This document shows, one piece after another, positions 1-60,695 of a stretch of DNA of 60,695 bases (position 1 is its first letter; every line of letters begins with the position of its first letter). The position numbers and the translations under genes were made by a program. The notes under the pieces were generated by a model. The model saw only the letters and a list, made by a program, of their open reading frames with translations. It was not told the origin of the DNA and did not search any database. Source of the DNA: Candidatus Zixiibacteriota bacterium (GTDB lineage: Bacteria > Zixibacteria > MSB-5A5 > UBA10806 > 4484-95); the NCBI GenBank assembly GCA_021159005.1, contig JAGGSN010000052.1, forward strand, positions 1 through 60,695, in the 5' to 3' direction.

Positions 1-70
1 TGGGAATGACGCGGACGGTGTTGGGAATAACGCGGGCAGTGTGGGAATGACGCGGACGGTGTTTGGAATG
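1..70. repeat. Short tandem repeat, about 21 bp unit
   Basis: About three imperfect copies of a roughly 21-base unit (TGGGAATGACGCGGACGGTG and variants) run head to tail and merge into the dispersed repeat that follows. No coding frame or promoter is apparent. The window edge cuts the array, so the full copy number is unknown. Confidence 0.75.
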
Positions 71-122
71 ACATCATTATATAGCATCCGCCTAAGGCGG
101 ACAAAAGGCCGGACAGTAGTGA
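66..122 (+). repeat. Dispersed repeat, inverted copy of the window's right end
   Basis: This segment contains the palindrome CCGCCTAAGGCGG followed by ACAAAAGGCCGGACAGTAGTG. The reverse complement at 60641-60695 matches it apart from a 2-base (TA) difference, and a partial copy lies at 27296-27316. It is a genome-dispersed element. Its presence at both ends suggests an assembly break at repeats rather than a biological terminus. Confidence 0.8.
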
Positions 123-224
123 AACGGAATATGTTTTCTAAAACTGCTATAGAAAATAATCATAAATAAAAACCGATTCTAAAATGAGCCGGTTGATAAT
201 CCATATAATGATAGTCTGAAATTC

Positions 225-256
225 CTCTGGTTGCCAAGCAGGCTTAGTAACCAGAG
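225..256. repeat. Dispersed palindromic repeat, copy 1
   Basis: An inverted repeat (CTCTGGTT...AACCAGAG) around a CCAAGCAGGCTTA core lies just downstream of the bioY stop codon. Related palindromes are at 22125-22158, 23404-23436 and 25041-25072. On the bioY strand it could act as a weak terminator, but no T-run follows it. Confidence 0.65.
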
Positions 257-263
257 TTAAATT

Positions 264-851
264 CTATTTCATGCTCTTTTTCATACCCAGAAATTTCCAG
301 CCGGAGGGCAGAATTAAAGCGGCAATTGCGATTTTTATAATCGCTCCGGGGATGAAAGGATATAAGCCTGTTATGAAAGCGCCATTAATTCCTACATACA
401 CAGAGAGCCAAGCTAAGCCGAAAAGATAAATCGAGACCGTGCCCAAAACCATCGCCAGCAAAGTAGATACGATATGGCGATCCCAGCCTCTTTCAGCAAA
501 AAAACCGGCAGCATAAGCGGCAGCGACAAAACCAAACAAGTAGCCGCCTGTCGGTCCTGCCATATAAGCAAATCCAGTATGGCCGGCAGCGAAAACCGGT
601 AGTCCCATTGCGCCCTGACCTAAATAGGTTAAAACGCTTAAGGCACCGCGTTTACTGCCCATAATAGCGCCAATTAATAGCACCGCTAAGGTCTGTCCGG
701 TTATCGGCACAGGACTAACCGGCAGGTAGATAGCAAGTTGTGAAGCAAGGGCTATCGCAAATGAACCAGCCAGAATCAAGGCTGCATCATATAAAAGAGC
801 GTGTTTTTTCAAAGCCGGACGTAATAATTCGGCATATGCGCATGTTGTCAT
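264..851 (-). CDS. bioY: Biotin transporter S component BioY
   Basis: BioY is the substrate-binding membrane subunit (S component) of the ECF-type biotin importer; it captures biotin in the cytoplasmic membrane. At 195 residues the protein has the usual family length. It shows about six hydrophobic segments, the typical LPVSPVPITGQTLAVLL stretch after the first helix and the glycine-rich AGPTGGYLFGF motif in the middle, both hallmarks of the family. A ribosome site (GAGGAG) lies just upstream of the ATG and a good sigma-70 promoter lies at 909-937. No bioM or bioN is adjacent, so it either uses shared energising subunits encoded elsewhere or works alone, as some BioY proteins do. I see no BirA-type operator. 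Confidence 0.93.
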   Translation of the reverse strand: MTTCAYAELLRPALKKHALLYDAALILAGSFAIALASQLAIYLPVSPVPITGQTLAVLLIGAIMGSKRGALSVLTYLGQGAMGLPVFAAGHTGFAYMAGPTGGYLFGFVAAAYAAGFFAERGWDRHIVSTLLAMVLGTVSIYLFGLAWLSVYVGINGAFITGLYPFIPGAIIKIAIAALILPSGWKFLGMKKSMK

Positions 852-908
852 TTAAAACTCCTCAAATTTGCAAACTCAAACAAATCACTATTCCTATTAT
901 TTCGCTCA

Positions 909-937
909 ATAGTATATCAAAGCATTTCCGTTGACAA
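909..937 (-). promoter_or_regulatory. Sigma-70-type promoter for bioY
   Basis: On the minus strand a TTGTCA -35 box and a TACTAT -10 box are separated by 17 bases. The -10 box lies about 60 bases upstream of the bioY start codon. Confidence 0.55.
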
Positions 938-1123
938 GCAAAATCCCTTTTCCCTGATTATTTTCCGGGTATTATTAACGGATTTGCAATGATGAATTTA
1001 TATAGTTGCAGTATCGTATATCGGAATTTATAAATAATACGGAATATTGTTTCTATCATATTATTGTCTATGAGATTAAAAGCTGATTTCTAATAATAAA
1101 ATGGATTTTATAAATAATTCGGG

Positions 1124-1657
1124 CTATGTATTTATTTTTATTATCTCTTTAAAGGCTTGTAAATCATCCGGATTTTTAAGTTCCCGATGGGGAATAATAA
1201 TCGCTAATTTATCACCGGTGCGGATATAATATCCATGACGAGTTTTTATTACTTTTATTACATCTTTCCAAGTACGCATAATTTTACTGCGTTCGGTAAA
1301 AACAGCAATACCCGCCATGCTAATAATGTAATTTCTCTCAGTCATCGATTTCTCTATGCCGCCGCCTTTAAGAAAATATATCTGAAGCGCAATTGCTCCA
1401 ATAGTTCCGATACAGACGGAAAGCCCCGCTCCTAATGCTATTTCCACCCAAACAAAGGTTGTTTGAAGATCTCCGCTTGGTGTATTAATAATTACAATAA
1501 ATCCCGCCATAAATAGAATTAATAAAACGAAAAAACCGAATACCATCAACCTGGTAAAATACATATTATACCAAAACAGATCATCGCGAGTTAATAAAAA
1601 AGTTAAATTGACATCCCTAATAGATGATTCGGAAGTGTTGTTTTTATTATTATCCAT
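1124..1657 (-). CDS. YcxB-like two-helix membrane protein
   Basis: A 177-residue protein with a charged N-terminus, two transmembrane helices (roughly residues 33-57 and 70-94) and a cytoplasmic C-terminal domain. That domain carries the pattern of the YcxB family: a hydrophobic strand, then TWKDVIKV and a final IIPHRE-type motif. The family's function is unknown. The gene stands alone between bioY and the DUF2914 lipoprotein-like gene, with no clear operon partner. Assignment rests on fold-level pattern recognition of the C-terminal half. Confidence 0.65.
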   Translation of the reverse strand: MDNNKNNTSESSIRDVNLTFLLTRDDLFWYNMYFTRLMVFGFFVLLILFMAGFIVIINTPSGDLQTTFVWVEIALGAGLSVCIGTIGAIALQIYFLKGGGIEKSMTERNYIISMAGIAVFTERSKIMRTWKDVIKVIKTRHGYYIRTGDKLAIIIPHRELKNPDDLQAFKEIIKINT

Positions 1658-1732
1658 GTATATATATTAAAAGCAATAATGTTGATATGTCCAGCTAATA
1701 TTTCCGGATAAAATACCGCAAAATTTGAGATA

Positions 1733-1790
1733 TAAAAATTGAAAGAGGGGTGCTAACCGTATCCTTGCGAATTTGTTGAACACCCCCACG
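1733..1790 (-). terminator. Possible intrinsic terminator after the DUF2914 gene
   Basis: On the minus strand a GGGGTG...CACCCC stem with a long imperfect loop is followed by a T-rich tract (TCTTTCAATTTTTAT). The loop is longer than usual, so this is only moderately convincing. Confidence 0.4.
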
Positions 1791-1803
1791 ATGCTCAGAG
1801 TAT

Positions 1804-2322
1804 TTATTCGACTTTAATCAATGATGTGGCAAGGATTTTGCCATCTTCGTCCACAACCTCAACTTTCCAATCGCCTTTCCATTCGGGCAAAATTGTCTTG
1901 TATGACCAGGTGCGTACGCGAGGATATTTGATATCCAGAGATACCCTGGCTTTTTCCTCACCGCCATAATACCAGATATGCTCGACAGTAGTTGGTTCTA
2001 AGCAGCCTGTGATTAAGCTCCAACAATAAATCCTTTCGACATTAGCGGGAAAAACTGTCGCTTCGCCCTGAAGTTCTCGTTCCTCCACTGCTATGCCGCA
2101 AGCCAATTTTTCTACCTTAAACTCATCTTCGGCAGTCTCGGTCGTGGTTTTGGTCTTTGCGGTTGTCGTTGCAGTTTCTGTAGTTGAAGTTTTAACAGCA
2201 TTAGTTTTTTCTGTGGCGGTTTTATTTGTCTTAGTTTTTTCCACATCCTGAGCATAAGCCGACATTGAAAGCAATGCGAATGTCAGGAAACAAAGAATTA
2301 ATACTCTACCTGCCATTTTCAT
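1804..2322 (-). CDS. Secreted DUF2914-domain protein
   Basis: A 172-residue exported protein with a signal peptide over residues 1-24 (hydrophobic core ending in AYA). A threonine/lysine-rich low-complexity linker (about 26-66) leads to a C-terminal DUF2914-type domain (about 70-172). That domain shows the family's typical pattern: a conserved Cys-containing strand, RIYCWSLI, a HIWYYGG turn and a closing WKVEVVDEDG hairpin. DUF2914 is a beta-rich domain of unknown function, often at the C-terminus of envelope proteins. The gene has a strong ribosome site (AAGGAGG) and follows hflX after a ~200 bp gap, so it is probably transcribed separately. The Thr-rich linker suggests that the domain is held away from the membrane or wall. 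Confidence 0.75.
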   Translation of the reverse strand: MKMAGRVLILCFLTFALLSMSAYAQDVEKTKTNKTATEKTNAVKTSTTETATTTAKTKTTTETAEDEFKVEKLACGIAVEERELQGEATVFPANVERIYCWSLITGCLEPTTVEHIWYYGGEEKARVSLDIKYPRVRTWSYKTILPEWKGDWKVEVVDEDGKILATSLIKVE

Positions 2323-2519
2323 GAATTCCTCCTTGATTAGGTTATTTTTTTCTCAGGGCTAAATGGCCTTAAGTAAAACCGTGAAAGCTATTCCCTGTTT
2401 GATTAGTTTAGCTTAATAAATATTTTATCGGCAATATCATCAAGAAATAAAATCCTTAATTCAGTTTTAAACTGCAGCTATAGGCGCTGCGGCGGCCAGC
2501 ATTTTTTTTATTTTCAAGC

Positions 2520-3767
2520 TTAGTCTCTGATGATTTTAATTGCGGCGCCTTTTCTCTCAAATTTGGGTATATCTATCTTTAATGATTTGCCTTCAATAAT
2601 GAAATCGTCATTCTCGATATAACTTGTGTAAATCTGGATGAGACTGGAGACTAAAGCGATAGTCTTAGAATCATTTTTAGGTATCCTGACTTGCAATTTT
2701 ACAAATAATTCGGCGCATATATCATTAAGCGCATTTTTCAAATAGTCAATGCCCTCGCCGGTTTTTGCCGAAATGAAACAGCAGCCGGGATATTTCAATA
2801 GCATATTTCGTTGTAAATCAGGGTTGTCAACTAAGTCAATCTTATTAAACACTATAATACGCCTAATATCACTGGCTCCAATTTCGGTTAAAATTTTATT
2901 TACAACGGCAATTTTTTCATCAATATCGGAAACCGAAAAATCGACTACATGGACTAATAAATCAGCCGTATTTGCTTCCATCAAAGTAGATTTAAATGAA
3001 GCCGCAAGATCAACCGGAAGTTTTTTAATAAATCCAACCGTATCTGAAAGCAGCATTTCATTTTTCCCCTCTAAGGCAACCCGTCGGGTAGTAGAATCTA
3101 AAGTGGCAAAAAGACGGTTTGCAGTTAAGGTTTTATTTCCGGTCAGCATATTAAACAATGTCGATTTGCCGGTATTGGTATAGCCAACCAAACAAAAATT
3201 GCTAATATTATTTCTGCCTTTTCTCTGCGTGTTGCGGCTTGAGTCAATTTTAAGCAGGACCTTTTTTAGTTCGGTTATTTTTTTATCCACCATTCGGCGG
3301 TCGGTTTCAAGTTGGGTTTCACCGGGACCGCGAGTACCTATGGATGATTCCTGCCTTTCAAGATGTGTCCAGTGTCCCGCCAATCGAGGCAATATATACT
3401 CAAGCTGCGCCAGTTCGACTTGCGTTTTAGCCTCCCGCGTTCGGGCATGACGGGCGAATATGTCCAAGATTAGAGCCGGACGGTCAATAACGGCAATATC
3501 TAAAATTTTCTCCAGTTTTTCCTGTTGAGAGGGCGACAATTCGCCATCGAAAATCACTAATTGAGCGTTATAGTCATTGCAAAGTTGCTTAATTTCATCG
3601 AGTTTACCCTTGCCAAAAACATACCCGGGATGAAAATGTTCACGCGCCTGAATTATTTCAGCCGTAATCTCGCCGCCGGCAGTAGAACATAAATCAGCTA
3701 ATTCATCAAGAGATTCTCTAACTGCCTCAACTCGTTGGTCTGGCAGTTTAACCGCAGTTAGAATCAC
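2520..3767 (-). CDS. hflX: GTPase HflX
   Basis: HflX is a ribosome-associated GTPase that splits stalled 70S ribosomes. The 415-residue protein shows the N-terminal HflX domain (about 1-180) with the family motifs around HPGYVFGKGK, the conserved helical stretch ending in RGPGETQLETDRR, and a G domain: P-loop GYTNTGKST, DTVGFI (G3) and FNKIDL (G4). A C-terminal beta-sheet extension follows. The start is a GTG with AAGGA upstream and no in-frame ATG before it. It closes a long minus-strand run that begins at mfd or earlier, directly after the small S4 RNA-binding protein, a partner that also acts on ribosomes. Confidence 0.95.
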   Translation of the reverse strand: MILTAVKLPDQRVEAVRESLDELADLCSTAGGEITAEIIQAREHFHPGYVFGKGKLDEIKQLCNDYNAQLVIFDGELSPSQQEKLEKILDIAVIDRPALILDIFARHARTREAKTQVELAQLEYILPRLAGHWTHLERQESSIGTRGPGETQLETDRRMVDKKITELKKVLLKIDSSRNTQRKGRNNISNFCLVGYTNTGKSTLFNMLTGNKTLTANRLFATLDSTTRRVALEGKNEMLLSDTVGFIKKLPVDLAASFKSTLMEANTADLLVHVVDFSVSDIDEKIAVVNKILTEIGASDIRRIIVFNKIDLVDNPDLQRNMLLKYPGCCFISAKTGEGIDYLKNALNDICAELFVKLQVRIPKNDSKTIALVSSLIQIYTSYIENDDFIIEGKSLKIDIPKFERKGAAIKIIRD

Positions 3768-3808
3768 CCGGTCTTTTTTAATCCTTTTTATATCTAAAAA
3801 ACTTTTTT

Positions 3809-4075
3809 TCAGATTAATTCCTTCTTTCTTTCCTCAAGGAGTTTATATAGATTAACAGCATTTGACTTCTTCATGTTTTTCGGCGGAAGTTCTAATATTT
3901 TCAGTTTCTTATAAAATCTCGGTATGTCAACCTCAATAATATCACCCGGTTTAACTATAGCCGATGGTTTGGCTTTTTTTCCGTTATGAAAAACCATCGC
4001 CTCATCAGCGGCTGTTTTCACCAACGACCTGCTTTTTAATATTCTGGCAGATGATAGGTATTTGTCGAGACGCAT
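3809..4075 (-). CDS. S4-domain RNA-binding protein (Hsp15/RqcP-like)
   Basis: A compact S4 domain protein of 88 residues. The sequence starts MRLDKYLSSARILKSRS and carries the S4 signature through KPSAIVKPGDIIEVDI, followed by a basic tail. Hsp15/RqcP proteins bind 50S subunits carrying stranded peptidyl-tRNA in ribosome quality control. A longer reading frame exists upstream, but I chose the ATG at 4075: it lies four bases after the stop of the upstream parvulin gene, and the S4 domain begins there. Its position next to hflX (also ribosome rescue) supports a role in stalled-ribosome handling, though that is inference. Confidence 0.8.
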   Translation of the reverse strand: MRLDKYLSSARILKSRSLVKTAADEAMVFHNGKKAKPSAIVKPGDIIEVDIPRFYKKLKILELPPKNMKKSNAVNLYKLLEERKKELI

Positions 4076-4079
4076 GAGG

Positions 4080-5375
4080 TTATATTTTTTCCTCGATGAA
4101 ATATTTTTCTCTGGCCTGATCAAGCCATTTTTTTAATTCATTCTGAGCTTTATACCGTTTAGCGATTCCCTCGATATCGCTAAAATCTTTTTCAAAATCT
4201 AATGGCCGCGAATTTTTCTTATCGAGTATTTTTATGATATGATAGCCAAACTGGCTTAAAACCGGCGCCGCAAATTCCCCTGCTTGATGTTCGGCAACGA
4301 CAACTTTAAATTCATTAAACAACTCATCTGAGGCATACCAACCCAAATCGCCGCCGGCTTTAGCGGATGGCTCATCTTCTGAAAATTGCGCCGCCATTTC
4401 CTCAAAATTAGCGCCTTCCAATAACAGATTATAAATAGAATCAGCTTTTTGCTTGCTAAGTTCAAGATCAGCCGGGGATGGAGTCAGAGCTATCAGGATA
4501 TGACTGGCTCTTATTTTATCATCTTTGCGACCGGTACATTTGATAATATGGAAACCAAATTGCGTTTCCACAACGTTAGAGATTTCTCCCACAGGCATAT
4601 TAAAAACAGCTTTCTCAAACTCGGGCACCATATCGCCTTTGCCGAATTGCCCTAAGTCGCCGCCTTTAACGGCGGTAGCTTTATCATCCGAATATGTTTT
4701 TGCCAGTAAAGCAAAATCCTCGCCCGATATAGCCTTATTATAAAGCAAATTGGCAAAAGCCTCAAGCGAATCGCGAGTACTCTGAGCGGGTTCAGTAGAA
4801 ATCAGTATATGCGCCAGATGAACCCCAGGTGGAAGATGGGGAAGGCTGTCGATAAATGTTCTATAAAATTCCTTAACCTCTCCGGATGAAATAGTAACTT
4901 TTGATAGCCGCTTATTTAGCAGCCTTTCTTTATAAAGCTGGTTTTTTACCTCATCTTTATAGCGGCTGCGCAATTCCTTAAGAGTTAACCCCTCAGCGGA
5001 AAGCTGGGCTAAGAACGCCTCTTCCGATGGAAACTGTTGTTTTATTCTGGCGATATGGTTATTTAAAGCATCCTCGATTTCCTGGTTGGTTATCTTTATT
5101 AATGTGTCCTTCTCGGCCTCAAGCAAAATCAGTTTATCATCGATCATTTGCTGAAGGATTTCATTTGATAAACTATCAATAGCTGCCTTGTCGGAGCGGT
5201 CAATTTTCATCTGCATCAAGGCAAGCTGAAGTTGTGATTGAACTTCTGATATAAGTATGATGCGATTGTCGACTGTAGCCGCAATCCCATCAAGTCTTTC
5301 CTCAGCTGATAAAATGGCTGATAGCATCAAACTTATAGATAAAATCAGTAATATCAATTTATTATTGTTTATCAT
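4080..5375 (-). CDS. SurA-like periplasmic peptidyl-prolyl isomerase
   Basis: A 431-residue exported chaperone/foldase. A signal peptide (about 1-24) is followed by a SurA_N-type helical region beginning DGIAATVDNRIILISEVQ. Two parvulin domains follow, with HLAHILIS...GGDLGQFGKGDMVPEFEKAVF...TQFGFHIIK and RASHILIAL...GGDLGWYASDELFNEF...SQFGYHIIKI. The order SurA_N, PpiC, PpiC, C-terminal helix and the total length match SurA. It would escort outer-membrane proteins through the periplasm. It overlaps the preceding parvulin gene by 14 bases and is followed by the S4 gene after four bases, so the three are one operon. It is the third parvulin-type gene in a row here. Confidence 0.9.
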   Translation of the reverse strand: MINNNKLILLILSISLMLSAILSAEERLDGIAATVDNRIILISEVQSQLQLALMQMKIDRSDKAAIDSLSNEILQQMIDDKLILLEAEKDTLIKITNQEIEDALNNHIARIKQQFPSEEAFLAQLSAEGLTLKELRSRYKDEVKNQLYKERLLNKRLSKVTISSGEVKEFYRTFIDSLPHLPPGVHLAHILISTEPAQSTRDSLEAFANLLYNKAISGEDFALLAKTYSDDKATAVKGGDLGQFGKGDMVPEFEKAVFNMPVGEISNVVETQFGFHIIKCTGRKDDKIRASHILIALTPSPADLELSKQKADSIYNLLLEGANFEEMAAQFSEDEPSAKAGGDLGWYASDELFNEFKVVVAEHQAGEFAAPVLSQFGYHIIKILDKKNSRPLDFEKDFSDIEGIAKRYKAQNELKKWLDQAREKYFIEEKI

Positions 5376-6195
5376 TCAGCGGATACCTCTTAATTTTAGC
5401 CAACTTTTTAAGATTATCAATTAGCTCAATATATTTTGCTTGCCGCTTTTGGGCGAAAATATTTTGAGCTATGTCGGTTCTGATTTCCTCAAGCGGCAAT
5501 GTTTCACCAACCAACTTTTTATCTTTGATTAAAAAGATATGATAATAACCGGATTGAGATTTCAGTGGGGGTGTGTATTCTCCGATTTTAGTTTTACTTA
5601 TAGTCTCCATCATCCCATGTTCAAAGGCTGATAAAGGCAGCAAGCCAATATCGCCGCCAGCTTTCCCCGATTCACTATCTTCGGAATAATCAGCAGCTAA
5701 ATCTGCGAATTTATCGCCGCCTTCAAGACGTTTGTAAACTGCATCCGCAGCGTTTTTGTCAAGCAGAACAATATGACTTAGATTGTACAAGTCTTCATCA
5801 ACCGAAAACCGGTCTTTTTGACTGTAATAAACGGAATCTATCTCTTCATCTCTAATATCTACAGATGATACAACAGACATATCGACATATTTAACGGCGA
5901 TTATTTCTTTCCTTTTTTGCTCAATCAAGTTTTTAGTTTGTTTGTCCTTATCAATTTTATTTTTTACCGCTTCCTGATATAGAAGTTCTGTTTCAATCCA
6001 GGAATCTATGGCATTCGACATCTGTTCTTTGGTTATTGAGGTACGGTATTCCTCAGGGAACTGATCAAACAAGAACTGATGTGTAAGCTTAATGCCGTTT
6101 ACTTCAGCTAAAACATTTTCATCCTGCTGAGCATTTGAACATCCGAACAAACAGAACAGACTAATGGTAAAAGCAGTAATTGATTTAAATTTCAT
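5362..6195 (-). CDS. PpiC-type parvulin lipoprotein
   Basis: A 277-residue lipoprotein. The signal peptide ends in a lipobox-like LFGC (Cys about residue 19). An N-terminal helical domain contains FPEEYR and an ELLYQEAVK helix, followed by one parvulin domain (about 135-245) with LSHIVLL, AADYSEDSESGKAGGDIGLLPL and SQSGYYHIFLIKD. It probably acts as a PrsA-like foldase anchored to a periplasmic membrane face. It overlaps its neighbours on both sides (11 and 14 bases), so its translation is coupled to the 566-residue parvulin upstream and to the SurA-like protein downstream. Confidence 0.85.
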   Translation of the reverse strand: MKFKSITAFTISLFCLFGCSNAQQDENVLAEVNGIKLTHQFLFDQFPEEYRTSITKEQMSNAIDSWIETELLYQEAVKNKIDKDKQTKNLIEQKRKEIIAVKYVDMSVVSSVDIRDEEIDSVYYSQKDRFSVDEDLYNLSHIVLLDKNAADAVYKRLEGGDKFADLAADYSEDSESGKAGGDIGLLPLSAFEHGMMETISKTKIGEYTPPLKSQSGYYHIFLIKDKKLVGETLPLEEIRTDIAQNIFAQKRQAKYIELIDNLKKLAKIKRYPLNDKQ

Positions 6196-7885
6196 CTTCC
6201 AATTTCCCCGATACTAAATTGTTTTTTAATAATTCCAAATCTAAAAAATGCTCAACATATTGCTTGCGATTATCTACCCATTTTTGTAAAACGCCATATT
6301 TTCTTTCACCCAGCATCCTGGCTTCTATACGAGGCTTTACCTCAGAATAAGATTGTACGGATTCGGGCTTCTTGCCGGTTATTTTAAAGACAGCCCAATT
6401 ATCCTGAACAGGAACAGGCCCGCCGTATTCGCCCACATCCAACTCTACAGCCGTTTTGTAAATATAGCTATGTTTCTTTGGGCCAAAGAAACCAAGATTG
6501 CCTTCTGTGGCAGCAAAACCAGGCCGAATAGTTCTTTTTACCAATTTTGACCAATCTGCGCCATTTTTAAGTTGAGCAAGTATTTCCTCAGCTTCTTCTT
6601 GCGAGTGTACCAAGATTTCGGCGGCGCGAATCTGTACAGGATCAACAAACATCTTTTTATTCTTTTCATAATATGCCTTCATATCATCTTCTGTTACAGA
6701 AATCGTATCAAAAATATAATCATCCAACATCTTGCGATAGATATAACCATACTTGGTATCGAGAACTTGCCGTTTAAACTCAGGACTGTCAATAAGGTTC
6801 GAGTTTAAGGCATCAACATACATCAACCGCGAAGCCGTAAATTCATCAAGCGCATCAAGTGTTAGATCTTTCTTTTCGAAATTTACGCCATCTTTGCGAA
6901 AGATTTTATTAATATTACTAATGAATTCATCCGCTGAATAATTATATTTATCGTTGATTGTTACAATAGGCATAACCGCTTCCTCTTCAGATAAATCAGA
7001 GGTGGCAATATATTGGCTAAGTCTTCGGGTTTTATCTGGATCCGCCTCCTTATTTGCCATTGCTTTTTCAACCAGCATTTCCCATGTTTTTTCATGGAAT
7101 TTATAGCCTAATTTAGCCTGCGTTCTTTTTACATATTCATTTTGTAGCTTTTTTCTCTGAGAAATAGAGTATTTGCCGCGATAGTTGCCTTTTTCCTCCT
7201 CGAAATCAGCATCGGTAAACATGGCTCGGTCGTGCATTTTTATGATATGCCAACCAAAACTTGAATATACGGGTTTAGAGATTTCATCAGGTTTAAGACT
7301 GAAAGCCACATCCTGAAACTCGTCAACCATAGTCCCAACTCTTATGTAACCAATACTTCCGTATTTATAATTTGTAGACTTATCTTCAGAAAATTGCACT
7401 GCCAATTCAGAAAATTTTTCGGGAGACTTTTTTAATACTTGATAAAGACTGTCTGCCAATTGTTTGGACTTTACAAGTATATGGGAAACATTAACTTCTC
7501 CGCCGTATTTTTCCCAAAATTTACGCACATCTTTATCCGTAATATTCAATTTGTCGTTAACTTCTCTCTTATAAATCAACTCCGATAAAATCCTGACAAC
7601 CTGACCGGAATCAACTTCTACCGAATCAAGAAGGTTAAACCCCAAACCAGCATCGCAAATTATCAATTTATCGAGGTGTTGTTCTAAAAAATCTTGCCGC
7701 TTATACATTTCGTCGGCGGGGTCTCTATAATTGAACCTCGACATATGAAATTCCATATCGCTTAATGTGAATTCGATTCTGCCGGCTTTCATAATAACCG
7801 TGTCATCGTAAACCGGTTTCTTTTCATCAGATGAGCATCCGGCTAATAAAACAATAATTAGCATTCCGAGCGCGAGTTTTTTCAT
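6185..7885 (-). CDS. Large parvulin lipoprotein with two PpiC domains
   Basis: A 566-residue lipoprotein with a clear lipobox (LLAGC, Cys about residue 17). The N-terminal half holds a helical segment and a complete parvulin domain (VSHILVKS...YGSIGYIRVGTMVDEFQDVAF...SSFGWHIIKM, about 133-225). A long helical middle precedes a second, more divergent parvulin domain (IRAAEILVHS...EGNLGFFGPKK...DNWAVFKI, about 415-510). The repeated order resembles a SurA/PrsA duplication. It is the first of three overlapping foldase genes directly behind mfd. Whether the second domain is active cannot be told from sequence, since several PPIase consensus positions differ. Confidence 0.85.
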   Translation of the reverse strand: MKKLALGMLIIVLLAGCSSDEKKPVYDDTVIMKAGRIEFTLSDMEFHMSRFNYRDPADEMYKRQDFLEQHLDKLIICDAGLGFNLLDSVEVDSGQVVRILSELIYKREVNDKLNITDKDVRKFWEKYGGEVNVSHILVKSKQLADSLYQVLKKSPEKFSELAVQFSEDKSTNYKYGSIGYIRVGTMVDEFQDVAFSLKPDEISKPVYSSFGWHIIKMHDRAMFTDADFEEEKGNYRGKYSISQRKKLQNEYVKRTQAKLGYKFHEKTWEMLVEKAMANKEADPDKTRRLSQYIATSDLSEEEAVMPIVTINDKYNYSADEFISNINKIFRKDGVNFEKKDLTLDALDEFTASRLMYVDALNSNLIDSPEFKRQVLDTKYGYIYRKMLDDYIFDTISVTEDDMKAYYEKNKKMFVDPVQIRAAEILVHSQEEAEEILAQLKNGADWSKLVKRTIRPGFAATEGNLGFFGPKKHSYIYKTAVELDVGEYGGPVPVQDNWAVFKITGKKPESVQSYSEVKPRIEARMLGERKYGVLQKWVDNRKQYVEHFLDLELLKNNLVSGKLEDEI

Positions 7886-7937
7886 ATTCTTTCTCCCGTT
7901 TTAATCCATCACCAATTTATTCTAAACAATATTATAT

Positions 7938-10900
7938 TTAATCCGCCATTTTCTGCAATATCTTTTTAACTTTTTCAGCATTTTCATCATTATCTTTAAG
8001 TGTGATTTGAACCTTAAAGTTTCGATCATATTTAAATTCAATTTTTTCAGGGATAGTCGATACCCAGCGTTCAATTACCTGCCGGTTAATATTATTACTG
8101 CTTTCAAATTCAAGATTAAGGATATTTCTCTTGAAATGTAAAGATTCTAAACCGATTCTCTTGCCATAAATCCTGATTGCCGCTAATGATGCCAGATTTT
8201 TTGCAGCCTCTGACGGAGGGCCAAAACGGTCATTCAATTCATCTAATAATTCATTAATAACCTCAAGTTTTTCCGCTCCGCTAAATCGTCGATATATATC
8301 CACTCTCTGATTACTGCTCGGAATATAATTTTCCGGTAAAAACAGATCAAGGTCGGTCGTAATCTTAATCTGAGAGGCAAGTTCCTCCGGACGTATGCCC
8401 TTAAGCTGGGCTACTGCCTCTTCTAATAGCCTTATATATAAGTCGAAACCCACTTCTTCGATATATCCATGCTGCTGTGAACCTAAAAGATTGCCGGCAC
8501 CCCTTATTTCAAGGTCTTTCATTGCTAAGTGAAAACCCGACCCAAGCTCTGTAAATTCCTCGATGGCTTTAAGCCGTTTTCGAGCGTCTCGCGTAAGAAG
8601 CTTCAACGGCGGGATTAACAGATGAGCATACGCCCGAAAATGCGAACGGCCAACCCGCCCGCGAAGCTGATACAACTGAGCCAGTCCAAGTCTGTCGGCG
8701 CGATTGATGATTATTGTATTTACCGAGGGGATATCAAGCCCGGATTCAATTATTGTAGTGGACAGCAAGATCTGGAATTTCTTATCGAGAAAATCTTTCA
8801 TAACTTTTTCCAGTTCTCTTTCGGGCATCTGACCATGGCCGATGCCGATTTGCACCAGCGGCAGGTATTTTTTCAGATAGTTATGAAACGCATAAATCGA
8901 TTGGACGCGATTATGGACAATATAAACCTGCCCGCCGCGGTCAAGTTCGCGGTTGATCGCATCCACAATTACCCTATTGGAAAACCTGGAAATTTCGGTA
9001 TTTATTGGCAAACGGTCCTTTGGGGGCGTGTTTATTATTGACATATCCCGGACGCTGACAAGCGATAATTGCAGCGTGCGAGGTATCGGCGTTGCGGTCA
9101 TAGTTAAAACATCTATCTGTGATCTGAGCGTTTTTATCTTCTCTTTATGGGCGACGCCAAACCGTTGTTCTTCATCAACAATAAGCAATCCAAGGTCTTT
9201 AAATTCAACATCCTTCTGCAAAAGTTTATGCGTACCAATCACTATATCGATTGTGCCGTCGCTAAGCCCTTTCTTTATCTCCTTGACTTGCTTGGGAGTA
9301 CGGAATCGAGACAGCATCTCAATTTTAATCGGGAAGTCTGCAAATCTTTCCGAGAATGTTCTTTGATGCTGAGCGGCCAGAATTGTAGTAGGCGCCAGGA
9401 TTGCCGCCTGCTTGCCCGAATCGACTGCTTTTAAAGCCGCTCTCACAGCCAGTTCGGTTTTTCCATAACCTACATCGCCGCAGATAAGACGGTCCATAGG
9501 CGTCGGCTTTTCCATATCAATTTTTATCTCATCCATAGCCTTCAGCTGGTCGGGAGTTTCCTGGTACTCAAATGAGGCTTCAAGCTGATGCATCCAATCG
9601 GAATCGGTCTTGAAAGCAAAACCCGGAAATGTTGTTCGTTCGGCATAAAGAGCTATGAGTTCACCAGCTATATCCATAAGAGCTTTTTTTGCTCTGGCTT
9701 TAACTTTTTCCCAAGTTCCCGAGCCAAGTTTTGACAGACGCGGAGCGCCATCTTTACCGGCATATTTCTGGACGCGGTGAAACTCCTCCACCGGTACATA
9801 AAGCTTGTCATCGCCAAGATATATCAGAGCAATGCAGTCGCGCTTGCGGCCGTCAACAACAAGAGTTTCAAGCCCTCTGAATCTGCCAATGCCGTAATCG
9901 ATATGAACGACATAATCTCCCGGATTCAGGTTGGAATATGAAGATAAAGCTATACCTTCCTTAAAACGTCTGAAGGTGCGCCTTTTTTTATGACGAGTGA
10001 AGATCTGGTGGTCAGCCAGATACCATTGTTTAAGCTCTACAACAGCGAACCCGGATGACAACCATGAAACGCCCATTTCCACTGGCGCCCCAATTCCATC
10101 GATTATCTCCTCGATACGGTCTCTCTGGCCGACGCTTTCACACAGAATGTTGAGCTTGTAGCCATCCTGGTGAAGTTCATTCAAACGGTTTTTTAAATAT
10201 GTCAGGTTTTTGCTAAAGAACTCCTGAGGCAGGATTTTGAAATTGATACCCGTATGTTCCGAGGCTGCTACACTTGATATATTTATTTTTTGAAAGCAAT
10301 CTATTTTTTTAGAAATATCATCCTCTGTCAAATATACTTTCCCGGGCGAAGCCACCGGAATATCTCCAACCGATTCAAATTTTTCCACTGCCCGGTCGAG
10401 AACGCTTTCTATATGACTAAAACAGGACTGGGGATTATCAACAAAAATAAAAGCGCGGTCAGGCAGATGTTCAAACAAATCAGATAATTCTATGTTAAGA
10501 TTAGGCCAGATATATTCAAGACCGTCATAATCGCCTGAGTCGCCAAGAGCCACATGAAGAGCCTGAGCGCCGGCTTCATCAAGCTGTTCGGTGTAAGCCT
10601 CGATAATTGATTCATCGAATATTATTTCCCGTCGGGGAAGAATAAAAGCAGAGCCAGTATGCTTTGTTGACCTTTGTGTTAAAACGGAAAAGCATCTTAT
10701 CGATTCGATTTCATCGCCAAAAAATTCAATTCTAATCGGGTCTTCATCGGTAGGCGTAAAAATATCAACAATTCCACCCCTCACAGAGTATTCACCAATC
10801 ATCTCGGTCATTGGCGAACGTTGATAGTTCAGCTTTTCCAATAGAGTAATAAGCCTATCCCGTTCAAGCTGTTGCCCTTGGCGCAAATAAAGGCTGTTAT

Positions 10901-11357
10901 CAGATAGCTGCTGCCGCGAAATTGTCTTTTCGAGCAATGCCTCAACCGGAGCGACTATAACCATCGGACAATTATTTTCCGAAGAATCAGCTGAATTAAG
11001 ATTATAAAGCGTTAACAAGCGTTGACCAATTATATCTATATGAGGCGCTCTGATTTCATAAGGTGATATTCCCCTTGTAGGGAATAAACTAACCGCGTCT
11101 TTACCAAGAAATGATTTGAGGTCGTCTGTCAGCGCTTCAGCCTCTTCGGATTCTGAGGTTATTGCCAGAATCGGTTTTAAATATTTCCGACAGGCATAAG
11201 CAATAATCATCGCTTTTGATGACCCTAAAAGCCCTGAAATATTTATCCTGCTGTTTTTGCCCGATAGCTTTTCGTCAAGCAATTTTATTGAATCTAAAGC
11301 TTCAATATTTTTTAGAAGTTTCTGTAAAATCATAAACACAAAAATCCCGCTGTCCAT
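7938..11357 (-). CDS. mfd: Transcription-repair coupling factor Mfd
   Basis: Mfd removes RNA polymerase stalled at DNA lesions and recruits UvrA. The 1139-residue protein has the complete family layout. The UvrB-like N-terminal module includes YSVRGGIVDIFTP. The RNA-polymerase-interacting domain begins near NPGDYVVHIDYGIGRFRGLE. The RecG-like helicase motor has motif I GDVGYGKTELA, the DEEQRFGV box and TATPIPRTLQ. The TRG region ends GRVGRSHFRAYA, and a C-terminal TRCF domain closes the protein. The annotated ATG has no good ribosome site; an in-frame ATG at 11333 (MILQKLL) preceded by GGG is an equally good start. It follows a methyltransferase gene after a short gap and precedes the three parvulins. 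Confidence 0.96.
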   Translation of the reverse strand: MDSGIFVFMILQKLLKNIEALDSIKLLDEKLSGKNSRINISGLLGSSKAMIIAYACRKYLKPILAITSESEEAEALTDDLKSFLGKDAVSLFPTRGISPYEIRAPHIDIIGQRLLTLYNLNSADSSENNCPMVIVAPVEALLEKTISRQQLSDNSLYLRQGQQLERDRLITLLEKLNYQRSPMTEMIGEYSVRGGIVDIFTPTDEDPIRIEFFGDEIESIRCFSVLTQRSTKHTGSAFILPRREIIFDESIIEAYTEQLDEAGAQALHVALGDSGDYDGLEYIWPNLNIELSDLFEHLPDRAFIFVDNPQSCFSHIESVLDRAVEKFESVGDIPVASPGKVYLTEDDISKKIDCFQKINISSVAASEHTGINFKILPQEFFSKNLTYLKNRLNELHQDGYKLNILCESVGQRDRIEEIIDGIGAPVEMGVSWLSSGFAVVELKQWYLADHQIFTRHKKRRTFRRFKEGIALSSYSNLNPGDYVVHIDYGIGRFRGLETLVVDGRKRDCIALIYLGDDKLYVPVEEFHRVQKYAGKDGAPRLSKLGSGTWEKVKARAKKALMDIAGELIALYAERTTFPGFAFKTDSDWMHQLEASFEYQETPDQLKAMDEIKIDMEKPTPMDRLICGDVGYGKTELAVRAALKAVDSGKQAAILAPTTILAAQHQRTFSERFADFPIKIEMLSRFRTPKQVKEIKKGLSDGTIDIVIGTHKLLQKDVEFKDLGLLIVDEEQRFGVAHKEKIKTLRSQIDVLTMTATPIPRTLQLSLVSVRDMSIINTPPKDRLPINTEISRFSNRVIVDAINRELDRGGQVYIVHNRVQSIYAFHNYLKKYLPLVQIGIGHGQMPERELEKVMKDFLDKKFQILLSTTIIESGLDIPSVNTIIINRADRLGLAQLYQLRGRVGRSHFRAYAHLLIPPLKLLTRDARKRLKAIEEFTELGSGFHLAMKDLEIRGAGNLLGSQQHGYIEEVGFDLYIRLLEEAVAQLKGIRPEELASQIKITTDLDLFLPENYIPSSNQRVDIYRRFSGAEKLEVINELLDELNDRFGPPSEAAKNLASLAAIRIYGKRIGLESLHFKRNILNLEFESSNNINRQVIERWVSTIPEKIEFKYDRNFKVQITLKDNDENAEKVKKILQKMAD

Positions 11358-11389
11358 AAGGGCGCGGGTGCAGCTTCAAAATTTTTCAC

Positions 11390-12127
11390 TTAAGGCTCCC
11401 GACGAGCCACCAGTATCATTCGCGGTGATTCTCCCGTATATTGCGAACCATCGAAATTGCCGTAAACGTTAGTCAACGTCAAACCTGTTTGACTGAACAT
11501 ATCAAGCATTTCTGTAAGAGTATATAGTCTGAAAGATGATTCAAGCTTTCTGTTTAAGCAGTTATTATCGACAAGTTGATGAGTAATTTCCAAGCGGGAC
11601 CTAAAAAAGTCGAATAATCTCTCCTCAAGTATAATCGAACCGTTATCAATATCCCAGCTTTGATAATGTTTAGTATGAACAACATAATCGCGATTAATAG
11701 TATCAATCAAAAACTGACCGCCCGGTTTTAAAGCCTTTGCTACGCCCTGCAGCACTAGCAAGTCTTCGGCTTCAGTATCAAAAATACCGAAAGCAGTAAA
11801 AAGATTGATGACGGCATCAAATTTATTAAAGTGCGGAATGTCTCTCATATCCTGTTTGACAAGTTCAAGATTAATTTTCAGCATATCGGCTTTTCGACGG
11901 GCTTGCTGAAGGACGCTTTCGGAGAGATCGAGTCCGGTAACATTAAATCCCTTGCTTGCCAGCACTATGGAATGTCTGCCAAAACCGCAGCCGAGATCCA
12001 AAATCTCTGCCGCCGGTTTGATTCCCAGCAGCTTAATGATTCCTTCAACCTCAAAGGGAGCGTTTTTCTCGGTATGAGAATACAGCTTGAGGTAATTCTC
12101 ATCGAAATATGTTTCCCACCATTTCAT
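11390..12127 (-). CDS. Class I SAM-dependent methyltransferase
   Basis: A 245-residue Rossmann-fold methyltransferase. Motif I is ILDLGCGFGRHSIVLA, followed by the acidic GLDLSESVL strand, motif II-like DMRDIPHF and a LKPGGQFLIDTINRD post-motif. The substrate is not predictable. I start it at 12127 because this ATG overlaps the stop codon of speB in an ATGA arrangement, a sign of translational coupling. It sits between speB and mfd and shares its fold with the methyltransferase on the other side of speB, suggesting an old duplication or a shared small-molecule substrate in the polyamine operon. Confidence 0.85.
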   Translation of the reverse strand: MKWWETYFDENYLKLYSHTEKNAPFEVEGIIKLLGIKPAAEILDLGCGFGRHSIVLASKGFNVTGLDLSESVLQQARRKADMLKINLELVKQDMRDIPHFNKFDAVINLFTAFGIFDTEAEDLLVLQGVAKALKPGGQFLIDTINRDYVVHTKHYQSWDIDNGSIILEERLFDFFRSRLEITHQLVDNNCLNRKLESSFRLYTLTEMLDMFSQTGLTLTNVYGNFDGSQYTGESPRMILVARREP

Positions 12128-12996
12128 GATTTGCATCTACAAAAACTAAAGCCAATAATTTTATAAGCCAGCTTGGCGGCTGTAAAATCAGCATATGTTA
12201 GCTCTGATTTCGGGGAAAGTTCGACTATATCAGCGCCAACAATTATTTTCATTGATGTAATATCATCGATAATCATCATCATATCATCCCAGTTTAATCC
12301 GCCCGGTTCGGGTGTGCCGACAGCGGGCATAATCGATGGGTCAAATCCATCAAGATCTACTGAGATATAAACATTTTCGCTTAGTTCCGCTATGATTTTT
12401 TTAAAATAATCCGGATTATTTTTAACCTGCGACGGTTTAATAAGATTAGCTTTGTATTTTTTCTCATTCTCTGCGCCGCTAAAACTTCTTACCCCAATCG
12501 ATATAAACGGCGCGATTTCGGCAACCCGCGACATCACGCAGGCATGCGAATATTTACTTCCCTGATATGAATCGCGAAGATCGGTATGGGCATCAATCTG
12601 GATAACCGATAAATCAGCGTATTTCTCTTTATGCGCCTTAACTAATGCGGCAGTTATAGAATGTTCGCCGCCAAGAGACAATACAAATTTGTTATCTTTA
12701 AGAAGACTATTACAGGCTGAATAGATAATTTCTTGCATCTCTGCCGGACCCGATACAACCTGCTCTATTTCCGGCATAGTGGCGATGCCTATTTCCGATG
12801 GATTACAGTCGAGTTCTTCATCGTATGTTTCAAGCTGACGGCTGGCGTTTATAATTGCCTGGGGGCCATAACGCGCTCCGCTTTCATACGAAAGAGTCAA
12901 ATCATAAGGGATAGGCAGTATTACAGACTTTGCTTGTTTGTATTCGGAAAGCTCGTCTGGCAGAGCCAGAAAATTAAGCGGTACAGAATCGTACAT
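12124..12996 (-). CDS. speB: Agmatinase (ureohydrolase family)
   Basis: Agmatinase hydrolyses agmatine to putrescine and urea in the cytoplasm using two manganese ions. The 290-residue sequence carries the ureohydrolase metal-binding motifs in order: LGGEHSIT (His ligand), QIDAHTDLRD (Asp-His-Asp ligands) and SVDLDGFDPSIMPAVGTPEPGG (Asp-x-Asp ligands plus the loop that shapes the guanidino pocket). The neighbouring pyruvoyl arginine decarboxylase two genes upstream supplies agmatine, which favours agmatinase over arginase or formiminoglutamase. Its stop overlaps the next methyltransferase start, and a short gap separates it from the upstream methyltransferase. Confidence 0.93.
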   Translation of the reverse strand: MYDSVPLNFLALPDELSEYKQAKSVILPIPYDLTLSYESGARYGPQAIINASRQLETYDEELDCNPSEIGIATMPEIEQVVSGPAEMQEIIYSACNSLLKDNKFVLSLGGEHSITAALVKAHKEKYADLSVIQIDAHTDLRDSYQGSKYSHACVMSRVAEIAPFISIGVRSFSGAENEKKYKANLIKPSQVKNNPDYFKKIIAELSENVYISVDLDGFDPSIMPAVGTPEPGGLNWDDMMMIIDDITSMKIIVGADIVELSPKSELTYADFTAAKLAYKIIGFSFCRCKS

Positions 12997-12999
12997 AAA

Positions 13000-13743
13000 T
13001 TAGCCTGCTGTAAAAAACCAGCGGGATGTGTGTTTTATATGTTCATCGGGATTAAACGCTGATACTGAAATATTATCAAAGCCCGCTTTCTCTAACGACT
13101 CGGCAACCGTATCGAAATTATAGGATCGCTCGATTAAATTCTGTATAAAGCGGTTATATGTATTCCTGCCGGATTTAATAAACCCCTCGATATTGATTTC
13201 AGCCGTGATTTTATCAGAATCATAAAAACCGTTGACTATAACCGTATGGTCCGGTTTCCTCCTGATATCTACTGATTCCCATTCGGATAATCCATCGGGA
13301 GTAAGCATATCAAATATAAAAAACCCGCCCTTGCGAAGGTGCACCCGGGCAGTTTTAAATAATTTTCTAACAGCAGTAATGCCGCTTAGATGGTTAACGC
13401 TATCAAAGAAGCAAACTGCGATATCATATTTTTGTTTTAATCTGACACTGGTTATGTCGCCATGAATAAATTTAACGCCATTGATTTTACGGCGGGCTTG
13501 GGTCAGCATAGACATTGATAAATCAACGCCCGTGAATTTAAGGTTTGTGTTTCTGAGTTTGTATTCGAGTTCACCGGTACCGCAGGCTAAATCGAGAACC
13601 GATTCATTGCCGACACCTCGAAAACGAATGAAATTATGCAGCCGCTCGGCGCAAACGTGGGAAAATTTATTCCAGCCCAGCATATCATAGTATTTAGCGA
13701 AATCGGTGTAGTTTTGGTTTTTCATAATTGTCATCCATGTCAT
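13000..13743 (-). CDS. Class I SAM-dependent methyltransferase
   Basis: A 247-residue class I methyltransferase. Motif I is [16 protein letters not shown], followed by [17 protein letters not shown], a HGDI acidic motif and [17 protein letters not shown]. The first ATG overlaps the pdaD stop codon (ATGA), and two further in-frame ATGs follow within 20 bases, so the true start may be up to six codons later. It is embedded between pdaD and speB. Its substrate is unknown, but the context suggests a polyamine or another small molecule rather than nucleic acid; that is inference. Confidence 0.82.
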
Positions 13744-14291
13744 TCACATAATAATATGGCTCCGGCGACTACTGTAGTCCAAAGACCGTTTTTATTGCCC
13801 CGCGCCGATTGGGTGATGTTGGTAGTATGAATTATCTTGCCTGATATTTTATATATCTCTTTCTTTTCATCATACGATTTATCAACATCAAATTCGATGC
13901 CCAAAGTGGAGGCAAGCATACTCGCCGCTAAATCCTCGGCATAGTCGCCTGATATTCGCTCTGTTTGCCCGAATGCCTCATGTTCGGATAAGTAGCCGTA
14001 TTGCGAACGGTCATGAGGAATAGCCAATCCCACAGATGCTGAAATTAAACGATTCGGCTCATTGGTTTCATTGCGGCTCATCACGCAATAAATTATCTGT
14101 CCCGGTTGAAGCTGTTTAAGCCCCTGGGATTTAGAAATCAGTTTGCAGTGAGGCGGAAATATCGAGGAAACATGAACCAAGTTAACGCCGGCGATTCCTG
14201 CGTTTCTCAACGCCAGCTCAAAAGACGACAGCTTCTCTTTATCGATGCCGACACCTTTAGTTAAAAATAATTTTCCCGGGATCATAATCAT
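13740..14291 (-). CDS. pdaD: Pyruvoyl-dependent arginine decarboxylase
   Basis: This enzyme decarboxylates arginine to agmatine using a pyruvoyl group made by self-cleavage. The 183-residue sequence has the family layout: [17 protein letters not shown] at the N-terminus, and the cleavage region [14 protein letters not shown], in which the second serine would become the pyruvoyl residue. Further conserved blocks are [20 protein letters not shown] and a C-terminal [14 protein letters not shown] start it at 14291, where AGAGGG precedes the ATG; the longer frame upstream reads through a dispersed repeat. With speB downstream it makes a two-step arginine-to-putrescine route. The enzyme is commonest in archaea, chlamydiae and some candidate phyla. 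Confidence 0.93.
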
Positions 14292-14367
14292 ATCTTTTCC
14301 CTCTTTACAAAAATTCAATGTAGGCATGATATAAAAATTATTATCTTGATGCAAGATTAATCTCAAC

Positions 14368-14410
14368 AGGAATCCCTCCCCGCCGCGGCGGGGTCGGAAT
14401 CCGACCTGCT
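14368..14410. repeat. Dispersed palindromic repeat (CCCCGCCGCGGCGGGG core)
   Basis: A G+C-rich palindrome (CCCCGCCGCGGCGGGG) flanked by GGAATCC / GGAATCCGACC arms lies just upstream of pdaD. A near-identical copy is at 26200-26242 and a degraded one at 26333-26366. It is probably transcribed in the pdaD leader. Confidence 0.75.
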
Positions 14411-14472
14411 CGAAATCTATCGCGTAGGGGCGTATTGCATACGTCCTCTTATTGTAAAACACAGCCCATTAG

Positions 14473-14556
14473 ATACCGTCTTTCAAGTCAAGCCTAATTG
14501 AGGCTTGACCTATTTAACTGGCGGGTCAAGTCCCAAGCGGACTTGAAAGACGGTAT
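14473..14556. repeat. Long inverted repeat with 17 bp arms
   Basis: The arm ATACCGTCTTTCAAGTC (14473-14489) is exactly repeated in reverse at 14540-14556, and a smaller inverted repeat (AAGCCTAATTGAGGCTT) lies inside. It sits in the gap between pdaD (minus) and the MltC-like gene (plus). It could fold as a large hairpin in RNA but has no terminal T-run. Confidence 0.75.
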
Positions 14557-14576
14557 TTACTTCATCGTATTTTAAG

Positions 14577-14740
14577 GTGGTTGGTGTACGACCTCGTGCG
14601 CCAACATTTTACTATTCCCTTCTTGAGAGCGGTTAGGGTATGGTAATACGGTTGATAGCGCTACAGCGGCTACTATTCCCCTAAGAGGGATTTGGGGCGT
14701 GTGCTTAACGCTAAATGTTCAATATAATTTCGAGTAAAAT
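14577..14740. repeat. Dispersed intergenic repeat, copy A
   Basis: Two blocks here recur at 22198-22300: one around GTGTAC..CC.CGTGC..CAACATTTTA and one ending CGCTAAATGTTCAATATAATT. Copy A carries an extra insertion between the blocks. No reading frame is conserved between the copies, so this is a noncoding dispersed element. It fills most of the gap 14292-14887. Confidence 0.65.
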
Positions 14741-14793
14741 TTCAAATTCAACTGTAAAATCGGGGTTTAAAGATATTCCTGAAATGATTTATT

Positions 14794-14823
14794 TTGACAT
14801 AATGCTAAGAGTATTGTTATATT
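14794..14823 (+). promoter_or_regulatory. Sigma-70-type promoter for the MltC-like gene
   Basis: A perfect TTGACA -35 box and a TATATT -10 box are separated by 18 bases, about 65 bases before the ATG at 14888. Confidence 0.6.
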
Positions 14824-14887
14824 TATAACTATGTAAAAATATTTAACAATTGTCTTTGTATAACAGTTAACTGAAGCGAGGAGAATA

Positions 14888-16018
14888 ATGAAAAGCAGGC
14901 AAATTATTCAACGTATGAGTATCTTTTTAATACTAACAGGGTTGGTTATTTTAATCAGTTCTACTATGAACGCATCAAAAGCCCAGCAAACCTACGAGAA
15001 TTTTGTTGAACAGGACCAAAAAGCTTATGCGGATTTCGAACGTGAAGAGGCAGAGAAATTTGCCAAATATGTGGTTGATGTAGAGAAAAAATGGAACGAG
15101 TTCAAAAATTCGACTCGCAAAGACTGGTATGAATACAGCCATGACCTTAATACATTAAGCCGCGTGGACTTTGTAGAAGGGGTTATCACGATTGAAACGA
15201 TAGTTGAAAAAGATGTTGACGATGTTATGGCTTTAGCCAAAGTAAATATCGCTCAGCAAATAGAGGGGCTTTTCCATCCTGATTCTCTTACATGCGATGT
15301 CATTCTTGAGGGACAGGTTGAGTTTAGTTCGCCGCCAATAATTGACAGCACTAATGCGGCTGTTTTCATCGATGAGAAAGTATTGCCGAATGCGAAAATC
15401 GAGGAAGAAACAATTAAATCGGAAGATGGCCAAGAACGGGTAAAAGTTACGGTTAGTATAAAAATGGTTCCGAATCATCTTCAGCTGCGGGCTAAAAAGT
15501 ATCTTCCCACAGTAAGAAAGTATTGTCAGGAGTATAATCTGGATGTTCCTCTGGTATTAGCTATTATGCAAACCGAATCGCATTTCAATCCACGGGCTAA
15601 ATCGCCAGTACCTGCCTTTGGCTTAATGCAGCTTGTGCCCAGATCCGGGGCTCGGGAAGCCTACAGATTTGCCCATAACGAGGATAAGATAGTCCGGCCA
15701 AATTATTTGTATGATCCCGACAATAATATCCATCTCGGCTGCGCCTACTTGGCAAAAATGCGGGATAATGAATTCAAAAATGTAAATAATGAAGATAAAA
15801 TTCGTTATTGCATTGTCGCCTCATACAATACAGGCCCGGGCAATTTAAGCAAGGCAATTGTAGGCGCCAGGGTAATAAAACCTGCAGTCAAGAAAATTAA
15901 TGAAATGGATTCAAATCAGCTATTTGAGAAACTTAAAACAAATCTGCCATACCAAGAAACCCGCGATTATATTGTTAAAGTGGAAGAATGCCGCATTAAT
16001 TATCTTGAATGGCAATAA
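14888..16018 (+). CDS. MltC-like membrane-bound lytic transglycosylase
   Basis: A 376-residue envelope enzyme. It begins with a signal peptide or membrane anchor (about 11-32), then a charged coiled segment and an MltC-like N-terminal domain (about 90-200) containing LSRVDFVEGVITIETIV. A lysozyme-like SLT domain follows (about 215-376). The catalytic glutamate is in MQTESHFNP, with GLMQLVP, the ASYNTGPGN loop and ETRDYIVKV typical of family 1 transglycosylases. It cleaves peptidoglycan with formation of 1,6-anhydromuropeptides. A strong ribosome site (GCGAGGAG) precedes the ATG. Unlike E. coli MltC it has no lipobox cysteine, so it is probably soluble in the periplasm or held by an uncleaved signal. 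Confidence 0.88.
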   Translation: MKSRQIIQRMSIFLILTGLVILISSTMNASKAQQTYENFVEQDQKAYADFEREEAEKFAKYVVDVEKKWNEFKNSTRKDWYEYSHDLNTLSRVDFVEGVITIETIVEKDVDDVMALAKVNIAQQIEGLFHPDSLTCDVILEGQVEFSSPPIIDSTNAAVFIDEKVLPNAKIEEETIKSEDGQERVKVTVSIKMVPNHLQLRAKKYLPTVRKYCQEYNLDVPLVLAIMQTESHFNPRAKSPVPAFGLMQLVPRSGAREAYRFAHNEDKIVRPNYLYDPDNNIHLGCAYLAKMRDNEFKNVNNEDKIRYCIVASYNTGPGNLSKAIVGARVIKPAVKKINEMDSNQLFEKLKTNLPYQETRDYIVKVEECRINYLEWQ

Positions 16019-16131
16019 CAGGCAGTATTTATTTAAAACATAGATTCTTGAATAATAAGCCAATTTCATCATAAAGGATATTAGCATTAACGCCGATTCC
16101 ATCAGAGTAGCAAGAACGCTGATAAATTTCA

Positions 16132-16167
16132 TTGCCCTAATACAGCTGAAATCTGCACATAGGGCAA
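16132..16167. other. Perfect 9 bp hairpin in intergenic DNA
   Basis: ATTGCCCTA and its exact reverse complement TAGGGCAAT enclose an 18-base loop in the 321 bp gap between the transglycosylase and the LPP20-like gene. There is no T-run, so I do not call it a terminator. The rest of the gap is A+T-rich leader for the next gene. Confidence 0.5.
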
Positions 16168-16339
16168 TATAATGGATGGGTTTACATTAATTTTGAACTG
16201 TCAACTATTTAGGGAAACAGGATTTTTATAATTGCATTTCAAATAATTATTATATAGTATAATGTGTCGAAAGGAGGGAACAAGAGTTAAATAAACAATC
16301 TTTGTTAATAAATTAATCAATCTTAAAATGGAGGATAAT

Positions 16340-16918
16340 ATGAGATTGGTATCGATGTTTTTATTGGTGTTTTTCGTTATAGGTATGATGGCTTGCGGTT
16401 CCAAGCCGCCGCCGCCGCCGGAACCAGCCGATGTCTGGCTTCCCGAATGGTGGGACCCGCCGCAGGATCCCAATTATCTGTTTGCTACGGCTACTAAAAC
16501 ATCAAGAGATATGGGTCTGGCTACCAGCAAAGCTGCGACTGATGGCCGCAACGATATTGCCAAACAGATGGAAGTGAGAATTCAGAGCTTAACAAAAAGC
16601 TTCAACGAAGAGATTGGCCTTGATGAGGATGCAGAGTTGTTGTCGCAATATACTGAGGCTGTAAAAGAAGTTGTTTCTCAAACAATGGTCGGCTCGAAAG
16701 TTACCAAAAAGGAGATTAAAAAAGAAGGCAATATGTATCGGGCTTATGTTCTCGTGGAATTGCCTATCGGAGAAGCCAACGCCGCTTTGATGCAAAAGAT
16801 TAAAGCCAACAACAATATGTATACCCGTTTCCGTGCCTCTCAGGCTTTCGAAGACCTTGATAAGGAAGTTGAAAAGTACGAGCAATTTAAAAAAGAACAA
16901 GGCGGAATGGGGTATTAG
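16340..16918 (+). CDS. LPP20-like outer membrane lipoprotein
   Basis: A 192-residue lipoprotein. A short signal peptide ends in the lipobox GMMAC, a proline run (KPPPPPEP) acts as spacer, and a conserved LPP20-type domain follows: LPEWWDPPQDPNYLFATATKTSRDMGLA, then an alpha-beta repeat with the alanine-rich helix ATSKAATDGRNDIAKQ and the strand MYRAYVLVELP. A charged helix closes the protein. The fold is widespread in Gram-negative envelope lipoproteins of unknown function. The ATG at 16340 is chosen because GGAGG lies just before it. It forms an operon with the next gene, which carries a related domain. Confidence 0.75.
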   Translation: MRLVSMFLLVFFVIGMMACGSKPPPPPEPADVWLPEWWDPPQDPNYLFATATKTSRDMGLATSKAATDGRNDIAKQMEVRIQSLTKSFNEEIGLDEDAELLSQYTEAVKEVVSQTMVGSKVTKKEIKKEGNMYRAYVLVELPIGEANAALMQKIKANNNMYTRFRASQAFEDLDKEVEKYEQFKKEQGGMGY

Positions 16919-16931
16919 TATCGCCAGCAAA

Positions 16932-17669
16932 ATGCTATTCTTTTCGCTATTTTTTATAGCGATACTCGCTGTTGTTTCATATAGCGAAAATATCCAAGAC
17001 CAGGCTGATTATCCGGCCTGGTTTTGGAATCCCCCTGATAACGATGGTTATATGTATGCTGTCGGTTTGTTTCAACCATGCCTGCTTAATGATTCAACAT
17101 TATTATATGCTAAAAGCGATGCTGTTTGGAATATCATTAGCCAGAATAGAATCAACATAAGGCTCGAATCGGCTATGTCTGGTCCCGAATCCAACCTGAT
17201 GTATATGGGTAGTACAATCAACATAGAAGTTGATTCGCTTCAATATGATAATGTTTCCGAGAACAATGTTATATTAGACAGTTTTTATCGCGGCAATATG
17301 TTGATTGTTCTTGTTGGACAAGGAGACGATTCATCGGGATTTACAGGCAGCTTGATTGCTCAGGATTTCGGCGATTGGATTCATGAACTCCCCGCGGATG
17401 AACGATACTTCTATTCGGCAGGTATGGCTCCTGATTACTATTATCAGTCAAACAGTTGGAAAGAGGCTTTGAATAAAGCCTTGCTGGATATGACTGCTCA
17501 GATTTCCTCTAAAGTCCGGTCATTTCAAACAAGCGATCGTTATTCTATTTTCCAAACCATTGTTGAGGAAAGCGAAGCGACATTGACAGACTGGCAGGTT
17601 GTAGCCCGTAAATATGACACCGCTAACAATTCCTGCAATGTCTTAATCAGGATGCCCAAATTTAAATAG
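16932..17669 (+). CDS. Exported LPP20-like repeat protein
   Basis: A 245-residue exported protein with a signal peptide at residues 1-17. Two related segments follow, each starting with a proline/tryptophan motif and an alanine-rich helix: YPAWFWNPPDNDGYMYAVG (about 25-43) and LPADERYFYSAGMA (about 155). This echoes the PEWWDPP...YLFATA region of the preceding lipoprotein, so I read it as two LPP20-like domains. There is no lipobox. The start at 16932, 13 bases after the previous stop, suggests translational coupling. The two proteins probably work together at the cell surface; their role is unknown. Confidence 0.62.
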   Translation: MLFFSLFFIAILAVVSYSENIQDQADYPAWFWNPPDNDGYMYAVGLFQPCLLNDSTLLYAKSDAVWNIISQNRINIRLESAMSGPESNLMYMGSTINIEVDSLQYDNVSENNVILDSFYRGNMLIVLVGQGDDSSGFTGSLIAQDFGDWIHELPADERYFYSAGMAPDYYYQSNSWKEALNKALLDMTAQISSKVRSFQTSDRYSIFQTIVEESEATLTDWQVVARKYDTANNSCNVLIRMPKFK

Positions 17670-17676
17670 TTAGTCC

Positions 17677-17705
17677 CGGATTTGTTTTTGGTAATCCGAT
17701 TTTTG
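17677..17705 (+). terminator. Intrinsic terminator after the LPP20-like pair
   Basis: A CGGATT...AATCCG stem with a short loop is followed directly by ATTTTTG, a few bases after the stop codon at 17669. Confidence 0.55.
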
Positions 17706-17764
17706 TCAACAGTATGACTATCTCTAAAAAAGCAGACTATTAAGGATAAGGAATAAACACAATA

Positions 17765-19561
17765 TTAAAAATAATACCAGATAGTTTGATACTCAGATAT
17801 ATCCTCGCCAATATTTTCAAGTCGTTTTAGATAATCAAGTATGGGTATATCAATGCCAATATACGAGTCCTGCATTCTGATATTTTTCTCCCATGGATGA
17901 AATTCATAAACGCGCGAACCGTCCGGTAAAACCGAGATTACATCACGATGCTGAGAGGCGCGAAGGTATTGTTTGCCGAGTGCCGGCAAATTATATACTG
18001 CCTCGTCGGTGCGGGATAGTCCCGGCAGCAAGCGCGCTTCTTCTTTTTGTTCCTGCAATAACCGGGCAATCGGCACGCGATATTCGATTGTTTCATTTTT
18101 ACCTTTGGTGTTGAATGTATAGTAAGGTTCAATACCAACACGTTTAAGTATGCGTCTCAAGAAAGCCGATTCGAACCGGCGAGAATTAAAAAAAGTGAAC
18201 ACACTCTGATTATAAACGTTGATTTTATTTCTCCGCAATCGTTCGGCTGCCCTAAACACATCCGGCGTGATTTCGTATGGATGTTCAACATGCGTTACCA
18301 CCGAAACATCAAGCCTCATGGGGCGGCGAAGTTTGCCAAGTGCACGGGCAAACGCATTTGTTATTCGCATTGGTATAGTTACTGGGGTGCGAGTACCCAC
18401 TCTAATCATCTCTATATTTGGGTTTTTGGCTAGCTCCTCTAAAATCCAGAAAAGTTTAGTATCGCTCATCGAGAGCGGGTCGCCGCCAGTTACTAAAACC
18501 TCCTGGATGGATGGATGGTCTTTAATCCAGGCAATAGCTTTTTCGATTTTCCCTTTAGAAGCCATTGCCCCTTTCGATAGGACACCTTCAATTTCCCAAT
18601 TGCGCTGGCAGTATACGCAAATTTGCGGACATGAGTTGTATGGCTTCAATATCACAATAGACGGGTAGCGGCGCGTTATAAGATCAATAGGGCTGGTGTC
18701 TCTTTCCATCATAAAATCGAAAGCGCATTTAGGATTGTGTCTATTAGCCGCCATATATTCAACATAAGATAAAGGCGGTATTACCTGCGCTCTTAATGCC
18801 CTATCTTGACGACGAAGATCATCATCTATAAGCGAAAGATAATATGGTGTTATTCCAAAAGGCAGACCGGCTCTCTCGGCAATTTCCAACGCTTCAACTT
18901 CCGAATCTGAAAGCGGAATTAAATCATATAGTTGTGTGGGTCTTTTAATTACATTACGCAAATGCCACCGCCAATCGCGCCAGTCAGTATTAGTGCCTCT
19001 TAACTGCGACAAAACCTTCTTGCGGCGTTCCTTCCTGTATTCAATAATGTCCTCATTAAAACCATGAATGAAACGGGACATTCGTTTGCTAACATTGCCC
19101 CATAGCAGGTCGAGCTCTTTAGACCTGGCTATGGCGGCTTCTTTGCCTGATAAATCTTTGCTAATGAAATAATCGCCGGGCGCAACACCTGGCCCCTTGC
19201 CTTGAATCGCCATAAACAGATGATACAATTCGGCATAAAAACCCGGTTGAAGATCGGGACGATTAACATTGTTGGCGATATCATACAGGGCTTGCACTAC
19301 GCTGAAATTGGCAAGCTTGTCGGATCGCCGTTTAATAACGCTGTTTAAGGCGTGACTGCAGTCTCTAATTCGAACAATACGGCCTTCATATAGATTAATT
19401 TGTTCACCGTATGTATCAAACTGGTTAGTGTTAATCCGTCTATAAAGCCGTTCGCGGGCAACCTCCAAATTGGCAACGCCAATCATCACATGTAAAAAGT
19501 ACTTGCCTGCCTTCTTAAGCAAATCAACATTGTAATTCGAATTTTTTTGAAAATTCATCAT
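17765..19561 (-). CDS. KamA-family radical SAM enzyme (aminomutase-like)
   Basis: A 598-residue radical SAM protein of the lysine 2,3-aminomutase family. The SAM-cluster motif is CPQICVYC (CxxxCxxC), followed by TGGDPLSMSD, a hallmark of KamA-type enzymes, and a C-terminal barrel half with QSVFTFFNSRR. Canonical KamA has about 410-470 residues; this one has an extra N-terminal region of ~270 residues rich in helices and basic residues. It belongs to the long KamA-like subgroup whose substrate is unknown. The catalytic PLP-lysine region at the C-terminus is divergent, so aminomutase activity is unproven. Start taken at the ATG at 19561. A promoter with an embedded palindrome lies just upstream. 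Confidence 0.85.
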   Translation of the reverse strand: MMNFQKNSNYNVDLLKKAGKYFLHVMIGVANLEVARERLYRRINTNQFDTYGEQINLYEGRIVRIRDCSHALNSVIKRRSDKLANFSVVQALYDIANNVNRPDLQPGFYAELYHLFMAIQGKGPGVAPGDYFISKDLSGKEAAIARSKELDLLWGNVSKRMSRFIHGFNEDIIEYRKERRKKVLSQLRGTNTDWRDWRWHLRNVIKRPTQLYDLIPLSDSEVEALEIAERAGLPFGITPYYLSLIDDDLRRQDRALRAQVIPPLSYVEYMAANRHNPKCAFDFMMERDTSPIDLITRRYPSIVILKPYNSCPQICVYCQRNWEIEGVLSKGAMASKGKIEKAIAWIKDHPSIQEVLVTGGDPLSMSDTKLFWILEELAKNPNIEMIRVGTRTPVTIPMRITNAFARALGKLRRPMRLDVSVVTHVEHPYEITPDVFRAAERLRRNKINVYNQSVFTFFNSRRFESAFLRRILKRVGIEPYYTFNTKGKNETIEYRVPIARLLQEQKEEARLLPGLSRTDEAVYNLPALGKQYLRASQHRDVISVLPDGSRVYEFHPWEKNIRMQDSYIGIDIPILDYLKRLENIGEDISEYQTIWYYF

Positions 19562-19594
19562 AATAACCAATTAGATAATTTAGTTTACATTAAT

Positions 19595-19623
19595 AGTATA
19601 ATGCATCTTTTGTTTTGATGCAA
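19595..19623 (-). promoter_or_regulatory. Promoter with operator-like palindrome before the KamA-family gene
   Basis: On the minus strand TTGCAT and TATACT boxes are 17 bases apart. An inverted repeat, TGCATC-N9-GATGCA (19602-19622), fills the space between the two boxes. A repressor bound there would block the polymerase, so this looks like an operator. The regulator is unknown. Confidence 0.55.
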
Positions 19624-19775
19624 CTTATTTTGTGGTTGCGCTTAGCGTTCGCCTTAGATGAAGAACTCAGGCGAGACTATGGTCAATCTACATACAATTG
19701 AATAATAAAAACGAGGCCGCGCTCGATGAATTATCGTTGACTTATAACAGCTTTTTGAATATCATTTTCAATACT

Positions 19776-20084
19776 ATGATATTGACTGAAAAGGATATCG
19801 ACAAGATTGCCGAATTAGCGCATCTTAAGCCAACACTTGATGAGAAAAAGCGTTTATTGGTTGATTTAAACAACATCCTGAAATATATGGAGATTATAGA
19901 GGAAGCCGATATTGAAAATATTCATGAAATACAGCTTGGTTCATCAAAGCCAACTCCTTTAAGAAACGACACCGTTAAACTGGGATTATCTCAAAAGGAT
20001 GCCTTATTAAATGCCTCACAGAGCCGGGATGGACTTTTTGCCGTTCCCAAGTTTGTAAAAGAATCGGATAACCGGAATAATTAG
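19776..20084 (+). CDS. gatC: Glu-tRNA(Gln)/Asp-tRNA(Asn) amidotransferase subunit C
   Basis: GatC stabilises the GatA amidase in the GatCAB complex that makes Gln-tRNA(Gln) or Asn-tRNA(Asn). The 102-residue sequence has the family pattern: ILTEKDIDKIAELAHLKP, a helix with LNNILKYMEIIEEADIENI, then KPTPLRNDTVKLGLSQKDALLNA and RDGLFAVPKFV. I use the ATG at 19776 rather than the longer frame because the domain begins there, although no clear ribosome site precedes it. gatA and gatB are not in the window, so the subunit is encoded apart from its partners. Confidence 0.9.
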   Translation: MILTEKDIDKIAELAHLKPTLDEKKRLLVDLNNILKYMEIIEEADIENIHEIQLGSSKPTPLRNDTVKLGLSQKDALLNASQSRDGLFAVPKFVKESDNRNN

Positions 20085-20216
20085 ATAGCTGAAATAGCTT
20101 TTATTAGTAGGTGCAAAAATAATCACTTCGCAGCAATTAATATTAATAGGCAATATCCTATAATTTTCACTCGATTGTATTGACAATATCACCATCAGCA
20201 TATAAACTCATAACAA

Positions 20217-21212
20217 ATGGCTTCCGGCAGAATTAAAATAATCCCCACAAGGGAAATCAAATCAGTTCTATTGAAAAATCTTAAAATCGCTGTTATCGGA
20301 TATGGCTCCCAGGGAAAAGCGCAGGCGCTAAACTTGCGAGACAGCGGTTTTATGCCAATAATTGGCTTGCCATCCAAAAGCCGTTCGCGAAAAATTGCTA
20401 AAAAAGACGGTTTTACAGTAGCCACTCCAGCTAAAGCAACAAGAAACAGCGATTTGATTTCTATACTTATACCCGACCATAAACATAAAGAGCTTTTTAA
20501 TAACGAACTATGCCGGGTTATAAAAAAGGATCAGGTATTTATTTTTGCGCATTCCCTCTCGGTACATTTCAAGCTTGTTAAGCAACCCAAGGATGTCGAT
20601 TTCATATTGGTTGCTCCGCACAGCCCCGGGATTCGTTTACGGGAAAAATATTTATCCGGCGAGGGAGTTTTGGCATTTATCGGCCAGACAGAAGCATCCT
20701 CAAAGAAAAGCCTGAATATAGCCGCCGCTTATGCCAAAGCTATCGGCTGCGCCCGTAAAGGCGTAATAGCAACAACTTTCGCCGAGGAAGCTATTGGCGA
20801 TATTTTTGGCGAGCAGGCGGTTTTATGCGGCGGCCTCAGCGCCCTGCTAAAAGCGGGCTTCGATACGCTAATTGAAGCCGGATTACCGCCGCAAAACGCC
20901 TATATTGAATGTGTTTACCAATTAGACCTTATTGTCGATTTGATTAAAAAATATGGCATCGCCGGCATGTATGATAAAATCAGCGCTACTGCGGCATTCG
21001 GAAGTTTTCAGGCTGAGGATATGATTATCAATAAGAAATCAAAAAGTGCTATGAATTTAATTATGAAAAAAGTTAAAGCCGGGAAATTTGCAGATGAACT
21101 TCTCGACGACTATAGCAATTCATTTAAAAAGTTAAAAGCTTATAAAAAGGAAAAACGCCATCCAAATCTTGATAAAATGGCGCTATTTTTTACTAAGAGA
21201 TTCGATAATTAA
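20217..21212 (+). CDS. ilvC: Ketol-acid reductoisomerase, divergent
   Basis: KARI makes dihydroxy-isovalerate in branched-chain amino acid synthesis using NAD(P)H and two Mg ions. The 331-residue length fits class I. The Rossmann motif GYGSQGKAQALNLRDSG, the Mg-binding block TTFAEEAIGDIFGEQAVLCGG, the ECVYQLDLIVDLI helix and the ISATAAFG serine loop are present. Two usually invariant positions differ: the lysine of the APKGPGH motif is His (APHSPGI), and the second acid of the ECxxE block is Gln (ECVYQ). No other ilv genes are nearby. It may be a slow, altered or repurposed paralogue, so the symbol is tentative. Confidence 0.8.
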   Translation: MASGRIKIIPTREIKSVLLKNLKIAVIGYGSQGKAQALNLRDSGFMPIIGLPSKSRSRKIAKKDGFTVATPAKATRNSDLISILIPDHKHKELFNNELCRVIKKDQVFIFAHSLSVHFKLVKQPKDVDFILVAPHSPGIRLREKYLSGEGVLAFIGQTEASSKKSLNIAAAYAKAIGCARKGVIATTFAEEAIGDIFGEQAVLCGGLSALLKAGFDTLIEAGLPPQNAYIECVYQLDLIVDLIKKYGIAGMYDKISATAAFGSFQAEDMIINKKSKSAMNLIMKKVKAGKFADELLDDYSNSFKKLKAYKKEKRHPNLDKMALFFTKRFDN

Positions 21213-21397
21213 ACTCGAAGAAAATTATCCGTCTTTACAATTTTTTTATCAATAGTTATATAAACATCATTAATAATTTTGGCTATGAAATTTTCATAAT
21301 CTTCAAGCCCCCGATGGCAGTCATTGCATAATGGCAATAAATGTTCACGGACGTTAAGTTTGCCGCAATTGGTACATTTAATAATTTCGGCAGACAT
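21209..21397 (-). CDS. Small four-cysteine zinc-ribbon protein
   Basis: A 62-residue protein starting MSAEIIKC with two CxxC knuckles (CTNCGK and CNDCHRG), a typical zinc-ribbon layout, followed by a mixed helix. It converges on the ilvC-like gene (4-base overlap of the ends) and starts a few bases past the stop of the next zinc-ribbon gene upstream on the same strand, so these two are an operon. Function is unknown; a nucleic-acid or protein-binding adaptor role is a guess. Confidence 0.5.
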   Translation of the reverse strand: MSAEIIKCTNCGKLNVREHLLPLCNDCHRGLEDYENFIAKIINDVYITIDKKIVKTDNFLRV

Positions 21398-21399
21398 AG

Positions 21400-21564
21400 T
21401 TATTTTGGCCTGCATGAATAAATCATATTCAATGATTTTGTATCCATTACATTAAAGTTTAAAATTGCGCCGCAATTCTGGCATTCCAAATCACCCTTAA
21501 CTATAGTTGCCTTGCCCCTGCAAAAAGGACACCGTTTTGATTTTTTTTTATTGTACATAGTCAT
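21400..21564 (-). CDS. Small zinc-ribbon protein
   Basis: A 54-residue protein with a basic N-terminus and a zinc-ribbon of the form CPFCRGKA...LECQNCGAIL, similar in style to the zinc ribbons of transcription-related proteins. The start at 21564 has GGAG six bases upstream. It is followed directly by a second four-cysteine protein. No partner is recognisable. Confidence 0.5.
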   Translation of the reverse strand: MTMYNKKKSKRCPFCRGKATIVKGDLECQNCGAILNFNVMDTKSLNMIYSCRPK

Positions 21565-21618
21565 TACTCCAAGTTGATTGTAATTATTGCCTTTTATTAG
21601 TCGCAATGATCCGAATTA

Positions 21619-21840
21619 TTATATTTGCTCATTAGCCGGTTCTATTGTCAATGATGATTCGCCAACTCTTTTAAGGCCAACCATTCTCTCAGTAAGGAAG
21701 TTCTTTGAAGACATCCACTCCTGAGACATTTCCATAACGCGTTCTTGTGTAACATTCTCAACCCAGTCTATAGTCATGTTGTCCACTTGTATACTGTCAA
21801 CGACAAGGTTTTCCATTGTCAGCGTAAATCTCATTTCCAT
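21619..21840 (-). CDS. Small conserved-looking protein of unknown function
   Basis: A 73-residue acidic protein starting MEMRFTLTMENL, with a strong GGAGG ribosome site at the right distance. It is methionine-rich, with a beta-strand start and a central amphipathic helix (RVMEMSQEWMSSKNFL). No family is recognised. It precedes two small zinc-ribbon genes on the same strand and may be cotranscribed with them. Confidence 0.45.
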   Translation of the reverse strand: MEMRFTLTMENLVVDSIQVDNMTIDWVENVTQERVMEMSQEWMSSKNFLTERMVGLKRVGESSLTIEPANEQI

Positions 21841-22124
21841 TATTCGTCCTCCATTCGAAGTTTCACAGATGGATAGAACAAAAGTCATACCTTTTAATAA
21901 TAGATTGAGAACTAATTCGTGGCATACTGCCTATCTACTTCATTGTTAATATGTTATAGGTATAAATATTATTTCAAATAGGCAACCTGAATGTATTTAG
22001 CATATAAGTTCTAAGGAGTATTATGGGATTATGCCTATATAAATCGGCGTAATCCCTTTGTTGACATATTCGTTCTTATATATAAACGTAACGCATCGGG
22101 GCATCCGCCTCGGACGGATACGCC

Positions 22125-22158
22125 CTCTTATTACCAAGTAAGCGCTTGACAACAAGAG
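22125..22158. repeat. Dispersed palindromic repeat, copy 2
   Basis: The imperfect palindrome CTCTTA...CAAGAG with the CCAAG/CTTG core matches the family at 225, 23404 and 25041. It is preceded by a CCGCCTCGGACGG palindrome. It lies in the 502 bp gap 21889-22390, which otherwise holds copy B of another dispersed repeat and no gene. Confidence 0.6.
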
Positions 22159-22197
22159 GGGTTCGTTGCTTTGTTAATAAGCCTGTCCCCTTTTGAG

Positions 22198-22300
22198 AGT
22201 GGCTGGTGTACATCCACGTGCATCAACATTTTATTATTCCCTCTTGGGAGGGGTCAGGGGTGTGTTTCTATCGCTAAATGTTCAATATAATTCCGAATAA
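22198..22300. repeat. Dispersed intergenic repeat, copy B
   Basis: This segment is similar to 14577-14740 over GTGTAC..CC.CGTGC..CAACATTTTA.TATTCCC and over the terminal CGCTAAATGTTCAATATAATT. The shorter spacing here suggests that copy A gained an insertion or that this copy lost part. Confidence 0.6.
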
Positions 22301-22390
22301 TTTTTTTATTTTATTTGTAACTCTACTGCAAAATCCTGTTTCATTTTCAATAGTCGAGTATCCCCGCCTCAGGCGAACGACTCCTGCCAA

Positions 22391-23233
22391 TTAATCATGT
22401 TGTTTCTCCTGTCGGCTTGTGATGCCTAAATAAATTGCAATCAATGCCATCACCGCCCCAATAATCTCAACAGCCCTCGTCGGTCTGTCAAAAAACAATA
22501 TATCCCAGGCAAATGCCAGTATCGGCTGAAGTAGAAGTATTAAACCCGCTAACGAAACCGCAACTTTTGGCAGGCTCTTAGATATGAGAAACCACGCCGC
22601 CGCCTGGCATAGAATCCCATACGCTATAAGCGACAGCCAGCTTTGCTTGTCGGGAATAATAAAACTTTCATCTTGAGTATAACCTATAATTGCCATAAAA
22701 ACGGCAGCGGCAAATGACACAAACACCAAGTTTACTACCGGCGACAAAGCATTCTCTATCGTCTGTGAGCGGCGAAGAGTTAGCGTAAAGCCGGCATAGC
22801 TGAAAGCAGTAGTCAATCCCAGAATTATGCCGGTTTTATAAACTATATCCAATTGGTCCCATTGCCATATAAATATCAGCACCATACCGATTAATGCTAT
22901 CGGCACTGAGACTATAAATCGAATGGTCAGCTTTTCTTTAAGAACTGCGATTCCGAATCCCGTAAGTATTATTACCTGAAGGTTGCCGAGAAGAGTCGAC
23001 AGTCCGGGACCTATATAGTGAACGCTTTTATGCCATAATGTTAAATCAAAAGCGAATATCAAGCCGCAAAGGATAGCCCAACATATCGGCTTCCAGCCGC
23101 GCCATAACCGCTCTTTATTAATAAGCGCAATAGCAATCAGTATCAGTCCGCCGAAAAGGTTGCGATAGGCGCCAGCCATTGACGGCCCTACATGCGCCAG
23201 CTTAACAAACACCGGCGAGAAACTGATTATCAC
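22391..23233 (-). CDS. EamA/DMT-family transporter
   Basis: A 280-residue inner-membrane protein with about ten hydrophobic helices in two EamA repeats. Typical motifs are present: AGAYRNLFGGLILI in the first repeat and an LLLQPILAFAWDILFFDRP segment before the last two helices. The family exports or exchanges small metabolites; the substrate cannot be predicted. The only good start is a GTG that trims the first helix, while the open frame continues upstream without an ATG (reading NTLIRNLAAGAV). The N-terminus may therefore be damaged, or translation may begin at an unusual codon. Confidence 0.8.
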   Translation of the reverse strand: MIISFSPVFVKLAHVGPSMAGAYRNLFGGLILIAIALINKERLWRGWKPICWAILCGLIFAFDLTLWHKSVHYIGPGLSTLLGNLQVIILTGFGIAVLKEKLTIRFIVSVPIALIGMVLIFIWQWDQLDIVYKTGIILGLTTAFSYAGFTLTLRRSQTIENALSPVVNLVFVSFAAAVFMAIIGYTQDESFIIPDKQSWLSLIAYGILCQAAAWFLISKSLPKVAVSLAGLILLLQPILAFAWDILFFDRPTRAVEIIGAVMALIAIYLGITSRQEKQHD

Positions 23234-23403
23234 CGCGCCGGCAGCAAGGTTTCGTATTAAGGTGTTATTCGCATCAGGTTTATTAATTAATCTATCCTTT
23301 GCATATTATTCATCAGGAAGAAAGCTAATCGATACCATAAATCCAGTATCCTTTATCCCGATGCATCATTATATAAACAGGTTGTTGACAAAGCAACAAA
23401 CTA

Positions 23404-23436
23404 CTCTTGTTGCCAAGCGCTGCTTGATAACAAGAG
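23404..23436. repeat. Dispersed palindromic repeat, copy 3
   Basis: A near-perfect palindrome, CTCTTGTTG.CAAGCG..GCTTG..AACAAGAG, is followed by GGGCGTATGCAATACGTCCC. The latter is also present near 14427 in inverted form. It lies in the 378 bp gap 23234-23611, where I see nothing else. Confidence 0.7.
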
Positions 23437-23611
23437 GGCGTATGCAATACGTCCCTACGCGTTGCATTTATATACAAGCCAGCATCGTTATGGGAATTCT
23501 AATAAATGCTTATCTGTCAACAGTCTGATCACATAGGAGCATACGGTATACAAATCAGCTGCCAAGCTGTATTTTATTATCAGATTCAACCGCAAAATCC
23601 GAGATTCAATT

Positions 23612-24337
23612 CTATTTATCCCAGCGATTAAATGTATCGAGGATGAAATCCTTTACGGTTGCGCATGCCTCATTGAAATAATCATTGGCTTTCTTCTTAT
23701 CGAAATCGAGCGCGCCGGTGTTTTCCTTGTATATCAAAACCGTCGATGGTATAGGATAGACATTAGCGCCGGGGTTCACATAATAAAGCATATCGGGGTT
23801 GTATTTACTCTCTCTTACCGTATCGGGAGCGCAGGCGATTATGGCGGCGGTTTCATCCACCGCGGCATGTCCGCCGGATGTTCCATAGTATTTGCCTGCC
23901 AGATGCTCGCATAACATCCACCAGTGAATAACCGCAACCTTTGCGCCTGTTTTTTCATGAGTATCCCAAGCCGCTTGCTTTAGCTCATCATTCTGGCCGC
24001 CATGACCATTAACAACAACAATCTTTTTCATACCGCAGGCGGCAAACGATGTCAGTATTTCGGTTATGTATGATTGGAAAGTCGAGCTAACTACGGTTAT
24101 CGAGCCGGAATAGCCAAGCAATGACTTGGTGATGCCATAATACACAGCCGGCGCAATAAGCGACTTAATATCCGGGGCTATTCTTTCGCACATCGTTTCG
24201 GGGATAATACTATCAGTTCCCAGAGGGATAACCCCATGAGCCTCGACAGTTCCCACCGGAATAATTACCTTATCGTATCCATCTTTTATAAGTTTGTCGA
24301 TTTCCTGCCAGTTAAGCCTGTTCCATTTTAATTCCAT
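23612..24337 (-). CDS. Creatininase-family amidohydrolase
   Basis: A 241-residue member of the creatininase family, which contains creatinine amidohydrolase, MftE and related ring-opening or peptide-clipping enzymes. The N-terminal PVGTVEAHGVIPLGTD carries metal ligands (Glu, His, Asp). VVNGHGGQND and GGHAAVDETA supply further ligands. A strong GAGGAG ribosome site precedes the ATG. The substrate is unknown; riboflavin/F420 and mycofactocin pathway genes are absent nearby. It is followed upstream on the same strand by a fumarylacetoacetase-fold enzyme, so small-molecule catabolism is plausible. Confidence 0.88.
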   Translation of the reverse strand: MELKWNRLNWQEIDKLIKDGYDKVIIPVGTVEAHGVIPLGTDSIIPETMCERIAPDIKSLIAPAVYYGITKSLLGYSGSITVVSSTFQSYITEILTSFAACGMKKIVVVNGHGGQNDELKQAAWDTHEKTGAKVAVIHWWMLCEHLAGKYYGTSGGHAAVDETAAIIACAPDTVRESKYNPDMLYYVNPGANVYPIPSTVLIYKENTGALDFDKKKANDYFNEACATVKDFILDTFNRWDK

Positions 24338-24384
24338 TATCTGACTCCTCTATTAGTCCTAATATAAATCAGTTTTGCAATACT

Positions 24385-25188
24385 TCATTCAGCAACCGCA
24401 ATATTTTTCAAAGTGCCGATTTGCTCTATTTCCACCTCGACTACATCGCCGTCCTTCAGGGGACCTATGCCCTTAGGAGTGCCGGTAGAAATAACATCGC
24501 CAGGGTATAAAGTCATGACCTTTGAAATAAAGCTTATAACCTCGGCAGTTTTTCTTAAAAGCAAATTGGTATTGCTTTGCTGTACAACTTTGCCGTTTAA
24601 ACGAGTCTGAATCGCCAGCGAGGAGGCATCGATGCCGGCAACAATAGATGGTCCAAACGGGCAAAATGTATCAAACCCCTTGGCTCTTGTCCATTGATTG
24701 TCTTTCTTCTGAATATTCCGGGCGGTTACATCATTTAAACAGGTGTAACCAAATATGCCATCCTCAGCTTCATCTACTGAGACATTTTTTATTTTCTTGC
24801 CGATAATCACCGCCAGCTCTCCCTCATAATCAACTCTGTCAACCCAATTCGGCAGGATGATATTGTCAAGGTGGCCAATAATCGATGATGGCGGCTTTAA
24901 AAACAAAACCGGTTCATCAGTTATCAAATCGAGCGTGCTTTCCTCAATATGTGCGGCGTAGTTTAAGCCGACACAGACTATTTTCTGGGGCACGCATGGC
25001 GGTAAAAACCGGATATTGTCCAGTAAATATGATTTTTTCATTCTGGTTGCCAAGCGCCGCTTGTCAACCAGAATGAAACTGTCGAATATATCACCCTTAA
25101 GCGGATAAGCTTTATCATCGATAATGCAACCGTATCCAATATAGCTTTCGGCTTGAAATCTTATAAAACGATTTGAATCTTTATTCAA
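24385..25188 (-). CDS. Fumarylacetoacetate hydrolase-family enzyme
   Basis: A 267-residue protein of the FAH fold, which hydrolyses, decarboxylates or isomerises 2-keto acids with a bound metal. Conserved blocks are KIVCVGLNYAAHIEE, EPVLFLKPPSSIIG, DYEGELAVIIGKKIKN (metal ligands Glu-Glu), GYTCLNDVTARN, KGFDTFCPFGP and GDVISTGTPKGIG. The start is TTG with GGAG upstream, overlapping the deacetylase-like gene by 8 bases, so the two are coupled. A dispersed palindromic repeat (25041-25072) lies inside the coding frame and encodes FILVDKRRLATRM just before the catalytic domain. The insertion falls in a region where the family tolerates length variation. Confidence 0.88.
   Translation of the reverse strand: MNKDSNRFIRFQAESYIGYGCIIDDKAYPLKGDIFDSFILVDKRRLATRMKKSYLLDNIRFLPPCVPQKIVCVGLNYAAHIEESTLDLITDEPVLFLKPPSSIIGHLDNIILPNWVDRVDYEGELAVIIGKKIKNVSVDEAEDGIFGYTCLNDVTARNIQKKDNQWTRAKGFDTFCPFGPSIVAGIDASSLAIQTRLNGKVVQQSNTNLLLRKTAEVISFISKVMTLYPGDVISTGTPKGIGPLKDGDVVEVEIEQIGTLKNIAVAE
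25041..25072. repeat. Dispersed palindromic repeat inside a coding gene, copy 4
   Basis: A near-perfect 32-base palindrome (TTCTGGTTG.CAAGCG mirrored by CGCTTG.CAACCAGAA) of the same family as 225, 22125 and 23404. It lies in frame within the FAH-family gene and adds about eleven residues without breaking it. Confidence 0.75.
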
Positions 25189-26110
25189 TGCTCAACTCCT
25201 TCAAATGAATCATCACCGATTCGGCCAATACTTTCAAATTGTATCCGCCTTCAAAGACTGAAACAATTCCGCCTTGGCAATATTTAGCAGCGGCTTCAAC
25301 CAACATGCGAGTCATCTCGCTATAGAACTCTGTCGATAATTTTATTCCTGCCAACGGGTCGTCCGTATGAGCATCAAAACCGGCGGAAATCATAATCAGG
25401 TTTGGCTTGAATTTTTCAAGAGCCGGCAGAATCAGATCATTAAAAGCGCGGCGATATTCCGTGTCGCCATTGCCTGAACTCATAGGCAAATTAAGCGTAT
25501 ATCCGGTTCCCTCTCCCCTGCCTGTTTCATTAGCGGCGCCAGAGCCGGGATAATATGGATATTGATGAAGCGATATATACAACACCTGCGAGCTATCGTA
25601 AAAAGTGTTCTGGGTGCCGTTGCCGTGATGAACATCCCAATCGATAATAGCGACTCTTTCGGCAAGATTATTGGCGATGGCATAAGCCGCCCCTATGGCG
25701 ATATTATTGAAAATACAGAAGCCCTTTGTCTTGTCTGTCTCGGCGTGATGCCCCGGCGGCCTGACTGCGCAGAAAGCGCGGTTGTTCTTATCGGAGACGG
25801 CAAATTTGACAGCATCTATAACCGCCCCGGCTGCTTTAAGCGAGGCTTCAAGGCTTGCCGGTGAAAAAACGGTATCCGGGTCGAGCATAACCAAGCGGCC
25901 ATTCGGCTGGCTGTTTATATATTTATAATATTCCGGCGCATGCACAAGCTCAATATCCGCCTGTTGGGCATAGGGGCATTCCGATTCAATATTCGCTTCA
26001 GGGACAATTTCAAACGCTTTTTTAACTGCTTTCAACCGGTCGGCTGATTCCGGATGTCCGGCGCCGGTATCATGTTTTAGGAATGCCGGGTCGTGATATA
26101 TTTTCAGCAC
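25181..26110 (-). CDS. Histone deacetylase-family hydrolase
   Basis: A 309-residue member of the bacterial class II HDAC-like family (acetoin-utilisation and acetylpolyamine amidohydrolases). The zinc and charge-relay motifs are all visible: RPPGHHAETDKTKGFCIFNN (two active-site histidines), IIDWDVHHGNGTQ (Asp-His zinc ligands) and SAGFDAHTDDPLAG (Asp ligand), closing with SVFEGGYNL (catalytic Tyr). Such enzymes deacetylate acetyl-lysine or acetylpolyamines. Acetylpolyamine hydrolysis would fit the nearby polyamine operon, but that is inference. It starts with GTG and is translationally coupled to the FAH-family gene. Confidence 0.9.
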   Translation of the reverse strand: MLKIYHDPAFLKHDTGAGHPESADRLKAVKKAFEIVPEANIESECPYAQQADIELVHAPEYYKYINSQPNGRLVMLDPDTVFSPASLEASLKAAGAVIDAVKFAVSDKNNRAFCAVRPPGHHAETDKTKGFCIFNNIAIGAAYAIANNLAERVAIIDWDVHHGNGTQNTFYDSSQVLYISLHQYPYYPGSGAANETGRGEGTGYTLNLPMSSGNGDTEYRRAFNDLILPALEKFKPNLIMISAGFDAHTDDPLAGIKLSTEFYSEMTRMLVEAAAKYCQGGIVSVFEGGYNLKVLAESVMIHLKELSIE

Positions 26111-26199
26111 TTTATCCGCCTTTGATATTGCGCTGGCGTGAGCAAAACAAATTGGAGTGAGGTCAAACGCCAGATAATTTTAACATCTCATCAAACATG

Positions 26200-26366
26200 T
26201 CGGGTTTCTCCCCGCCGCGGCGGGGTCGGAACCCGACCTGCTGTCAGATGACAGTATTTACATTGATGTGAATTTAACCTGTTGGAGTTGTGATGTCAAA
26301 TGTATAAAAGCTGCGGTGATGAAGCGAACGTGTCGGGTTTCTCCCGCTGGTCGGAACCCGACCTAC
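26200..26366. repeat. Two copies of the CCGCCGCGGCGG dispersed repeat
   Basis: One full copy (26200-26242, TCGGGTTTCTCCCCGCC...GGAACCCGACC) and one shortened copy lacking most of the central palindrome (26333-26366) lie in the gap 26111-26548. A third copy precedes pdaD. The remaining ~200 bp of this gap shows no supported gene; the open frame there runs through repeats. Confidence 0.7.
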
Positions 26367-26548
26367 GGTTAGAGTTTCTTCAAAGTAAGAAACTCTATAA
26401 ATATCCCAAAGATGATTCTCTATACCTCCTTATCAGTATGGAAGAATCTATGCTTTTCGAATATACGAAATTTGGTGAAATGCTTAAAGAGGTGTCTGCA
26501 CCATTTGCCAATATTTTTGCTATAGGGCATACAGGACCAAGAGACAGC

Positions 26549-27040
26549 TTACCCGCATTTATTCATAAAGAATATAGGAAAGTCATTGCGAGGAGTCCGC
26601 CTCTGGCGGACGACGCGGCAATCTCGTTGTGTCATAAAGCGAGCCGCTATCTCAGCCTCGATTTGACGCTTATGCTTGATGAGAAAATCCATCGCCCGCA
26701 GAAGATGAGGATACTTGATATTCTTAGTGTCTATCGAGGGCAGATAAACATCCTCACACCAGCTTAACAAACCAAGCTTCGACTGAGGATCATCCAGCCT
26801 GTTTAAGACCATCAATTGAATATGTTTGACCAGGTCGAACTCGGTCTTAGTTTGCTGAGCGGCTTTACGAAGCGTCTTGGTAATTTGGAGTTCTTTGAAA
26901 AGCATCATCGCCGCCCAGATATGACCGAAATGTTTAGAAGAAAGAATGACATCGCTTTCGGCAGGCGAGGTTTGGCCTTTGAGTCTCAAGAAGCCGTTGA
27001 TGAGATTATCGATATCCCGCTTGACTCATCTTCTACAGTT
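26549..27040 (-). pseudogene. Remnant of an IS1634-like transposase
   Basis: The open frame reads like the N-terminal part of an IS4/IS1634-type transposase: DIDNLINGFLRLKGQ, then ESDVILSSKHFGHIWAAMMLFKEL, LVKHIQLMVLNRLDDPQSKLGLLSW and YPHLLRAMDFLIKHKRQIE. It stops in a dispersed ERIC-like repeat (about 26578-26635, CATTGCGAGGAG..GGCAATCTC) before any catalytic DDE residues, so it is truncated. The 5' end has no clean start and I see no terminal inverted repeats. The gap 27041-27548 downstream of it holds only repeat fragments and the leader of the next gene. Confidence 0.6.
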
Positions 27041-27295
27041 CGATTTGTTAAGCAATTTACTATAAGCAGGTTACAAAGCGCAAAAAAGTGTAGTGCCTCA
27101 CTTTTTCAGCTTATTACAACAAATTCAGACTGTCTGTTTAACGTTTTCCTGCCTGCCGGCGCCCGCCTGTCTGCGGACACAGGGCACGGTATTTTTACTA
27201 TCCGCCATTGGTTTAGCAAATAGCCCCGTCCGCCACTGGCTGATTTCTGGATTCCCCCGACGCGGCGGGGGAGTGACGTTGATTATAATGTTCTG

Positions 27296-27316
27296 CAAAA
27301 GGCCGGACAGTAGTGA
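27296..27316 (+). repeat. Partial copy of the end-of-window dispersed repeat
   Basis: CAAAAGGCCGGACAGTAGTG is shared with the repeats at 66-122 and 60641-60695, here without the CCGCCTAAGGCGG half. It is preceded by another palindrome (CCCCCGACGCGGCGGGGG, ~27254). Confidence 0.65.
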
Positions 27317-27548
27317 TTTGTTTTGCAAATCAATTGTCTATCTATATGTTAGGGATTCATTTATTTTCCTGGTTTCAACAGGTATAAATATGACTCTCCT
27401 GATAAACGAATGCAGCATTAACTCAAATTTCGAAGAAAAATCCTTTTACTATCTGCTATTATTATAATATATTGGTTATATTAAATTGTTTTATGAGAAA
27501 TTTTTAAATATTTAATTGTTTTTAAAGGCGAATCTGAAACCTCTTTAT

Positions 27549-28904
27549 ATGGCAAAGCAATCAACAAAAGACAGTATCCTTTGTGATAAGCTATTAACAA
27601 TAATCGACAGTATTTCGGATGGTGTTTTTACAATCGACTTGGATTGGAAAATCGCTTTTTTTAATAAATCAGCTGAGAGAATAACGGGTTTCAGCAAAAA
27701 AGAGGTAATAGGAAAGCCGTGTAAAGATATTTTACATACCAATATCTGTGATGAAAATTGTACACTGCGTCAGACTTTGGTTTCTAAAAAGCCTATAATC
27801 AATAAACTCGTTTGCATGATTAACAAAAAAGGAAATCGAATCCCAATTAGTATCACGACAGACTTACTGCAAAATCGTCATGGTGAAATCATTGGCGGTG
27901 TCGAAACTTTCCGCGATCTTAGTATAATGGAAAAATTGCGTAAAGAATTTGAGTCCAAATATTCATTCGAGAATATAATCAGCAAGAATTATAAGATGCT
28001 TAAGCTTTTTAAGATCCTGCCTGCGATAGCTCAAAGCAATAGCTCTGTTTTAATTGAGGGTGAAAGTGGTACTGGTAAAGAATTGGTTGCTCAGGCTCTT
28101 CACAGTTTAAGTTTACGTAAGTTGTATCCTTTTATAAGTATTAATTGCAGCGCTTTACCGGATAGTCTTCTTGAATCAGAATTGTTTGGATATGAAGCCG
28201 GTGCTTTCACCGATGCAAAGAAGGATAAAAAAGGGCGATTTGCTATTGCCGATAAAGGTACATTATTTTTAGACGAGATCGGGGATATTTCACCGGCTAT
28301 GCAAGTAAAATTGCTTCGAGTTCTCCAGGAAAAAACCTATGAGCCATTAGGAAGTACCCAATCCCTCAAAACCGATGTAAGAATTATCGCCGCAACAAAT
28401 AAACAACTTGAAAAATTAGTTTCCGAGAACAAATTCCGGCAAGATTTATATTATAGGATCAACGTTATTAAAATAACAATACCGCCTTTGCGCGAAAGAA
28501 AAATGGACATACTTTTATTAGTTGACCATTTCATAGATCAATTCAATAAACTGCGCAATAAAAATATCTCTGGCATAGCGTCGCCTGCTCTTAATCAACT
28601 GATGAAACATGATTTTCCTGGCAATATACGCGAATTAGAGAATATCATAGAACATGCCTTTGTTCTATCACCAGGCGGGGTAATTAAAACAGAACATTTC
28701 CCTGATTATCTTCATGAGCAAAAGGCTATACCGGTAGTTGAGATAGCCAGCACTATGAAAGAGATGGAATCATTATTCATAATTGCCGCTTTAAAAAGAA
28801 ACAATTGGAGTCGTAAAGATACTGCCGCAGAACTCGGAATAAACACTTCAACACTTTACAGAAAAATTAAAAAACTTGGTCTGAAAATCCCCAATAGCAA
28901 CTGA
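27549..28904 (+). CDS. PAS-domain sigma-54 enhancer-binding activator
   Basis: A 451-residue regulator with an N-terminal PAS domain (about 10-125), a central AAA+ domain (about 140-370) and a C-terminal Fis-type HTH (about 405-450). The PAS contains ITGFSKKEVIGKPCKDIL and a Cys cluster (CKDIL..NICDENCTLRQ) seen in some redox-responsive activators. The Walker A is EGESGTGKELVAQ. The sigma-54 contact loop is GAFTDA instead of the usual GAFTGA. The HTH ends NTSTLYRKIKKLG. There is no receiver domain, so the PAS is the likely sensor. The gene just downstream has a sigma-54 promoter with two palindromes upstream, a probable direct target. Start at 27549 is chosen over an upstream TTG. Confidence 0.88.
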   Translation: MAKQSTKDSILCDKLLTIIDSISDGVFTIDLDWKIAFFNKSAERITGFSKKEVIGKPCKDILHTNICDENCTLRQTLVSKKPIINKLVCMINKKGNRIPISITTDLLQNRHGEIIGGVETFRDLSIMEKLRKEFESKYSFENIISKNYKMLKLFKILPAIAQSNSSVLIEGESGTGKELVAQALHSLSLRKLYPFISINCSALPDSLLESELFGYEAGAFTDAKKDKKGRFAIADKGTLFLDEIGDISPAMQVKLLRVLQEKTYEPLGSTQSLKTDVRIIAATNKQLEKLVSENKFRQDLYYRINVIKITIPPLRERKMDILLLVDHFIDQFNKLRNKNISGIASPALNQLMKHDFPGNIRELENIIEHAFVLSPGGVIKTEHFPDYLHEQKAIPVVEIASTMKEMESLFIIAALKRNNWSRKDTAAELGINTSTLYRKIKKLGLKIPNSN

Positions 28905-28923
28905 TTTTACAACCAACCGTATA

Positions 28924-28967
28924 GTGCAAAATAGCACGTATTCATAATATAGCATGCATTGTTGCAT
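28924..28967 (+). promoter_or_regulatory. Paired TGC-N6-GCA palindromes, candidate enhancer sites
   Basis: Two palindromes with the same TGC-N6-GCA core (28924-28937, GTGCAAAATAGCAC; 28954-28967, ATGCATTGTTGCAT) have centres 30 bases apart, about three helical turns. They lie ~120-150 bases upstream of the sigma-54 promoter at 29077 and just after the activator gene, the usual place for enhancer-binding protein sites. Confidence 0.6.
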
Positions 28968-29076
28968 TGATTTATTGTTGATTGTTTTAGATTATCAAAG
29001 TCAATGTAATGTTTTTATATTTATAACTAATATCATATAAACAAGTTAATATGTTTTAGCGCGCAAAGCTTAAGCA

Positions 29077-29093
29077 TGGCATAAAATATGCTT
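29077..29093 (+). promoter_or_regulatory. Sigma-54 promoter for the DUF2173 gene
   Basis: TGGCATAAAATATGCTT carries GG and GC exactly 10 bases apart, matching the -24/-12 rule. The predicted transcript starts about 40 bases before the ATG at 29142. Confidence 0.65.
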
Positions 29094-29141
29094 TTACTAT
29101 TAATGAAGGTAAAGGGAAAATACAAAGAAAGGAGAATAATT

Positions 29142-29498
29142 ATGATTGGTCTTGACAGGTTAATGAAGCAAAAAGGAGTTATAGCTGTCGGTCAGTTTTC
29201 AGAGGATGGCAAAATTATTCGCAAGGCGGGAGACATATCTGAAAACATAATGGAGCAAATAGCCAAAAAGTGTGCCTATCATAATCAGAAAGCGGAGGAA
29301 TTAACAAAATACTTTAGCGCCAACTCCGAAATGGATTGGACTCCTTTAGTCGGCTGGGCAGTTTTGGGGGGCAACTATGCAATATTCATAATGGATAATA
29401 CCGGCATTATTGTTGATTCGCGAAAGGCAGACTTGAATCAATTAGTGATTGATTTAAGAGAATCAGGGCCAACTGGGCCAAGGCCGAGGAATTATTAA
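29142..29498 (+). CDS. DUF2173-family protein
   Basis: A 118-residue protein of the DUF2173 family, with a roadblock-like alpha-beta fold in appearance. It starts MIGLDRLMKQKGVIAVGQFSEDG, contains a central CAYHNQKAEELTKYF helix and has a hydrophobic strand pair ending in MDNTGIIVDSRKAD. The family's role is unknown; members occur singly or in sets in sulfur-oxidising and anaerobic bacteria. Strong ribosome site AAAGGAGA. The start is taken at 29142 because the longer frame begins inside the sigma-54 promoter. It is followed 53 bases later by a small CxxC protein, so both probably belong to one sigma-54 regulon controlled by the PAS activator upstream. Confidence 0.75.
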   Translation: MIGLDRLMKQKGVIAVGQFSEDGKIIRKAGDISENIMEQIAKKCAYHNQKAEELTKYFSANSEMDWTPLVGWAVLGGNYAIFIMDNTGIIVDSRKADLNQLVIDLRESGPTGPRPRNY

Positions 29499-29551
29499 CT
29501 GGTGATAATTAACAACAATTTAAGCCACAATAAAATAAGGAGAAATCAATT

Positions 29552-29743
29552 ATGTCAGAAAAAAATGAACAAAAACCGGCCTTAGGTCATGGTGTGGTTC
29601 ACCCCAGCGCCAGACCTATGAAAGTTTATGTAGAGGATGGAATCATGTATCTTTGCGATAAGGATATAGATTCAACAAAAGCGCTCAAGGATCAGGCTTA
29701 CTGCTGGACCTGCGATAAAGTGTTATTCACGCGAGGCAGTTAA
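29552..29743 (+). CDS. Small CxxC protein of unknown function
   Basis: A 63-residue protein with an excellent ribosome site (AAGGAG). It has a flexible Pro/His-rich N-terminus and two cysteine sites (MYLCDKD and CWTCDK). The two sites may bind a metal together. It lies behind the DUF2173 gene and probably shares its sigma-54 promoter. No family is recognised. Confidence 0.6.
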   Translation: MSEKNEQKPALGHGVVHPSARPMKVYVEDGIMYLCDKDIDSTKALKDQAYCWTCDKVLFTRGS

Positions 29744-30055
29744 TAAAAAATATCCGTCACGCGGAACTTTTTCTATCCTGATTTGATTATAGTTATCAAT
29801 AACCGCCTCTATACCAGAGGCGGTCAGGTTGTTGACAATAAGGTAATATTGGAAATTATTTCAACACCATGGAAAAAGTCGGGGCAGGAAAGCCCCCCGA
29901 CGAGAAATAGAGAACACATTTTCAGCGCTAAAAACGATTTGGTAAATAATTGATGAAGGAAAGTTAAATAAAGTCAACTATAACATTAGGCAATTTACGC
30001 TGCCTCAATATTTTATTAGAGGGAATAAATCATAATAAAATGAAGGAGGAAAGAA
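29744..30055. other. Intergenic region with two hairpins
   Basis: This 312 bp gap contains a CCGCCTC...GAGGCGG stem (~29804-29824) and a GTCGGGGC...GCCCCCCGAC stem (~29878-29902). Neither is followed by a T-run, so they are possible weak terminators or RNA structures. No reading frame is supported. A strong GAAGGAGG ribosome site for the next gene closes the region. Confidence 0.4.
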
Positions 30056-30382
30056 ATGAATAGCATTGATATTAACAACAATGACATAGAATGGGCGGAT
30101 GCTCTTAACTATCCTCAAGGAGCAAAAGAAAAGGTGCTGTTTGTTGGCAGTGACATGGCTCCAAGGACTATTTTATTAAAAATTCCCCCTGGATGGAGAA
30201 TGGATAGTCACTCTCACTCTCATACAGAGTTACATCATGTTTTGGAAGGAGAATACGAGAGTCAGGGTAAAGTTTATCCAAGTGGAACATTTCGTATAAT
30301 TCCTAAAGAAGTCGAACATGGTCCATTCACTACAAAAGCAGGGGCAACTATTTTAGTTGTCTGGTGCGTACTCAAAGAATAA
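30056..30382 (+). CDS. Cupin-domain protein (ChrR-like)
   Basis: A 108-residue single-domain cupin. Metal-ligand motifs are RMDSHSHSHTELHHVLEGEY (cupin motif 1, His-His-Glu) and GTFRIIPKEVEHGPF (motif 2 His), so it should bind a divalent metal. It resembles the ChrR anti-sigma cupin domain and small stand-alone sensors or dioxygenases. The ribosome site is GAAGGAGGAAAG. No catalytic partner is adjacent; the next gene is a tiny SEC-C protein. Confidence 0.82.
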   Translation: MNSIDINNNDIEWADALNYPQGAKEKVLFVGSDMAPRTILLKIPPGWRMDSHSHSHTELHHVLEGEYESQGKVYPSGTFRIIPKEVEHGPFTTKAGATILVVWCVLKE

Positions 30383-30437
30383 TAAGTCGGTTTGTGGAAC
30401 AGCAATCAACCTCGCAGCAAAATAAAGGAAAAGAATA

Positions 30438-30608
30438 TTGGGTCTGCTAAATAAGCTATTTAATAAACCACCAAAATCAGCCAGAAACCTCGGACGCAAC
30501 AAACTTTGCTGGTGCGGCTCCGGTAAGAAATACAAGGCTTGCCATTATAGCTCTGATCAGAAATACTTCTCCCGGTTTTATGAAGCAACCTGCAGTTCGG
30601 TTTCGTGA
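30438..30608 (+). CDS. Small SEC-C motif protein
   Basis: A 56-residue frame starting TTG with AAAGGAAAAG upstream contains GRNKLCWCGSGKKYKACH, a clear SEC-C zinc-binding motif as found at the C-terminus of SecA. The basic N-terminus (NKLFNKPPKSARN) precedes it. It could be a complete small protein or the last part of a decayed larger one; I favour a small protein because of the ribosome site. It immediately follows the cupin gene. Confidence 0.55.
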   Translation: MGLLNKLFNKPPKSARNLGRNKLCWCGSGKKYKACHYSSDQKYFSRFYEATCSSVS

Positions 30609-31092
30609 AAAAAATGATTGCGAGATGAGTTTCATCTCTATTCATTCAATTATCAAGAAACGGCAGAAAGTAATTATAAAAATCCTAAAAGCTTAACATG
30701 AAGAGTAATTGCAGGTTTTGTAGTAATTACTATTTTATCGCATTAGTGTTAAGAAATTATAATATTATTAGTTACATCAATTTATCCTGAACCCTATCAC
30801 GAATTATTTTGAAAATGATCTTTTCGTTCCGGATTGGCATTAGGTAATTTTAATTTGCTCAAATAGGAATTAGCTGCAAATAATAACGATATTTATTCCT
30901 CAAGAGAATAAACCAGTGGATTGATTGACGATATAAGCATCGTAAGAACAAAGAGCCGTGAAATAATTACTCTAAAAATAGTCGGCAGTTTGTTTGACCT
31001 TATTCCTTTTGGAAAGTAAAATGATATTCCTATTCCCGCGCCAACAATACGGCAATATGAAAAGGTCGTTGCGGAGGAATGTGTCAATGTAG

Positions 31093-31440
31093 GCGAACTG
31101 GCTGTGGTGCCTTAAGATAGAAAAAACAACCGGCAACTCTCTGGCTATCATTGCTCTGGAAACTCAAGACGTGTTTAATCCTGCTACTTTGGCCAGAATC
31201 GATGCTGTTACCTCAAGATTTCAGGCGCTTCCCGAAATCAGCCAAGTGCTAAGCCTTACTGATATTCTCGATATTAAGAAAATTCCCGATGGTATTGAAG
31301 TTGGCAAACTTATTCCCCTTGTTTCACTGCTGGCAATATTTGGTGCTCTATTTGAGTTTTCGCAGTATTCGAGGTGTAATCCTTCCATTGGCAACAGTGC
31401 TAATTAGCGCTATCTGGGTGTTGTTGTTTTGCTTAAATTG
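31093..31440 (+). pseudogene. Remnant of an RND/MMPL-type transporter
   Basis: One frame reads NSLAIIALETQDVFNPATL, RFQALPEISQVLSLTDIL and GIEVGKLIP, the periplasmic start of RND-superfamily exporters. It then jumps to a membrane segment (LLAIFGALF). A neighbouring frame continues RGVILPLATVLISAIWV, the second-helix block of the same family. Most of the protein is missing and the join is frameshifted. The rest of the gap 30609-31608 contains no supported gene. Confidence 0.65.
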
Positions 31441-31530
31441 CAAAATATATTAATCAAAAGCGAGGAGAGGTGAAAAAAAATAAAAAACTCGCCGTAAGGT
31501 AATTTTTTCGCTTGATAAAATCCTTTTAAT

Positions 31531-31562
31531 GAGTGCTTCGTCGCTTCACTCCTCGCAATAAC
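31531..31562. repeat. ERIC-like dispersed repeat fragment
   Basis: AGTGCTTCGTCGCTTCACTC followed by CTCGCAATAAC matches the widespread element that encodes the spurious IARSEATK peptide in other frames. A relative lies at ~26578. It marks the last A+T-rich, repeat-bearing DNA before the composition changes at ~31.6 kb. Confidence 0.55.
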
Positions 31563-31608
31563 TGATAAATGAACAGCTAATTTACAAATCATGACACTAT
31601 ATCGCGCC

Positions 31609-32154
31609 TTAGGAGTTCTTCGCTCGTTTTGTTAGCCTGTCTATCCCCTCCCGTATGTGCTCGCCGATACGCCGCAACACCTGCGGGGAGCCGATGGGCA
31701 GATCCCGGATTTCCCTCGTGTCGAAGGAAAATTTCTCCCTGCCGATGGTGTGGCAATAGCTCAGCTCGATGTCCGGATGTCCGGCAATCAGAGTTAACAG
31801 CGTCTGCGGGATGTCCCCGAGGGGTTTCATGTCGATGTGGCTTTGCTGAAAGGTTACCCTTACCTGGGTGCCCTTCCCGGGCGCCGACTTAACAGTCAAC
31901 TCACCGCCGGTCGCTTTCGCTGATTCTAAAATCATCGACAGCCCCAGGCCGAAGCGTCTCGTCTTGCGGGTAGTGAAAAACGGATCCGTCGCCTTCTGCA
32001 GTGTCCGGTTATCCATCCCCTTCCCATCGTCCAATATCTCCAGCGTTAGCAGGTCTCTTTCCGGGTTCTCATTAATGCGAATTTCTATTCTCCGCGCCTG
32101 TGCGTTGACGCAATTTTCCATGATGTCGAGTATGTGCAGTGACAGGTCTTCCAT
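31609..32154 (-). CDS. Histidine-kinase-like ATPase (hydrogenase-cluster type)
   Basis: A 181-residue protein consisting essentially of a GHKL ATPase domain: the N-box region ends in MENCVNAQARRIEI, and the G boxes are LDDGKGMD and RRFGLGLSMI. There is no dimerisation/phosphoacceptor helix, so it cannot autophosphorylate alone. It is the last gene of a six-gene set (ATPase, PHP, DRTGG, hydrogenase-like, anti-sigma-like, DRTGG) that in Firmicutes and Thermotogae typically precedes [FeFe]-hydrogenase operons. Its role there is thought regulatory but is not established. Only six bases separate it from the PHP gene. Confidence 0.8.
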   Translation of the reverse strand: MEDLSLHILDIMENCVNAQARRIEIRINENPERDLLTLEILDDGKGMDNRTLQKATDPFFTTRKTRRFGLGLSMILESAKATGGELTVKSAPGKGTQVRVTFQQSHIDMKPLGDIPQTLLTLIAGHPDIELSYCHTIGREKFSFDTREIRDLPIGSPQVLRRIGEHIREGIDRLTKRAKNS

Positions 32155-32160
32155 TTTTTC

Positions 32161-32892
32161 CTACCGCAGGATCCTCCTGCCCTCCTGTTCCCTCAGGGCT
32201 TTCTTGATTTCCCCGATGTTAGCTTTCTCGACAAGAAATCGAGTATAGCATTGTCCTATTTCATCTTCCTTGTGGGCGTCGGATGACTTGATTAGAGGCA
32301 GGGACGGAGAGTACCTACGCACAGCGCTCTCGTAAGAAAGAACTGGGGATATCTCCAGAGCGTCGAGGTCCAGGTTGTCCGGTATGAAACCCAACTGGCT
32401 GATCAGGCTAAAGCTCTCCCGATCGATATGGGCTGCGACAGCGAGCCCGCCCAGAGAGTGAATTTCTTTTATAATCTCTTCCACCCGGAGCGTTGTGCTT
32501 CCAATTAGAAGCCTCTGGTTGAAGCCGAGCACCTCGTCGTCGGCGTTGGCGACTACCTGCATGCCGAAGGTTTCCTCATCATTCTCGCCCGGCAGATGCC
32601 GGTACACAATCTCTTGAAGCTGCTGAACCGGCTCCAGCGCATCGAACAGGGCCAGAAGATGAACCTCTTCCGAGGAAGTCACCTCCATACCGGGAAGGAC
32701 ATGCATACCATACCTGAGCGCCGACTCCATCGCGGCTGGAGCATTCTCCGCCGAGTTGTGATCACAGATACCCAGGATATGAATACCGAGAGCTTTGGCT
32801 CGCTTCATGATCGTTGCGGGGGACATCTTCACTTCGGCACATGGAGAAAGACAGGTGTGAATGTGCAGGTCGGCCTTGTAGCTTCTCAGCAT
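32161..32892 (-). CDS. PHP-domain phosphoesterase
   Basis: A 243-residue PHP-domain protein. The metal-binding motifs are KADLHIHTCLSPCAEVKMSP at the N-terminus, GICDHNSAEN, a GMEVTSSEEVHLLAL block, AAHIDRES and SSDAHKEDEIG. PHP enzymes hydrolyse phosphoesters such as histidinol phosphate or short nucleic acids; the substrate here is unknown. Within [FeFe]-hydrogenase neighbourhoods such a PHP protein is common and may act in signalling. It is separated by six bases on each side from its neighbours. Confidence 0.88.
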   Translation of the reverse strand: MLRSYKADLHIHTCLSPCAEVKMSPATIMKRAKALGIHILGICDHNSAENAPAAMESALRYGMHVLPGMEVTSSEEVHLLALFDALEPVQQLQEIVYRHLPGENDEETFGMQVVANADDEVLGFNQRLLIGSTTLRVEEIIKEIHSLGGLAVAAHIDRESFSLISQLGFIPDNLDLDALEISPVLSYESAVRRYSPSLPLIKSSDAHKEDEIGQCYTRFLVEKANIGEIKKALREQEGRRILR

Positions 32893-32898
32893 CGCGGA

Positions 32899-33237
32899 TC
32901 ACTGTTTTTCTAGCAACTGATAAAGCTTTCCGGAAATGTTGAAAGCCGACTCGTCTGTGCCCAGCACCGTAATGTACTCCTCATCGGCTTTCTGGGTAGT
33001 TTCTTTATCTGGCTGGCGGCCGTTCACAAATACGATTCCCGCCAGGTCCTTGAGCTTGGCGACCGCTATGACGTTTTGGTGTGTCTGCATGGTGATCCAG
33101 AGATTCCCTGTCTTGCTGTTGGCCATCACGCTGCTGAGAAGATCGCAAGTGTAGCCTCCGGTCACCTCAGTGTCGCCGACATCTTTAGACGTCATGACGT
33201 GGAGTCCGAGCTTTTCGACAACCTCTATCAAGGTCAT
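32899..33237 (-). CDS. DRTGG-domain protein
   Basis: A 112-residue DRTGG domain. The signature is VTGGYTCDLLSSVMANS, where the fold binds small ligands such as nucleotides. The downstream half carries IVFVNGRQPDKETTQKA and LGTDESAFNISGKLY. It overlaps the hydrogenase-like gene start codon in an ATGA arrangement. A second DRTGG gene lies three genes upstream, so the two flank the iron-sulfur protein. Stand-alone DRTGG proteins in this setting have no confirmed function. Confidence 0.8.
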   Translation of the reverse strand: MTLIEVVEKLGLHVMTSKDVGDTEVTGGYTCDLLSSVMANSKTGNLWITMQTHQNVIAVAKLKDLAGIVFVNGRQPDKETTQKADEEYITVLGTDESAFNISGKLYQLLEKQ

Positions 33238-34607
33238 GATTTCTTCCTCCGTTTTTCTTTTCTCGGTTTTCGTTCCTTGCCTTCGCCCATGGAGCCGAAA
33301 GCGTCGAGAAGCTTGGACAGCTCGCCGGCCAGCTCTTTGAACTTACCGGGAACGTTGAAGATGCAGTCGGACAGCTGCGCTTTCCCCTTGACAACATCCT
33401 CCGCGAAGGCTAAACACGTCGGGGCGCCGCAGATTCCGCAGTCTATCTTGGGTAGAGAGTCATATATCCCCTGCTTTTTTTTTCGCTTCTTGATTGCTTT
33501 ACCCAGATCCTCGTCGAGCGCTTGGATAAGACGGGGCTCGTATTTTTGCTGCATATGGAAGTACTTCTGGCGATAGCGTTCACGGATTTCCCGCTTGTCT
33601 CGGCAGGCCTCTATATTCTCCTGTTCAAGCGTCTCGAGTAGCCGGAGAATTTTGTTGTAGGAGATGTAGCGGTTTTCCACCGTCAGCGATCCCCCTACGC
33701 AACCCTGTGGACATGCATACGCCACGACGAGGTCAATGTTCTGCAGTTTTCCCCGTTCGATATCATCGAAGGTCGTGATGATCTCCGCAATCCCGGAGAC
33801 ATCGAGGACATTCTTAAATTTCTGGGTGCGGTGCATTCCACCAGCCACCGCCCATCCAATGCCAAGGATGCAAATGCTTTCCAAGCTCTTGCGGTAGCCA
33901 CCTTTGTCCTCGCTCTCCAGTGCCGATAGCAGGGGACCGTAAATGTCGGCTATGGAAATGGCTCCGTCCAGATAGCATTCTTCCTCGGAAGAAGGCTGCT
34001 TGATGGCGATCATCTTGACGGGGCAGGGCGTGATGTAGAATATCCCGATATCGTCCGGCTTAAGTCCAAGCTCTTTCGATTTTCTCTCCTTGATCTCTTT
34101 TGCGGCGAGCCTACTGGGGAGTTTGATGGGAATTATGTGATCGACCAGTTGGGGGTATCTCACTTGGATAAGACTTACGATAGAGGGGCAGAAATTGGAG
34201 ATGAGCGGCTTGGGACCGTTGTACTCCTCCAGGAAATGCTCTACGGCCAGGCTCGTATCCCCACAGGTGATAGCCAGATCATGTGCATCGTCGAAGCCAA
34301 TCTTCTTCAAACCGGCCAGAATCTTATCCGGCAGAATGGATCTGCCGAACTGGGCATACAGTGCCGGCGAAGGGATGGCCACCGTGTGCTTGAACCTGCT
34401 CAGTTCACCGAAGGGATCAGTCAATGCCACGATGGCTTCATTCGGGCAGGCCGTGATGCACTCTCCGCAATCGATGCATTTCTCTTCTAAAATAACGGCC
34501 CTTCCGTTCCGTATGCGGATGGCTTGAGTGGGGCAAACCCGCAAGCATCTCATCCGGCCATCACATTTGTCCGCATCGACTCTGACGGAGTGAAAATATT
34601 GGCTCAT
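33234..34607 (-). CDS. [FeFe]-hydrogenase-like iron-sulfur protein
   Basis: A 457-residue protein with an N-terminal ferredoxin pair, an [FeFe]-hydrogenase large-subunit-like domain (about 85-370) and a C-terminal four-cysteine cluster domain (DCGICGAPTCLAF...DC). The three H-cluster motifs are recognisable: NFCPS (motif 1), TPCPVKM (motif 2) and ACPQGCVGG (motif 3). The four subcluster cysteines are therefore present, but the proton-relay cysteine of TSCCP is Phe. In the first ferredoxin motif the second cysteine is Arg (KCDGRMRC). This fits the sensory or non-catalytic group of [FeFe]-hydrogenase-like proteins. No HydE/F/G maturase is in the window. It sits between DRTGG and anti-sigma-like genes, with overlapping reading frames. 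Confidence 0.82.
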   Translation of the reverse strand: MSQYFHSVRVDADKCDGRMRCLRVCPTQAIRIRNGRAVILEEKCIDCGECITACPNEAIVALTDPFGELSRFKHTVAIPSPALYAQFGRSILPDKILAGLKKIGFDDAHDLAITCGDTSLAVEHFLEEYNGPKPLISNFCPSIVSLIQVRYPQLVDHIIPIKLPSRLAAKEIKERKSKELGLKPDDIGIFYITPCPVKMIAIKQPSSEEECYLDGAISIADIYGPLLSALESEDKGGYRKSLESICILGIGWAVAGGMHRTQKFKNVLDVSGIAEIITTFDDIERGKLQNIDLVVAYACPQGCVGGSLTVENRYISYNKILRLLETLEQENIEACRDKREIRERYRQKYFHMQQKYEPRLIQALDEDLGKAIKKRKKKQGIYDSLPKIDCGICGAPTCLAFAEDVVKGKAQLSDCIFNVPGKFKELAGELSKLLDAFGSMGEGKERKPRKEKRRKKS

Positions 34608-35050
34608 GCTTTCCCCGTCGAATTCAGGTAGATGATGATATTGTACGAGGTGCCCTTCCCGACCGCGGACTCCAACTCGAACACATCTGCGTTCTTCTTT
34701 ATGTTAGGCAGACCCATGCCGGCACCGAATCCCATCTCCCGTATCTCATCGGTGGCGGTTGAGTAACCTTCCTGCATAGCCATCTCGATATCCTCGATAC
34801 CCGGTCCTTTGTCATCTAACGTGATCCGGATTGCCTCGGGATTCAGCCTTAAAACCATCTCGCCTTTATCGGCGTACATCACAACGTTCATCTCGGCCTC
34901 GTATGCGGCGATGGCCGCACGCCGGATGATGGCTGAATCGATACCAATCTCCCGGAGGATTTCCTTGATGTCGATTGACACGGAGCCAGCCTTGCTAAAA
35001 TTCCTTCCCTTGATTACAAAAGCATGTGAAAAATCGTTATGAGAAACCAT
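34604..35050 (-). CDS. Anti-sigma-factor-like ATPase (RsbW type)
   Basis: A 148-residue GHKL ATPase of the RsbW/SpoIIAB type: an AAYEAEMNVVMYA N-box, TLDDKGPGIEDIE (G1) and GFGAGMGLPNIKKNADVFEL (G2). Such proteins bind sigma factors or phosphorylate serine in anti-anti-sigma partners. None is nearby, so in this [FeFe]-hydrogenase-type accessory cluster it may regulate the DRTGG or iron-sulfur protein instead. It overlaps the hydrogenase-like gene by four bases. Confidence 0.85.
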   Translation of the reverse strand: MVSHNDFSHAFVIKGRNFSKAGSVSIDIKEILREIGIDSAIIRRAAIAAYEAEMNVVMYADKGEMVLRLNPEAIRITLDDKGPGIEDIEMAMQEGYSTATDEIREMGFGAGMGLPNIKKNADVFELESAVGKGTSYNIIIYLNSTGKA

Positions 35051-35066
35051 TATACCATTCGACTCG

Positions 35067-35417
35067 TTATTGATTTCTTACTCCATATATCCCTCGGCTG
35101 TAAATGAGCCCGCACGCCTTGTACATAAAGAATCTCGTCGACAATATAAGAATGCCTCTCTTCTCAGCCAGTGAGATTCCTTCTTTATTGGGCTTCTTGC
35201 CGCGTACATAGACAATGGCCTTAGCTTCAATTATGTCGGCAGTCCGTATGGATTGAGTATTTGCCAATCCGGTCAACAAAACGATTCCCGACTCGCCGAA
35301 TGCCAGTACATCGCTCATAAGATCCGATGCACCAACGCATTCGAATTCTTCATCCAGATGGCTCTCGCCAGAGATCACTTCCGCTTCCAAAATATCTACA
35401 AGCTCTCTCATTGTCAT
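35067..35417 (-). CDS. DRTGG-domain protein (first gene of the accessory set)
   Basis: A 116-residue DRTGG-type domain: IEAEVISGESHLDEEF precedes the core ASDLMSDVLAFGESGIVLLTG, and the second half has AIVYVRGKKPNKEG. It is the promoter-proximal gene of the six-gene accessory operon. The gap upstream, 35418-35833, is shared with the divergent GcvH-like gene. I find no convincing sigma-54 site for this direction. Confidence 0.8.
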   Translation of the reverse strand: MTMRELVDILEAEVISGESHLDEEFECVGASDLMSDVLAFGESGIVLLTGLANTQSIRTADIIEAKAIVYVRGKKPNKEGISLAEKRGILILSTRFFMYKACGLIYSRGIYGVRNQ

Positions 35418-35750
35418 GTCAGTTCGCTTACCATCCTGTCCAAACCAGCAGTTTGACGAACCCTGCTTAGCCTTTAAAGTAAAACTATATAACTACATAT
35501 CTTTTCAACAATGAAAAAGCAAGTACATTTTTTTAGGTGTGGCGCTTTCCCACAATCCGTTTCCACTACATAGACATTGACTTATGGACAAAACTGCCTT
35601 TTCTGTTTTCTGCGGTTGGCAAAAGCTGTGGAGGAATCCACCAGTACGCACTCCCAAGCGCCGCGTACAATTTGAACCCGATCGACGCCCGGTATAATTT
35701 GGCTAAGGGTTTCAGGGAGTTACGGCGATAAATGCCAATCGGCCATCGAT

Positions 35751-35766
35751 TGGCCCAGATATTGCT
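35751..35766 (+). promoter_or_regulatory. Sigma-54 promoter for the 607-residue GcvH-like gene
   Basis: TGGCCCAGATATTGCT has GG and GC exactly 10 bases apart and closely fits TGGCAC-N5-TTGC. The transcript would start ~60 bases before the ATG at 35834. The two NtrC-type regulators of this island are the obvious activators. Confidence 0.75.
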
Positions 35767-35833
35767 TTCAATTAAGGTGAAAATAAGAAAGACCCAAAAC
35801 GCAAAGTTTTGGATGTCAAGAAAGGAAGTAGTT

Positions 35834-37657
35834 ATGAAAGAAGAAGATTTTAAAACGGTAAAGATTCAGGGTAGAAAGAAAAAGTATAGTTGTATTTGGC
35901 AATTATCCGGCGCCGTATCCCCACAGACATGCGAGTCTCATGCCGAGGACTGTGCGGGATGTCCGGTGTATACTGCCCTGACCAAAGTCGGCTCACATAA
36001 GCAACGAAAATTCTTTAGCAGGGATTTTTTCGACCAGTGTTTTGTTAAAGCTTGCGTGATTAAAGAACCACCTTGTCCGTTCGCTGGCACATGCATGGCC
36101 AACTGGTCGCGCACGAACCCCGCCGCGTCACGGGTGCTGACCATGATGGGTATCGGGAGCCTGTCTGTGGGTACCAATGCCTCTCTGATTCAGCAAGTAG
36201 CCCGCCGGAATGGCCTGTATGTCGATCTGTTAAGCCGACTGTTTGAGCTCCGCAACGTCGGAACAATTTCTACGAATGAAAAGCTCACCCCAGAGGATTT
36301 GGACATGTACACCGTGGAGGAGCAGTTTATGCTGGTAGCGTCGGCCTTGTTCCTCGACTGCGCTGATTCGCTTGATCTTGGAGCATTTGCCGAGTCGATG
36401 TTCGAGAAAGGGTTGCTGCCTCACGGGTTGTTGAACTCGGTTTCCAGAGAACGCACACAGGACGAGTTGTGGGATGCCTTCCGTGCCATACAGGGATTGG
36501 CCATGCTCGATATGATACCGGCCTTTGACACAAACGTGCTTGTGAAGCTGCACGATGACATCGCGACATCTCGCTACTCCTCTATGACCACGGCACATAT
36601 GGCCCTTATCGTTCAGCGGAATCTCCAATTTCACACTTACAAGCCTGTTAATCTACCTAACGAGACTGTTGAGCGGGCGGTTACGCTTGTCAGCTTTGCC
36701 AAAGGGCTGCTCGGTAAATCGTACAATGGATTGTTGGTCACTCCCTCCGAGCTGGCGGCAGCTGTGGGTATTAGCCGCGTACTTAAAGCCATCCCAGAAG
36801 ATGGAGCATTCCACGCAGCTCGAGTGCTTATAAACGAGATATTGCGCTTGGATGGTACAGGCACTCTGAACATGGCGAGTGCGCAACCTATACTTGCCGG
36901 AATTGCGGCCTCTGGCCTGGTTCCAACGCCCAGCGAGCACATGTTGATTTCAAAAGCGGTTTTGCATTCTTTCCAGGGGCAGTTCAAAAAGATGGGTGAC
37001 ATGCGTGCCAACCCCGCTTCGCTATTGGCTATCATAGGCGCGGACAATCTCATGCATAATACTGATCTGTACGAAGCTCTTACTTCCTCGGGAGTGCCAG
37101 AGGTGGAAGAGGAATTGGATCCGGCGCTTCTTGGTTGCGAGATTCCCTCTGACCTTTTCTACTATCGTGGACATTCTTGGGTCCGCTCCGAAAAAGACGA
37201 TTCCATTCGCGTCGGGCTCGACGATCTGGCGGCCCATTTGATAGGCAAGGTTGATGCCATAGAGATGCCCAAACCGGGCGATAAACTGCGGCGGGGAAAA
37301 CCGGCGCTGCGCTTGATCCGCGACGGTGCGGCGGTGAAAGTGTACTCGCCGATGGATGGAGAAGTGATGGTTATCAACCAGTCGGTCGTCGATACACCGA
37401 GAGTTCTTTCGACTCAACCATACAACGATGGTTGGTTGCTGACGATTCGTCCCCGGATATCGGAGGACAACCTCTCTGGGCTTATGTTCGGTAAGAATGC
37501 TCATGACTGGCAGAGAAACGAAGTGGTTCGGTTGGGTAAAATGTTTCAGGACAAGTTTGCAACCGCTGCGGATGGCGCTACGCTTGCCCGCGACGCTCTG
37601 GCCGGCATCCCCGGCGTTAGTTGGTCTAAAGTGCTGCACAAGTTTCTTAAAGGTTAG
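35834..37657 (+). CDS. Cys4 / helical / GcvH-like protein lacking the lipoyl lysine
   Basis: A 607-residue protein of unusual build. Residues 20-43 form a C-x12-C-x6-C-x2-C module (CIWQLSGAVSPQTC...CAGC), also present in the two other GcvH-like proteins of the island. Residues ~60-430 are an unrecognised, mostly helical region with several more cysteines at its start. Residues ~439-560 are a GcvH-like domain: YRGHSWVRSEKD, VGLDDLAAHLIG, MPKPGDKLRRG, YSPMDGEV and YNDGWLLTI. The position of the lipoyl-lysine is Gly498 (RDGAAVKVYSP), so it cannot be lipoylated like a true H protein. It is the only plus-strand gene of the island and is divergent from the accessory operon. The ATG at 35834, behind AAAGGAAG, is preferred over an upstream frame. 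Confidence 0.72.
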   Translation: MKEEDFKTVKIQGRKKKYSCIWQLSGAVSPQTCESHAEDCAGCPVYTALTKVGSHKQRKFFSRDFFDQCFVKACVIKEPPCPFAGTCMANWSRTNPAASRVLTMMGIGSLSVGTNASLIQQVARRNGLYVDLLSRLFELRNVGTISTNEKLTPEDLDMYTVEEQFMLVASALFLDCADSLDLGAFAESMFEKGLLPHGLLNSVSRERTQDELWDAFRAIQGLAMLDMIPAFDTNVLVKLHDDIATSRYSSMTTAHMALIVQRNLQFHTYKPVNLPNETVERAVTLVSFAKGLLGKSYNGLLVTPSELAAAVGISRVLKAIPEDGAFHAARVLINEILRLDGTGTLNMASAQPILAGIAASGLVPTPSEHMLISKAVLHSFQGQFKKMGDMRANPASLLAIIGADNLMHNTDLYEALTSSGVPEVEEELDPALLGCEIPSDLFYYRGHSWVRSEKDDSIRVGLDDLAAHLIGKVDAIEMPKPGDKLRRGKPALRLIRDGAAVKVYSPMDGEVMVINQSVVDTPRVLSTQPYNDGWLLTIRPRISEDNLSGLMFGKNAHDWQRNEVVRLGKMFQDKFATAADGATLARDALAGIPGVSWSKVLHKFLKG

Positions 37658-37685
37658 AGATTATGATGCAGTATCATTGAGATAT

Positions 37686-38240
37686 TTAATTCTTCTCTAA
37701 CTCGTCTTTTAGCATAATCTTGCAGTAATAGCACAGTTGCGCGGACTTTGCGTCAATGTTCGTCGTGTCGAGCGAGGCGGCCATTACGCAAGTGGGGTCA
37801 TCACAGTGGGTAAGGCCAAAAGTATGGCCTAACTCATGAATGCCTTCCTTGAGAACGCGGCTGACAAAGACGCGACGATTGAGGGGGAAATCGTCTCCGG
37901 GACCGGGTGGCGGGCTGAGAAGTCGGTACGTCGATATCAATGCCGCCCGCCCGTTAAGCATCGCCTCGCCGAATACGTAACGCAAGATCGGTGTGAAGAC
38001 GTCTAAGGTTGTAACTCCCAGAAGCCGGAAGGAAGTCTGATCGGAAGTAGCCAAGTGCTTGAGAATCCGGGTGGCATGATATTGCCCTCTATTTTCGTCT
38101 AAAAGTTCCACCGGCAGTTTCTCGGGGGCACCAACCCGGCACCGGAATGGGAATATTCGTGTGATTTCCGCGGCTAAGCCAGACATGAGTTCCTTGTCCG
38201 TGATATTCAGGGGTACAATTTTAATAAGGCGGGGAGTCAT
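37686..38240 (-). CDS. Archaemetzincin-like zinc metalloprotease
   Basis: A 184-residue member of the archaemetzincin (AmzA) family. The catalytic zinc motif is HELGHTFGLTHC with the Glu base. The family's second zinc site is formed by that Cys together with CDDPTC and CYYC near the C-terminus. Archaemetzincins are aminopeptidase-like metzincins, common in archaea and sporadic in bacteria. The start at 38240 (MTPRLIKIVPL) is chosen because it follows the regulator's stop after 25 bases. It closes a kinase-regulator-protease cassette that is repeated at 47.3-50.5 kb. Confidence 0.88.
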   Translation of the reverse strand: MTPRLIKIVPLNITDKELMSGLAAEITRIFPFRCRVGAPEKLPVELLDENRGQYHATRILKHLATSDQTSFRLLGVTTLDVFTPILRYVFGEAMLNGRAALISTYRLLSPPPGPGDDFPLNRRVFVSRVLKEGIHELGHTFGLTHCDDPTCVMAASLDTTNIDAKSAQLCYYCKIMLKDELEKN

Positions 38241-38265
38241 AACCGTTGACTCCCGCTTGCTGCTC

Positions 38266-39603
38266 TCAGGACAGCCCATATTTTTTGATTTTGGCGTATA
38301 ATGTTCCCCTATCAATCTTCAGCGCCTGAGCTGTCTGGCTTATGTTCCACTCGTACTGCTTGAGCTTTCTGACAATGTAGTCTCTCTCTTGGGAATCGAG
38401 AGACTCATCGATCGGCTCTCCGCTAGGTTCCTGCAGCATGAGGGGTAGGTCCTCCGGCATAATCCATTTTTGTTTGCCTACTACAAGCGCTCGCTCGATG
38501 GCATTTTTTAACTCGCGGACATTGCCGGGCCAGTCATAGGTGACCAGATAGTGCATAGCTTCAGGGGAAATCAAACTGGTCTTTTTGTTCAAATGCACGC
38601 GCAAAACCTCCATGAAATGTTTAGCCAGAATCGGAATGTCATCCCTACGTTCCCGCAAAGGCGGTATACAAATCTGCACGACATTTAATCGGTAATAGAG
38701 ATCCTGTCGGAAGTTTCCCTCTTTTATGGCATCCTCCAGGTCACGGTTGGTGGCTGCGAGTACCCTGAAATCCACATCCTCATCCCTAAGTCCACCGACT
38801 CTCCGGAATTTTCGCTCCTGAAGCACCCTGAGCAGATCGATCTGCATCTTTGGGCTTGCGTTTCCTATCTCATCTAAAAAGAATGTTCCTCCGGAGGCGA
38901 TCTCCAACAGACCTCTTTTGGACGTAGTGGCTCCTGTGAAGGCTCCCTTTTCATACCCAAACAGCTCGCTCTCCAAGAGGGATTCTGTGAAAGCACCAAA
39001 ATTGATGCCCACGAACAGCCCTTTTGACCTGGGACTCTTTTCGTGGATTGTGCGTGCCAGTACCTCCTTGCCGGTTCCACTCTCACCCGATATTAGCACT
39101 ACCGAGTCTGTGGAGGCCACGTCCTCGACGAGTTCGAACAACTTCAGCATGGCTGACGACTGGCCGATAATCGGTCCGTAACTGCCGCATACTCTTATCT
39201 GATGCTTGAGTAGTTTATGCTCGCGCCGCATGAGTTCGTTCCTAAAAATTTGCTTGACGAGTGTCCCTATCTTCAGCGGGTCGAACGGCTTGACCACGTA
39301 GTCAATGGCGCCGAGCTTCATTGCTTGGACAGCAGAATCGACAGAGCCATAGGCGGTCATCATAACCACGGTAGTGTCGGGATCGTTTTCCTTTACTCGC
39401 TTCAGCATCTCCAGACCGTCTATACCGGGCATCTTGACGTCCACCATCAGCAAATCGAACGACTGCGCCTTCAATATCTCCAACGCCGACTCGCCGCTCT
39501 CGGCTGCCTCCACCCGGTATCCATCGCGCCTTAGCAAATCTCCCAGCGAGATACGGATGGAAAGCTCGTCGTCCACAACAAGTATTCTGAATTTTTTCTG
39601 CAT
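38266..39603 (-). CDS. NtrC-family response regulator
   Basis: A 445-residue sigma-54 activator. Receiver domain (about 6-120): VVDDE, MVDVKMPG (phosphoacceptor Asp) and the conserved Lys in VVKPFDP. AAA+ domain (about 145-380): SGESGTGKEVLA Walker A and an intact GAFTGA loop. C-terminal Fis-type HTH ending RGTLYAKIKKYGL. The partner kinase lies immediately upstream in transcription order (39648-41570). Likely targets are the sigma-54 promoters at 35751 and 47074. It is paralogous to the regulator at 47885-49246. Confidence 0.94.
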   Translation of the reverse strand: MQKKFRILVVDDELSIRISLGDLLRRDGYRVEAAESGESALEILKAQSFDLLMVDVKMPGIDGLEMLKRVKENDPDTTVVMMTAYGSVDSAVQAMKLGAIDYVVKPFDPLKIGTLVKQIFRNELMRREHKLLKHQIRVCGSYGPIIGQSSAMLKLFELVEDVASTDSVVLISGESGTGKEVLARTIHEKSPRSKGLFVGINFGAFTESLLESELFGYEKGAFTGATTSKRGLLEIASGGTFFLDEIGNASPKMQIDLLRVLQERKFRRVGGLRDEDVDFRVLAATNRDLEDAIKEGNFRQDLYYRLNVVQICIPPLRERRDDIPILAKHFMEVLRVHLNKKTSLISPEAMHYLVTYDWPGNVRELKNAIERALVVGKQKWIMPEDLPLMLQEPSGEPIDESLDSQERDYIVRKLKQYEWNISQTAQALKIDRGTLYAKIKKYGLS

Positions 39604-39647
39604 CGCTACCTCTTTAGTCAGCTATCCGGGGTTTAACGGCAAGGCCA

Positions 39648-41570
39648 TCATCCTGACTTAATGGGCAGGCTAATGGTAAAGACGGTACCCTCGCCCTCTT
39701 TACTATCTACCTTTAAGATTCCGCCATGCTTGCTTACTATAGCATAGCTTACACTCAGACCGAGACCAGTTCCCTTTCCAACAGATTTGGTCGTAAAGAA
39801 CGGTTCGAATATCATTTCAAGATGGTCTTCCTTAATACCGCAGCCCGTATCCTCAATTGAGATCAGCACCTTTCCATTTTTCTCCGAGGTAGAAATTGAC
39901 AGTATGCCACCCTCGGGCATGGCTTCGCAGGCGTTAAGAGAAAGATTGACAAATACCTGCTGCAATTGATTGGCATCTCCATTTACTTTGGACAGACCCT
40001 CGGCGAATTTCTCCTTGATGGTTATATCCTTGAACTCTTTCTGGTTGCGCAGAAGTTTTAACCATTGCTGAATCATCTCGTTTACATCTAAGGGCTTCAT
40101 CTCCAAGGAGGACTCACGGGCAAAATTCAGCAATCCCATGACGATTTCACGCATTCGGGAGGTCTCGTTGTACATGATTTCGAGATATTCCTTTCCCTTA
40201 TCGCTGAGACCTTTCTCGCTCTTCAGCAGGTGTTCGAAGGTCAGTAATCCGGTCAGCGGGTTGTTGATCTCATGGGCGATACCCGCCGCCATTCGGCCTA
40301 TTGATGCCATTTTCTTGCTCTCCCCAATCTGTCGACGAGTTATCTGCTCAAGAGTCTCCTCTCTTTGTGCCACGGCGTCGGCCATTTGATCAATCGCCAA
40401 GCAGAGCATGCCCATTTCGCCGGGAGGCCGTATATTTACCCTGGCCGATAGGTCGCCTACCACAATCTTGCCGGACATCTTAATGATCCGCCCGATGGGA
40501 CGTAGGATGGTTCTGGTCGCAAGTGCCAGCAGTACTAAGCTGATTATGGTCATGAAAATTATCACGCCAAGAAAGATCCGCGCCGCGAGTCTCCGGTTGT
40601 GGAGGAACGCCTCTTCTCTTACGCCGACACCCAAAATTCCAATGACCTTATCTTCGGGGTTACGAATCGGCGCATAGGCGGTGATGTACCAGTCATCGAC
40701 CACAAAGGCTCGGTCGGCCCATGCTTTCTGCATTTTCAGCACCTTTTCATAAACTACAGTGCTCACCCGCGTACCAACGGCCCGCGAGCCATCCTTCCCC
40801 GTTAAGCTGGTGGAAACACGGATATTTCCTTGGAAAATCGTAGCGGCTCCGATATCCATACCTTGGTAGCTCTCATCCTGGTACAGATCCTCTTTGATTT
40901 CATCGACAATCTCGCAACTCTGGTTCAGGAGTTTTGCTCCATACAGGAATCCTACAATTTTCCCCTCTTTTTGCAGGTCCACTATGGGAACCGCCGCTCC
41001 GATGACCATTCCATCGCGGTGTATACTCTTTTCTCCGGACTGGTCGGCCTTGGCAAGCTTTATCTCAGGAGACGCCCTACGCAGCATATCGGCAGATTTT
41101 CTTTCCAACTCCTCATACGTTACGATCGCCGTGCCCCGGATACATTTTTTCTCCCTCAGAGCCCGGGCCACTATCGGGTTATGGGAAATATTGTCCCCCA
41201 TCTGTCCCGGATTATGTTCGCGGTAGATAACCTTGCCATTCGTATCCAACAGGGAGAGCATGTCTAACTCTCCCACTTGCCAGATGCTCCGCAGGAGTCT
41301 GTGCAAATCTTCCCTATCCCAGCTTTCAAGCGGAACGGGGACACTTCGGCGCATTGAGGTTGCCCGAAGCAGGAGACAAATATCGTCTGTGTGTTCTTTA
41401 AATATCTTGCAGGCGGAGTTGAGGTCCATGCACACTCGAGTTTGCACTTCCTCAATGATGATCCCACTGACGCTGAACATGGTAATCAGAAACAGCACGA
41501 CATTGCTCACCAGGATGATCGCAATGAAGCCTATGCTCAGTCGGAACCATATTGTCCTTTTCCAATTCAC
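39648..41570 (-). CDS. Membrane sensor histidine kinase
   Basis: A 640-residue kinase. Order: transmembrane helix (about 10-35), a large extracytoplasmic Cache-like sensor (~36-330; contains a [13 protein letters not shown]...[26 protein letters not shown] closing pattern), a second transmembrane helix (~340-365), HAMP, a HisKA domain with the H-box [10 protein letters not shown], and a HATPase domain ([30 protein letters not shown]). It should phosphorylate the NtrC-type regulator encoded next. The sensor type usually binds small organic ligands in the periplasm. The 390 bp region upstream (41571-41960) holds only a dispersed repeat, so no promoter could be assigned with confidence. Confidence 0.93.
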
Positions 41571-41704
41571 AACAACACACTACCATATAATAGAACTGTC
41601 CTCAACAATAATTTCCGAAATGTGGGCGGTTCCCTTTCGACGGATTTTCAACTCGCGGCGGCGAGTTCTGAGACTGCGCCAAAAGATGGAAATATTTACG
41701 CTCT

Positions 41705-41784
41705 GTCATCTCCGCGAAAACAAAGATCCAGCCTTCATTGCGCTCACAATATGTCTGGATTCCAGTTTTCACGGGAATGACGCG
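41705..41784. repeat. Dispersed inverted repeat with CACGGGAATGACG arm
   Basis: Arms TCATCTCCGCGAAAACAAAG (then ATCCAG) and CTGGATTCCAGTTTTCACGG (then GAATGACG) are inversely related. This is the class of element that encodes spurious SFPRKRES or VIPVKTGIQ peptides. It is the only feature I see in the 390 bp gap 41571-41960, between the kinase and the HndC-like gene, and the only such repeat inside the island. Confidence 0.6.
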
Positions 41785-41960
41785 ATTTTTGTTGCGACCT
41801 TTTCTCATCTGCCCCAGCGTTCGAATCGTTTCTGAAACCTTTTTGAGAATTCATATAGCATGTTTTCCTGACCCGACAAATAAAGTCTTTTCACGCAGCA
41901 ATCTTGGGCAGGACCAACGCAGAGGCCAATGTGATTTACGCCGGCGCTGCACAAACAACC

Positions 41961-43832
41961 TCATTTTACCATAACCGCATCCTTGTTGCATACATCTCGA
42001 CAGATGCCGCACTTGATGCACAGATCAGTATTTATCTTGTGGATCTTTTTCTTTTCGCCCTCAATGGCGTTCTGCGGGCAATTTCTTGCACACAGCATAC
42101 AACCGGTGCACTTCTCAGGGTCGATGTAATAGGTGATAAGGTCCTTGCATAACCCGGCCGGACACTTCTTATCCCGGACGTGGGCTTCGTACTCATCTCG
42201 GAAGTATCTAAGTGTGCTCAGTACAGGATTGGGCGCTGATCCACCCAAGGCACAGAGCGAACAGCTTGCAACCATATTACAGGTTTGTTCCAGCAGCTCA
42301 AGGACTCCCTCTTGGGCCTGGCCGCTGCAGATATCATTAAGCATTTTGTTGATTTGCATCAGTCCCTCTCGGCACGGCAGGCATTTGCCGCATGACTCGC
42401 CAACGAGGAATTCGATAAAGTATCGAGCAATGTCCACCATGCAGTCGTCCTCGTCCATTACTATCATGCCGCCTGAGCCCATCATTGAGCCTACTCTGGT
42501 AAGTTGGTCGAAATCAACCGGCAGATCGAGCAGGTTTTCCGGAATCACTCCGCCCGAAGGCCCGCCGGTCTGCACCGCCTTGAACTTTTTGCCGTTGGGA
42601 ATCCCGCCGCCGATGTCGAAGATAATCTCCCGCAGGGTTATCCCCATGGCTACTTCTACCAACCCGGTGTTCTGGACCTTGCCCACCAGGGAGAAAACTT
42701 TGGTGCCTTTGCTGCCGCCCCAGGGATTGTCGGCAACGTCGCCGGTGCCGATGGAGGTAAACCACTTGGCGCCGCGCAGAATAATCAAAGGCACGTTGGC
42801 ATAGGTCTCTACATTGTTAAGGCTGGTGGGTCGGTCCCACAGGCCGTGTTCTACGGTGTGAATGTACTTAGCGCGCGGCTCGCCAACTCTACCTTCCATG
42901 GAAGCCATCAAGGCCGTGGACTCGCCGCACACGAAGGCGCCGGCTCCACAATGGATGGTGACATCGAAATCGAAGCCCCGGTCGAAGATATTCTTGCCCA
43001 GAAGGCCGTACTCGCGCGCGTCGGCGATAGCTCTTTCCAGACGCTTGAGGGCAAGGGGGTACTCATGGCGGATGTAGATATATCCATTGCTGGATCCGAT
43101 GGCATAGGCGGCAATGATCATGCCCTCCAGCACAGAGTGAGGATCCCCCTCGATGATACTGCGGTCCATATATGCGCCAGGATCGCCTTCGTCCGCGTTG
43201 CAGACGACGTATTTAGGTTCTCCGGGTGTCTCACGGCATGTTTTCCACTTGATACCGGTAGGGAAGCCCCCGCCTCCGCGCCCGCGAAGTCCAGAAGCAA
43301 TCATCTCCCGGACAACCTCCTCGGGTTTCATTTCGGCAAGCGCCTTGGCCAAGGCTTTGTAACCACCCCTGGCGATATACTCCTCAATCACCTCCGGGTC
43401 AATTAGGCCGCGGTTGCGAAGTGCGAGAAGGCGCTGCTTTTTAAAGAAACCGATATCGCTCATCTTAGGTACGACAGACTCTTCGGCTGGCGGCGTGTAC
43501 ATTAGCTCCTTAACCGGCCGGCCCTTGAGCATGTGCTCTTCGACAAGGTGAGGAATGTCTTTCTCTTTGAGACGCTGATAGAAGATTTCGTCCGGCTTGA
43601 CTACCATGACTGGCCCCTGGGCACAGAAGCCATTGCATCCGGTCATGACCACGGTCACCTCGTCGGTGAGATTGTGCTTGGCCAGCTCACGCTCCAGGGC
43701 GTCCTTGATCTTGTAAGAACCGCTTGAGACGCAGCCGGTTCCGGCGCAGAGCATAAGATGCATGCGGTAACCGTCCGACTCCTTGTCAACAGATGACTTT
43801 CCCTCTACGTTATTGATTGGCATTGTACTCAT
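41961..43832 (-). CDS. HndC/HydB-type NADH-binding flavin subunit
   Basis: A 623-residue subunit like HydB/HndC of electron-bifurcating NADH/ferredoxin enzymes. It starts with a thioredoxin-like [2Fe-2S] domain (LCAGTGCVSSG...TGCNGFC) and continues with a NuoF core: GRGGGGFPTGIKWK for NADH/FMN, HCGAGAFVCGESTAL, and the [4Fe-4S] site GESCGKCLPCREG. Two C-terminal ferredoxin motifs follow (CTGCMLCARNC and CIKCGICRDVC). It oxidises or reduces NAD(H) through FMN. It overlaps the HndB-like gene by four bases and ends the operon that starts at 47025. Confidence 0.95.
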   Translation of the reverse strand: MSTMPINNVEGKSSVDKESDGYRMHLMLCAGTGCVSSGSYKIKDALERELAKHNLTDEVTVVMTGCNGFCAQGPVMVVKPDEIFYQRLKEKDIPHLVEEHMLKGRPVKELMYTPPAEESVVPKMSDIGFFKKQRLLALRNRGLIDPEVIEEYIARGGYKALAKALAEMKPEEVVREMIASGLRGRGGGGFPTGIKWKTCRETPGEPKYVVCNADEGDPGAYMDRSIIEGDPHSVLEGMIIAAYAIGSSNGYIYIRHEYPLALKRLERAIADAREYGLLGKNIFDRGFDFDVTIHCGAGAFVCGESTALMASMEGRVGEPRAKYIHTVEHGLWDRPTSLNNVETYANVPLIILRGAKWFTSIGTGDVADNPWGGSKGTKVFSLVGKVQNTGLVEVAMGITLREIIFDIGGGIPNGKKFKAVQTGGPSGGVIPENLLDLPVDFDQLTRVGSMMGSGGMIVMDEDDCMVDIARYFIEFLVGESCGKCLPCREGLMQINKMLNDICSGQAQEGVLELLEQTCNMVASCSLCALGGSAPNPVLSTLRYFRDEYEAHVRDKKCPAGLCKDLITYYIDPEKCTGCMLCARNCPQNAIEGEKKKIHKINTDLCIKCGICRDVCNKDAVMVK

Positions 43833-44212
43833 AATGTCTGCTCGCTTCCTATTGCCAGGGCATAATCTTTGACGACGTTTCCCTTCATAACATGCTCGTC
43901 GAAAATTTTAGCTACCTTCTTTTTATCAAGCTCCACGTATTTTACAGGGGCTTGCTCGACTACCTCGACAGTCATCATTGGCTCGCGACTGCAGAAACCC
44001 GCACAGCCAGAGGTGGTGACGATGATGTCGCTGGCATCTACCTCCTCCACGCAGCGCATGACCTCGGCCATTATTTTCCGTGCGCCGGCCGCGATCCCGC
44101 AGGTGCCCATGTGCACCGTGATCTTGACCCGCCCTGCCCCATCTCTCAGGGACATAGTTTTCTTTTTTTGCTCCATGATCTTGTCGAGATCTTCAATTTT
44201 CAATTTGGCCAT
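43829..44212 (-). CDS. HndB-like thioredoxin-fold [2Fe-2S] protein
   Basis: A 127-residue stand-alone [2Fe-2S] ferredoxin of the thioredoxin fold: HMGTCGIAAGARKI and TSGCAGFCSREP provide the four cysteines. It corresponds to HndB of NADP-reducing hydrogenase operons. It lies between the NuoE-like and NuoF-like genes, the usual place, and its stop overlaps the NuoF-like start (ATGA). Ends in a helix likely to contact the flavin subunit. Confidence 0.9.
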   Translation of the reverse strand: MAKLKIEDLDKIMEQKKKTMSLRDGAGRVKITVHMGTCGIAAGARKIMAEVMRCVEEVDASDIIVTTSGCAGFCSREPMMTVEVVEQAPVKYVELDKKKVAKIFDEHVMKGNVVKDYALAIGSEQTL

Positions 44213-44236
44213 CTATTGCCTCCATAAAAGATGTTA

Positions 44237-44722
44237 TCATGCTTGCTCAGCTTTTCGTTTCTTATTCAGGATTCTATTCACTTTTACCGAAGAGGTGTTG
44301 CCATATACTTCTCCGTCAATGGTCACCACTGGAGCCAATCCGCAGCATCCCACGCAGCGCACGGACTCGAGACTGAAGAGAAGATCCTCTGTTGTTCCTC
44401 CCTCCTCCACGCCAAGATCCCGCTTTATGTTCTCGAGAATCCGGGTTCCTCCCTTGACATGACAGGCCGTGCCGGTGCACACGCAGATGGTGTGCTTGCC
44501 CCTGGGCTTGAGTGTGAAGCCTTTGTAGAACGTGGCGATGTGGAAGATGCGGTTCAGGGGTACATCCAGCTCTTCGGCGAGCGTTCTGGCAATATGCATT
44601 GGGATGTGGCGGTAGCGCTCCTGAACATCCTGGAGTATCTCAATCAGATTGCTTTTATCACGTTTCCATCGGGTCAATATGTTGTCAAGTATGTTATCCG
44701 GTTTGGCTATCTGCGTTTCCAT
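44237..44722 (-). CDS. HndA/NuoE-type [2Fe-2S] subunit
   Basis: A 161-residue NuoE/HndA homologue: an N-terminal helical bundle (SNLIEILQDVQERYRHIPM) and a thioredoxin-like domain binding [2Fe-2S] through VCTGTACHVKGG and RCVGCCGLAP. It relays electrons to or from the flavin subunit. The gene order NuoG-like arm, GcvH-like, NuoE, HndB, NuoF is a hydrogenase-type diaphorase operon with an extra gene between the iron-sulfur arm and NuoE. Confidence 0.94.
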   Translation of the reverse strand: METQIAKPDNILDNILTRWKRDKSNLIEILQDVQERYRHIPMHIARTLAEELDVPLNRIFHIATFYKGFTLKPRGKHTICVCTGTACHVKGGTRILENIKRDLGVEEGGTTEDLLFSLESVRCVGCCGLAPVVTIDGEVYGNTSSVKVNRILNKKRKAEQA

Positions 44723-44756
44723 TAAACTTTCTCCTTTTCCTTTTGGTGGTTTCCTT

Positions 44757-45698
44757 TCATGCTACCTTCTTCAGCTTTGCCAGCAGGAACTCGCCTACCA
44801 TTTCATCAATAAGATTTTCCCGCCAAGGCGCATTCTTCTCTAATTCATGGATGTTCTTCTGTCTAACGTCCCCGCCATTTATTTTCTCCTTGATCCGTCC
44901 AATCTCCTGCTCTATCCACTTTCTTGCTCTTTCCCCGTACAGGAGGTTCACCAGCCCTGACGGTAGATCGAGGGGTTTTATCATGAACAGCCACCCGCTG
45001 ACGTATGGCGACTGGTTCAACAGCCCCGGCTGTTCCAGCAGCCTTTCGTTTGTTGCGATAACCTGTCCTGATACCGGTGCCAGGAAGCTAATCCGCCCAG
45101 TATCAAGGCGGATATCACAGACTGGCGTACCCTCGAAAACGGTCTCGCCAGGACTCGGCAGCCGCACACCCCGGACGGAGCCTATTAGCCACTGCCCAAA
45201 GTCGTCCAGGCCCACGCGAACATCGCCGTCGCGTTCTACGCGAACCCAGGCATGGTTTCTGTGATAGTGCATCCCTTGGGGAAAACGGAAACCTTCAATC
45301 AAGTGCGAATCATCGGCGGGAAGACTCCAGTCTGGTTCGGCCGAGTCCTCCATCATCTGCTGAAAAGAGCAATTAGCGCAGTTGAACCCGTTGAGACACA
45401 ACTTGTAGGAAATTTCCCCTGTCAACATGTAGCGGCATTTGCGTGCCGAGGCGGGCAGTTTCTTGAAAAACTCTTCGAACTCGGCGCGTCGCTTCTCGAC
45501 CTCCTCCCAATTTGGGGATGGGGAAGCATGCGGTTGAACCAGCACCGGCCCGTCGACCAGTGCCTGATGCAGGGAACAGCGCTCGCACTCGTAATTAAGC
45601 GTGCAGAGCCTGTATGAGATAACGCCCGCGTCAACCCACACACACTGTCTGGCCGAGGTGGGCGTCAATTCCGTTTTATTCGCTTGTTTCCCAGACAT
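44757..45698 (-). CDS. Double-Cys4 GcvH-like protein lacking the lipoyl lysine
   Basis: A 313-residue protein with two C-x12-C-x5-C-x2-C modules (Cys 19-32-38-41 and 88-101-107-110), each carrying a GxISY[RK]LC signature, joined by a charged helix. A GcvH-like domain follows (about 143-245): YHRNHAWVRVE, VGLDDFGQWLIG, LPSPGETVFEG, LAPVSGQV and VSGWLFMIKP. The lipoyl-lysine position is Thr200 (RLDTGRISFLAP). A helical tail closes the protein. The Cys4 modules could bind zinc or an iron-sulfur cluster. Sitting between the iron-sulfur arm and the NuoE-like subunit, it probably belongs to their complex. It is not a glycine-cleavage protein: no GcvP or GcvT is present, and the modification site is lost. 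Confidence 0.8.
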   Translation of the reverse strand: MSGKQANKTELTPTSARQCVWVDAGVISYRLCTLNYECERCSLHQALVDGPVLVQPHASPSPNWEEVEKRRAEFEEFFKKLPASARKCRYMLTGEISYKLCLNGFNCANCSFQQMMEDSAEPDWSLPADDSHLIEGFRFPQGMHYHRNHAWVRVERDGDVRVGLDDFGQWLIGSVRGVRLPSPGETVFEGTPVCDIRLDTGRISFLAPVSGQVIATNERLLEQPGLLNQSPYVSGWLFMIKPLDLPSGLVNLLYGERARKWIEQEIGRIKEKINGGDVRQKNIHELEKNAPWRENLIDEMVGEFLLAKLKKVA

Positions 45699-45717
45699 GA
45701 CTTACCTCCTGAGCTTC

Positions 45718-47025
45718 CTAGCTCGATTTGGCTCCCGAAAAAAACATATCGGTGAGCCGGTTCCAGCTCTCCTTATCGAGAGTTCTGGAAAAGTTTTGCA
45801 GCAACTCGCCGCCGTCGGACAATGCAGCGCTTTCGCACTCAGTCAAGACGCTGAACAGGGAGTCCGACTCGTCTTGAGTCCACTGGCTGGCTTTGTCCGG
45901 ACCGATGAGACTACTCGCATCCTTGTAAGAATTCGCCGGCTCCATCGTATAGAGCCAACCCCGGTCGTAGCAGTCCTCATTGATAAGTGAGGGATTATCC
46001 TCTAAGGCGGGATTGATGTGGATTATCCTGCCCGATATAGGGAAGAGCATGGTGGCACGGTGCCCATTGCTGGATGCATTCAGGGCTGGGTCTCCGCGGT
46101 GTACCAAATCGCCCGGCATAGCTCTGAGCGCTATCTTGGTAATGCCTCCAATGATTTTCTGGGCGAAATCGTCCAGTCCCACGCGTGCGTGTTCTTTCGA
46201 GATCTTTGCCCAAGTGTGGCCTTGGTAATAATTGCGGTCTTCTATCAGAGTGAAATGGCTAACTTGCTTGGGCCGCTGGCGCAGACCGGGCGCCAAAGCT
46301 AAGACCGGATGCGTCCCCAACTCGTCGAATAGACGTTGATCCACCTCGCAGGTGGCGCAATCGAAATTGTTGGGGCATACCTTGTAGGAAATCAATCCCA
46401 TGCGAGAGTACCGGCAGAGCCGCTGGCTTTCCCCAAGCTCCTTCTTCCACCGCTCCTTTGTCACCGTCTCCATCTGCATGGCTCCCGTCGGGCACACATA
46501 AGTACAGGCGCCGCAGCCGATGCAGGCTTCAGGATGTATATAGAAGGGCGTTCCGACCACCCGAGTGCCGCCGCGGCCCTCGAAGCCGATAGCGGATGCG
46601 CCTACAATCTCGTCGCATACGCGGACACACAATCCGCACAGCACGCAGCTGCTCGGCTCGTCGATGGTTTTGAAACGTGACTTGGTAACGCCCAGCGAGG
46701 CCGCTATCTCCTGTACCTTCTTCACCTCAGGACACCTGGCCAGGAGAAGCTCGGCCATCAGCGCACGGTTACGGAGCACTTCATCGGTGTTAGTGCGAAT
46801 CTCAAGACCTTCACTAGCGGGGAAATTGCAAGAGGTCACTAACTTGGTACGCTTGCCGCGTTTCACCTCCACGATGCACATGCGGCAAACGCCATAGGGC
46901 TCCAACCCGTCCATTTGACACAAGGTAGGAACATCGATACCCATATCCCGTATGGGCTTCAGGATTGGCTCCCGATCCTCTGCTTTTACTTCATGTCCGT
47001 TGATTTTTATGGTTACCAGTGGCAT
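45718..47025 (-). CDS. HndD/NuoG-type iron-sulfur arm fused to a GcvH-like domain
   Basis: A 435-residue chimera. Residues 1-80 are a plant-type [2Fe-2S] domain (Cys 36, 47, 50, 66). The next ~40 residues replace the usual His-Cys3 cluster with LLARCPEVKKVQEIAASLG. Two [4Fe-4S] motifs follow (CVLCGLCVRVC, 127-137; CIGCGACTYVC, 168-178). Next comes a Cys4 module (204-217-223-226, GLISYKVC) and a GcvH-like domain (about 262-365: YQGHTWAKI, VGLDDFAQKIIGG, FPISGRI, YDRGWLYTMEP). The lipoyl-lysine position is Gly321. In HndD/HydA the same N-terminal arm leads into the H-cluster domain, which is wholly absent. First gene of a sigma-54-driven operon with diaphorase subunits. Confidence 0.88.
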   Translation of the reverse strand: MPLVTIKINGHEVKAEDREPILKPIRDMGIDVPTLCQMDGLEPYGVCRMCIVEVKRGKRTKLVTSCNFPASEGLEIRTNTDEVLRNRALMAELLLARCPEVKKVQEIAASLGVTKSRFKTIDEPSSCVLCGLCVRVCDEIVGASAIGFEGRGGTRVVGTPFYIHPEACIGCGACTYVCPTGAMQMETVTKERWKKELGESQRLCRYSRMGLISYKVCPNNFDCATCEVDQRLFDELGTHPVLALAPGLRQRPKQVSHFTLIEDRNYYQGHTWAKISKEHARVGLDDFAQKIIGGITKIALRAMPGDLVHRGDPALNASSNGHRATMLFPISGRIIHINPALEDNPSLINEDCYDRGWLYTMEPANSYKDASSLIGPDKASQWTQDESDSLFSVLTECESAALSDGGELLQNFSRTLDKESWNRLTDMFFSGAKSS

Positions 47026-47073
47026 ATTTTTCTCCTCTTTTCTTTATCTTTCGTTTGCATCTACAGTAGAGAT

Positions 47074-47090
47074 AAGCAATTTACGTGCCA
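47074..47090 (-). promoter_or_regulatory. Sigma-54 promoter for the diaphorase/GcvH-like operon
   Basis: On the minus strand TGGCACGTAAATTGCTT is an essentially perfect -24/-12 element, ending ~50 bases before the ATG at 47025. The rest of the 300 bp gap 47026-47325 has no supported gene; activator sites should lie within it. Confidence 0.82.
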
Positions 47091-47325
47091 ATGCCCCGAA
47101 AGAGGAATAAAGGCTTGCAAACAAAGCAAAAACAGCCTCATCGGGTGACCCTATGGTTGGACCGAAGCGTTGAAAATCACTACGGTAATGGACCGTGCTA
47201 TGGGCTTTTGTCTGATTGTAACTGCATGAAAACGTTGGAGATACTATTAATTGCCGAATATTTCTACGGCACTGTCGCGATATTCACACATTCGCTTGAT
47301 CCGGACCGGATGGTCCTGCCGAGAA

Positions 47326-47871
47326 TCAAGGATAAAGATTTGAGCGACATTCAGAACAAAGCCTAGTTGATTTCAAATCGGTCTGAGCCAGGCTATTGGA
47401 GGGGTACATTACACAGTTGCGGTCCAAGCAGTGAGTAAGACCCAGCATATGCCCCGCCTCGTGGATGGCCTCTTTCTCCACTCGTGACAGGAGTATCATC
47501 GTGTCGTTTGGGCGCCCATAAAATTCCTCGCTTAACCGGAAGGTGGAAATTACTGCGCTGCGTCCACAAAGCCTGGCCTGCCCGAAGATGAAGGTCAACA
47601 CAGGAATAGTAATATCGACATTAGTGATACCGAGAATCCACTGGTCGGGTCGCGGAAACCTGCTTTCCAACCATTCCAGTATTTTCAGGGAGTTGTATTG
47701 ATCACGTGTGTCATCCAGGGCGAAATCGGGACGCGGCTCGGGGGAGAGAATATCGCAGTTTAGCTCGAAGCAGGACCGGACTGCAGAACAAGCTCTCTCC
47801 TCCGCATCGTCAGGAGTATTTCCAAGTGAAACGATGCAGAGCTTGACCGGAGGTTCGCACATCGGCATCAT
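47326..47871 (-). CDS. Archaemetzincin-like zinc metalloprotease, second copy
   Basis: A 181-residue archaemetzincin homologue with the full motif HEAGHMLGLTHC. Further zinc-site cysteines follow in CLDRNC and CSEC, and the strand ILGITNVDITIPVLTFIFGQA matches the copy at 37686-38240. The N-terminal half (VKLCIVSLGNTP...) also follows the family. It again sits directly behind an NtrC-type regulator (13 bases), so the kinase-regulator-protease order occurs twice. The substrate peptide or protein is unknown. Confidence 0.88.
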   Translation of the reverse strand: MMPMCEPPVKLCIVSLGNTPDDAEERACSAVRSCFELNCDILSPEPRPDFALDDTRDQYNSLKILEWLESRFPRPDQWILGITNVDITIPVLTFIFGQARLCGRSAVISTFRLSEEFYGRPNDTMILLSRVEKEAIHEAGHMLGLTHCLDRNCVMYPSNSLAQTDLKSTRLCSECRSNLYP

Positions 47872-47884
47872 TGGCTAGGCTCTG

Positions 47885-49246
47885 TCAGTGTCGGCGCTTG
47901 GGCTTGGATAGGTTGTAATTTTTGATCTTGTTGTACAGCGTGGCTCTGTCGATTTTAAGCAAGCGGGCGGAGCGGGTAACATTCCAGCCAGTCATATCCA
48001 GCACTCTCAGTATGTGCTTTTTCTCCGCCTCCCTCAGGCTCATCTCTGCTTTCTCTTCGGGGAGGAACTCCTGACCGCCGCCGAAAGGCATATCCCGCAG
48101 TTGAACCAACGGCTCTTTGCCCACTACTATAGCCCTCTCAATGGCATTCTTCAGCTCGCGAATGTTGCCGGGCCATTTGTATCTCGAGAATATCTCGATC
48201 ACCTTTGGGGAGAATCCTTCCTTCTTTTTGTTCATCTTCATGCAAAACTTCTTCAGGAAGTATTCGGCCAGAAGGAGAACGTCATCTCCTCTTTCCCTCA
48301 GCGGAGGCAGGTGAATTCCGACGACGTTAAGACGGAAGTAGAGGTCTTCGCGGAAGGTGCCCTCCTCAATGTTTTTCTTCAGATTCTTGTTCGTAGCGGC
48401 GATCACCCTCACGTCTGTGTGTATCTTGCGATTGCCGCCCAGCCGGTAGCAAGCCTTTTCCTCCAGCACCCGCAACAGGTCAACCTGCACCTTGGGGCTC
48501 ATGTCGCCTACCTCGTCCAGAAACAGTGTGCCGCCGTCGGTGAGTTCGAACCTTCCCATACGTGCATGGTCTGCTCCAGTGAAGGCACCTTTATCATGTC
48601 CGAACAGCTCGCTCTCCACCATAGTATCGGGCAATGCGCCGATGGAGACTCCTATGAAAGGTTTATAGCGGCGCTCGCTGTTGCGATGGATGGCTTGGGC
48701 GATCAACTCCTTGCCGGTTCCACTCTCGCCGGTAACAAGTACCGTCGCATCGCTAGCGGCCACTGAGCCGACCATCTCCAGTACCTTCTGTATGGGCTTG
48801 CTGTTACCGATGATCTCGTCGAACTCGTAGATGGCATCAATCTTCTCGCGCAACATGATGTTTTCATCTGCAAGATTCTGCTTCTCGACGATCTTCTGCA
48901 GTTTCAAGGCCAGCATGTCGGGATCAATCGGTTTGATCAGGTAGTCGTAGGCGCCGACCCTCATCGCCTCAACCGCTGTCTCAACCGTGGCATATGCTGT
49001 AAAGATGATAACCGGAATGTCCGGTTTCGCTTTCAGTACCTTGTGGAGTACTTCGATTCCGTCAATGCGGGGCATTTTTAGATCCACGAGCAGAATACTC
49101 CACTCCTCGCGATCCAGGAGATCCAGCGCCTCCTTACCGCCTTCTACCGGTACGACTTCGTAGCCAAATTTCTTAAGCCACACCGAGAGAGATTCGCGGA
49201 CAATCTTCTCGTCGTCCACCACCATGATCCGCACTGCTGATTTCAT
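47885..49246 (-). CDS. NtrC-family response regulator, second copy
   Basis: A 453-residue sigma-54 activator with a receiver domain (VVDDEKIVRESL; LVDLKMPRIDG; LIKPIDPD), an AAA+ domain (TGESGTGKELIAQ, intact GAFTGA loop) and a Fis-type HTH (DRATLYNKIKNYNL). It overlaps its partner kinase gene by four bases. It is a paralogue of the regulator at 38266-39603 and is oriented towards the sigma-54 promoter at 47074, which lies just beyond the following protease gene, so that operon is its most likely target. Confidence 0.94.
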   Translation of the reverse strand: MKSAVRIMVVDDEKIVRESLSVWLKKFGYEVVPVEGGKEALDLLDREEWSILLVDLKMPRIDGIEVLHKVLKAKPDIPVIIFTAYATVETAVEAMRVGAYDYLIKPIDPDMLALKLQKIVEKQNLADENIMLREKIDAIYEFDEIIGNSKPIQKVLEMVGSVAASDATVLVTGESGTGKELIAQAIHRNSERRYKPFIGVSIGALPDTMVESELFGHDKGAFTGADHARMGRFELTDGGTLFLDEVGDMSPKVQVDLLRVLEEKACYRLGGNRKIHTDVRVIAATNKNLKKNIEEGTFREDLYFRLNVVGIHLPPLRERGDDVLLLAEYFLKKFCMKMNKKKEGFSPKVIEIFSRYKWPGNIRELKNAIERAIVVGKEPLVQLRDMPFGGGQEFLPEEKAEMSLREAEKKHILRVLDMTGWNVTRSARLLKIDRATLYNKIKNYNLSKPKRRH

Positions 49247-50478
49247 TGGACACCCCCGCTATTGTCCTCCTTTTTCTGTTTATTCTCATGCCCCAGAAAG
49301 ATACTGAATGTAGTACCCTTTTCTTTGGAACTCATTACGCGGATGTCGCCCCCGTGGCGTTTGATGATTCCGTATGACACGGCCAGGCCAAGTCCGACCC
49401 CTTTCCCCTTTTCCTTGGTCGTGAAGAATGGGGTGAACAGTTTGCCGATGTTATTCTCGGCTATCCCGCAGCCCGTATCCTCTATGTCTATCCGCACTGG
49501 CATGGGGTCTTTGGCCAGCCTCTCCTTGTCGTCAACCTGCGCGGCGTGGATGGTCAGCCGGCCTCCCTGGGGCATGGACTGGATTGCGTTGAGAATAAGA
49601 TTGAAAAAGACCTGCTTCAACTGGTCCATGTCCGCCTGGATCTGAGGAAGTTCTGGGTCAATATGCTTGATCACTTTGATGTCCTGCAGATTTGCCTTGT
49701 GACCTAATATGCTGAAGGTCTCGTCTAAAATGTTGCCGAGATTCACAGGTGCAAGCATCGGATAGGATTGGCGGGAGAAATCCAGCAGGCTCTTGATGAT
49801 TCTGGAACATCGGGTGAGCTCATGTTTGGAGTCGGTGAGAAATTTCAAAGCCTGCTTTCTGTCGAACTGGTCGTTTTCGAGATCCTTTGCAAGCGTGTGC
49901 AGATAAACCATGATGCCGCTGATGGGGTTATTAATCTCATGGGCTACGCCGGCCGCGATCTGGCCGAGGGAGACCATCTTCTCGCTCTGGATCAGCTGCT
50001 CCTGCAGCTGCTTAAGCTCGTTATAGGCCTGTTGCAGCTCCTTGCGCTTGTGCCGTTCTGCCTCAGCCATCGCCGCCTCGGCAATCAGTTTCTTCGTCGG
50101 CCTGAGATCGCGGGCTACCAGCACGATTCCGGACACATCACCGGAATCGTTTTTCAAAGAGGAACTCCTCAGCGAGATGGGTATCGGTTTCCCTTCCTTG
50201 GGCAACATGAAGCCCTCGATATTGGCCATGACCTCATTGAGTAGGTTTTTGTCTATCATGTCTTTCGGGGGCAACTCGGTCTTTTTGTCCTGCGAGGTAC
50301 TCAGGATCTTTTGAACCGGGTAATCGAGGATCTCCTCCTCGCTGTAGTGCAGTAAGGATAGGGTTGCCTGATTTACCTTAGTGACTATCCCATCCGGGTT
50401 GACCAGAATCACCGCATCAGCCATAACGCTGATCATCTGGGCACAGATATTGTCTAGTAACTCTTTTTCATCGAACAA
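49243..50478 (-). CDS. PAS-domain cytoplasmic histidine kinase
   Basis: A 411-residue soluble kinase with no transmembrane helix. An N-terminal PAS domain (about 10-140, AVILVNPDGIVTKVNQATLSLLHYSEEEILDYP) leads into a coiled linker (KRKELQQAYNELKQLQEQL), then HisKA with the H-box GVAHEINNP and HATPase (NAIQSMPQGGRL, DTGCGIAENN, GKGVGLGLAVSYGI). A cytoplasmic PAS suggests an internal signal such as redox state, in contrast to the membrane kinase of the first cassette. It pairs with the regulator at 47885. Confidence 0.92.
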   Translation of the reverse strand: MFDEKELLDNICAQMISVMADAVILVNPDGIVTKVNQATLSLLHYSEEEILDYPVQKILSTSQDKKTELPPKDMIDKNLLNEVMANIEGFMLPKEGKPIPISLRSSSLKNDSGDVSGIVLVARDLRPTKKLIAEAAMAEAERHKRKELQQAYNELKQLQEQLIQSEKMVSLGQIAAGVAHEINNPISGIMVYLHTLAKDLENDQFDRKQALKFLTDSKHELTRCSRIIKSLLDFSRQSYPMLAPVNLGNILDETFSILGHKANLQDIKVIKHIDPELPQIQADMDQLKQVFFNLILNAIQSMPQGGRLTIHAAQVDDKERLAKDPMPVRIDIEDTGCGIAENNIGKLFTPFFTTKEKGKGVGLGLAVSYGIIKRHGGDIRVMSSKEKGTTFSIFLGHENKQKKEDNSGGVQ

Positions 50479-50593
50479 GGTCTAATTCATCCTCATCAAT
50501 CCACTCGTTAAACCCGACGATGTCTACTGCCATCTTGCCCCTCAACTCTCCGATCGCCGGGCAGGTGCGTATCGTGTATACTATGGTTCACTA

Positions 50594-50617
50594 CGCTTGT
50601 TTTCAGCGCTTGTTTTC
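50594..50617. repeat. Direct repeat upstream of the PAS kinase
   Basis: Two exact copies of CGCTTGTTTTC (50594-50604 and 50607-50617) lie in the 141 bp gap between hdrB and the kinase gene, with a 13-base period. They could be a regulator site or simple repeat expansion. Confidence 0.45.
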
Positions 50618-50619
50618 TT

Positions 50620-51600
50620 TTAGGGTTTTTCTTCTACTTCACAGAAAGCCTTCATAAGGAAACTAGAGATATCGTCAATCTCTAACTCCTTATTGGATGC
50701 CTCCTTAAGGGTAGCCATGCAGATCGGACACATGGTGGCTACGCCTTGCCCGTTGGCATTCTTTAACTGCCGCACTCTCTTCTCGCCGATTTTATGGGAT
50801 ATTTTGGGGAAGAGCGATTCTATGGGGCCTCCACAGCAATGGGTCAGCTTCCCGTTGTCCTCCGGCTCTTTTACCGTGTAACCTGCCCGCCTTAGCAGCT
50901 GTCTTGGCTCCTCAATTACGTCTTCATAACGTGCATACACGCAGGAGTCGTGGACCGTGATTTCCTTTTCGATGCTGTGGAGCGGCTGAAGACCGTTGCT
51001 GGCAGCCAGAACCTCCAAGTAGCTTTTGACCTCAATGTCGTAGCCATCGATAACGGTTGGGTACACAGAGCGCAACATATTTGTGGTATGGGGATCAATG
51101 GTGATCACGGAGCGGACACCGTTCTCCTTCAGCAGGTTATAGACTCGCTGGGCTTGCATACGAAAAGTGTCGTCCGCGCCCAAGTCGTATGCGAGAGTGC
51201 CGGCGTAAAGCTCTTTCTTGTACAGGTAGCCGAACTCCACTCCCGCCTGCTTCAACAATATGGCAATGTTGCGGATGATCTGCCTGTAGCTCTTCACATT
51301 AGCCCTTGAAGGTATGGAGATGAATGCTGACACATTGAACATCCTGTTGAAAAACCTGCCCACACCAACGAACTTGCCGAGAAAAGAATCCTCTATGAGC
51401 CCCATATTCCTCACCGCGGCAATCATGTAGGGCAACAGTTGATACATCGAACCGGTATAAATTATTTTCTCGCCGCCTTCGGGTATGTCAAGATTCTTGG
51501 CCCACTCGATAGACCTCTTTTGAGAAATGGGAAATACAGTTTTCCTCTTTTTGAGGTTGTCCATCATGAGTCCGATTACGTTGCCGGTGGGAAGAGGCAT
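50620..51600 (-). CDS. HdrB-like heterodisulfide-reductase subunit (CCG domain)
   Basis: A 326-residue protein of the HdrB/HdrD/GlpC type. The C-terminal half has one complete CCG motif set (VHDSCVYARY, THCCGGPIESLFP, MCPICMATL) able to hold a noncubane [4Fe-4S] cluster. In the N-terminal half the matching positions read YTGSMYQLLPY and YAGTLAYDLG, so the first CCG motif has lost its cysteines. Canonical HdrB has two such clusters, so this version probably has one active site. Ribosome site AAGGAG. It follows hdrC after 15 bases. No methanogen cofactor genes are present, so the disulfide-type substrate is unknown. Confidence 0.85.
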   Translation of the reverse strand: MPLPTGNVIGLMMDNLKKRKTVFPISQKRSIEWAKNLDIPEGGEKIIYTGSMYQLLPYMIAAVRNMGLIEDSFLGKFVGVGRFFNRMFNVSAFISIPSRANVKSYRQIIRNIAILLKQAGVEFGYLYKKELYAGTLAYDLGADDTFRMQAQRVYNLLKENGVRSVITIDPHTTNMLRSVYPTVIDGYDIEVKSYLEVLAASNGLQPLHSIEKEITVHDSCVYARYEDVIEEPRQLLRRAGYTVKEPEDNGKLTHCCGGPIESLFPKISHKIGEKRVRQLKNANGQGVATMCPICMATLKEASNKELEIDDISSFLMKAFCEVEEKP

Positions 51601-51615
51601 AAGGTTTCTCCTTCG

Positions 51616-51927
51616 CTAAAGCTTGAATATCTCTTTACTGATATAGCTGCGTAAGAATCTCACGTTCTCTGCGATATGCACGTCGGCCGTGCAGTTCGCC
51701 TCGCATGTCTTACACAGCAAGCACTGGTATATGGTGTTCGTGTTCTCAAGCACCTTGTCCTCCAGGCCCAACAGGGCATATCTGAAGAGCTTGCGGGGAA
51801 GCAACTCGATCTCCATGGGACACACAGCGCTGCAGACCCCACAATTCATGCAAGCTGTGGCATTAAACTCCACTGACGAAGTTACCTTTTTTACAAAATC
51901 CGGATTTACCTTCGCTATTTCTGTCAT
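51616..51927 (-). CDS. HdrC-like iron-sulfur subunit
   Basis: A 103-residue HdrC homologue with two [4Fe-4S] motifs, CMNCGVCSAVCP and CLLCKTCEANC, joined by the typical SVEFNATAC and LGLEDKVLENTNTIYQC segments. It passes electrons from HdrA to HdrB. I use the ATG at 51927, because a start further upstream would overlap the preceding small gene. It lies directly before hdrB, as in methanogen and sulfate-reducer operons. Confidence 0.9.
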   Translation of the reverse strand: MTEIAKVNPDFVKKVTSSVEFNATACMNCGVCSAVCPMEIELLPRKLFRYALLGLEDKVLENTNTIYQCLLCKTCEANCTADVHIAENVRFLRSYISKEIFKL

Positions 51928-51931
51928 CCCT

Positions 51932-52174
51932 CTACCTACTCTCCACCAGAATATACTGGTAGTAGTCATCTTCGTTCGGTTCCTGGCTTTCCTCGATGTA
52001 GCCGTACTTCCTGGCGGCCATGACCCAGTACATCACCTCGTGCACGGGAAAACCCATGGCTTCTGCGATTTCCGGAACGGTCTTAGGCCCTTTGCTTAAA
52101 ACGGCCAACACCTTGTCCCGCATGAGCATCTCTTCTCTTATCACTTCTCGGAGATCTCGTACTTTGTCATTCAT
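51932..52174 (-). CDS. Small winged-helix-like protein in the hdr operon
   Basis: An 80-residue protein with a helix-turn-helix look: LMRDKVLAVLSKGPKTVPEIAEAMGFPVHEVMYWVMAAR, then a wing-like tail ending DDYYQYILVESR. Small proteins of this type occur in some hdr operons, but their role is not established; a DNA-binding or complex-assembly part is possible. It is tightly coupled: it overlaps hdrA by eight bases and precedes hdrC by four. Confidence 0.65.
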   Translation of the reverse strand: MNDKVRDLREVIREEMLMRDKVLAVLSKGPKTVPEIAEAMGFPVHEVMYWVMAARKYGYIEESQEPNEDDYYQYILVESR

Positions 52175-53885
52175 AGCTGGCCTCCATAGCGTCGATCATC
52201 GCCCGTACCTGTTGATCCGTGTAACCCTTGATATACAGGGCGCCTTTGGGGCAGACAGGCACGCAACATCCACACCCCTTGCACAGCGCTGTGTTGATCT
52301 CGGCAACCTCTTTCTCTCCAAAGCTGACCTTCTCGATTGCGGAGTACGGGCAGGCTTCGGTACATTTGTCGCACCAGATGCAAGCGTCTTTGTTTACCAT
52401 GGCGATCAATGGTTCCAACTCCACGTAACCCTTTTTAAGCAGGGAGGCGCTCTTGGAGGTGGCGGCCAACGCCGAGGTAACGCTCTCAGCGGAGTTGCGG
52501 GGAGCCTGGGCTGCGCCGGCGATGAAGACCCCGTCAATGACTGTCTCCACCGGCCGCAACTTGGGATGAACCTCCTTGAAGAAGCCGTCCAGCGAAACCG
52601 GTAACTTGAGCACATCATTCAGAGCTTGGTTGGAACGAGGCTCCATGGCAACAACCAGAACTACCAAGTCACTTTCGATTTCGAGTTCTTCACCGCAGGT
52701 CAAGACATCTTTGACCTGAATTTGGAATCGCCCGTTGCTCTTTTCTACATGGGGAGGCGCTTCCTCTTCGAACTTGATGAACATCGCCCCCTTCTGGCGG
52801 GCTTCCTGATAGAGAAGCTCATACTTGCCATAAGTTCGAATGTCTCGGAAGAGATGAAACTGGTGCAGTTCTGATGATAAATCGCTCGAGACTAAGGACG
52901 CATGAATAGCAGCATTACAACAGTATCTTGAACAATATTCGTGCGCTTTTTCTCCGGATTGATCTCGGCTACCCACACAGTAAATATAGGTCACATCTTT
53001 CACGGGCTTGCCTTGATAGACTAATTCACCCTTGCAACTGTCAATTAGCTCCTTGTACTCGGGCAGCGTCAACACACCACTGGTGCCATACGCATACTCG
53101 CCCTCGGCTGGTTGATACAGGGTAAAGCCCGTAGTCACGATTATCGAGCCCACGTTTAGGGAAATCTGTTCGTTCTTAACCTTGATTTTCACGTCAAAAT
53201 CACCCACGCTTCCAGATTTCTTTACCAGTTCAGCCTCGGTAAATATTTTGATATTTTTTCTGTTATTGATTTCCTCGCTTAGTTCCGCGACCAGTTCGTT
53301 TCCACGCCGATCGTGGGGGTACATCCTGTTAAATCCGCCAATCCAACCGCCAATGCGATCAGTCTTTTCGATCACGAAGGCACTGATACCCAAGTCGGAA
53401 AGCGCTAGAGCCGCGCGCAACCCGGAAATACCTGCCCCAACCACCAGCGTTTTAGAAACCGTATCAATCCTGGTCTTCTCCAGAGGCTGGGTTAAACGCG
53501 CTTTGGCGATGCCAGCCTTGACCATATAAATCGCCTTCTCGGTGGCCTGTTCGGGGAGATTTGTGTGAGCCCAGGAGCACTGCTCCCGCAGATTGACCTG
53601 AATGTACAGATAAGAATTTAGTTTCGCCCGCTCTGCCACACCACGGAAGGTAAACAGGTGAAGTGTCGGTGAGCACGAGGCTACCACCAGACCATCTAAC
53701 TTATATTCATTGATATCATCTATCATTTCCTGCTGGGCTGCATCAGAGCAAGCAAACATGGTCGTCTTTGCTACTGTTACACCCTCTTCATTTTCTATTG
53801 CATCCCGAACTTTCTCAACTTCCACGTAATCAGAGATGTTGCCGCCGCAGTAGCAGATATAAACGCCTATTCTTCTCTCGCTCAT
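52167..53885 (-). CDS. HdrA-like flavoprotein
   Basis: A 572-residue HdrA homologue. The N-terminal HdrA domain starts GVYICYCGGNISDYV and has VVASCSPTLHLFTF. FAD is bound at LVVGAGISGLRAALALS. A middle cysteine block (YIYCVGSRD...EYCSRYCC) is typical of HdrA. Two C-terminal ferredoxin motifs are CIWCDKCTEACP and CKGCGCCVPVCP. HdrA carries the flavin that bifurcates electrons in Hdr complexes. It overlaps the HdrA-GltD fusion gene by four bases. Its presence next to a second HdrA-like protein suggests a two-HdrA complex. Confidence 0.93.
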   Translation of the reverse strand: MSERRIGVYICYCGGNISDYVEVEKVRDAIENEEGVTVAKTTMFACSDAAQQEMIDDINEYKLDGLVVASCSPTLHLFTFRGVAERAKLNSYLYIQVNLREQCSWAHTNLPEQATEKAIYMVKAGIAKARLTQPLEKTRIDTVSKTLVVGAGISGLRAALALSDLGISAFVIEKTDRIGGWIGGFNRMYPHDRRGNELVAELSEEINNRKNIKIFTEAELVKKSGSVGDFDVKIKVKNEQISLNVGSIIVTTGFTLYQPAEGEYAYGTSGVLTLPEYKELIDSCKGELVYQGKPVKDVTYIYCVGSRDQSGEKAHEYCSRYCCNAAIHASLVSSDLSSELHQFHLFRDIRTYGKYELLYQEARQKGAMFIKFEEEAPPHVEKSNGRFQIQVKDVLTCGEELEIESDLVVLVVAMEPRSNQALNDVLKLPVSLDGFFKEVHPKLRPVETVIDGVFIAGAAQAPRNSAESVTSALAATSKSASLLKKGYVELEPLIAMVNKDACIWCDKCTEACPYSAIEKVSFGEKEVAEINTALCKGCGCCVPVCPKGALYIKGYTDQQVRAMIDAMEASYE

Positions 53886-56596
53886 GTCTTTACCCTTTCG
53901 ACGTGGGCAGCGGCCAGCGCCGCGGCTGCTCCAGAATGAAGGATGGTATCGGGGATATCCATTACCGCTGAAGATGATCCTGCTACATAGACTCCTTCCA
54001 CGCTCGTCTGGGCAGGGCTGTGATCTTCGTCCACTTCCTTAACGTAATGATGACTGTCCGCCTCGAGTTTGTCGCCGGACAAGAGGCTCAAGGCTTCCTG
54101 GTTGGGCAGCATTCCTACAGAGAGGACCACCATATCGTGCTCTGTATGCTCCACCTTTCCATCAGTACCATCGATTTTTTCATGGTGGATTATTATGTTC
54201 CCATTATCGACTTGCTCCATCTTAGCTACCTTGCCCTTGACAAAGTAAATACCCATTTGCTTGGCCTGCTGATAAAACTCTTCGAATCCCTTGCCGAAAG
54301 CCCGTATATCAATGAAATAGATGGTCACATCCGCCAGAGGCAAGGTACCCATGATCAGCTGGGCCTGCTTTATGGAGTACATGCAGCATACTCGAGAGCA
54401 TAGCTCGTTGCCCACTTGGCAATCGCGCGAACCCGTACAGAGAACATAGGCTATGTTGTCGGGGATTTTCCCATCTGACGGCCTGAGGACAGTGTTATAC
54501 GGCCGGGTCGGTGCGAGGAGCCGGTCCATCTGCATGGCTGTAATCACGTTTGGGAAACGGTCGAATCCGTATTGGACCTTGAGGTTTGCATCGAAGAGCT
54601 CGAAGCCAGTCGAGATCACTACCGATCCCACTTCCAGCTTTTGTTTCTCGTCTTGCATGCTCATATCGATAGCATCAGCCGGACAAGCGCTAATGCACTG
54701 GCCGCACCCCGAGCAACCACCGCAATCAAGGCATCTGTTGGCGCTGTAGCGGGCTTCGTCCTCAGTCAACGGCAGTTCCACCTCGCGGAAATCAAGCACC
54801 CGTTCCCCTGGAGGCAGCTTATTCCTCCCGACCAGAGAGAGCTTTTGGTACTCTTTCTGTCTTCTGAGCACCTCTTTCTGGTCGACCACGGGCAATGGTT
54901 GTTCGAGCGGCTTCCCGGGGAGTTGCTCCCCTCTCAGATAGCGCCCCATGTACTCGGCAGCGCGAGCTCCAGCGTTTATTGCCTCCACCACGGTTGCTGG
55001 CCCAGAGACCACGTCACCACCGGCGAATACGCCGGGTATGTTCGTCTCAAGCGTAGTCGAGTCGACCACCAGCGTATTCCAACGCGTTAGCTTCGGCTCA
55101 TCATTTTCAATAAGAGTAGCTATATCCGGCCGCTGGCCAATTGCAATGATGGATAAGTCAATTTTCATACTGCTCTCGGAGCCTTCTACGGGTACAGGCC
55201 TTCTCCGGCCACTTCCATCCGAATCTCCAAGCTTCATATCGATAGATTCTACCTTAGTCAGTTTGCCTTTTTCTCCGATGAATCGTACCGGTGTCTTGAG
55301 ATACTGAAGCTCGATATCCTCCTCAATCATATCCTCGATCTCATCCTCGAAGGCGGGCATTTCGGCCCGGCTCCGCCGATACTGGATAAAGACCTTCTTT
55401 GCCCCCAGACGGCGAGCCACTCTAGCAGAGTCGATGGCAACATTTCCACCCCCAACCACCATCACTGTCTTACCGCTGAGATCGACCTTGTCCCCTTTGT
55501 TTACGCTCTTGAGAAAATTGACGGCACCTATCACCCCTCTCAAATCCTCTCCATCAATCTTCATCTTTATGTCTTGTGTTGCTCCGATGGCTGCAAACAC
55601 CGCATCGAATCCCTCTTCTTTGAGCCCGACAAGACTCTCCACATAATGGCCGGTCTTTATTTCTACGCCAAGAGCAGTTACGTTCTTGATGTCGCGATCC
55701 ACTACGTTTCTGGGAAGCCGATACGATGGAATGGCTACCCTCAACATACCGCCTGGCTCTTTTTCGGCCTCGAAGATTGTTACCTGATAGCCGCTTTTGG
55801 CCAGATGGTATGCCGCAGTCAGCCCTGCAGGGCCGCTACCCACCACCGCCACCTTTTTGTCAAACTTTTCCTTAGGGGGACCATACTTGGGCTGAGGATA
55901 CTTATCGTAGTAGTAGTCCGCAGCGAATCGCTTGAGCTTCCTTATTGGAACGGTACCTTCAAGTTCCCCTCGCGTGCATTCACTCTCGCACGGCGCTGGG
56001 CAAGTGCGCCCCAAGCTCCCCGGGATTGAAGTGACTTTCATAATATGATCCATTGCCTCTTCGAAAAGACCACTTCGAATGAGAGAAACATATCCATGAG
56101 GCTTCATACCGACCGGACATGCAAAACTGCATGGCGACGAGCCCTGCTTCTCTATAACTGCTTTCTTGGGGACGGCTTGGGGAAATGGAATGTATGCGGC
56201 CCGTCGGCCCACCAGATCAAAGTTGAACTGGTCCGGCACCGCAACCGTACAGGCAAACTCACACTTTTGGCAGCCGGTGCATTTGCCGAAATCTACATAT
56301 GTGGATTTCTTGGTAAGGCTTATCCGGAAAGTGCCCTGCGGGGTTTTAAGAATGTCGTCCACTTCCGTGTAAGTCATGGTGGTCACCTGCGGATGATGAA
56401 AAGTAGAGGCCATCTTGGGGGTAGCAATGCAGCTGGCACAGTCCAGGGTGGGAAAAACCTTGCTCAACAGGATCATCTTGCCGCCAATGGTGGGCTCCTT
56501 CTCCACTAGGAGCACAGAGTAGCCCATGTCGCCGAGCGTGAGCGCAGATTCCATACCCGCGATTCCACCCCCCACAACGAGGATGTCATAGTCCAT
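53882..56596 (-). CDS. HdrA-like flavoprotein with inserted GltD/NfnB domain
   Basis: A 904-residue fusion. The N-terminal HdrA part has an FAD motif (VVGGGIAGMESALTLGDMGY), a CASC motif and a ferredoxin motif (KCTGCQKCEFAC). A full GltD/NfnB-type module is inserted: the CSFACPVG...CPAPCESEC cluster region, the second FAD motif VVGSGPAGLTAAYHLAKSG and the NAD(P)H motif VVGGGNVAIDSARVARRLGA. The protein then resumes as HdrA (CLDCGGCSGCGQCISACP, YVLCTGSRD, CSRVCCMYS). Two flavins and a second pyridine-nucleotide site are therefore predicted. I begin it at 56596, with GGGAG upstream; a longer frame starts nine codons earlier. It lies directly behind mvhD. Confidence 0.9.
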   Translation of the reverse strand: MDYDILVVGGGIAGMESALTLGDMGYSVLLVEKEPTIGGKMILLSKVFPTLDCASCIATPKMASTFHHPQVTTMTYTEVDDILKTPQGTFRISLTKKSTYVDFGKCTGCQKCEFACTVAVPDQFNFDLVGRRAAYIPFPQAVPKKAVIEKQGSSPCSFACPVGMKPHGYVSLIRSGLFEEAMDHIMKVTSIPGSLGRTCPAPCESECTRGELEGTVPIRKLKRFAADYYYDKYPQPKYGPPKEKFDKKVAVVGSGPAGLTAAYHLAKSGYQVTIFEAEKEPGGMLRVAIPSYRLPRNVVDRDIKNVTALGVEIKTGHYVESLVGLKEEGFDAVFAAIGATQDIKMKIDGEDLRGVIGAVNFLKSVNKGDKVDLSGKTVMVVGGGNVAIDSARVARRLGAKKVFIQYRRSRAEMPAFEDEIEDMIEEDIELQYLKTPVRFIGEKGKLTKVESIDMKLGDSDGSGRRRPVPVEGSESSMKIDLSIIAIGQRPDIATLIENDEPKLTRWNTLVVDSTTLETNIPGVFAGGDVVSGPATVVEAINAGARAAEYMGRYLRGEQLPGKPLEQPLPVVDQKEVLRRQKEYQKLSLVGRNKLPPGERVLDFREVELPLTEDEARYSANRCLDCGGCSGCGQCISACPADAIDMSMQDEKQKLEVGSVVISTGFELFDANLKVQYGFDRFPNVITAMQMDRLLAPTRPYNTVLRPSDGKIPDNIAYVLCTGSRDCQVGNELCSRVCCMYSIKQAQLIMGTLPLADVTIYFIDIRAFGKGFEEFYQQAKQMGIYFVKGKVAKMEQVDNGNIIIHHEKIDGTDGKVEHTEHDMVVLSVGMLPNQEALSLLSGDKLEADSHHYVKEVDEDHSPAQTSVEGVYVAGSSSAVMDIPDTILHSGAAAALAAAHVERVKT

Positions 56597-57038
56597 TTCG
56601 GTTTGCTCCCTGTACTGGTTCAAGCTTCTTGAGAGTTTCCAAGAAGTTGTTCATGTGTTTTACAAAAGGTTCAGCACACACAGAGCAGATCGCTGCCATC
56701 TTGACACGATCCGCCTTGATATTGTGCTCTTTCAACATTTTTTGCCCATCACCTACGATCTTTGCGGTCCTGTCTGTGCAGTCAGGGACGAACGGGCAGT
56801 CGGTCCCGTCGGCTGCGACAAACACCCCATCAAAGCCATGCTGGAGTGCGTACAGGATCCACTCCGGCTTGATGCTGCTGGAGCAGGGAAGCGGAATGGC
56901 AATGCAGGATGGCGGGTAGTGCATGTGCGAACTGCCCGCCATGTCGATCCCTATGTCGGAGATGAACACCGTCGAGAAAATGAGAATTCTCGGCTGCAAC
57001 TGCTCCCTGGCAGCACCGCCGCCTTTCTCCATGGTCAT
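56586..57038 (-). CDS. MvhD-like electron-transfer protein, cysteine-depleted
   Basis: A 150-residue protein of the MvhD/FrhD family, the [2Fe-2S] subunit that links HdrA to hydrogenase or other electron donors. The core follows MvhD: ISDIGIDMAGSSHMHYPP, PEWILYALQHGFDGVFVA and GTDCPFVPDCTDRTAK. The family's N-terminal CxxC motif is replaced by STVFISDIG. Cysteines remain later (IPLPC, DCPFVPDC and AICSVC), so cluster binding, if any, must be altered. Its start overlaps the tusA stop codon (ATGA), and the HdrA-GltD start follows within its 3' end. Confidence 0.82.
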   Translation of the reverse strand: MTMEKGGGAAREQLQPRILIFSTVFISDIGIDMAGSSHMHYPPSCIAIPLPCSSSIKPEWILYALQHGFDGVFVAADGTDCPFVPDCTDRTAKIVGDGQKMLKEHNIKADRVKMAAICSVCAEPFVKHMNNFLETLKKLEPVQGANRNGL

Positions 57039-57292
57039 TTTCCTCTCTTTACAAAGATGCGCCAGTAGCCGGCTTCCTCGACTGTACCGAGGTAATCGTG
57101 ACCAATCTTCTTAGCCCAGCGGGGAATGTCTTTATTGGTGCTCTGATCCGCGGAGAGCACTTCCATCACCGCGCCTACAGGCACCGAGGTAATCGCCCGT
57201 TTTGCTTCCAATAGGGGACCCGGGCAGGGTGTACCTCTAGCATCTACTTTTTTATCCGGTGTAAGCTGATTGAGTTCTTCGGGAGTTGCCAT
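57035..57292 (-). CDS. tusA: TusA-family sulfur carrier protein
   Basis: TusA-family proteins carry a persulfide sulfur on a conserved cysteine. The 85-residue sequence has the complete fold: VDARGTPCPGPLLEAKRAI with the CPxP cysteine, a VPVGAVMEVLSAD strand and the closing PRWAKKIGHDYLGTVEE...YWRIFVKRG pair. Coupled by overlap to mvhD and 105 bases after dsrE, it ties the Hdr cluster to sulfur transfer, as in sHdr-type and Dsr operons. A shortened relative is at 60348-60533. Confidence 0.93.
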   Translation of the reverse strand: MATPEELNQLTPDKKVDARGTPCPGPLLEAKRAITSVPVGAVMEVLSADQSTNKDIPRWAKKIGHDYLGTVEEAGYWRIFVKRGK

Positions 57293-57397
57293 TATATTTC
57301 CTCCATTTATTTTATTTTCTTTGCCGCTGATTAAAAAAACTGCGGTTGTGATTGCTGCTGCGGCCGGACGGCCACAATCTCACTCGGAATCGTTGGT

Positions 57398-57760
57398 TCA
57401 GCAGAACGTCAATACTGTGTCTGCAGCTTCCGCCTCGTCCACGAATGTTGCCACACCGCCGCATTCGACACCCTCAATCAGATCTTCTTCCTTGCAACCG
57501 ACGATAGGAAAAGCCGCTGAGCAGGCCACGAGCTGGGCGCCACCCTCACGGACGTTATTTATGAACTCTGGAAGTGTCATTGACATGCCCTCAAGCTTGA
57601 TCTTCTCGGCACCTCCCTTGCGGACGATATTCAATCCATTCATGGTGAAAAATAGCATCAATTCCATGTCCATAGCTTGAGCACCTGCGCCCAGCATGAA
57701 CGGAGGGAACGCCTTATGAGGTTCGTCCGATCCACAAAAAACCACCATTTTCTTTGCCAT
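57398..57760 (-). CDS. DsrE-family sulfurtransferase-like protein
   Basis: A 120-residue member of the DsrE family. It starts MAKKMVVFCGSDEPHKAF and carries an AGAQAMDMELMLFFTMNGL strand-helix. The conserved VACSAAFPIVGC block is followed by EGVECGGVATFV. The cysteine in the ACSAAF motif corresponds to the sulfur-accepting cysteine of the DsrE2 subgroup. Start at 57760, with AAGGAGA upstream (an adjacent GTG is less likely). It is the first gene of the hdr/tusA operon, behind a sigma-70 promoter at 57857. Confidence 0.88.
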   Translation of the reverse strand: MAKKMVVFCGSDEPHKAFPPFMLGAGAQAMDMELMLFFTMNGLNIVRKGGAEKIKLEGMSMTLPEFINNVREGGAQLVACSAAFPIVGCKEEDLIEGVECGGVATFVDEAEAADTVLTFC

Positions 57761-57856
57761 CACTACTCTCCTTATTGATTTATTAACAAACTAGTAACTA
57801 CCTATCTTTTATCCAATGCAATCACACTGGCCTTTTTGTCACAACAACAATCGACC

Positions 57857-57884
57857 AATATATGTTGTTATAGATACTTGTCAA
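57857..57884 (-). promoter_or_regulatory. Sigma-70 promoter for dsrE-tusA-mvhD-hdr
   Basis: On the minus strand a perfect TTGACA and a TATATT box are 16 bases apart, ~95 bases before the dsrE start. The gap 57764-58017 is otherwise A+T-rich and empty. A nearby GC/GG pair resembling sigma-54 has 11 rather than 10 spacing bases, so I did not call it. Confidence 0.6.
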
Positions 57885-58017
57885 GACAAAAATTGCAGAA
57901 ATTTTCCTAAAAATCAGCTAAATCTCTTTTCACCTTATAATTTTTGGGGAAGCTCCTAATAAAATTAGGATTGCCATACCTTTTTTTTGCCGGATATTAA
58001 TAATGAGAAGTATCCGT

Positions 58018-59181
58018 TTAGAAAAACACTTGGCTCTGGGCAATTACAGTTTTTGTCCAATCATCAGTCCCGTTCAGTTTACAAATGCCAAACTGAAGCT
58101 TAACATTGACATTGTGTCCATGGATCCACCAGTTCAAACCACCCAGAAATTCCTGACGTTTGCCTTGTTCGCCTTCATCTGGTGCATACCATTCAAATGC
58201 AACGAGGGGTTCTATTTTCTTGATGCGATATCCAAAATCACCCCACAAACCGAATCCCTCAGGATGTATGCCGCCAGGACCGAAATAATAGGCATTCAAG
58301 GTACCTATAATTCCGTTTCCCCATGGGGATATCGGCAAAGGCATCAAAGGCAAAGGCATAGTAAAGCTCATCGCCCTCATCACCGCCTACCCCGGGCTGG
58401 AGGTCAAAACTTAAACCGAATGATAGTACCTTCTTTTTGCCAAGGTATGTGCCTGCCCAGAAGTAACCAGGCTCTGGATCAAAGACATTGTAGTCAATGC
58501 GCCCAACAAAGCGTGGCATGTCGTCCTCGTTTGTTAATACGGTGGTGTCCGGTGGGATTACTTCCTTATTATACTCTATACCATCCACGATAGCGAGTCG
58601 AACATCTACTTGATTATCCAACAGTAGTCCTCTTACCATGACTCCCATATCCCTGTGACCATTGCTGCCCCGGACCTCTTTAGAAATGAGCCATGGAAAT
58701 CAAGCACGTGCAGTTTTGCACCTGATTGTTGCATGTGTCTTGAAAATGGCAGTTTCAGCAAACCAGCATTGACCTTGTAATAATCATTAATGACATATTC
58801 CACCCACGCATCTGCAATCAGTGTGCGTGCACTCATGTCGCTGTTTTTGCCCATATTTCCGTTGAGGGTCCCAATAAAAAACTTGACATCCGGAGTAATC
58901 TGACCGCCAAACAGGAGTCAGACACGCTTCAAGTAAAAGTCAGTAACAATAGTAGGTTCTTTCTCCTCATGATCTATTGGCATATACAGCTATCCCTGTA
59001 CAAACCCGTGGACATCAAGGAAAGCATCATCTTAAATGGCAATTTTTGCTGCTCTGGCATTTACCATGAAACAGACAAGACACACGATAGAGGCTACGGT
59101 TGAAATAAGCTTTCTTATCTTTATTTTCCTTTCAACTTTAAGATTTATCAATAAGACAAATATTCCCATTATAAAATTCAT
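58018..59181 (-). pseudogene. Decayed porin (OprO/P-like)
   Basis: One minus-strand frame reads signal-peptide-like KLISTVASIVCLVCFMVNARA, then DDAFLDVHGFVQG, MPIDHEEKEPTIVTDFYLKRV and LLFGGQITPDVKFFIGTLNG. It is interrupted by TAA, TAG and TGA in that order, about 59036, 58989 and 58918. It then passes through two frameshifts (~58640 and ~58320) and ends in LLDNQVDVRLAIVDGIEYNK, GRIDYNVFDPEPGYFWAGTY and the terminal WTKTVIAQSQVFF. The beta-strand pattern and final Phe are typical of outer-membrane porins. The original start codon may be the ATA before RKLIS. No intact copy is present. Confidence 0.8.
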
Positions 59182-59432
59182 GACATGAGTGGTTATAATT
59201 CTCCATAATAGTGATTAGCTTCACTATCGGCTACATCCGTCCTTTCTTGGCGGTTTCACTCCACTGCCAGCCCCACGGTTCCACGGTCGTTCGAATGGAT
59301 GAGTTTTTGGGAAAGGACACGGGGCAGAAGCTATCCGAAGTTGCAACTCACGAACGGCTATGGGTCACAAAACCTCGGCCAGGAAAATAGATCCCCGGGG
59401 CTAACATCTCTTTCTTCCCTCCTTTCCTCCAA

Positions 59433-59756
59433 CTATTTCAATGTTCCTTGATCGATCTGCAGCTCATGAACATCCTTCACGATGCTTGTCATCTCTTCTA
59501 TATCAAAAGCGCGGAGGGTCTCCGTGCGAACATTTCCCATAGAGCCTAGGGTGAAGCTCATAGCAGCAGCCACTTCATCATTGGGTGCTTCAAACACATG
59601 GACGATGTCGTATCTTCCAAAGGTCCAAAAAGTCTGCTTGATATGGACGCCTTTCTTTTTTGCCTTTTCCGAAAAGCTCTTTGCCCGCTTACAAGTATTC
59701 TTCAAGTTTCTTACACCCTCTTCGGTGAAGGATACCAAGGTAATATATCTCTGCAT
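59433..59756 (-). CDS. GYD-domain protein
   Basis: A 107-residue GYD domain: YITLVSFTEEGVRNLKNT, a lysine-rich helix, TFWTFGRYDIVHVFEAPND (the GRYD signature) and SMGNVRTETLRAF. GYD proteins are small ferredoxin-fold (alpha-beta) proteins of unknown function, common in anaerobes. Ribosome site AAAGGAG. It stands between the porin pseudogene and a dsrE remnant in the degraded part of the window. It looks intact. Confidence 0.9.
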   Translation of the reverse strand: MQRYITLVSFTEEGVRNLKNTCKRAKSFSEKAKKKGVHIKQTFWTFGRYDIVHVFEAPNDEVAAAMSFTLGSMGNVRTETLRAFDIEEMTSIVKDVHELQIDQGTLK

Positions 59757-59809
59757 TATTTATCTCCTTTCAGTCGATCGTTATTATAGCATAGCAACAC
59801 CCAGCCCGA

Positions 59810-59869
59810 ACATTCATCCTGCCGCTAGGGTTCTTTTAATCCACAAAACATCTACATTTTCTTTGTCAT
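59810..59869 (-). pseudogene. Remnant of a second dsrE 5' end
   Basis: Starting at the ATG at 59869, the minus strand reads MTKKM-stop-MFCGLKEP-stop, matching MAKKMVVFCGSDEP of dsrE at 57760 in sequence and in its leader (CTCCTTATTAATTAATTAGC versus CTCCTTATTGATTTATTAAC on the plus strand). Similarity fades after ~60 bases. It is a fragment of a duplication with stop codons. Confidence 0.6.
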
Positions 59870-59974
59870 CGTCTCTCCTTATTAATTAATTAGCAAACCG
59901 GTAATTACAATACTGTTATTGTCGATATACACTTTCCCATATATGACCCAGCCAACAATAACATATACTCCCTT

Positions 59975-60253
59975 CTATATTGCAGAGAACTTTCCTGTTC
60001 TTTCGTTCCACTTCACGAACAAATACCATAAAAGTATGATAACCAGAAATATAATAATTGCTGGTCCGTAGCCTATTTCACCAGAAAGAAAAACTTTCTG
60101 CTTCATACCTGGAGACAATGCCCTTAGGACGATGAATAGGCAGATGTTACCCACTCCGAGAAGGATACCACCTACCCGCATCGGCCATGTCTTTCTAAAA
60201 ATCGTACTAAATAAATGTTTCATTCCTCTCTCTTCAAAGCTGGATTCAGCCAT
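59975..60253 (-). CDS. Small two-helix membrane protein, possibly a YeeE/YedE remnant
   Basis: A 92-residue protein with an AGGAGG ribosome site and two transmembrane helices. Its first helix reads WPMRVGGILLGVGNICLFIVL, reminiscent of the start of YeeE/YedE-type sulfur transporters (W..VGG.LLG..N), and the second is GPAIIIFLVIILLWYLFV. Full YedE proteins are about 350-400 residues, so this is either a shortened remnant or a separate small protein. The tusA relative next to it fits a sulfur-transport origin. The family call is tentative. Confidence 0.5.
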   Translation of the reverse strand: MAESSFEERGMKHLFSTIFRKTWPMRVGGILLGVGNICLFIVLRALSPGMKQKVFLSGEIGYGPAIIIFLVIILLWYLFVKWNERTGKFSAI

Positions 60254-60347
60254 AAATAACCTCCTCGTTAGTCTTTGAAGCTTTCACATAGTATCCTTAC
60301 TTAACACGACTAATATAGAATTTATACAATCCCTTTTCCTCAGCTGA

Positions 60348-60533
60348 TTACAAAAAATCATGTCCCATTTTCTTGTACCATGCCGGTACATCGATTTTAG
60401 AACTAGTATCTGTGGCAAGCAACTCCAGCACCTGACCTGCGTCTATTTTCTTAATCCCCTTAGCAAGCTTAATGATAGGCATAGGGCATGAAAGCCCACA
60501 ACAACCCAAAGTCTGATCAGCTTCGACTACCAT
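60348..60533 (-). CDS. TusA-like protein, shortened
   Basis: A 61-residue TusA-like sequence with the CPxP cysteine intact (GLSCPMPIIKLAKGIKKI) and the central strand VLELLATD. It stops at WYKKMGHDFL, where complete TusA (57035-57292) continues for another ~15 residues and a beta-strand. Ribosome site AAGAAGG. It lies next to the small membrane protein and may be a truncated copy with reduced function. The stop follows directly at the point where the fold would need its last strand. Confidence 0.72.
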   Translation of the reverse strand: MVVEADQTLGCCGLSCPMPIIKLAKGIKKIDAGQVLELLATDTSSKIDVPAWYKKMGHDFL

Positions 60534-60640
60534 AGCTTTACCTTCTTAGTATTCTTTGGTTTTTCTTCAAGTCGTTTACTTATCTCAAGCTTCACTGTGA
60601 TTATAGCAACTTACGCTATCTATTATAAGTACAAAATATA

Positions 60641-60695
60641 TCACTACTGTCCGGCCTTTTGTCCGCCTTAGGCGGATGCTATAATGATGTCATTC
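60641..60695 (-). repeat. Dispersed repeat, inverted copy of 66-122
   Basis: The reverse complement matches the left-end element over ~55 bases, including CCGCCTAAGGCGG and GGCCGGACAGTAGTG, with one 2-base difference. Confidence 0.8.

Follow-up and report, generated by a model that had tools for sequence, protein, structure and literature searches.

The window, that is, the whole 60,695-nt stretch of DNA analysed here, comes from an assembly of Candidatus Zixiibacteriota that is 97.3% complete and 1.6% contaminated. It contains an operon whose first gene encodes an iron-sulfur arm fused to a Cys4 motif and a domain resembling the glycine cleavage H-protein (GcvH). The features of the locus are listed below, with their evidence in parentheses.

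31609-35417 (-): HydS-like block encoding DRTGG, HATPase, a divergent [FeFe]-hydrogenase-like protein (33234-34607), DRTGG, PHP, and HATPase (domains, orthologs)
35732-37657 (+): third Cys4-GcvH-like protein, with a sigma-54-like site inside the longest ORF (ORF call)
37686-41570 (-): second control cassette, encoding an archaemetzincin, a sigma-54 response regulator, and an sCache histidine kinase (ORFs, domains)
41961-43832 (-): NuoF/HndC-like subunit (BfuB) with an FMN/NADH site, an extra N-terminal 2Fe-2S, a C-terminal 2x[4Fe-4S], and the B2 motif (Pfam, motif, solved relatives)
43829-44212 (-): small HndB-like [2Fe-2S] thioredoxin-fold protein (domain searches)
44237-44722 (-): NuoE/HndA-like subunit (BfuC), thioredoxin-like [2Fe-2S] (PF01257, 162.6 bits)
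44757-45698 (-): second Cys4(x2)-GcvH-like protein, 313 aa (ORF call, Pfam)
45718-47025 (-): arm-Cys4-GcvH fusion (BfuA-like), 435 aa, ATG start, first gene of the operon (ORF call, Pfam, cysteine mapping, orthologs)
45871-46233 (-): GcvH-like domain of the fusion, residues 265-385, without the lipoyl lysine (Pfam, Foldseek, alignment)
46276-46434 (-): Cys4 motif and linker of the fusion, residues 198-250 with C204, C217, C223, and C226 (in no family library)
46456-47025 (-): iron-sulfur arm of the fusion, residues 1-190, with one [2Fe-2S] and two [4Fe-4S] and without His-Cys3 (Pfam, alignments, arm tree)
47075-47090 (-): sigma-54 promoter TGGCACGTAAATTGCT, without mismatch, beginning 65 bp upstream of the fusion start codon (motif scan, orthologs)
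47326-50478 (-): archaemetzincin, sigma-54 response regulator, and PAS histidine kinase, likely control genes (ORFs, domains)
50620-57763 (-): Hdr block encoding HdrB, HdrC, a small wHTH-like ORF, HdrA, an HdrA-GltD fusion, an MvhD-like protein, and a DsrE-like protein (ORFs, domains, orthologs)

A Pfam search of the 435-aa fusion identified Fer2_4 at residues 4-80, Fer4/Fer4_7 at 126-183, and GCV_H at 265-385 (74.6 bits; cut-off, 22.2), with no Fe_hyd_lg_C or H-cluster domain; Pfam and further domain searches found no known catalytic domain. The cluster cysteines were mapped to residues 36/47/50/66, 127/130/133/137, and 168/171/174/178, and the Cys4 motif, C204-x12-C217-x5-C223-x2-C226, lies between the arm and the GcvH domain. 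The Pfam and NCBIfam models gave no convincing match to this motif even at E values up to 10, and we therefore rejected its assignment to a known zinc or Fe-S family. In alignments with solved HydA proteins, the His-Cys3 site falls in a stretch that is missing from the fusion. The AlphaFold2 model of the arm, built from a shallow alignment of ten sequences, was of low confidence (pLDDT below 50 at residues 29-194), and the arm is therefore assigned from its sequence. An earlier note on this DNA had described a protein that keeps the [2Fe-2S] and two [4Fe-4S] motifs, lacks the H-cluster motifs and His-Cys3, and carries a Cys4-GcvH-like domain behind the arm; the Pfam results, cysteine mapping, and HydA alignments, together with the H-protein fold described below, confirmed this architecture.

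The GcvH part was predicted to fold as an H-protein, with a pLDDT of about 77-93 over residues 261-390. Foldseek matched it to 1onl (E value, 2e-11; TM score, 0.89), and all 22 matches at an E value of 0.001 or below were H-protein or GcvH-like chains, including two entries of H-protein in complex with lipoyl synthase. An alignment revealed that the lipoyl lysine is absent from the fusion and from every aligned paralog, which makes a classical lipoyl-carrier role unlikely for the GcvH part. A carrier resembling LbpA of sulfur oxidisers (PMC6067878) was rejected for the same reason.

The operon runs from the fusion through the second Cys4-GcvH protein, NuoE, and the HndB-like protein to NuoF, the genes being approximately 20 to 35 bp apart except at one overlap of 4 bp. 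In NuoF, the 51K FMN, NADH_4Fe-4S, and Fer4 domains scored well over the Pfam cut-offs, and SLBB scored 24.3 bits, slightly below its cut-off of 27. The Bfu family is recognised by BfuB domains together with Fe-S clusters at both the N and the C terminus and the B2 motif, and the His/Cys motif of the B2 cluster is typical of BfuB and missing in non-bifurcating homologs (PMC9304861). The motif is present in NuoF as H551-x5-C557-x4-C562, and its spacing equals that of H525/C531/C536 in PMC9304861, a comparison that covers these three residues. The best solved relatives of NuoF were HydB/BfuB of NiFe- and FeFe-HydABC (787-789 bits). Counterparts of HndA, HndB, and HndC were thus found in one operon, in agreement with the earlier note, which had proposed a hydrogenase-free NADH/ferredoxin module of the HndABC type.

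That note had named a separate complete HndD in the same genome, co-expressed with the operon, as a finding that would contradict it; a PF02906 search of the 97.3%-complete genome revealed no complete HydA/HndD. The sole match was the divergent HydS-like protein at 33234-34607 in the window, which has an N-terminal 2x[4Fe-4S], an H-domain, and a C-terminal FeS domain, as in functional group C/D sensory [FeFe]-hydrogenases, an assignment made by domains and not by a tree. It has cysteines at the four H-cluster ligand places (FCPS/PCPVK/CPQGC), and its motif L1 has Phe or Ser where the proton-relay cysteine would be. Four genomes, introduced below, carry the fusion; among them, HydG had no match in the three Zixibacteria and a match below the cut-off in the Myxococcota genome, and HydF had no match above the cut-off in any. 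Since HydG is absent from its Zixibacteria genomes, the HydS-like protein probably lacks an H-cluster. Elsewhere in the same genome (L127, G000:C138) is a [NiFe]-hydrogenase operon resembling group 3b, with Hyp maturation genes.

Full-length orthologs of the fusion were found in two other Zixibacteria metagenome-assembled genomes (MAGs; 77-78% identity) and in one Myxococcota MAG (65%) deposited as Deltaproteobacteria. The fusion is thus carried by 3 of 132 Zixibacteria genomes and 1 of 379 Myxococcota genomes, and it was not found in the remaining 129 and 378, respectively; all four carriers are MAGs, two of them (G058 and G082) are related, and the four represent perhaps two or three independent cases. 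All 16 cluster and Cys4 cysteines are invariant across the four orthologs, and the start of the five-gene operon is conserved between Zixibacteria and Myxococcota. Compared with the Zixibacteria orthologs (L064/L065), dN was about 0.12-0.14 and dS at least 1.2 in the arm, Cys4, and GcvH segments, and by sequence comparison the fusion is under purifying selection.

A tree of 50 arms, which is unrooted and contains long branches, separated the HydA arms from the group containing the fusion arm at 99/98 support. The fusion arm grouped with arms that lack His-Cys3, namely those of arm-HdrA proteins, those of glutamate-synthase-like (GltB-type) operons, and 9mqx_A. An arm with a very similar Cys4 and no GcvH also occurs in three Myxococcota genomes. 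The tree does not support a HydA with its H2-making end swapped, the history proposed in the earlier note, and we rejected this as the evolutionary origin of the fusion. On the basis of the tree and of the arm-Cys4 proteins without GcvH, it is more likely that GcvH was added to an arm-Cys4 protein than that it replaced an H-domain. In two Myxococcota loci (L120 and L121), the arm-Cys4 protein without GcvH is encoded in a 2-oxoacid:ferredoxin oxidoreductase operon with a GltD-like flavoprotein. The genome studied here has a second arm (225 aa; L040, G000:C131) in a NuoE / NuoF-GltD / arm / glutamate-synthase-like operon, a type that is widespread in the class.

Within the window, TGGCACGNNNNTTGCW is matched exactly at one site, the promoter TGGCACGTAAATTGCT. 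Upstream of the three orthologs, sigma-54 sites with 10 or 11 of 12 matches were located at -56 to -61; when random 350-bp stretches were drawn from the window, about 0.9% contained a score of at least 10, a count that includes the 12-match site itself. Sites scoring 10-11 were also found at the third GcvH gene and at several of the NrfD/GcvH operons described below. Because the sigma-54-like site of the third gene (35751-35766) lies inside its longest ORF, the real start of this gene, whose product has a long helical middle, is probably near 35834. No good sigma-54 site was detected by the motif scan upstream of the Hdr and HydS-like blocks, and sigma-54 control of these blocks was rejected. 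The trio of kinase, regulator, and archaemetzincin genes is present in two copies in the window, flanking the fusion operon; in the Myxococcota MAG, it sits with the Hdr block.

The Hdr block contains a 913-aa HdrA-GltD fusion (53882-56623, minus strand) with a second HdrA beside it, an arrangement that is rare in the class. Orthologs of HdrA-GltD were present in the three other fusion genomes (80%, 80%, and 69% identity) and hence in all four. A full-length HdrA-GltD of at least 58% identity was detected in only 7 of the 132 class genomes, including all three that carry the fusion, and simple counting, which ignores relatedness, gives about 9e-5 for this overlap. Some genomes of the class carry the Hdr block without the fusion. 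The Myxococcota MAG has the Hdr block on a different contig from the fusion operon, and the block adjoining the operon there is HydS-like rather than Hdr. Seven relatives of the class (L012, L018, L019, and L021-L024) encode a similar arm joined directly to HdrA, adjacent to NuoF; in L019, the arm-HdrA frame continues into an MvhD-like part. The co-occurrence in four of four genomes, the rarity of HdrA-GltD, and the arm-HdrA fusions suggest that Hdr is the likely leading partner of the 45718 module. The earlier note had proposed this link and had suggested looking for co-occurrence with hdr genes in other genomes; the four genomes show this co-occurrence and lend the link independent support, with the two loci unlinked in the Myxococcota MAG.

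We therefore propose, with a probability of roughly 0.5, that the operon encodes a hydrogen-free Bfu variant that exchanges electrons with Hdr and uses the Cys4-GcvH part for docking. As inferred from their conserved motifs, NuoF and NuoE would form a BfuBC core, with NADH and ferredoxin as its partners in electron exchange. Mid-potential electrons would pass to or from Hdr along the [2Fe-2S] and the two [4Fe-4S] clusters of the arm, and the Cys4 motif and non-lipoylated H-protein fold, with the second Cys4-GcvH protein, would most likely provide the docking between the arm and a separate acceptor or donor, of which the HdrABC/MvhD complex from the conserved Hdr block is the likeliest candidate. 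A sigma-54 activator would switch on transcription and so set when the complex is made. The analysis shows the domains, their conservation, the lack of a hydrogenase, the promoter motif, and the co-occurrence; for this module we infer bifurcation, docking, the Hdr partner, and the direction of electron flow from related families (PMC9304861). Taken as a whole, the earlier note stands as regards a hydrogen-free bifurcating module that is likely linked to Hdr and falls as regards a swap as its history; the sigma-54 promoter, the conserved HydS-like block, and the recurrence of Cys4-GcvH proteins in NrfD operons go beyond it.

The Cys4-GcvH tail may instead serve in signalling, with the NADH/ferredoxin module informing either the HydS-like/HATPase/PHP/DRTGG block or the histidine kinases of the redox state of the cell and not feeding Hdr. 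The HydS-like protein is present in all four fusion genomes at 83-84% identity, which is higher than that of the fusion itself, and its full-length form was absent from five other genomes tested. In the Myxococcota MAG, the HydS-like block directly follows NuoF of the fusion operon, and the two kinase/regulator/archaemetzincin cassettes around the operon in the window also fit this reading. However, the completeness of the BfuBC core, which has sites for both ferredoxin and NADH, points to genuine turnover, the kinase genes lie away from the fusion operon in the Myxococcota MAG, and the sensory roles of HydS proteins have themselves only been proposed (PMC13104023). We thus consider a signalling role unlikely.

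Cys4-GcvH proteins elsewhere accompany NrfD complexes, raising the possibility that docking involves something other than Hdr. In other Zixibacteria, membrane-anchored or Cys4-type GcvH-like proteins share operons with Fer4_11 and NrfD proteins, and these operons also hold a histidine kinase, a sigma-54 response regulator, and an archaemetzincin, the same genes as in the cassettes described above. If the role of GcvH-like parts is to attach redox modules to NrfD/Fe-S complexes in the membrane, the fusion would pass electrons from NADH to a quinone-linked complex of this kind; however, we saw no NrfD gene near the fusion operon, and the GcvH-family search of this genome gave four matches, three of them in the window, with no membrane-anchored GcvH-like protein among the matches listed. 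This reading therefore appears quite improbable. The complete module (membrane-anchored GcvH-like protein, Fer4_11, NrfD, kinase, sigma-54 regulator, and archaemetzincin) is conserved at four loci (L036, L114, L115, and L117), and we found no paper that deals with GcvH together with NrfD or archaemetzincin.

A split hydrogenase, in which the HydS-like protein gives an H-cluster domain in trans to the arm, would be consistent with its constant co-occurrence with the fusion and with the cysteines kept at the four H-cluster ligand places; however, this is very unlikely, and we rejected it in view of the absence of HydG, and of any HydF match above the cut-off, in the three fusion Zixibacteria, the substituted L1 cysteine, and the Fe-S domains that the HydS-like protein has of its own. 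The rarity of the fusion might suggest gene decay or chance, with an accidental functionless GcvH tail on the arm, but this is contradicted by the invariant cysteines, the low dN/dS in all three segments, and the operon and promoter conserved across two phyla, and has next to no likelihood.

Exchange with Hdr through a docking part thus remains our preferred reading. A tentative extension would be a sigma-54-controlled supercomplex of BfuBC and HdrABC joined by the Cys4/non-lipoylated H-protein adaptor, with the same kind of adaptor also serving NrfD membrane complexes as a general plug-in for anaerobic redox modules. With the fusion operon, the Bfu family would gain an output type that is free of hydrogen; docking of the fusion to Hdr, if it occurs, would show how two bifurcating systems join. 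The Cys4 motif with a degenerate GcvH forms a recurrent unnamed part beside several anaerobic redox complexes, and the tie of Cys4-GcvH genes to sigma-54 makes the regulon testable.

Compared with the H-protein of glycine cleavage, the GcvH part has the same fold; however, the fusion lacks the lipoyl lysine and the EAVK motif and has long C-terminal helices, and glycine cleavage genes were not found beside its gene. Like members of the Bfu (HydABC-type) family (PMC9304861), the operon has the full set of signature domains in its BfuB and BfuC cores, the B2 motif, and a BfuA arm with [2Fe-2S] and two [4Fe-4S], a cluster set like that of Type 2 (A3 and A5 missing). BfuA here terminates in Cys4-GcvH instead of a catalytic domain, and none of the third-substrate types (Types 1-4) listed in PMC9304861 appears to fit, the Hdr block being a candidate for the third-substrate part by its co-occurrence; the word "glycine" is absent from its main text. 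In comparison with the bifurcating [FeFe]-hydrogenases HndABCD and HydABC, the HndA, HndB, and HndC counterparts are encoded together, whereas the H-cluster, His-Cys3, HydG, and HydF are missing and the arm groups apart from HydA. The best solved match of the arm, PDB 9mqx_A (with 9mqx_B), likewise has no hydrogenase domain; however, it scored only 129 bits, and this 247-aa protein has no Cys4 or GcvH tail. We know of no GcvH-like part in BamGHI/BamE or FlxABCD-HdrABC. The arms and partners of these systems differ from those of the 45718 module, but in BamGHI with the HdrA-type BamE (PMC9304861) and, as far as the citation of Ramos 2015 in PMC6037941 describes it, in FlxABCD-HdrABC, an NADH module likewise works with an HdrA-type bifurcating module.
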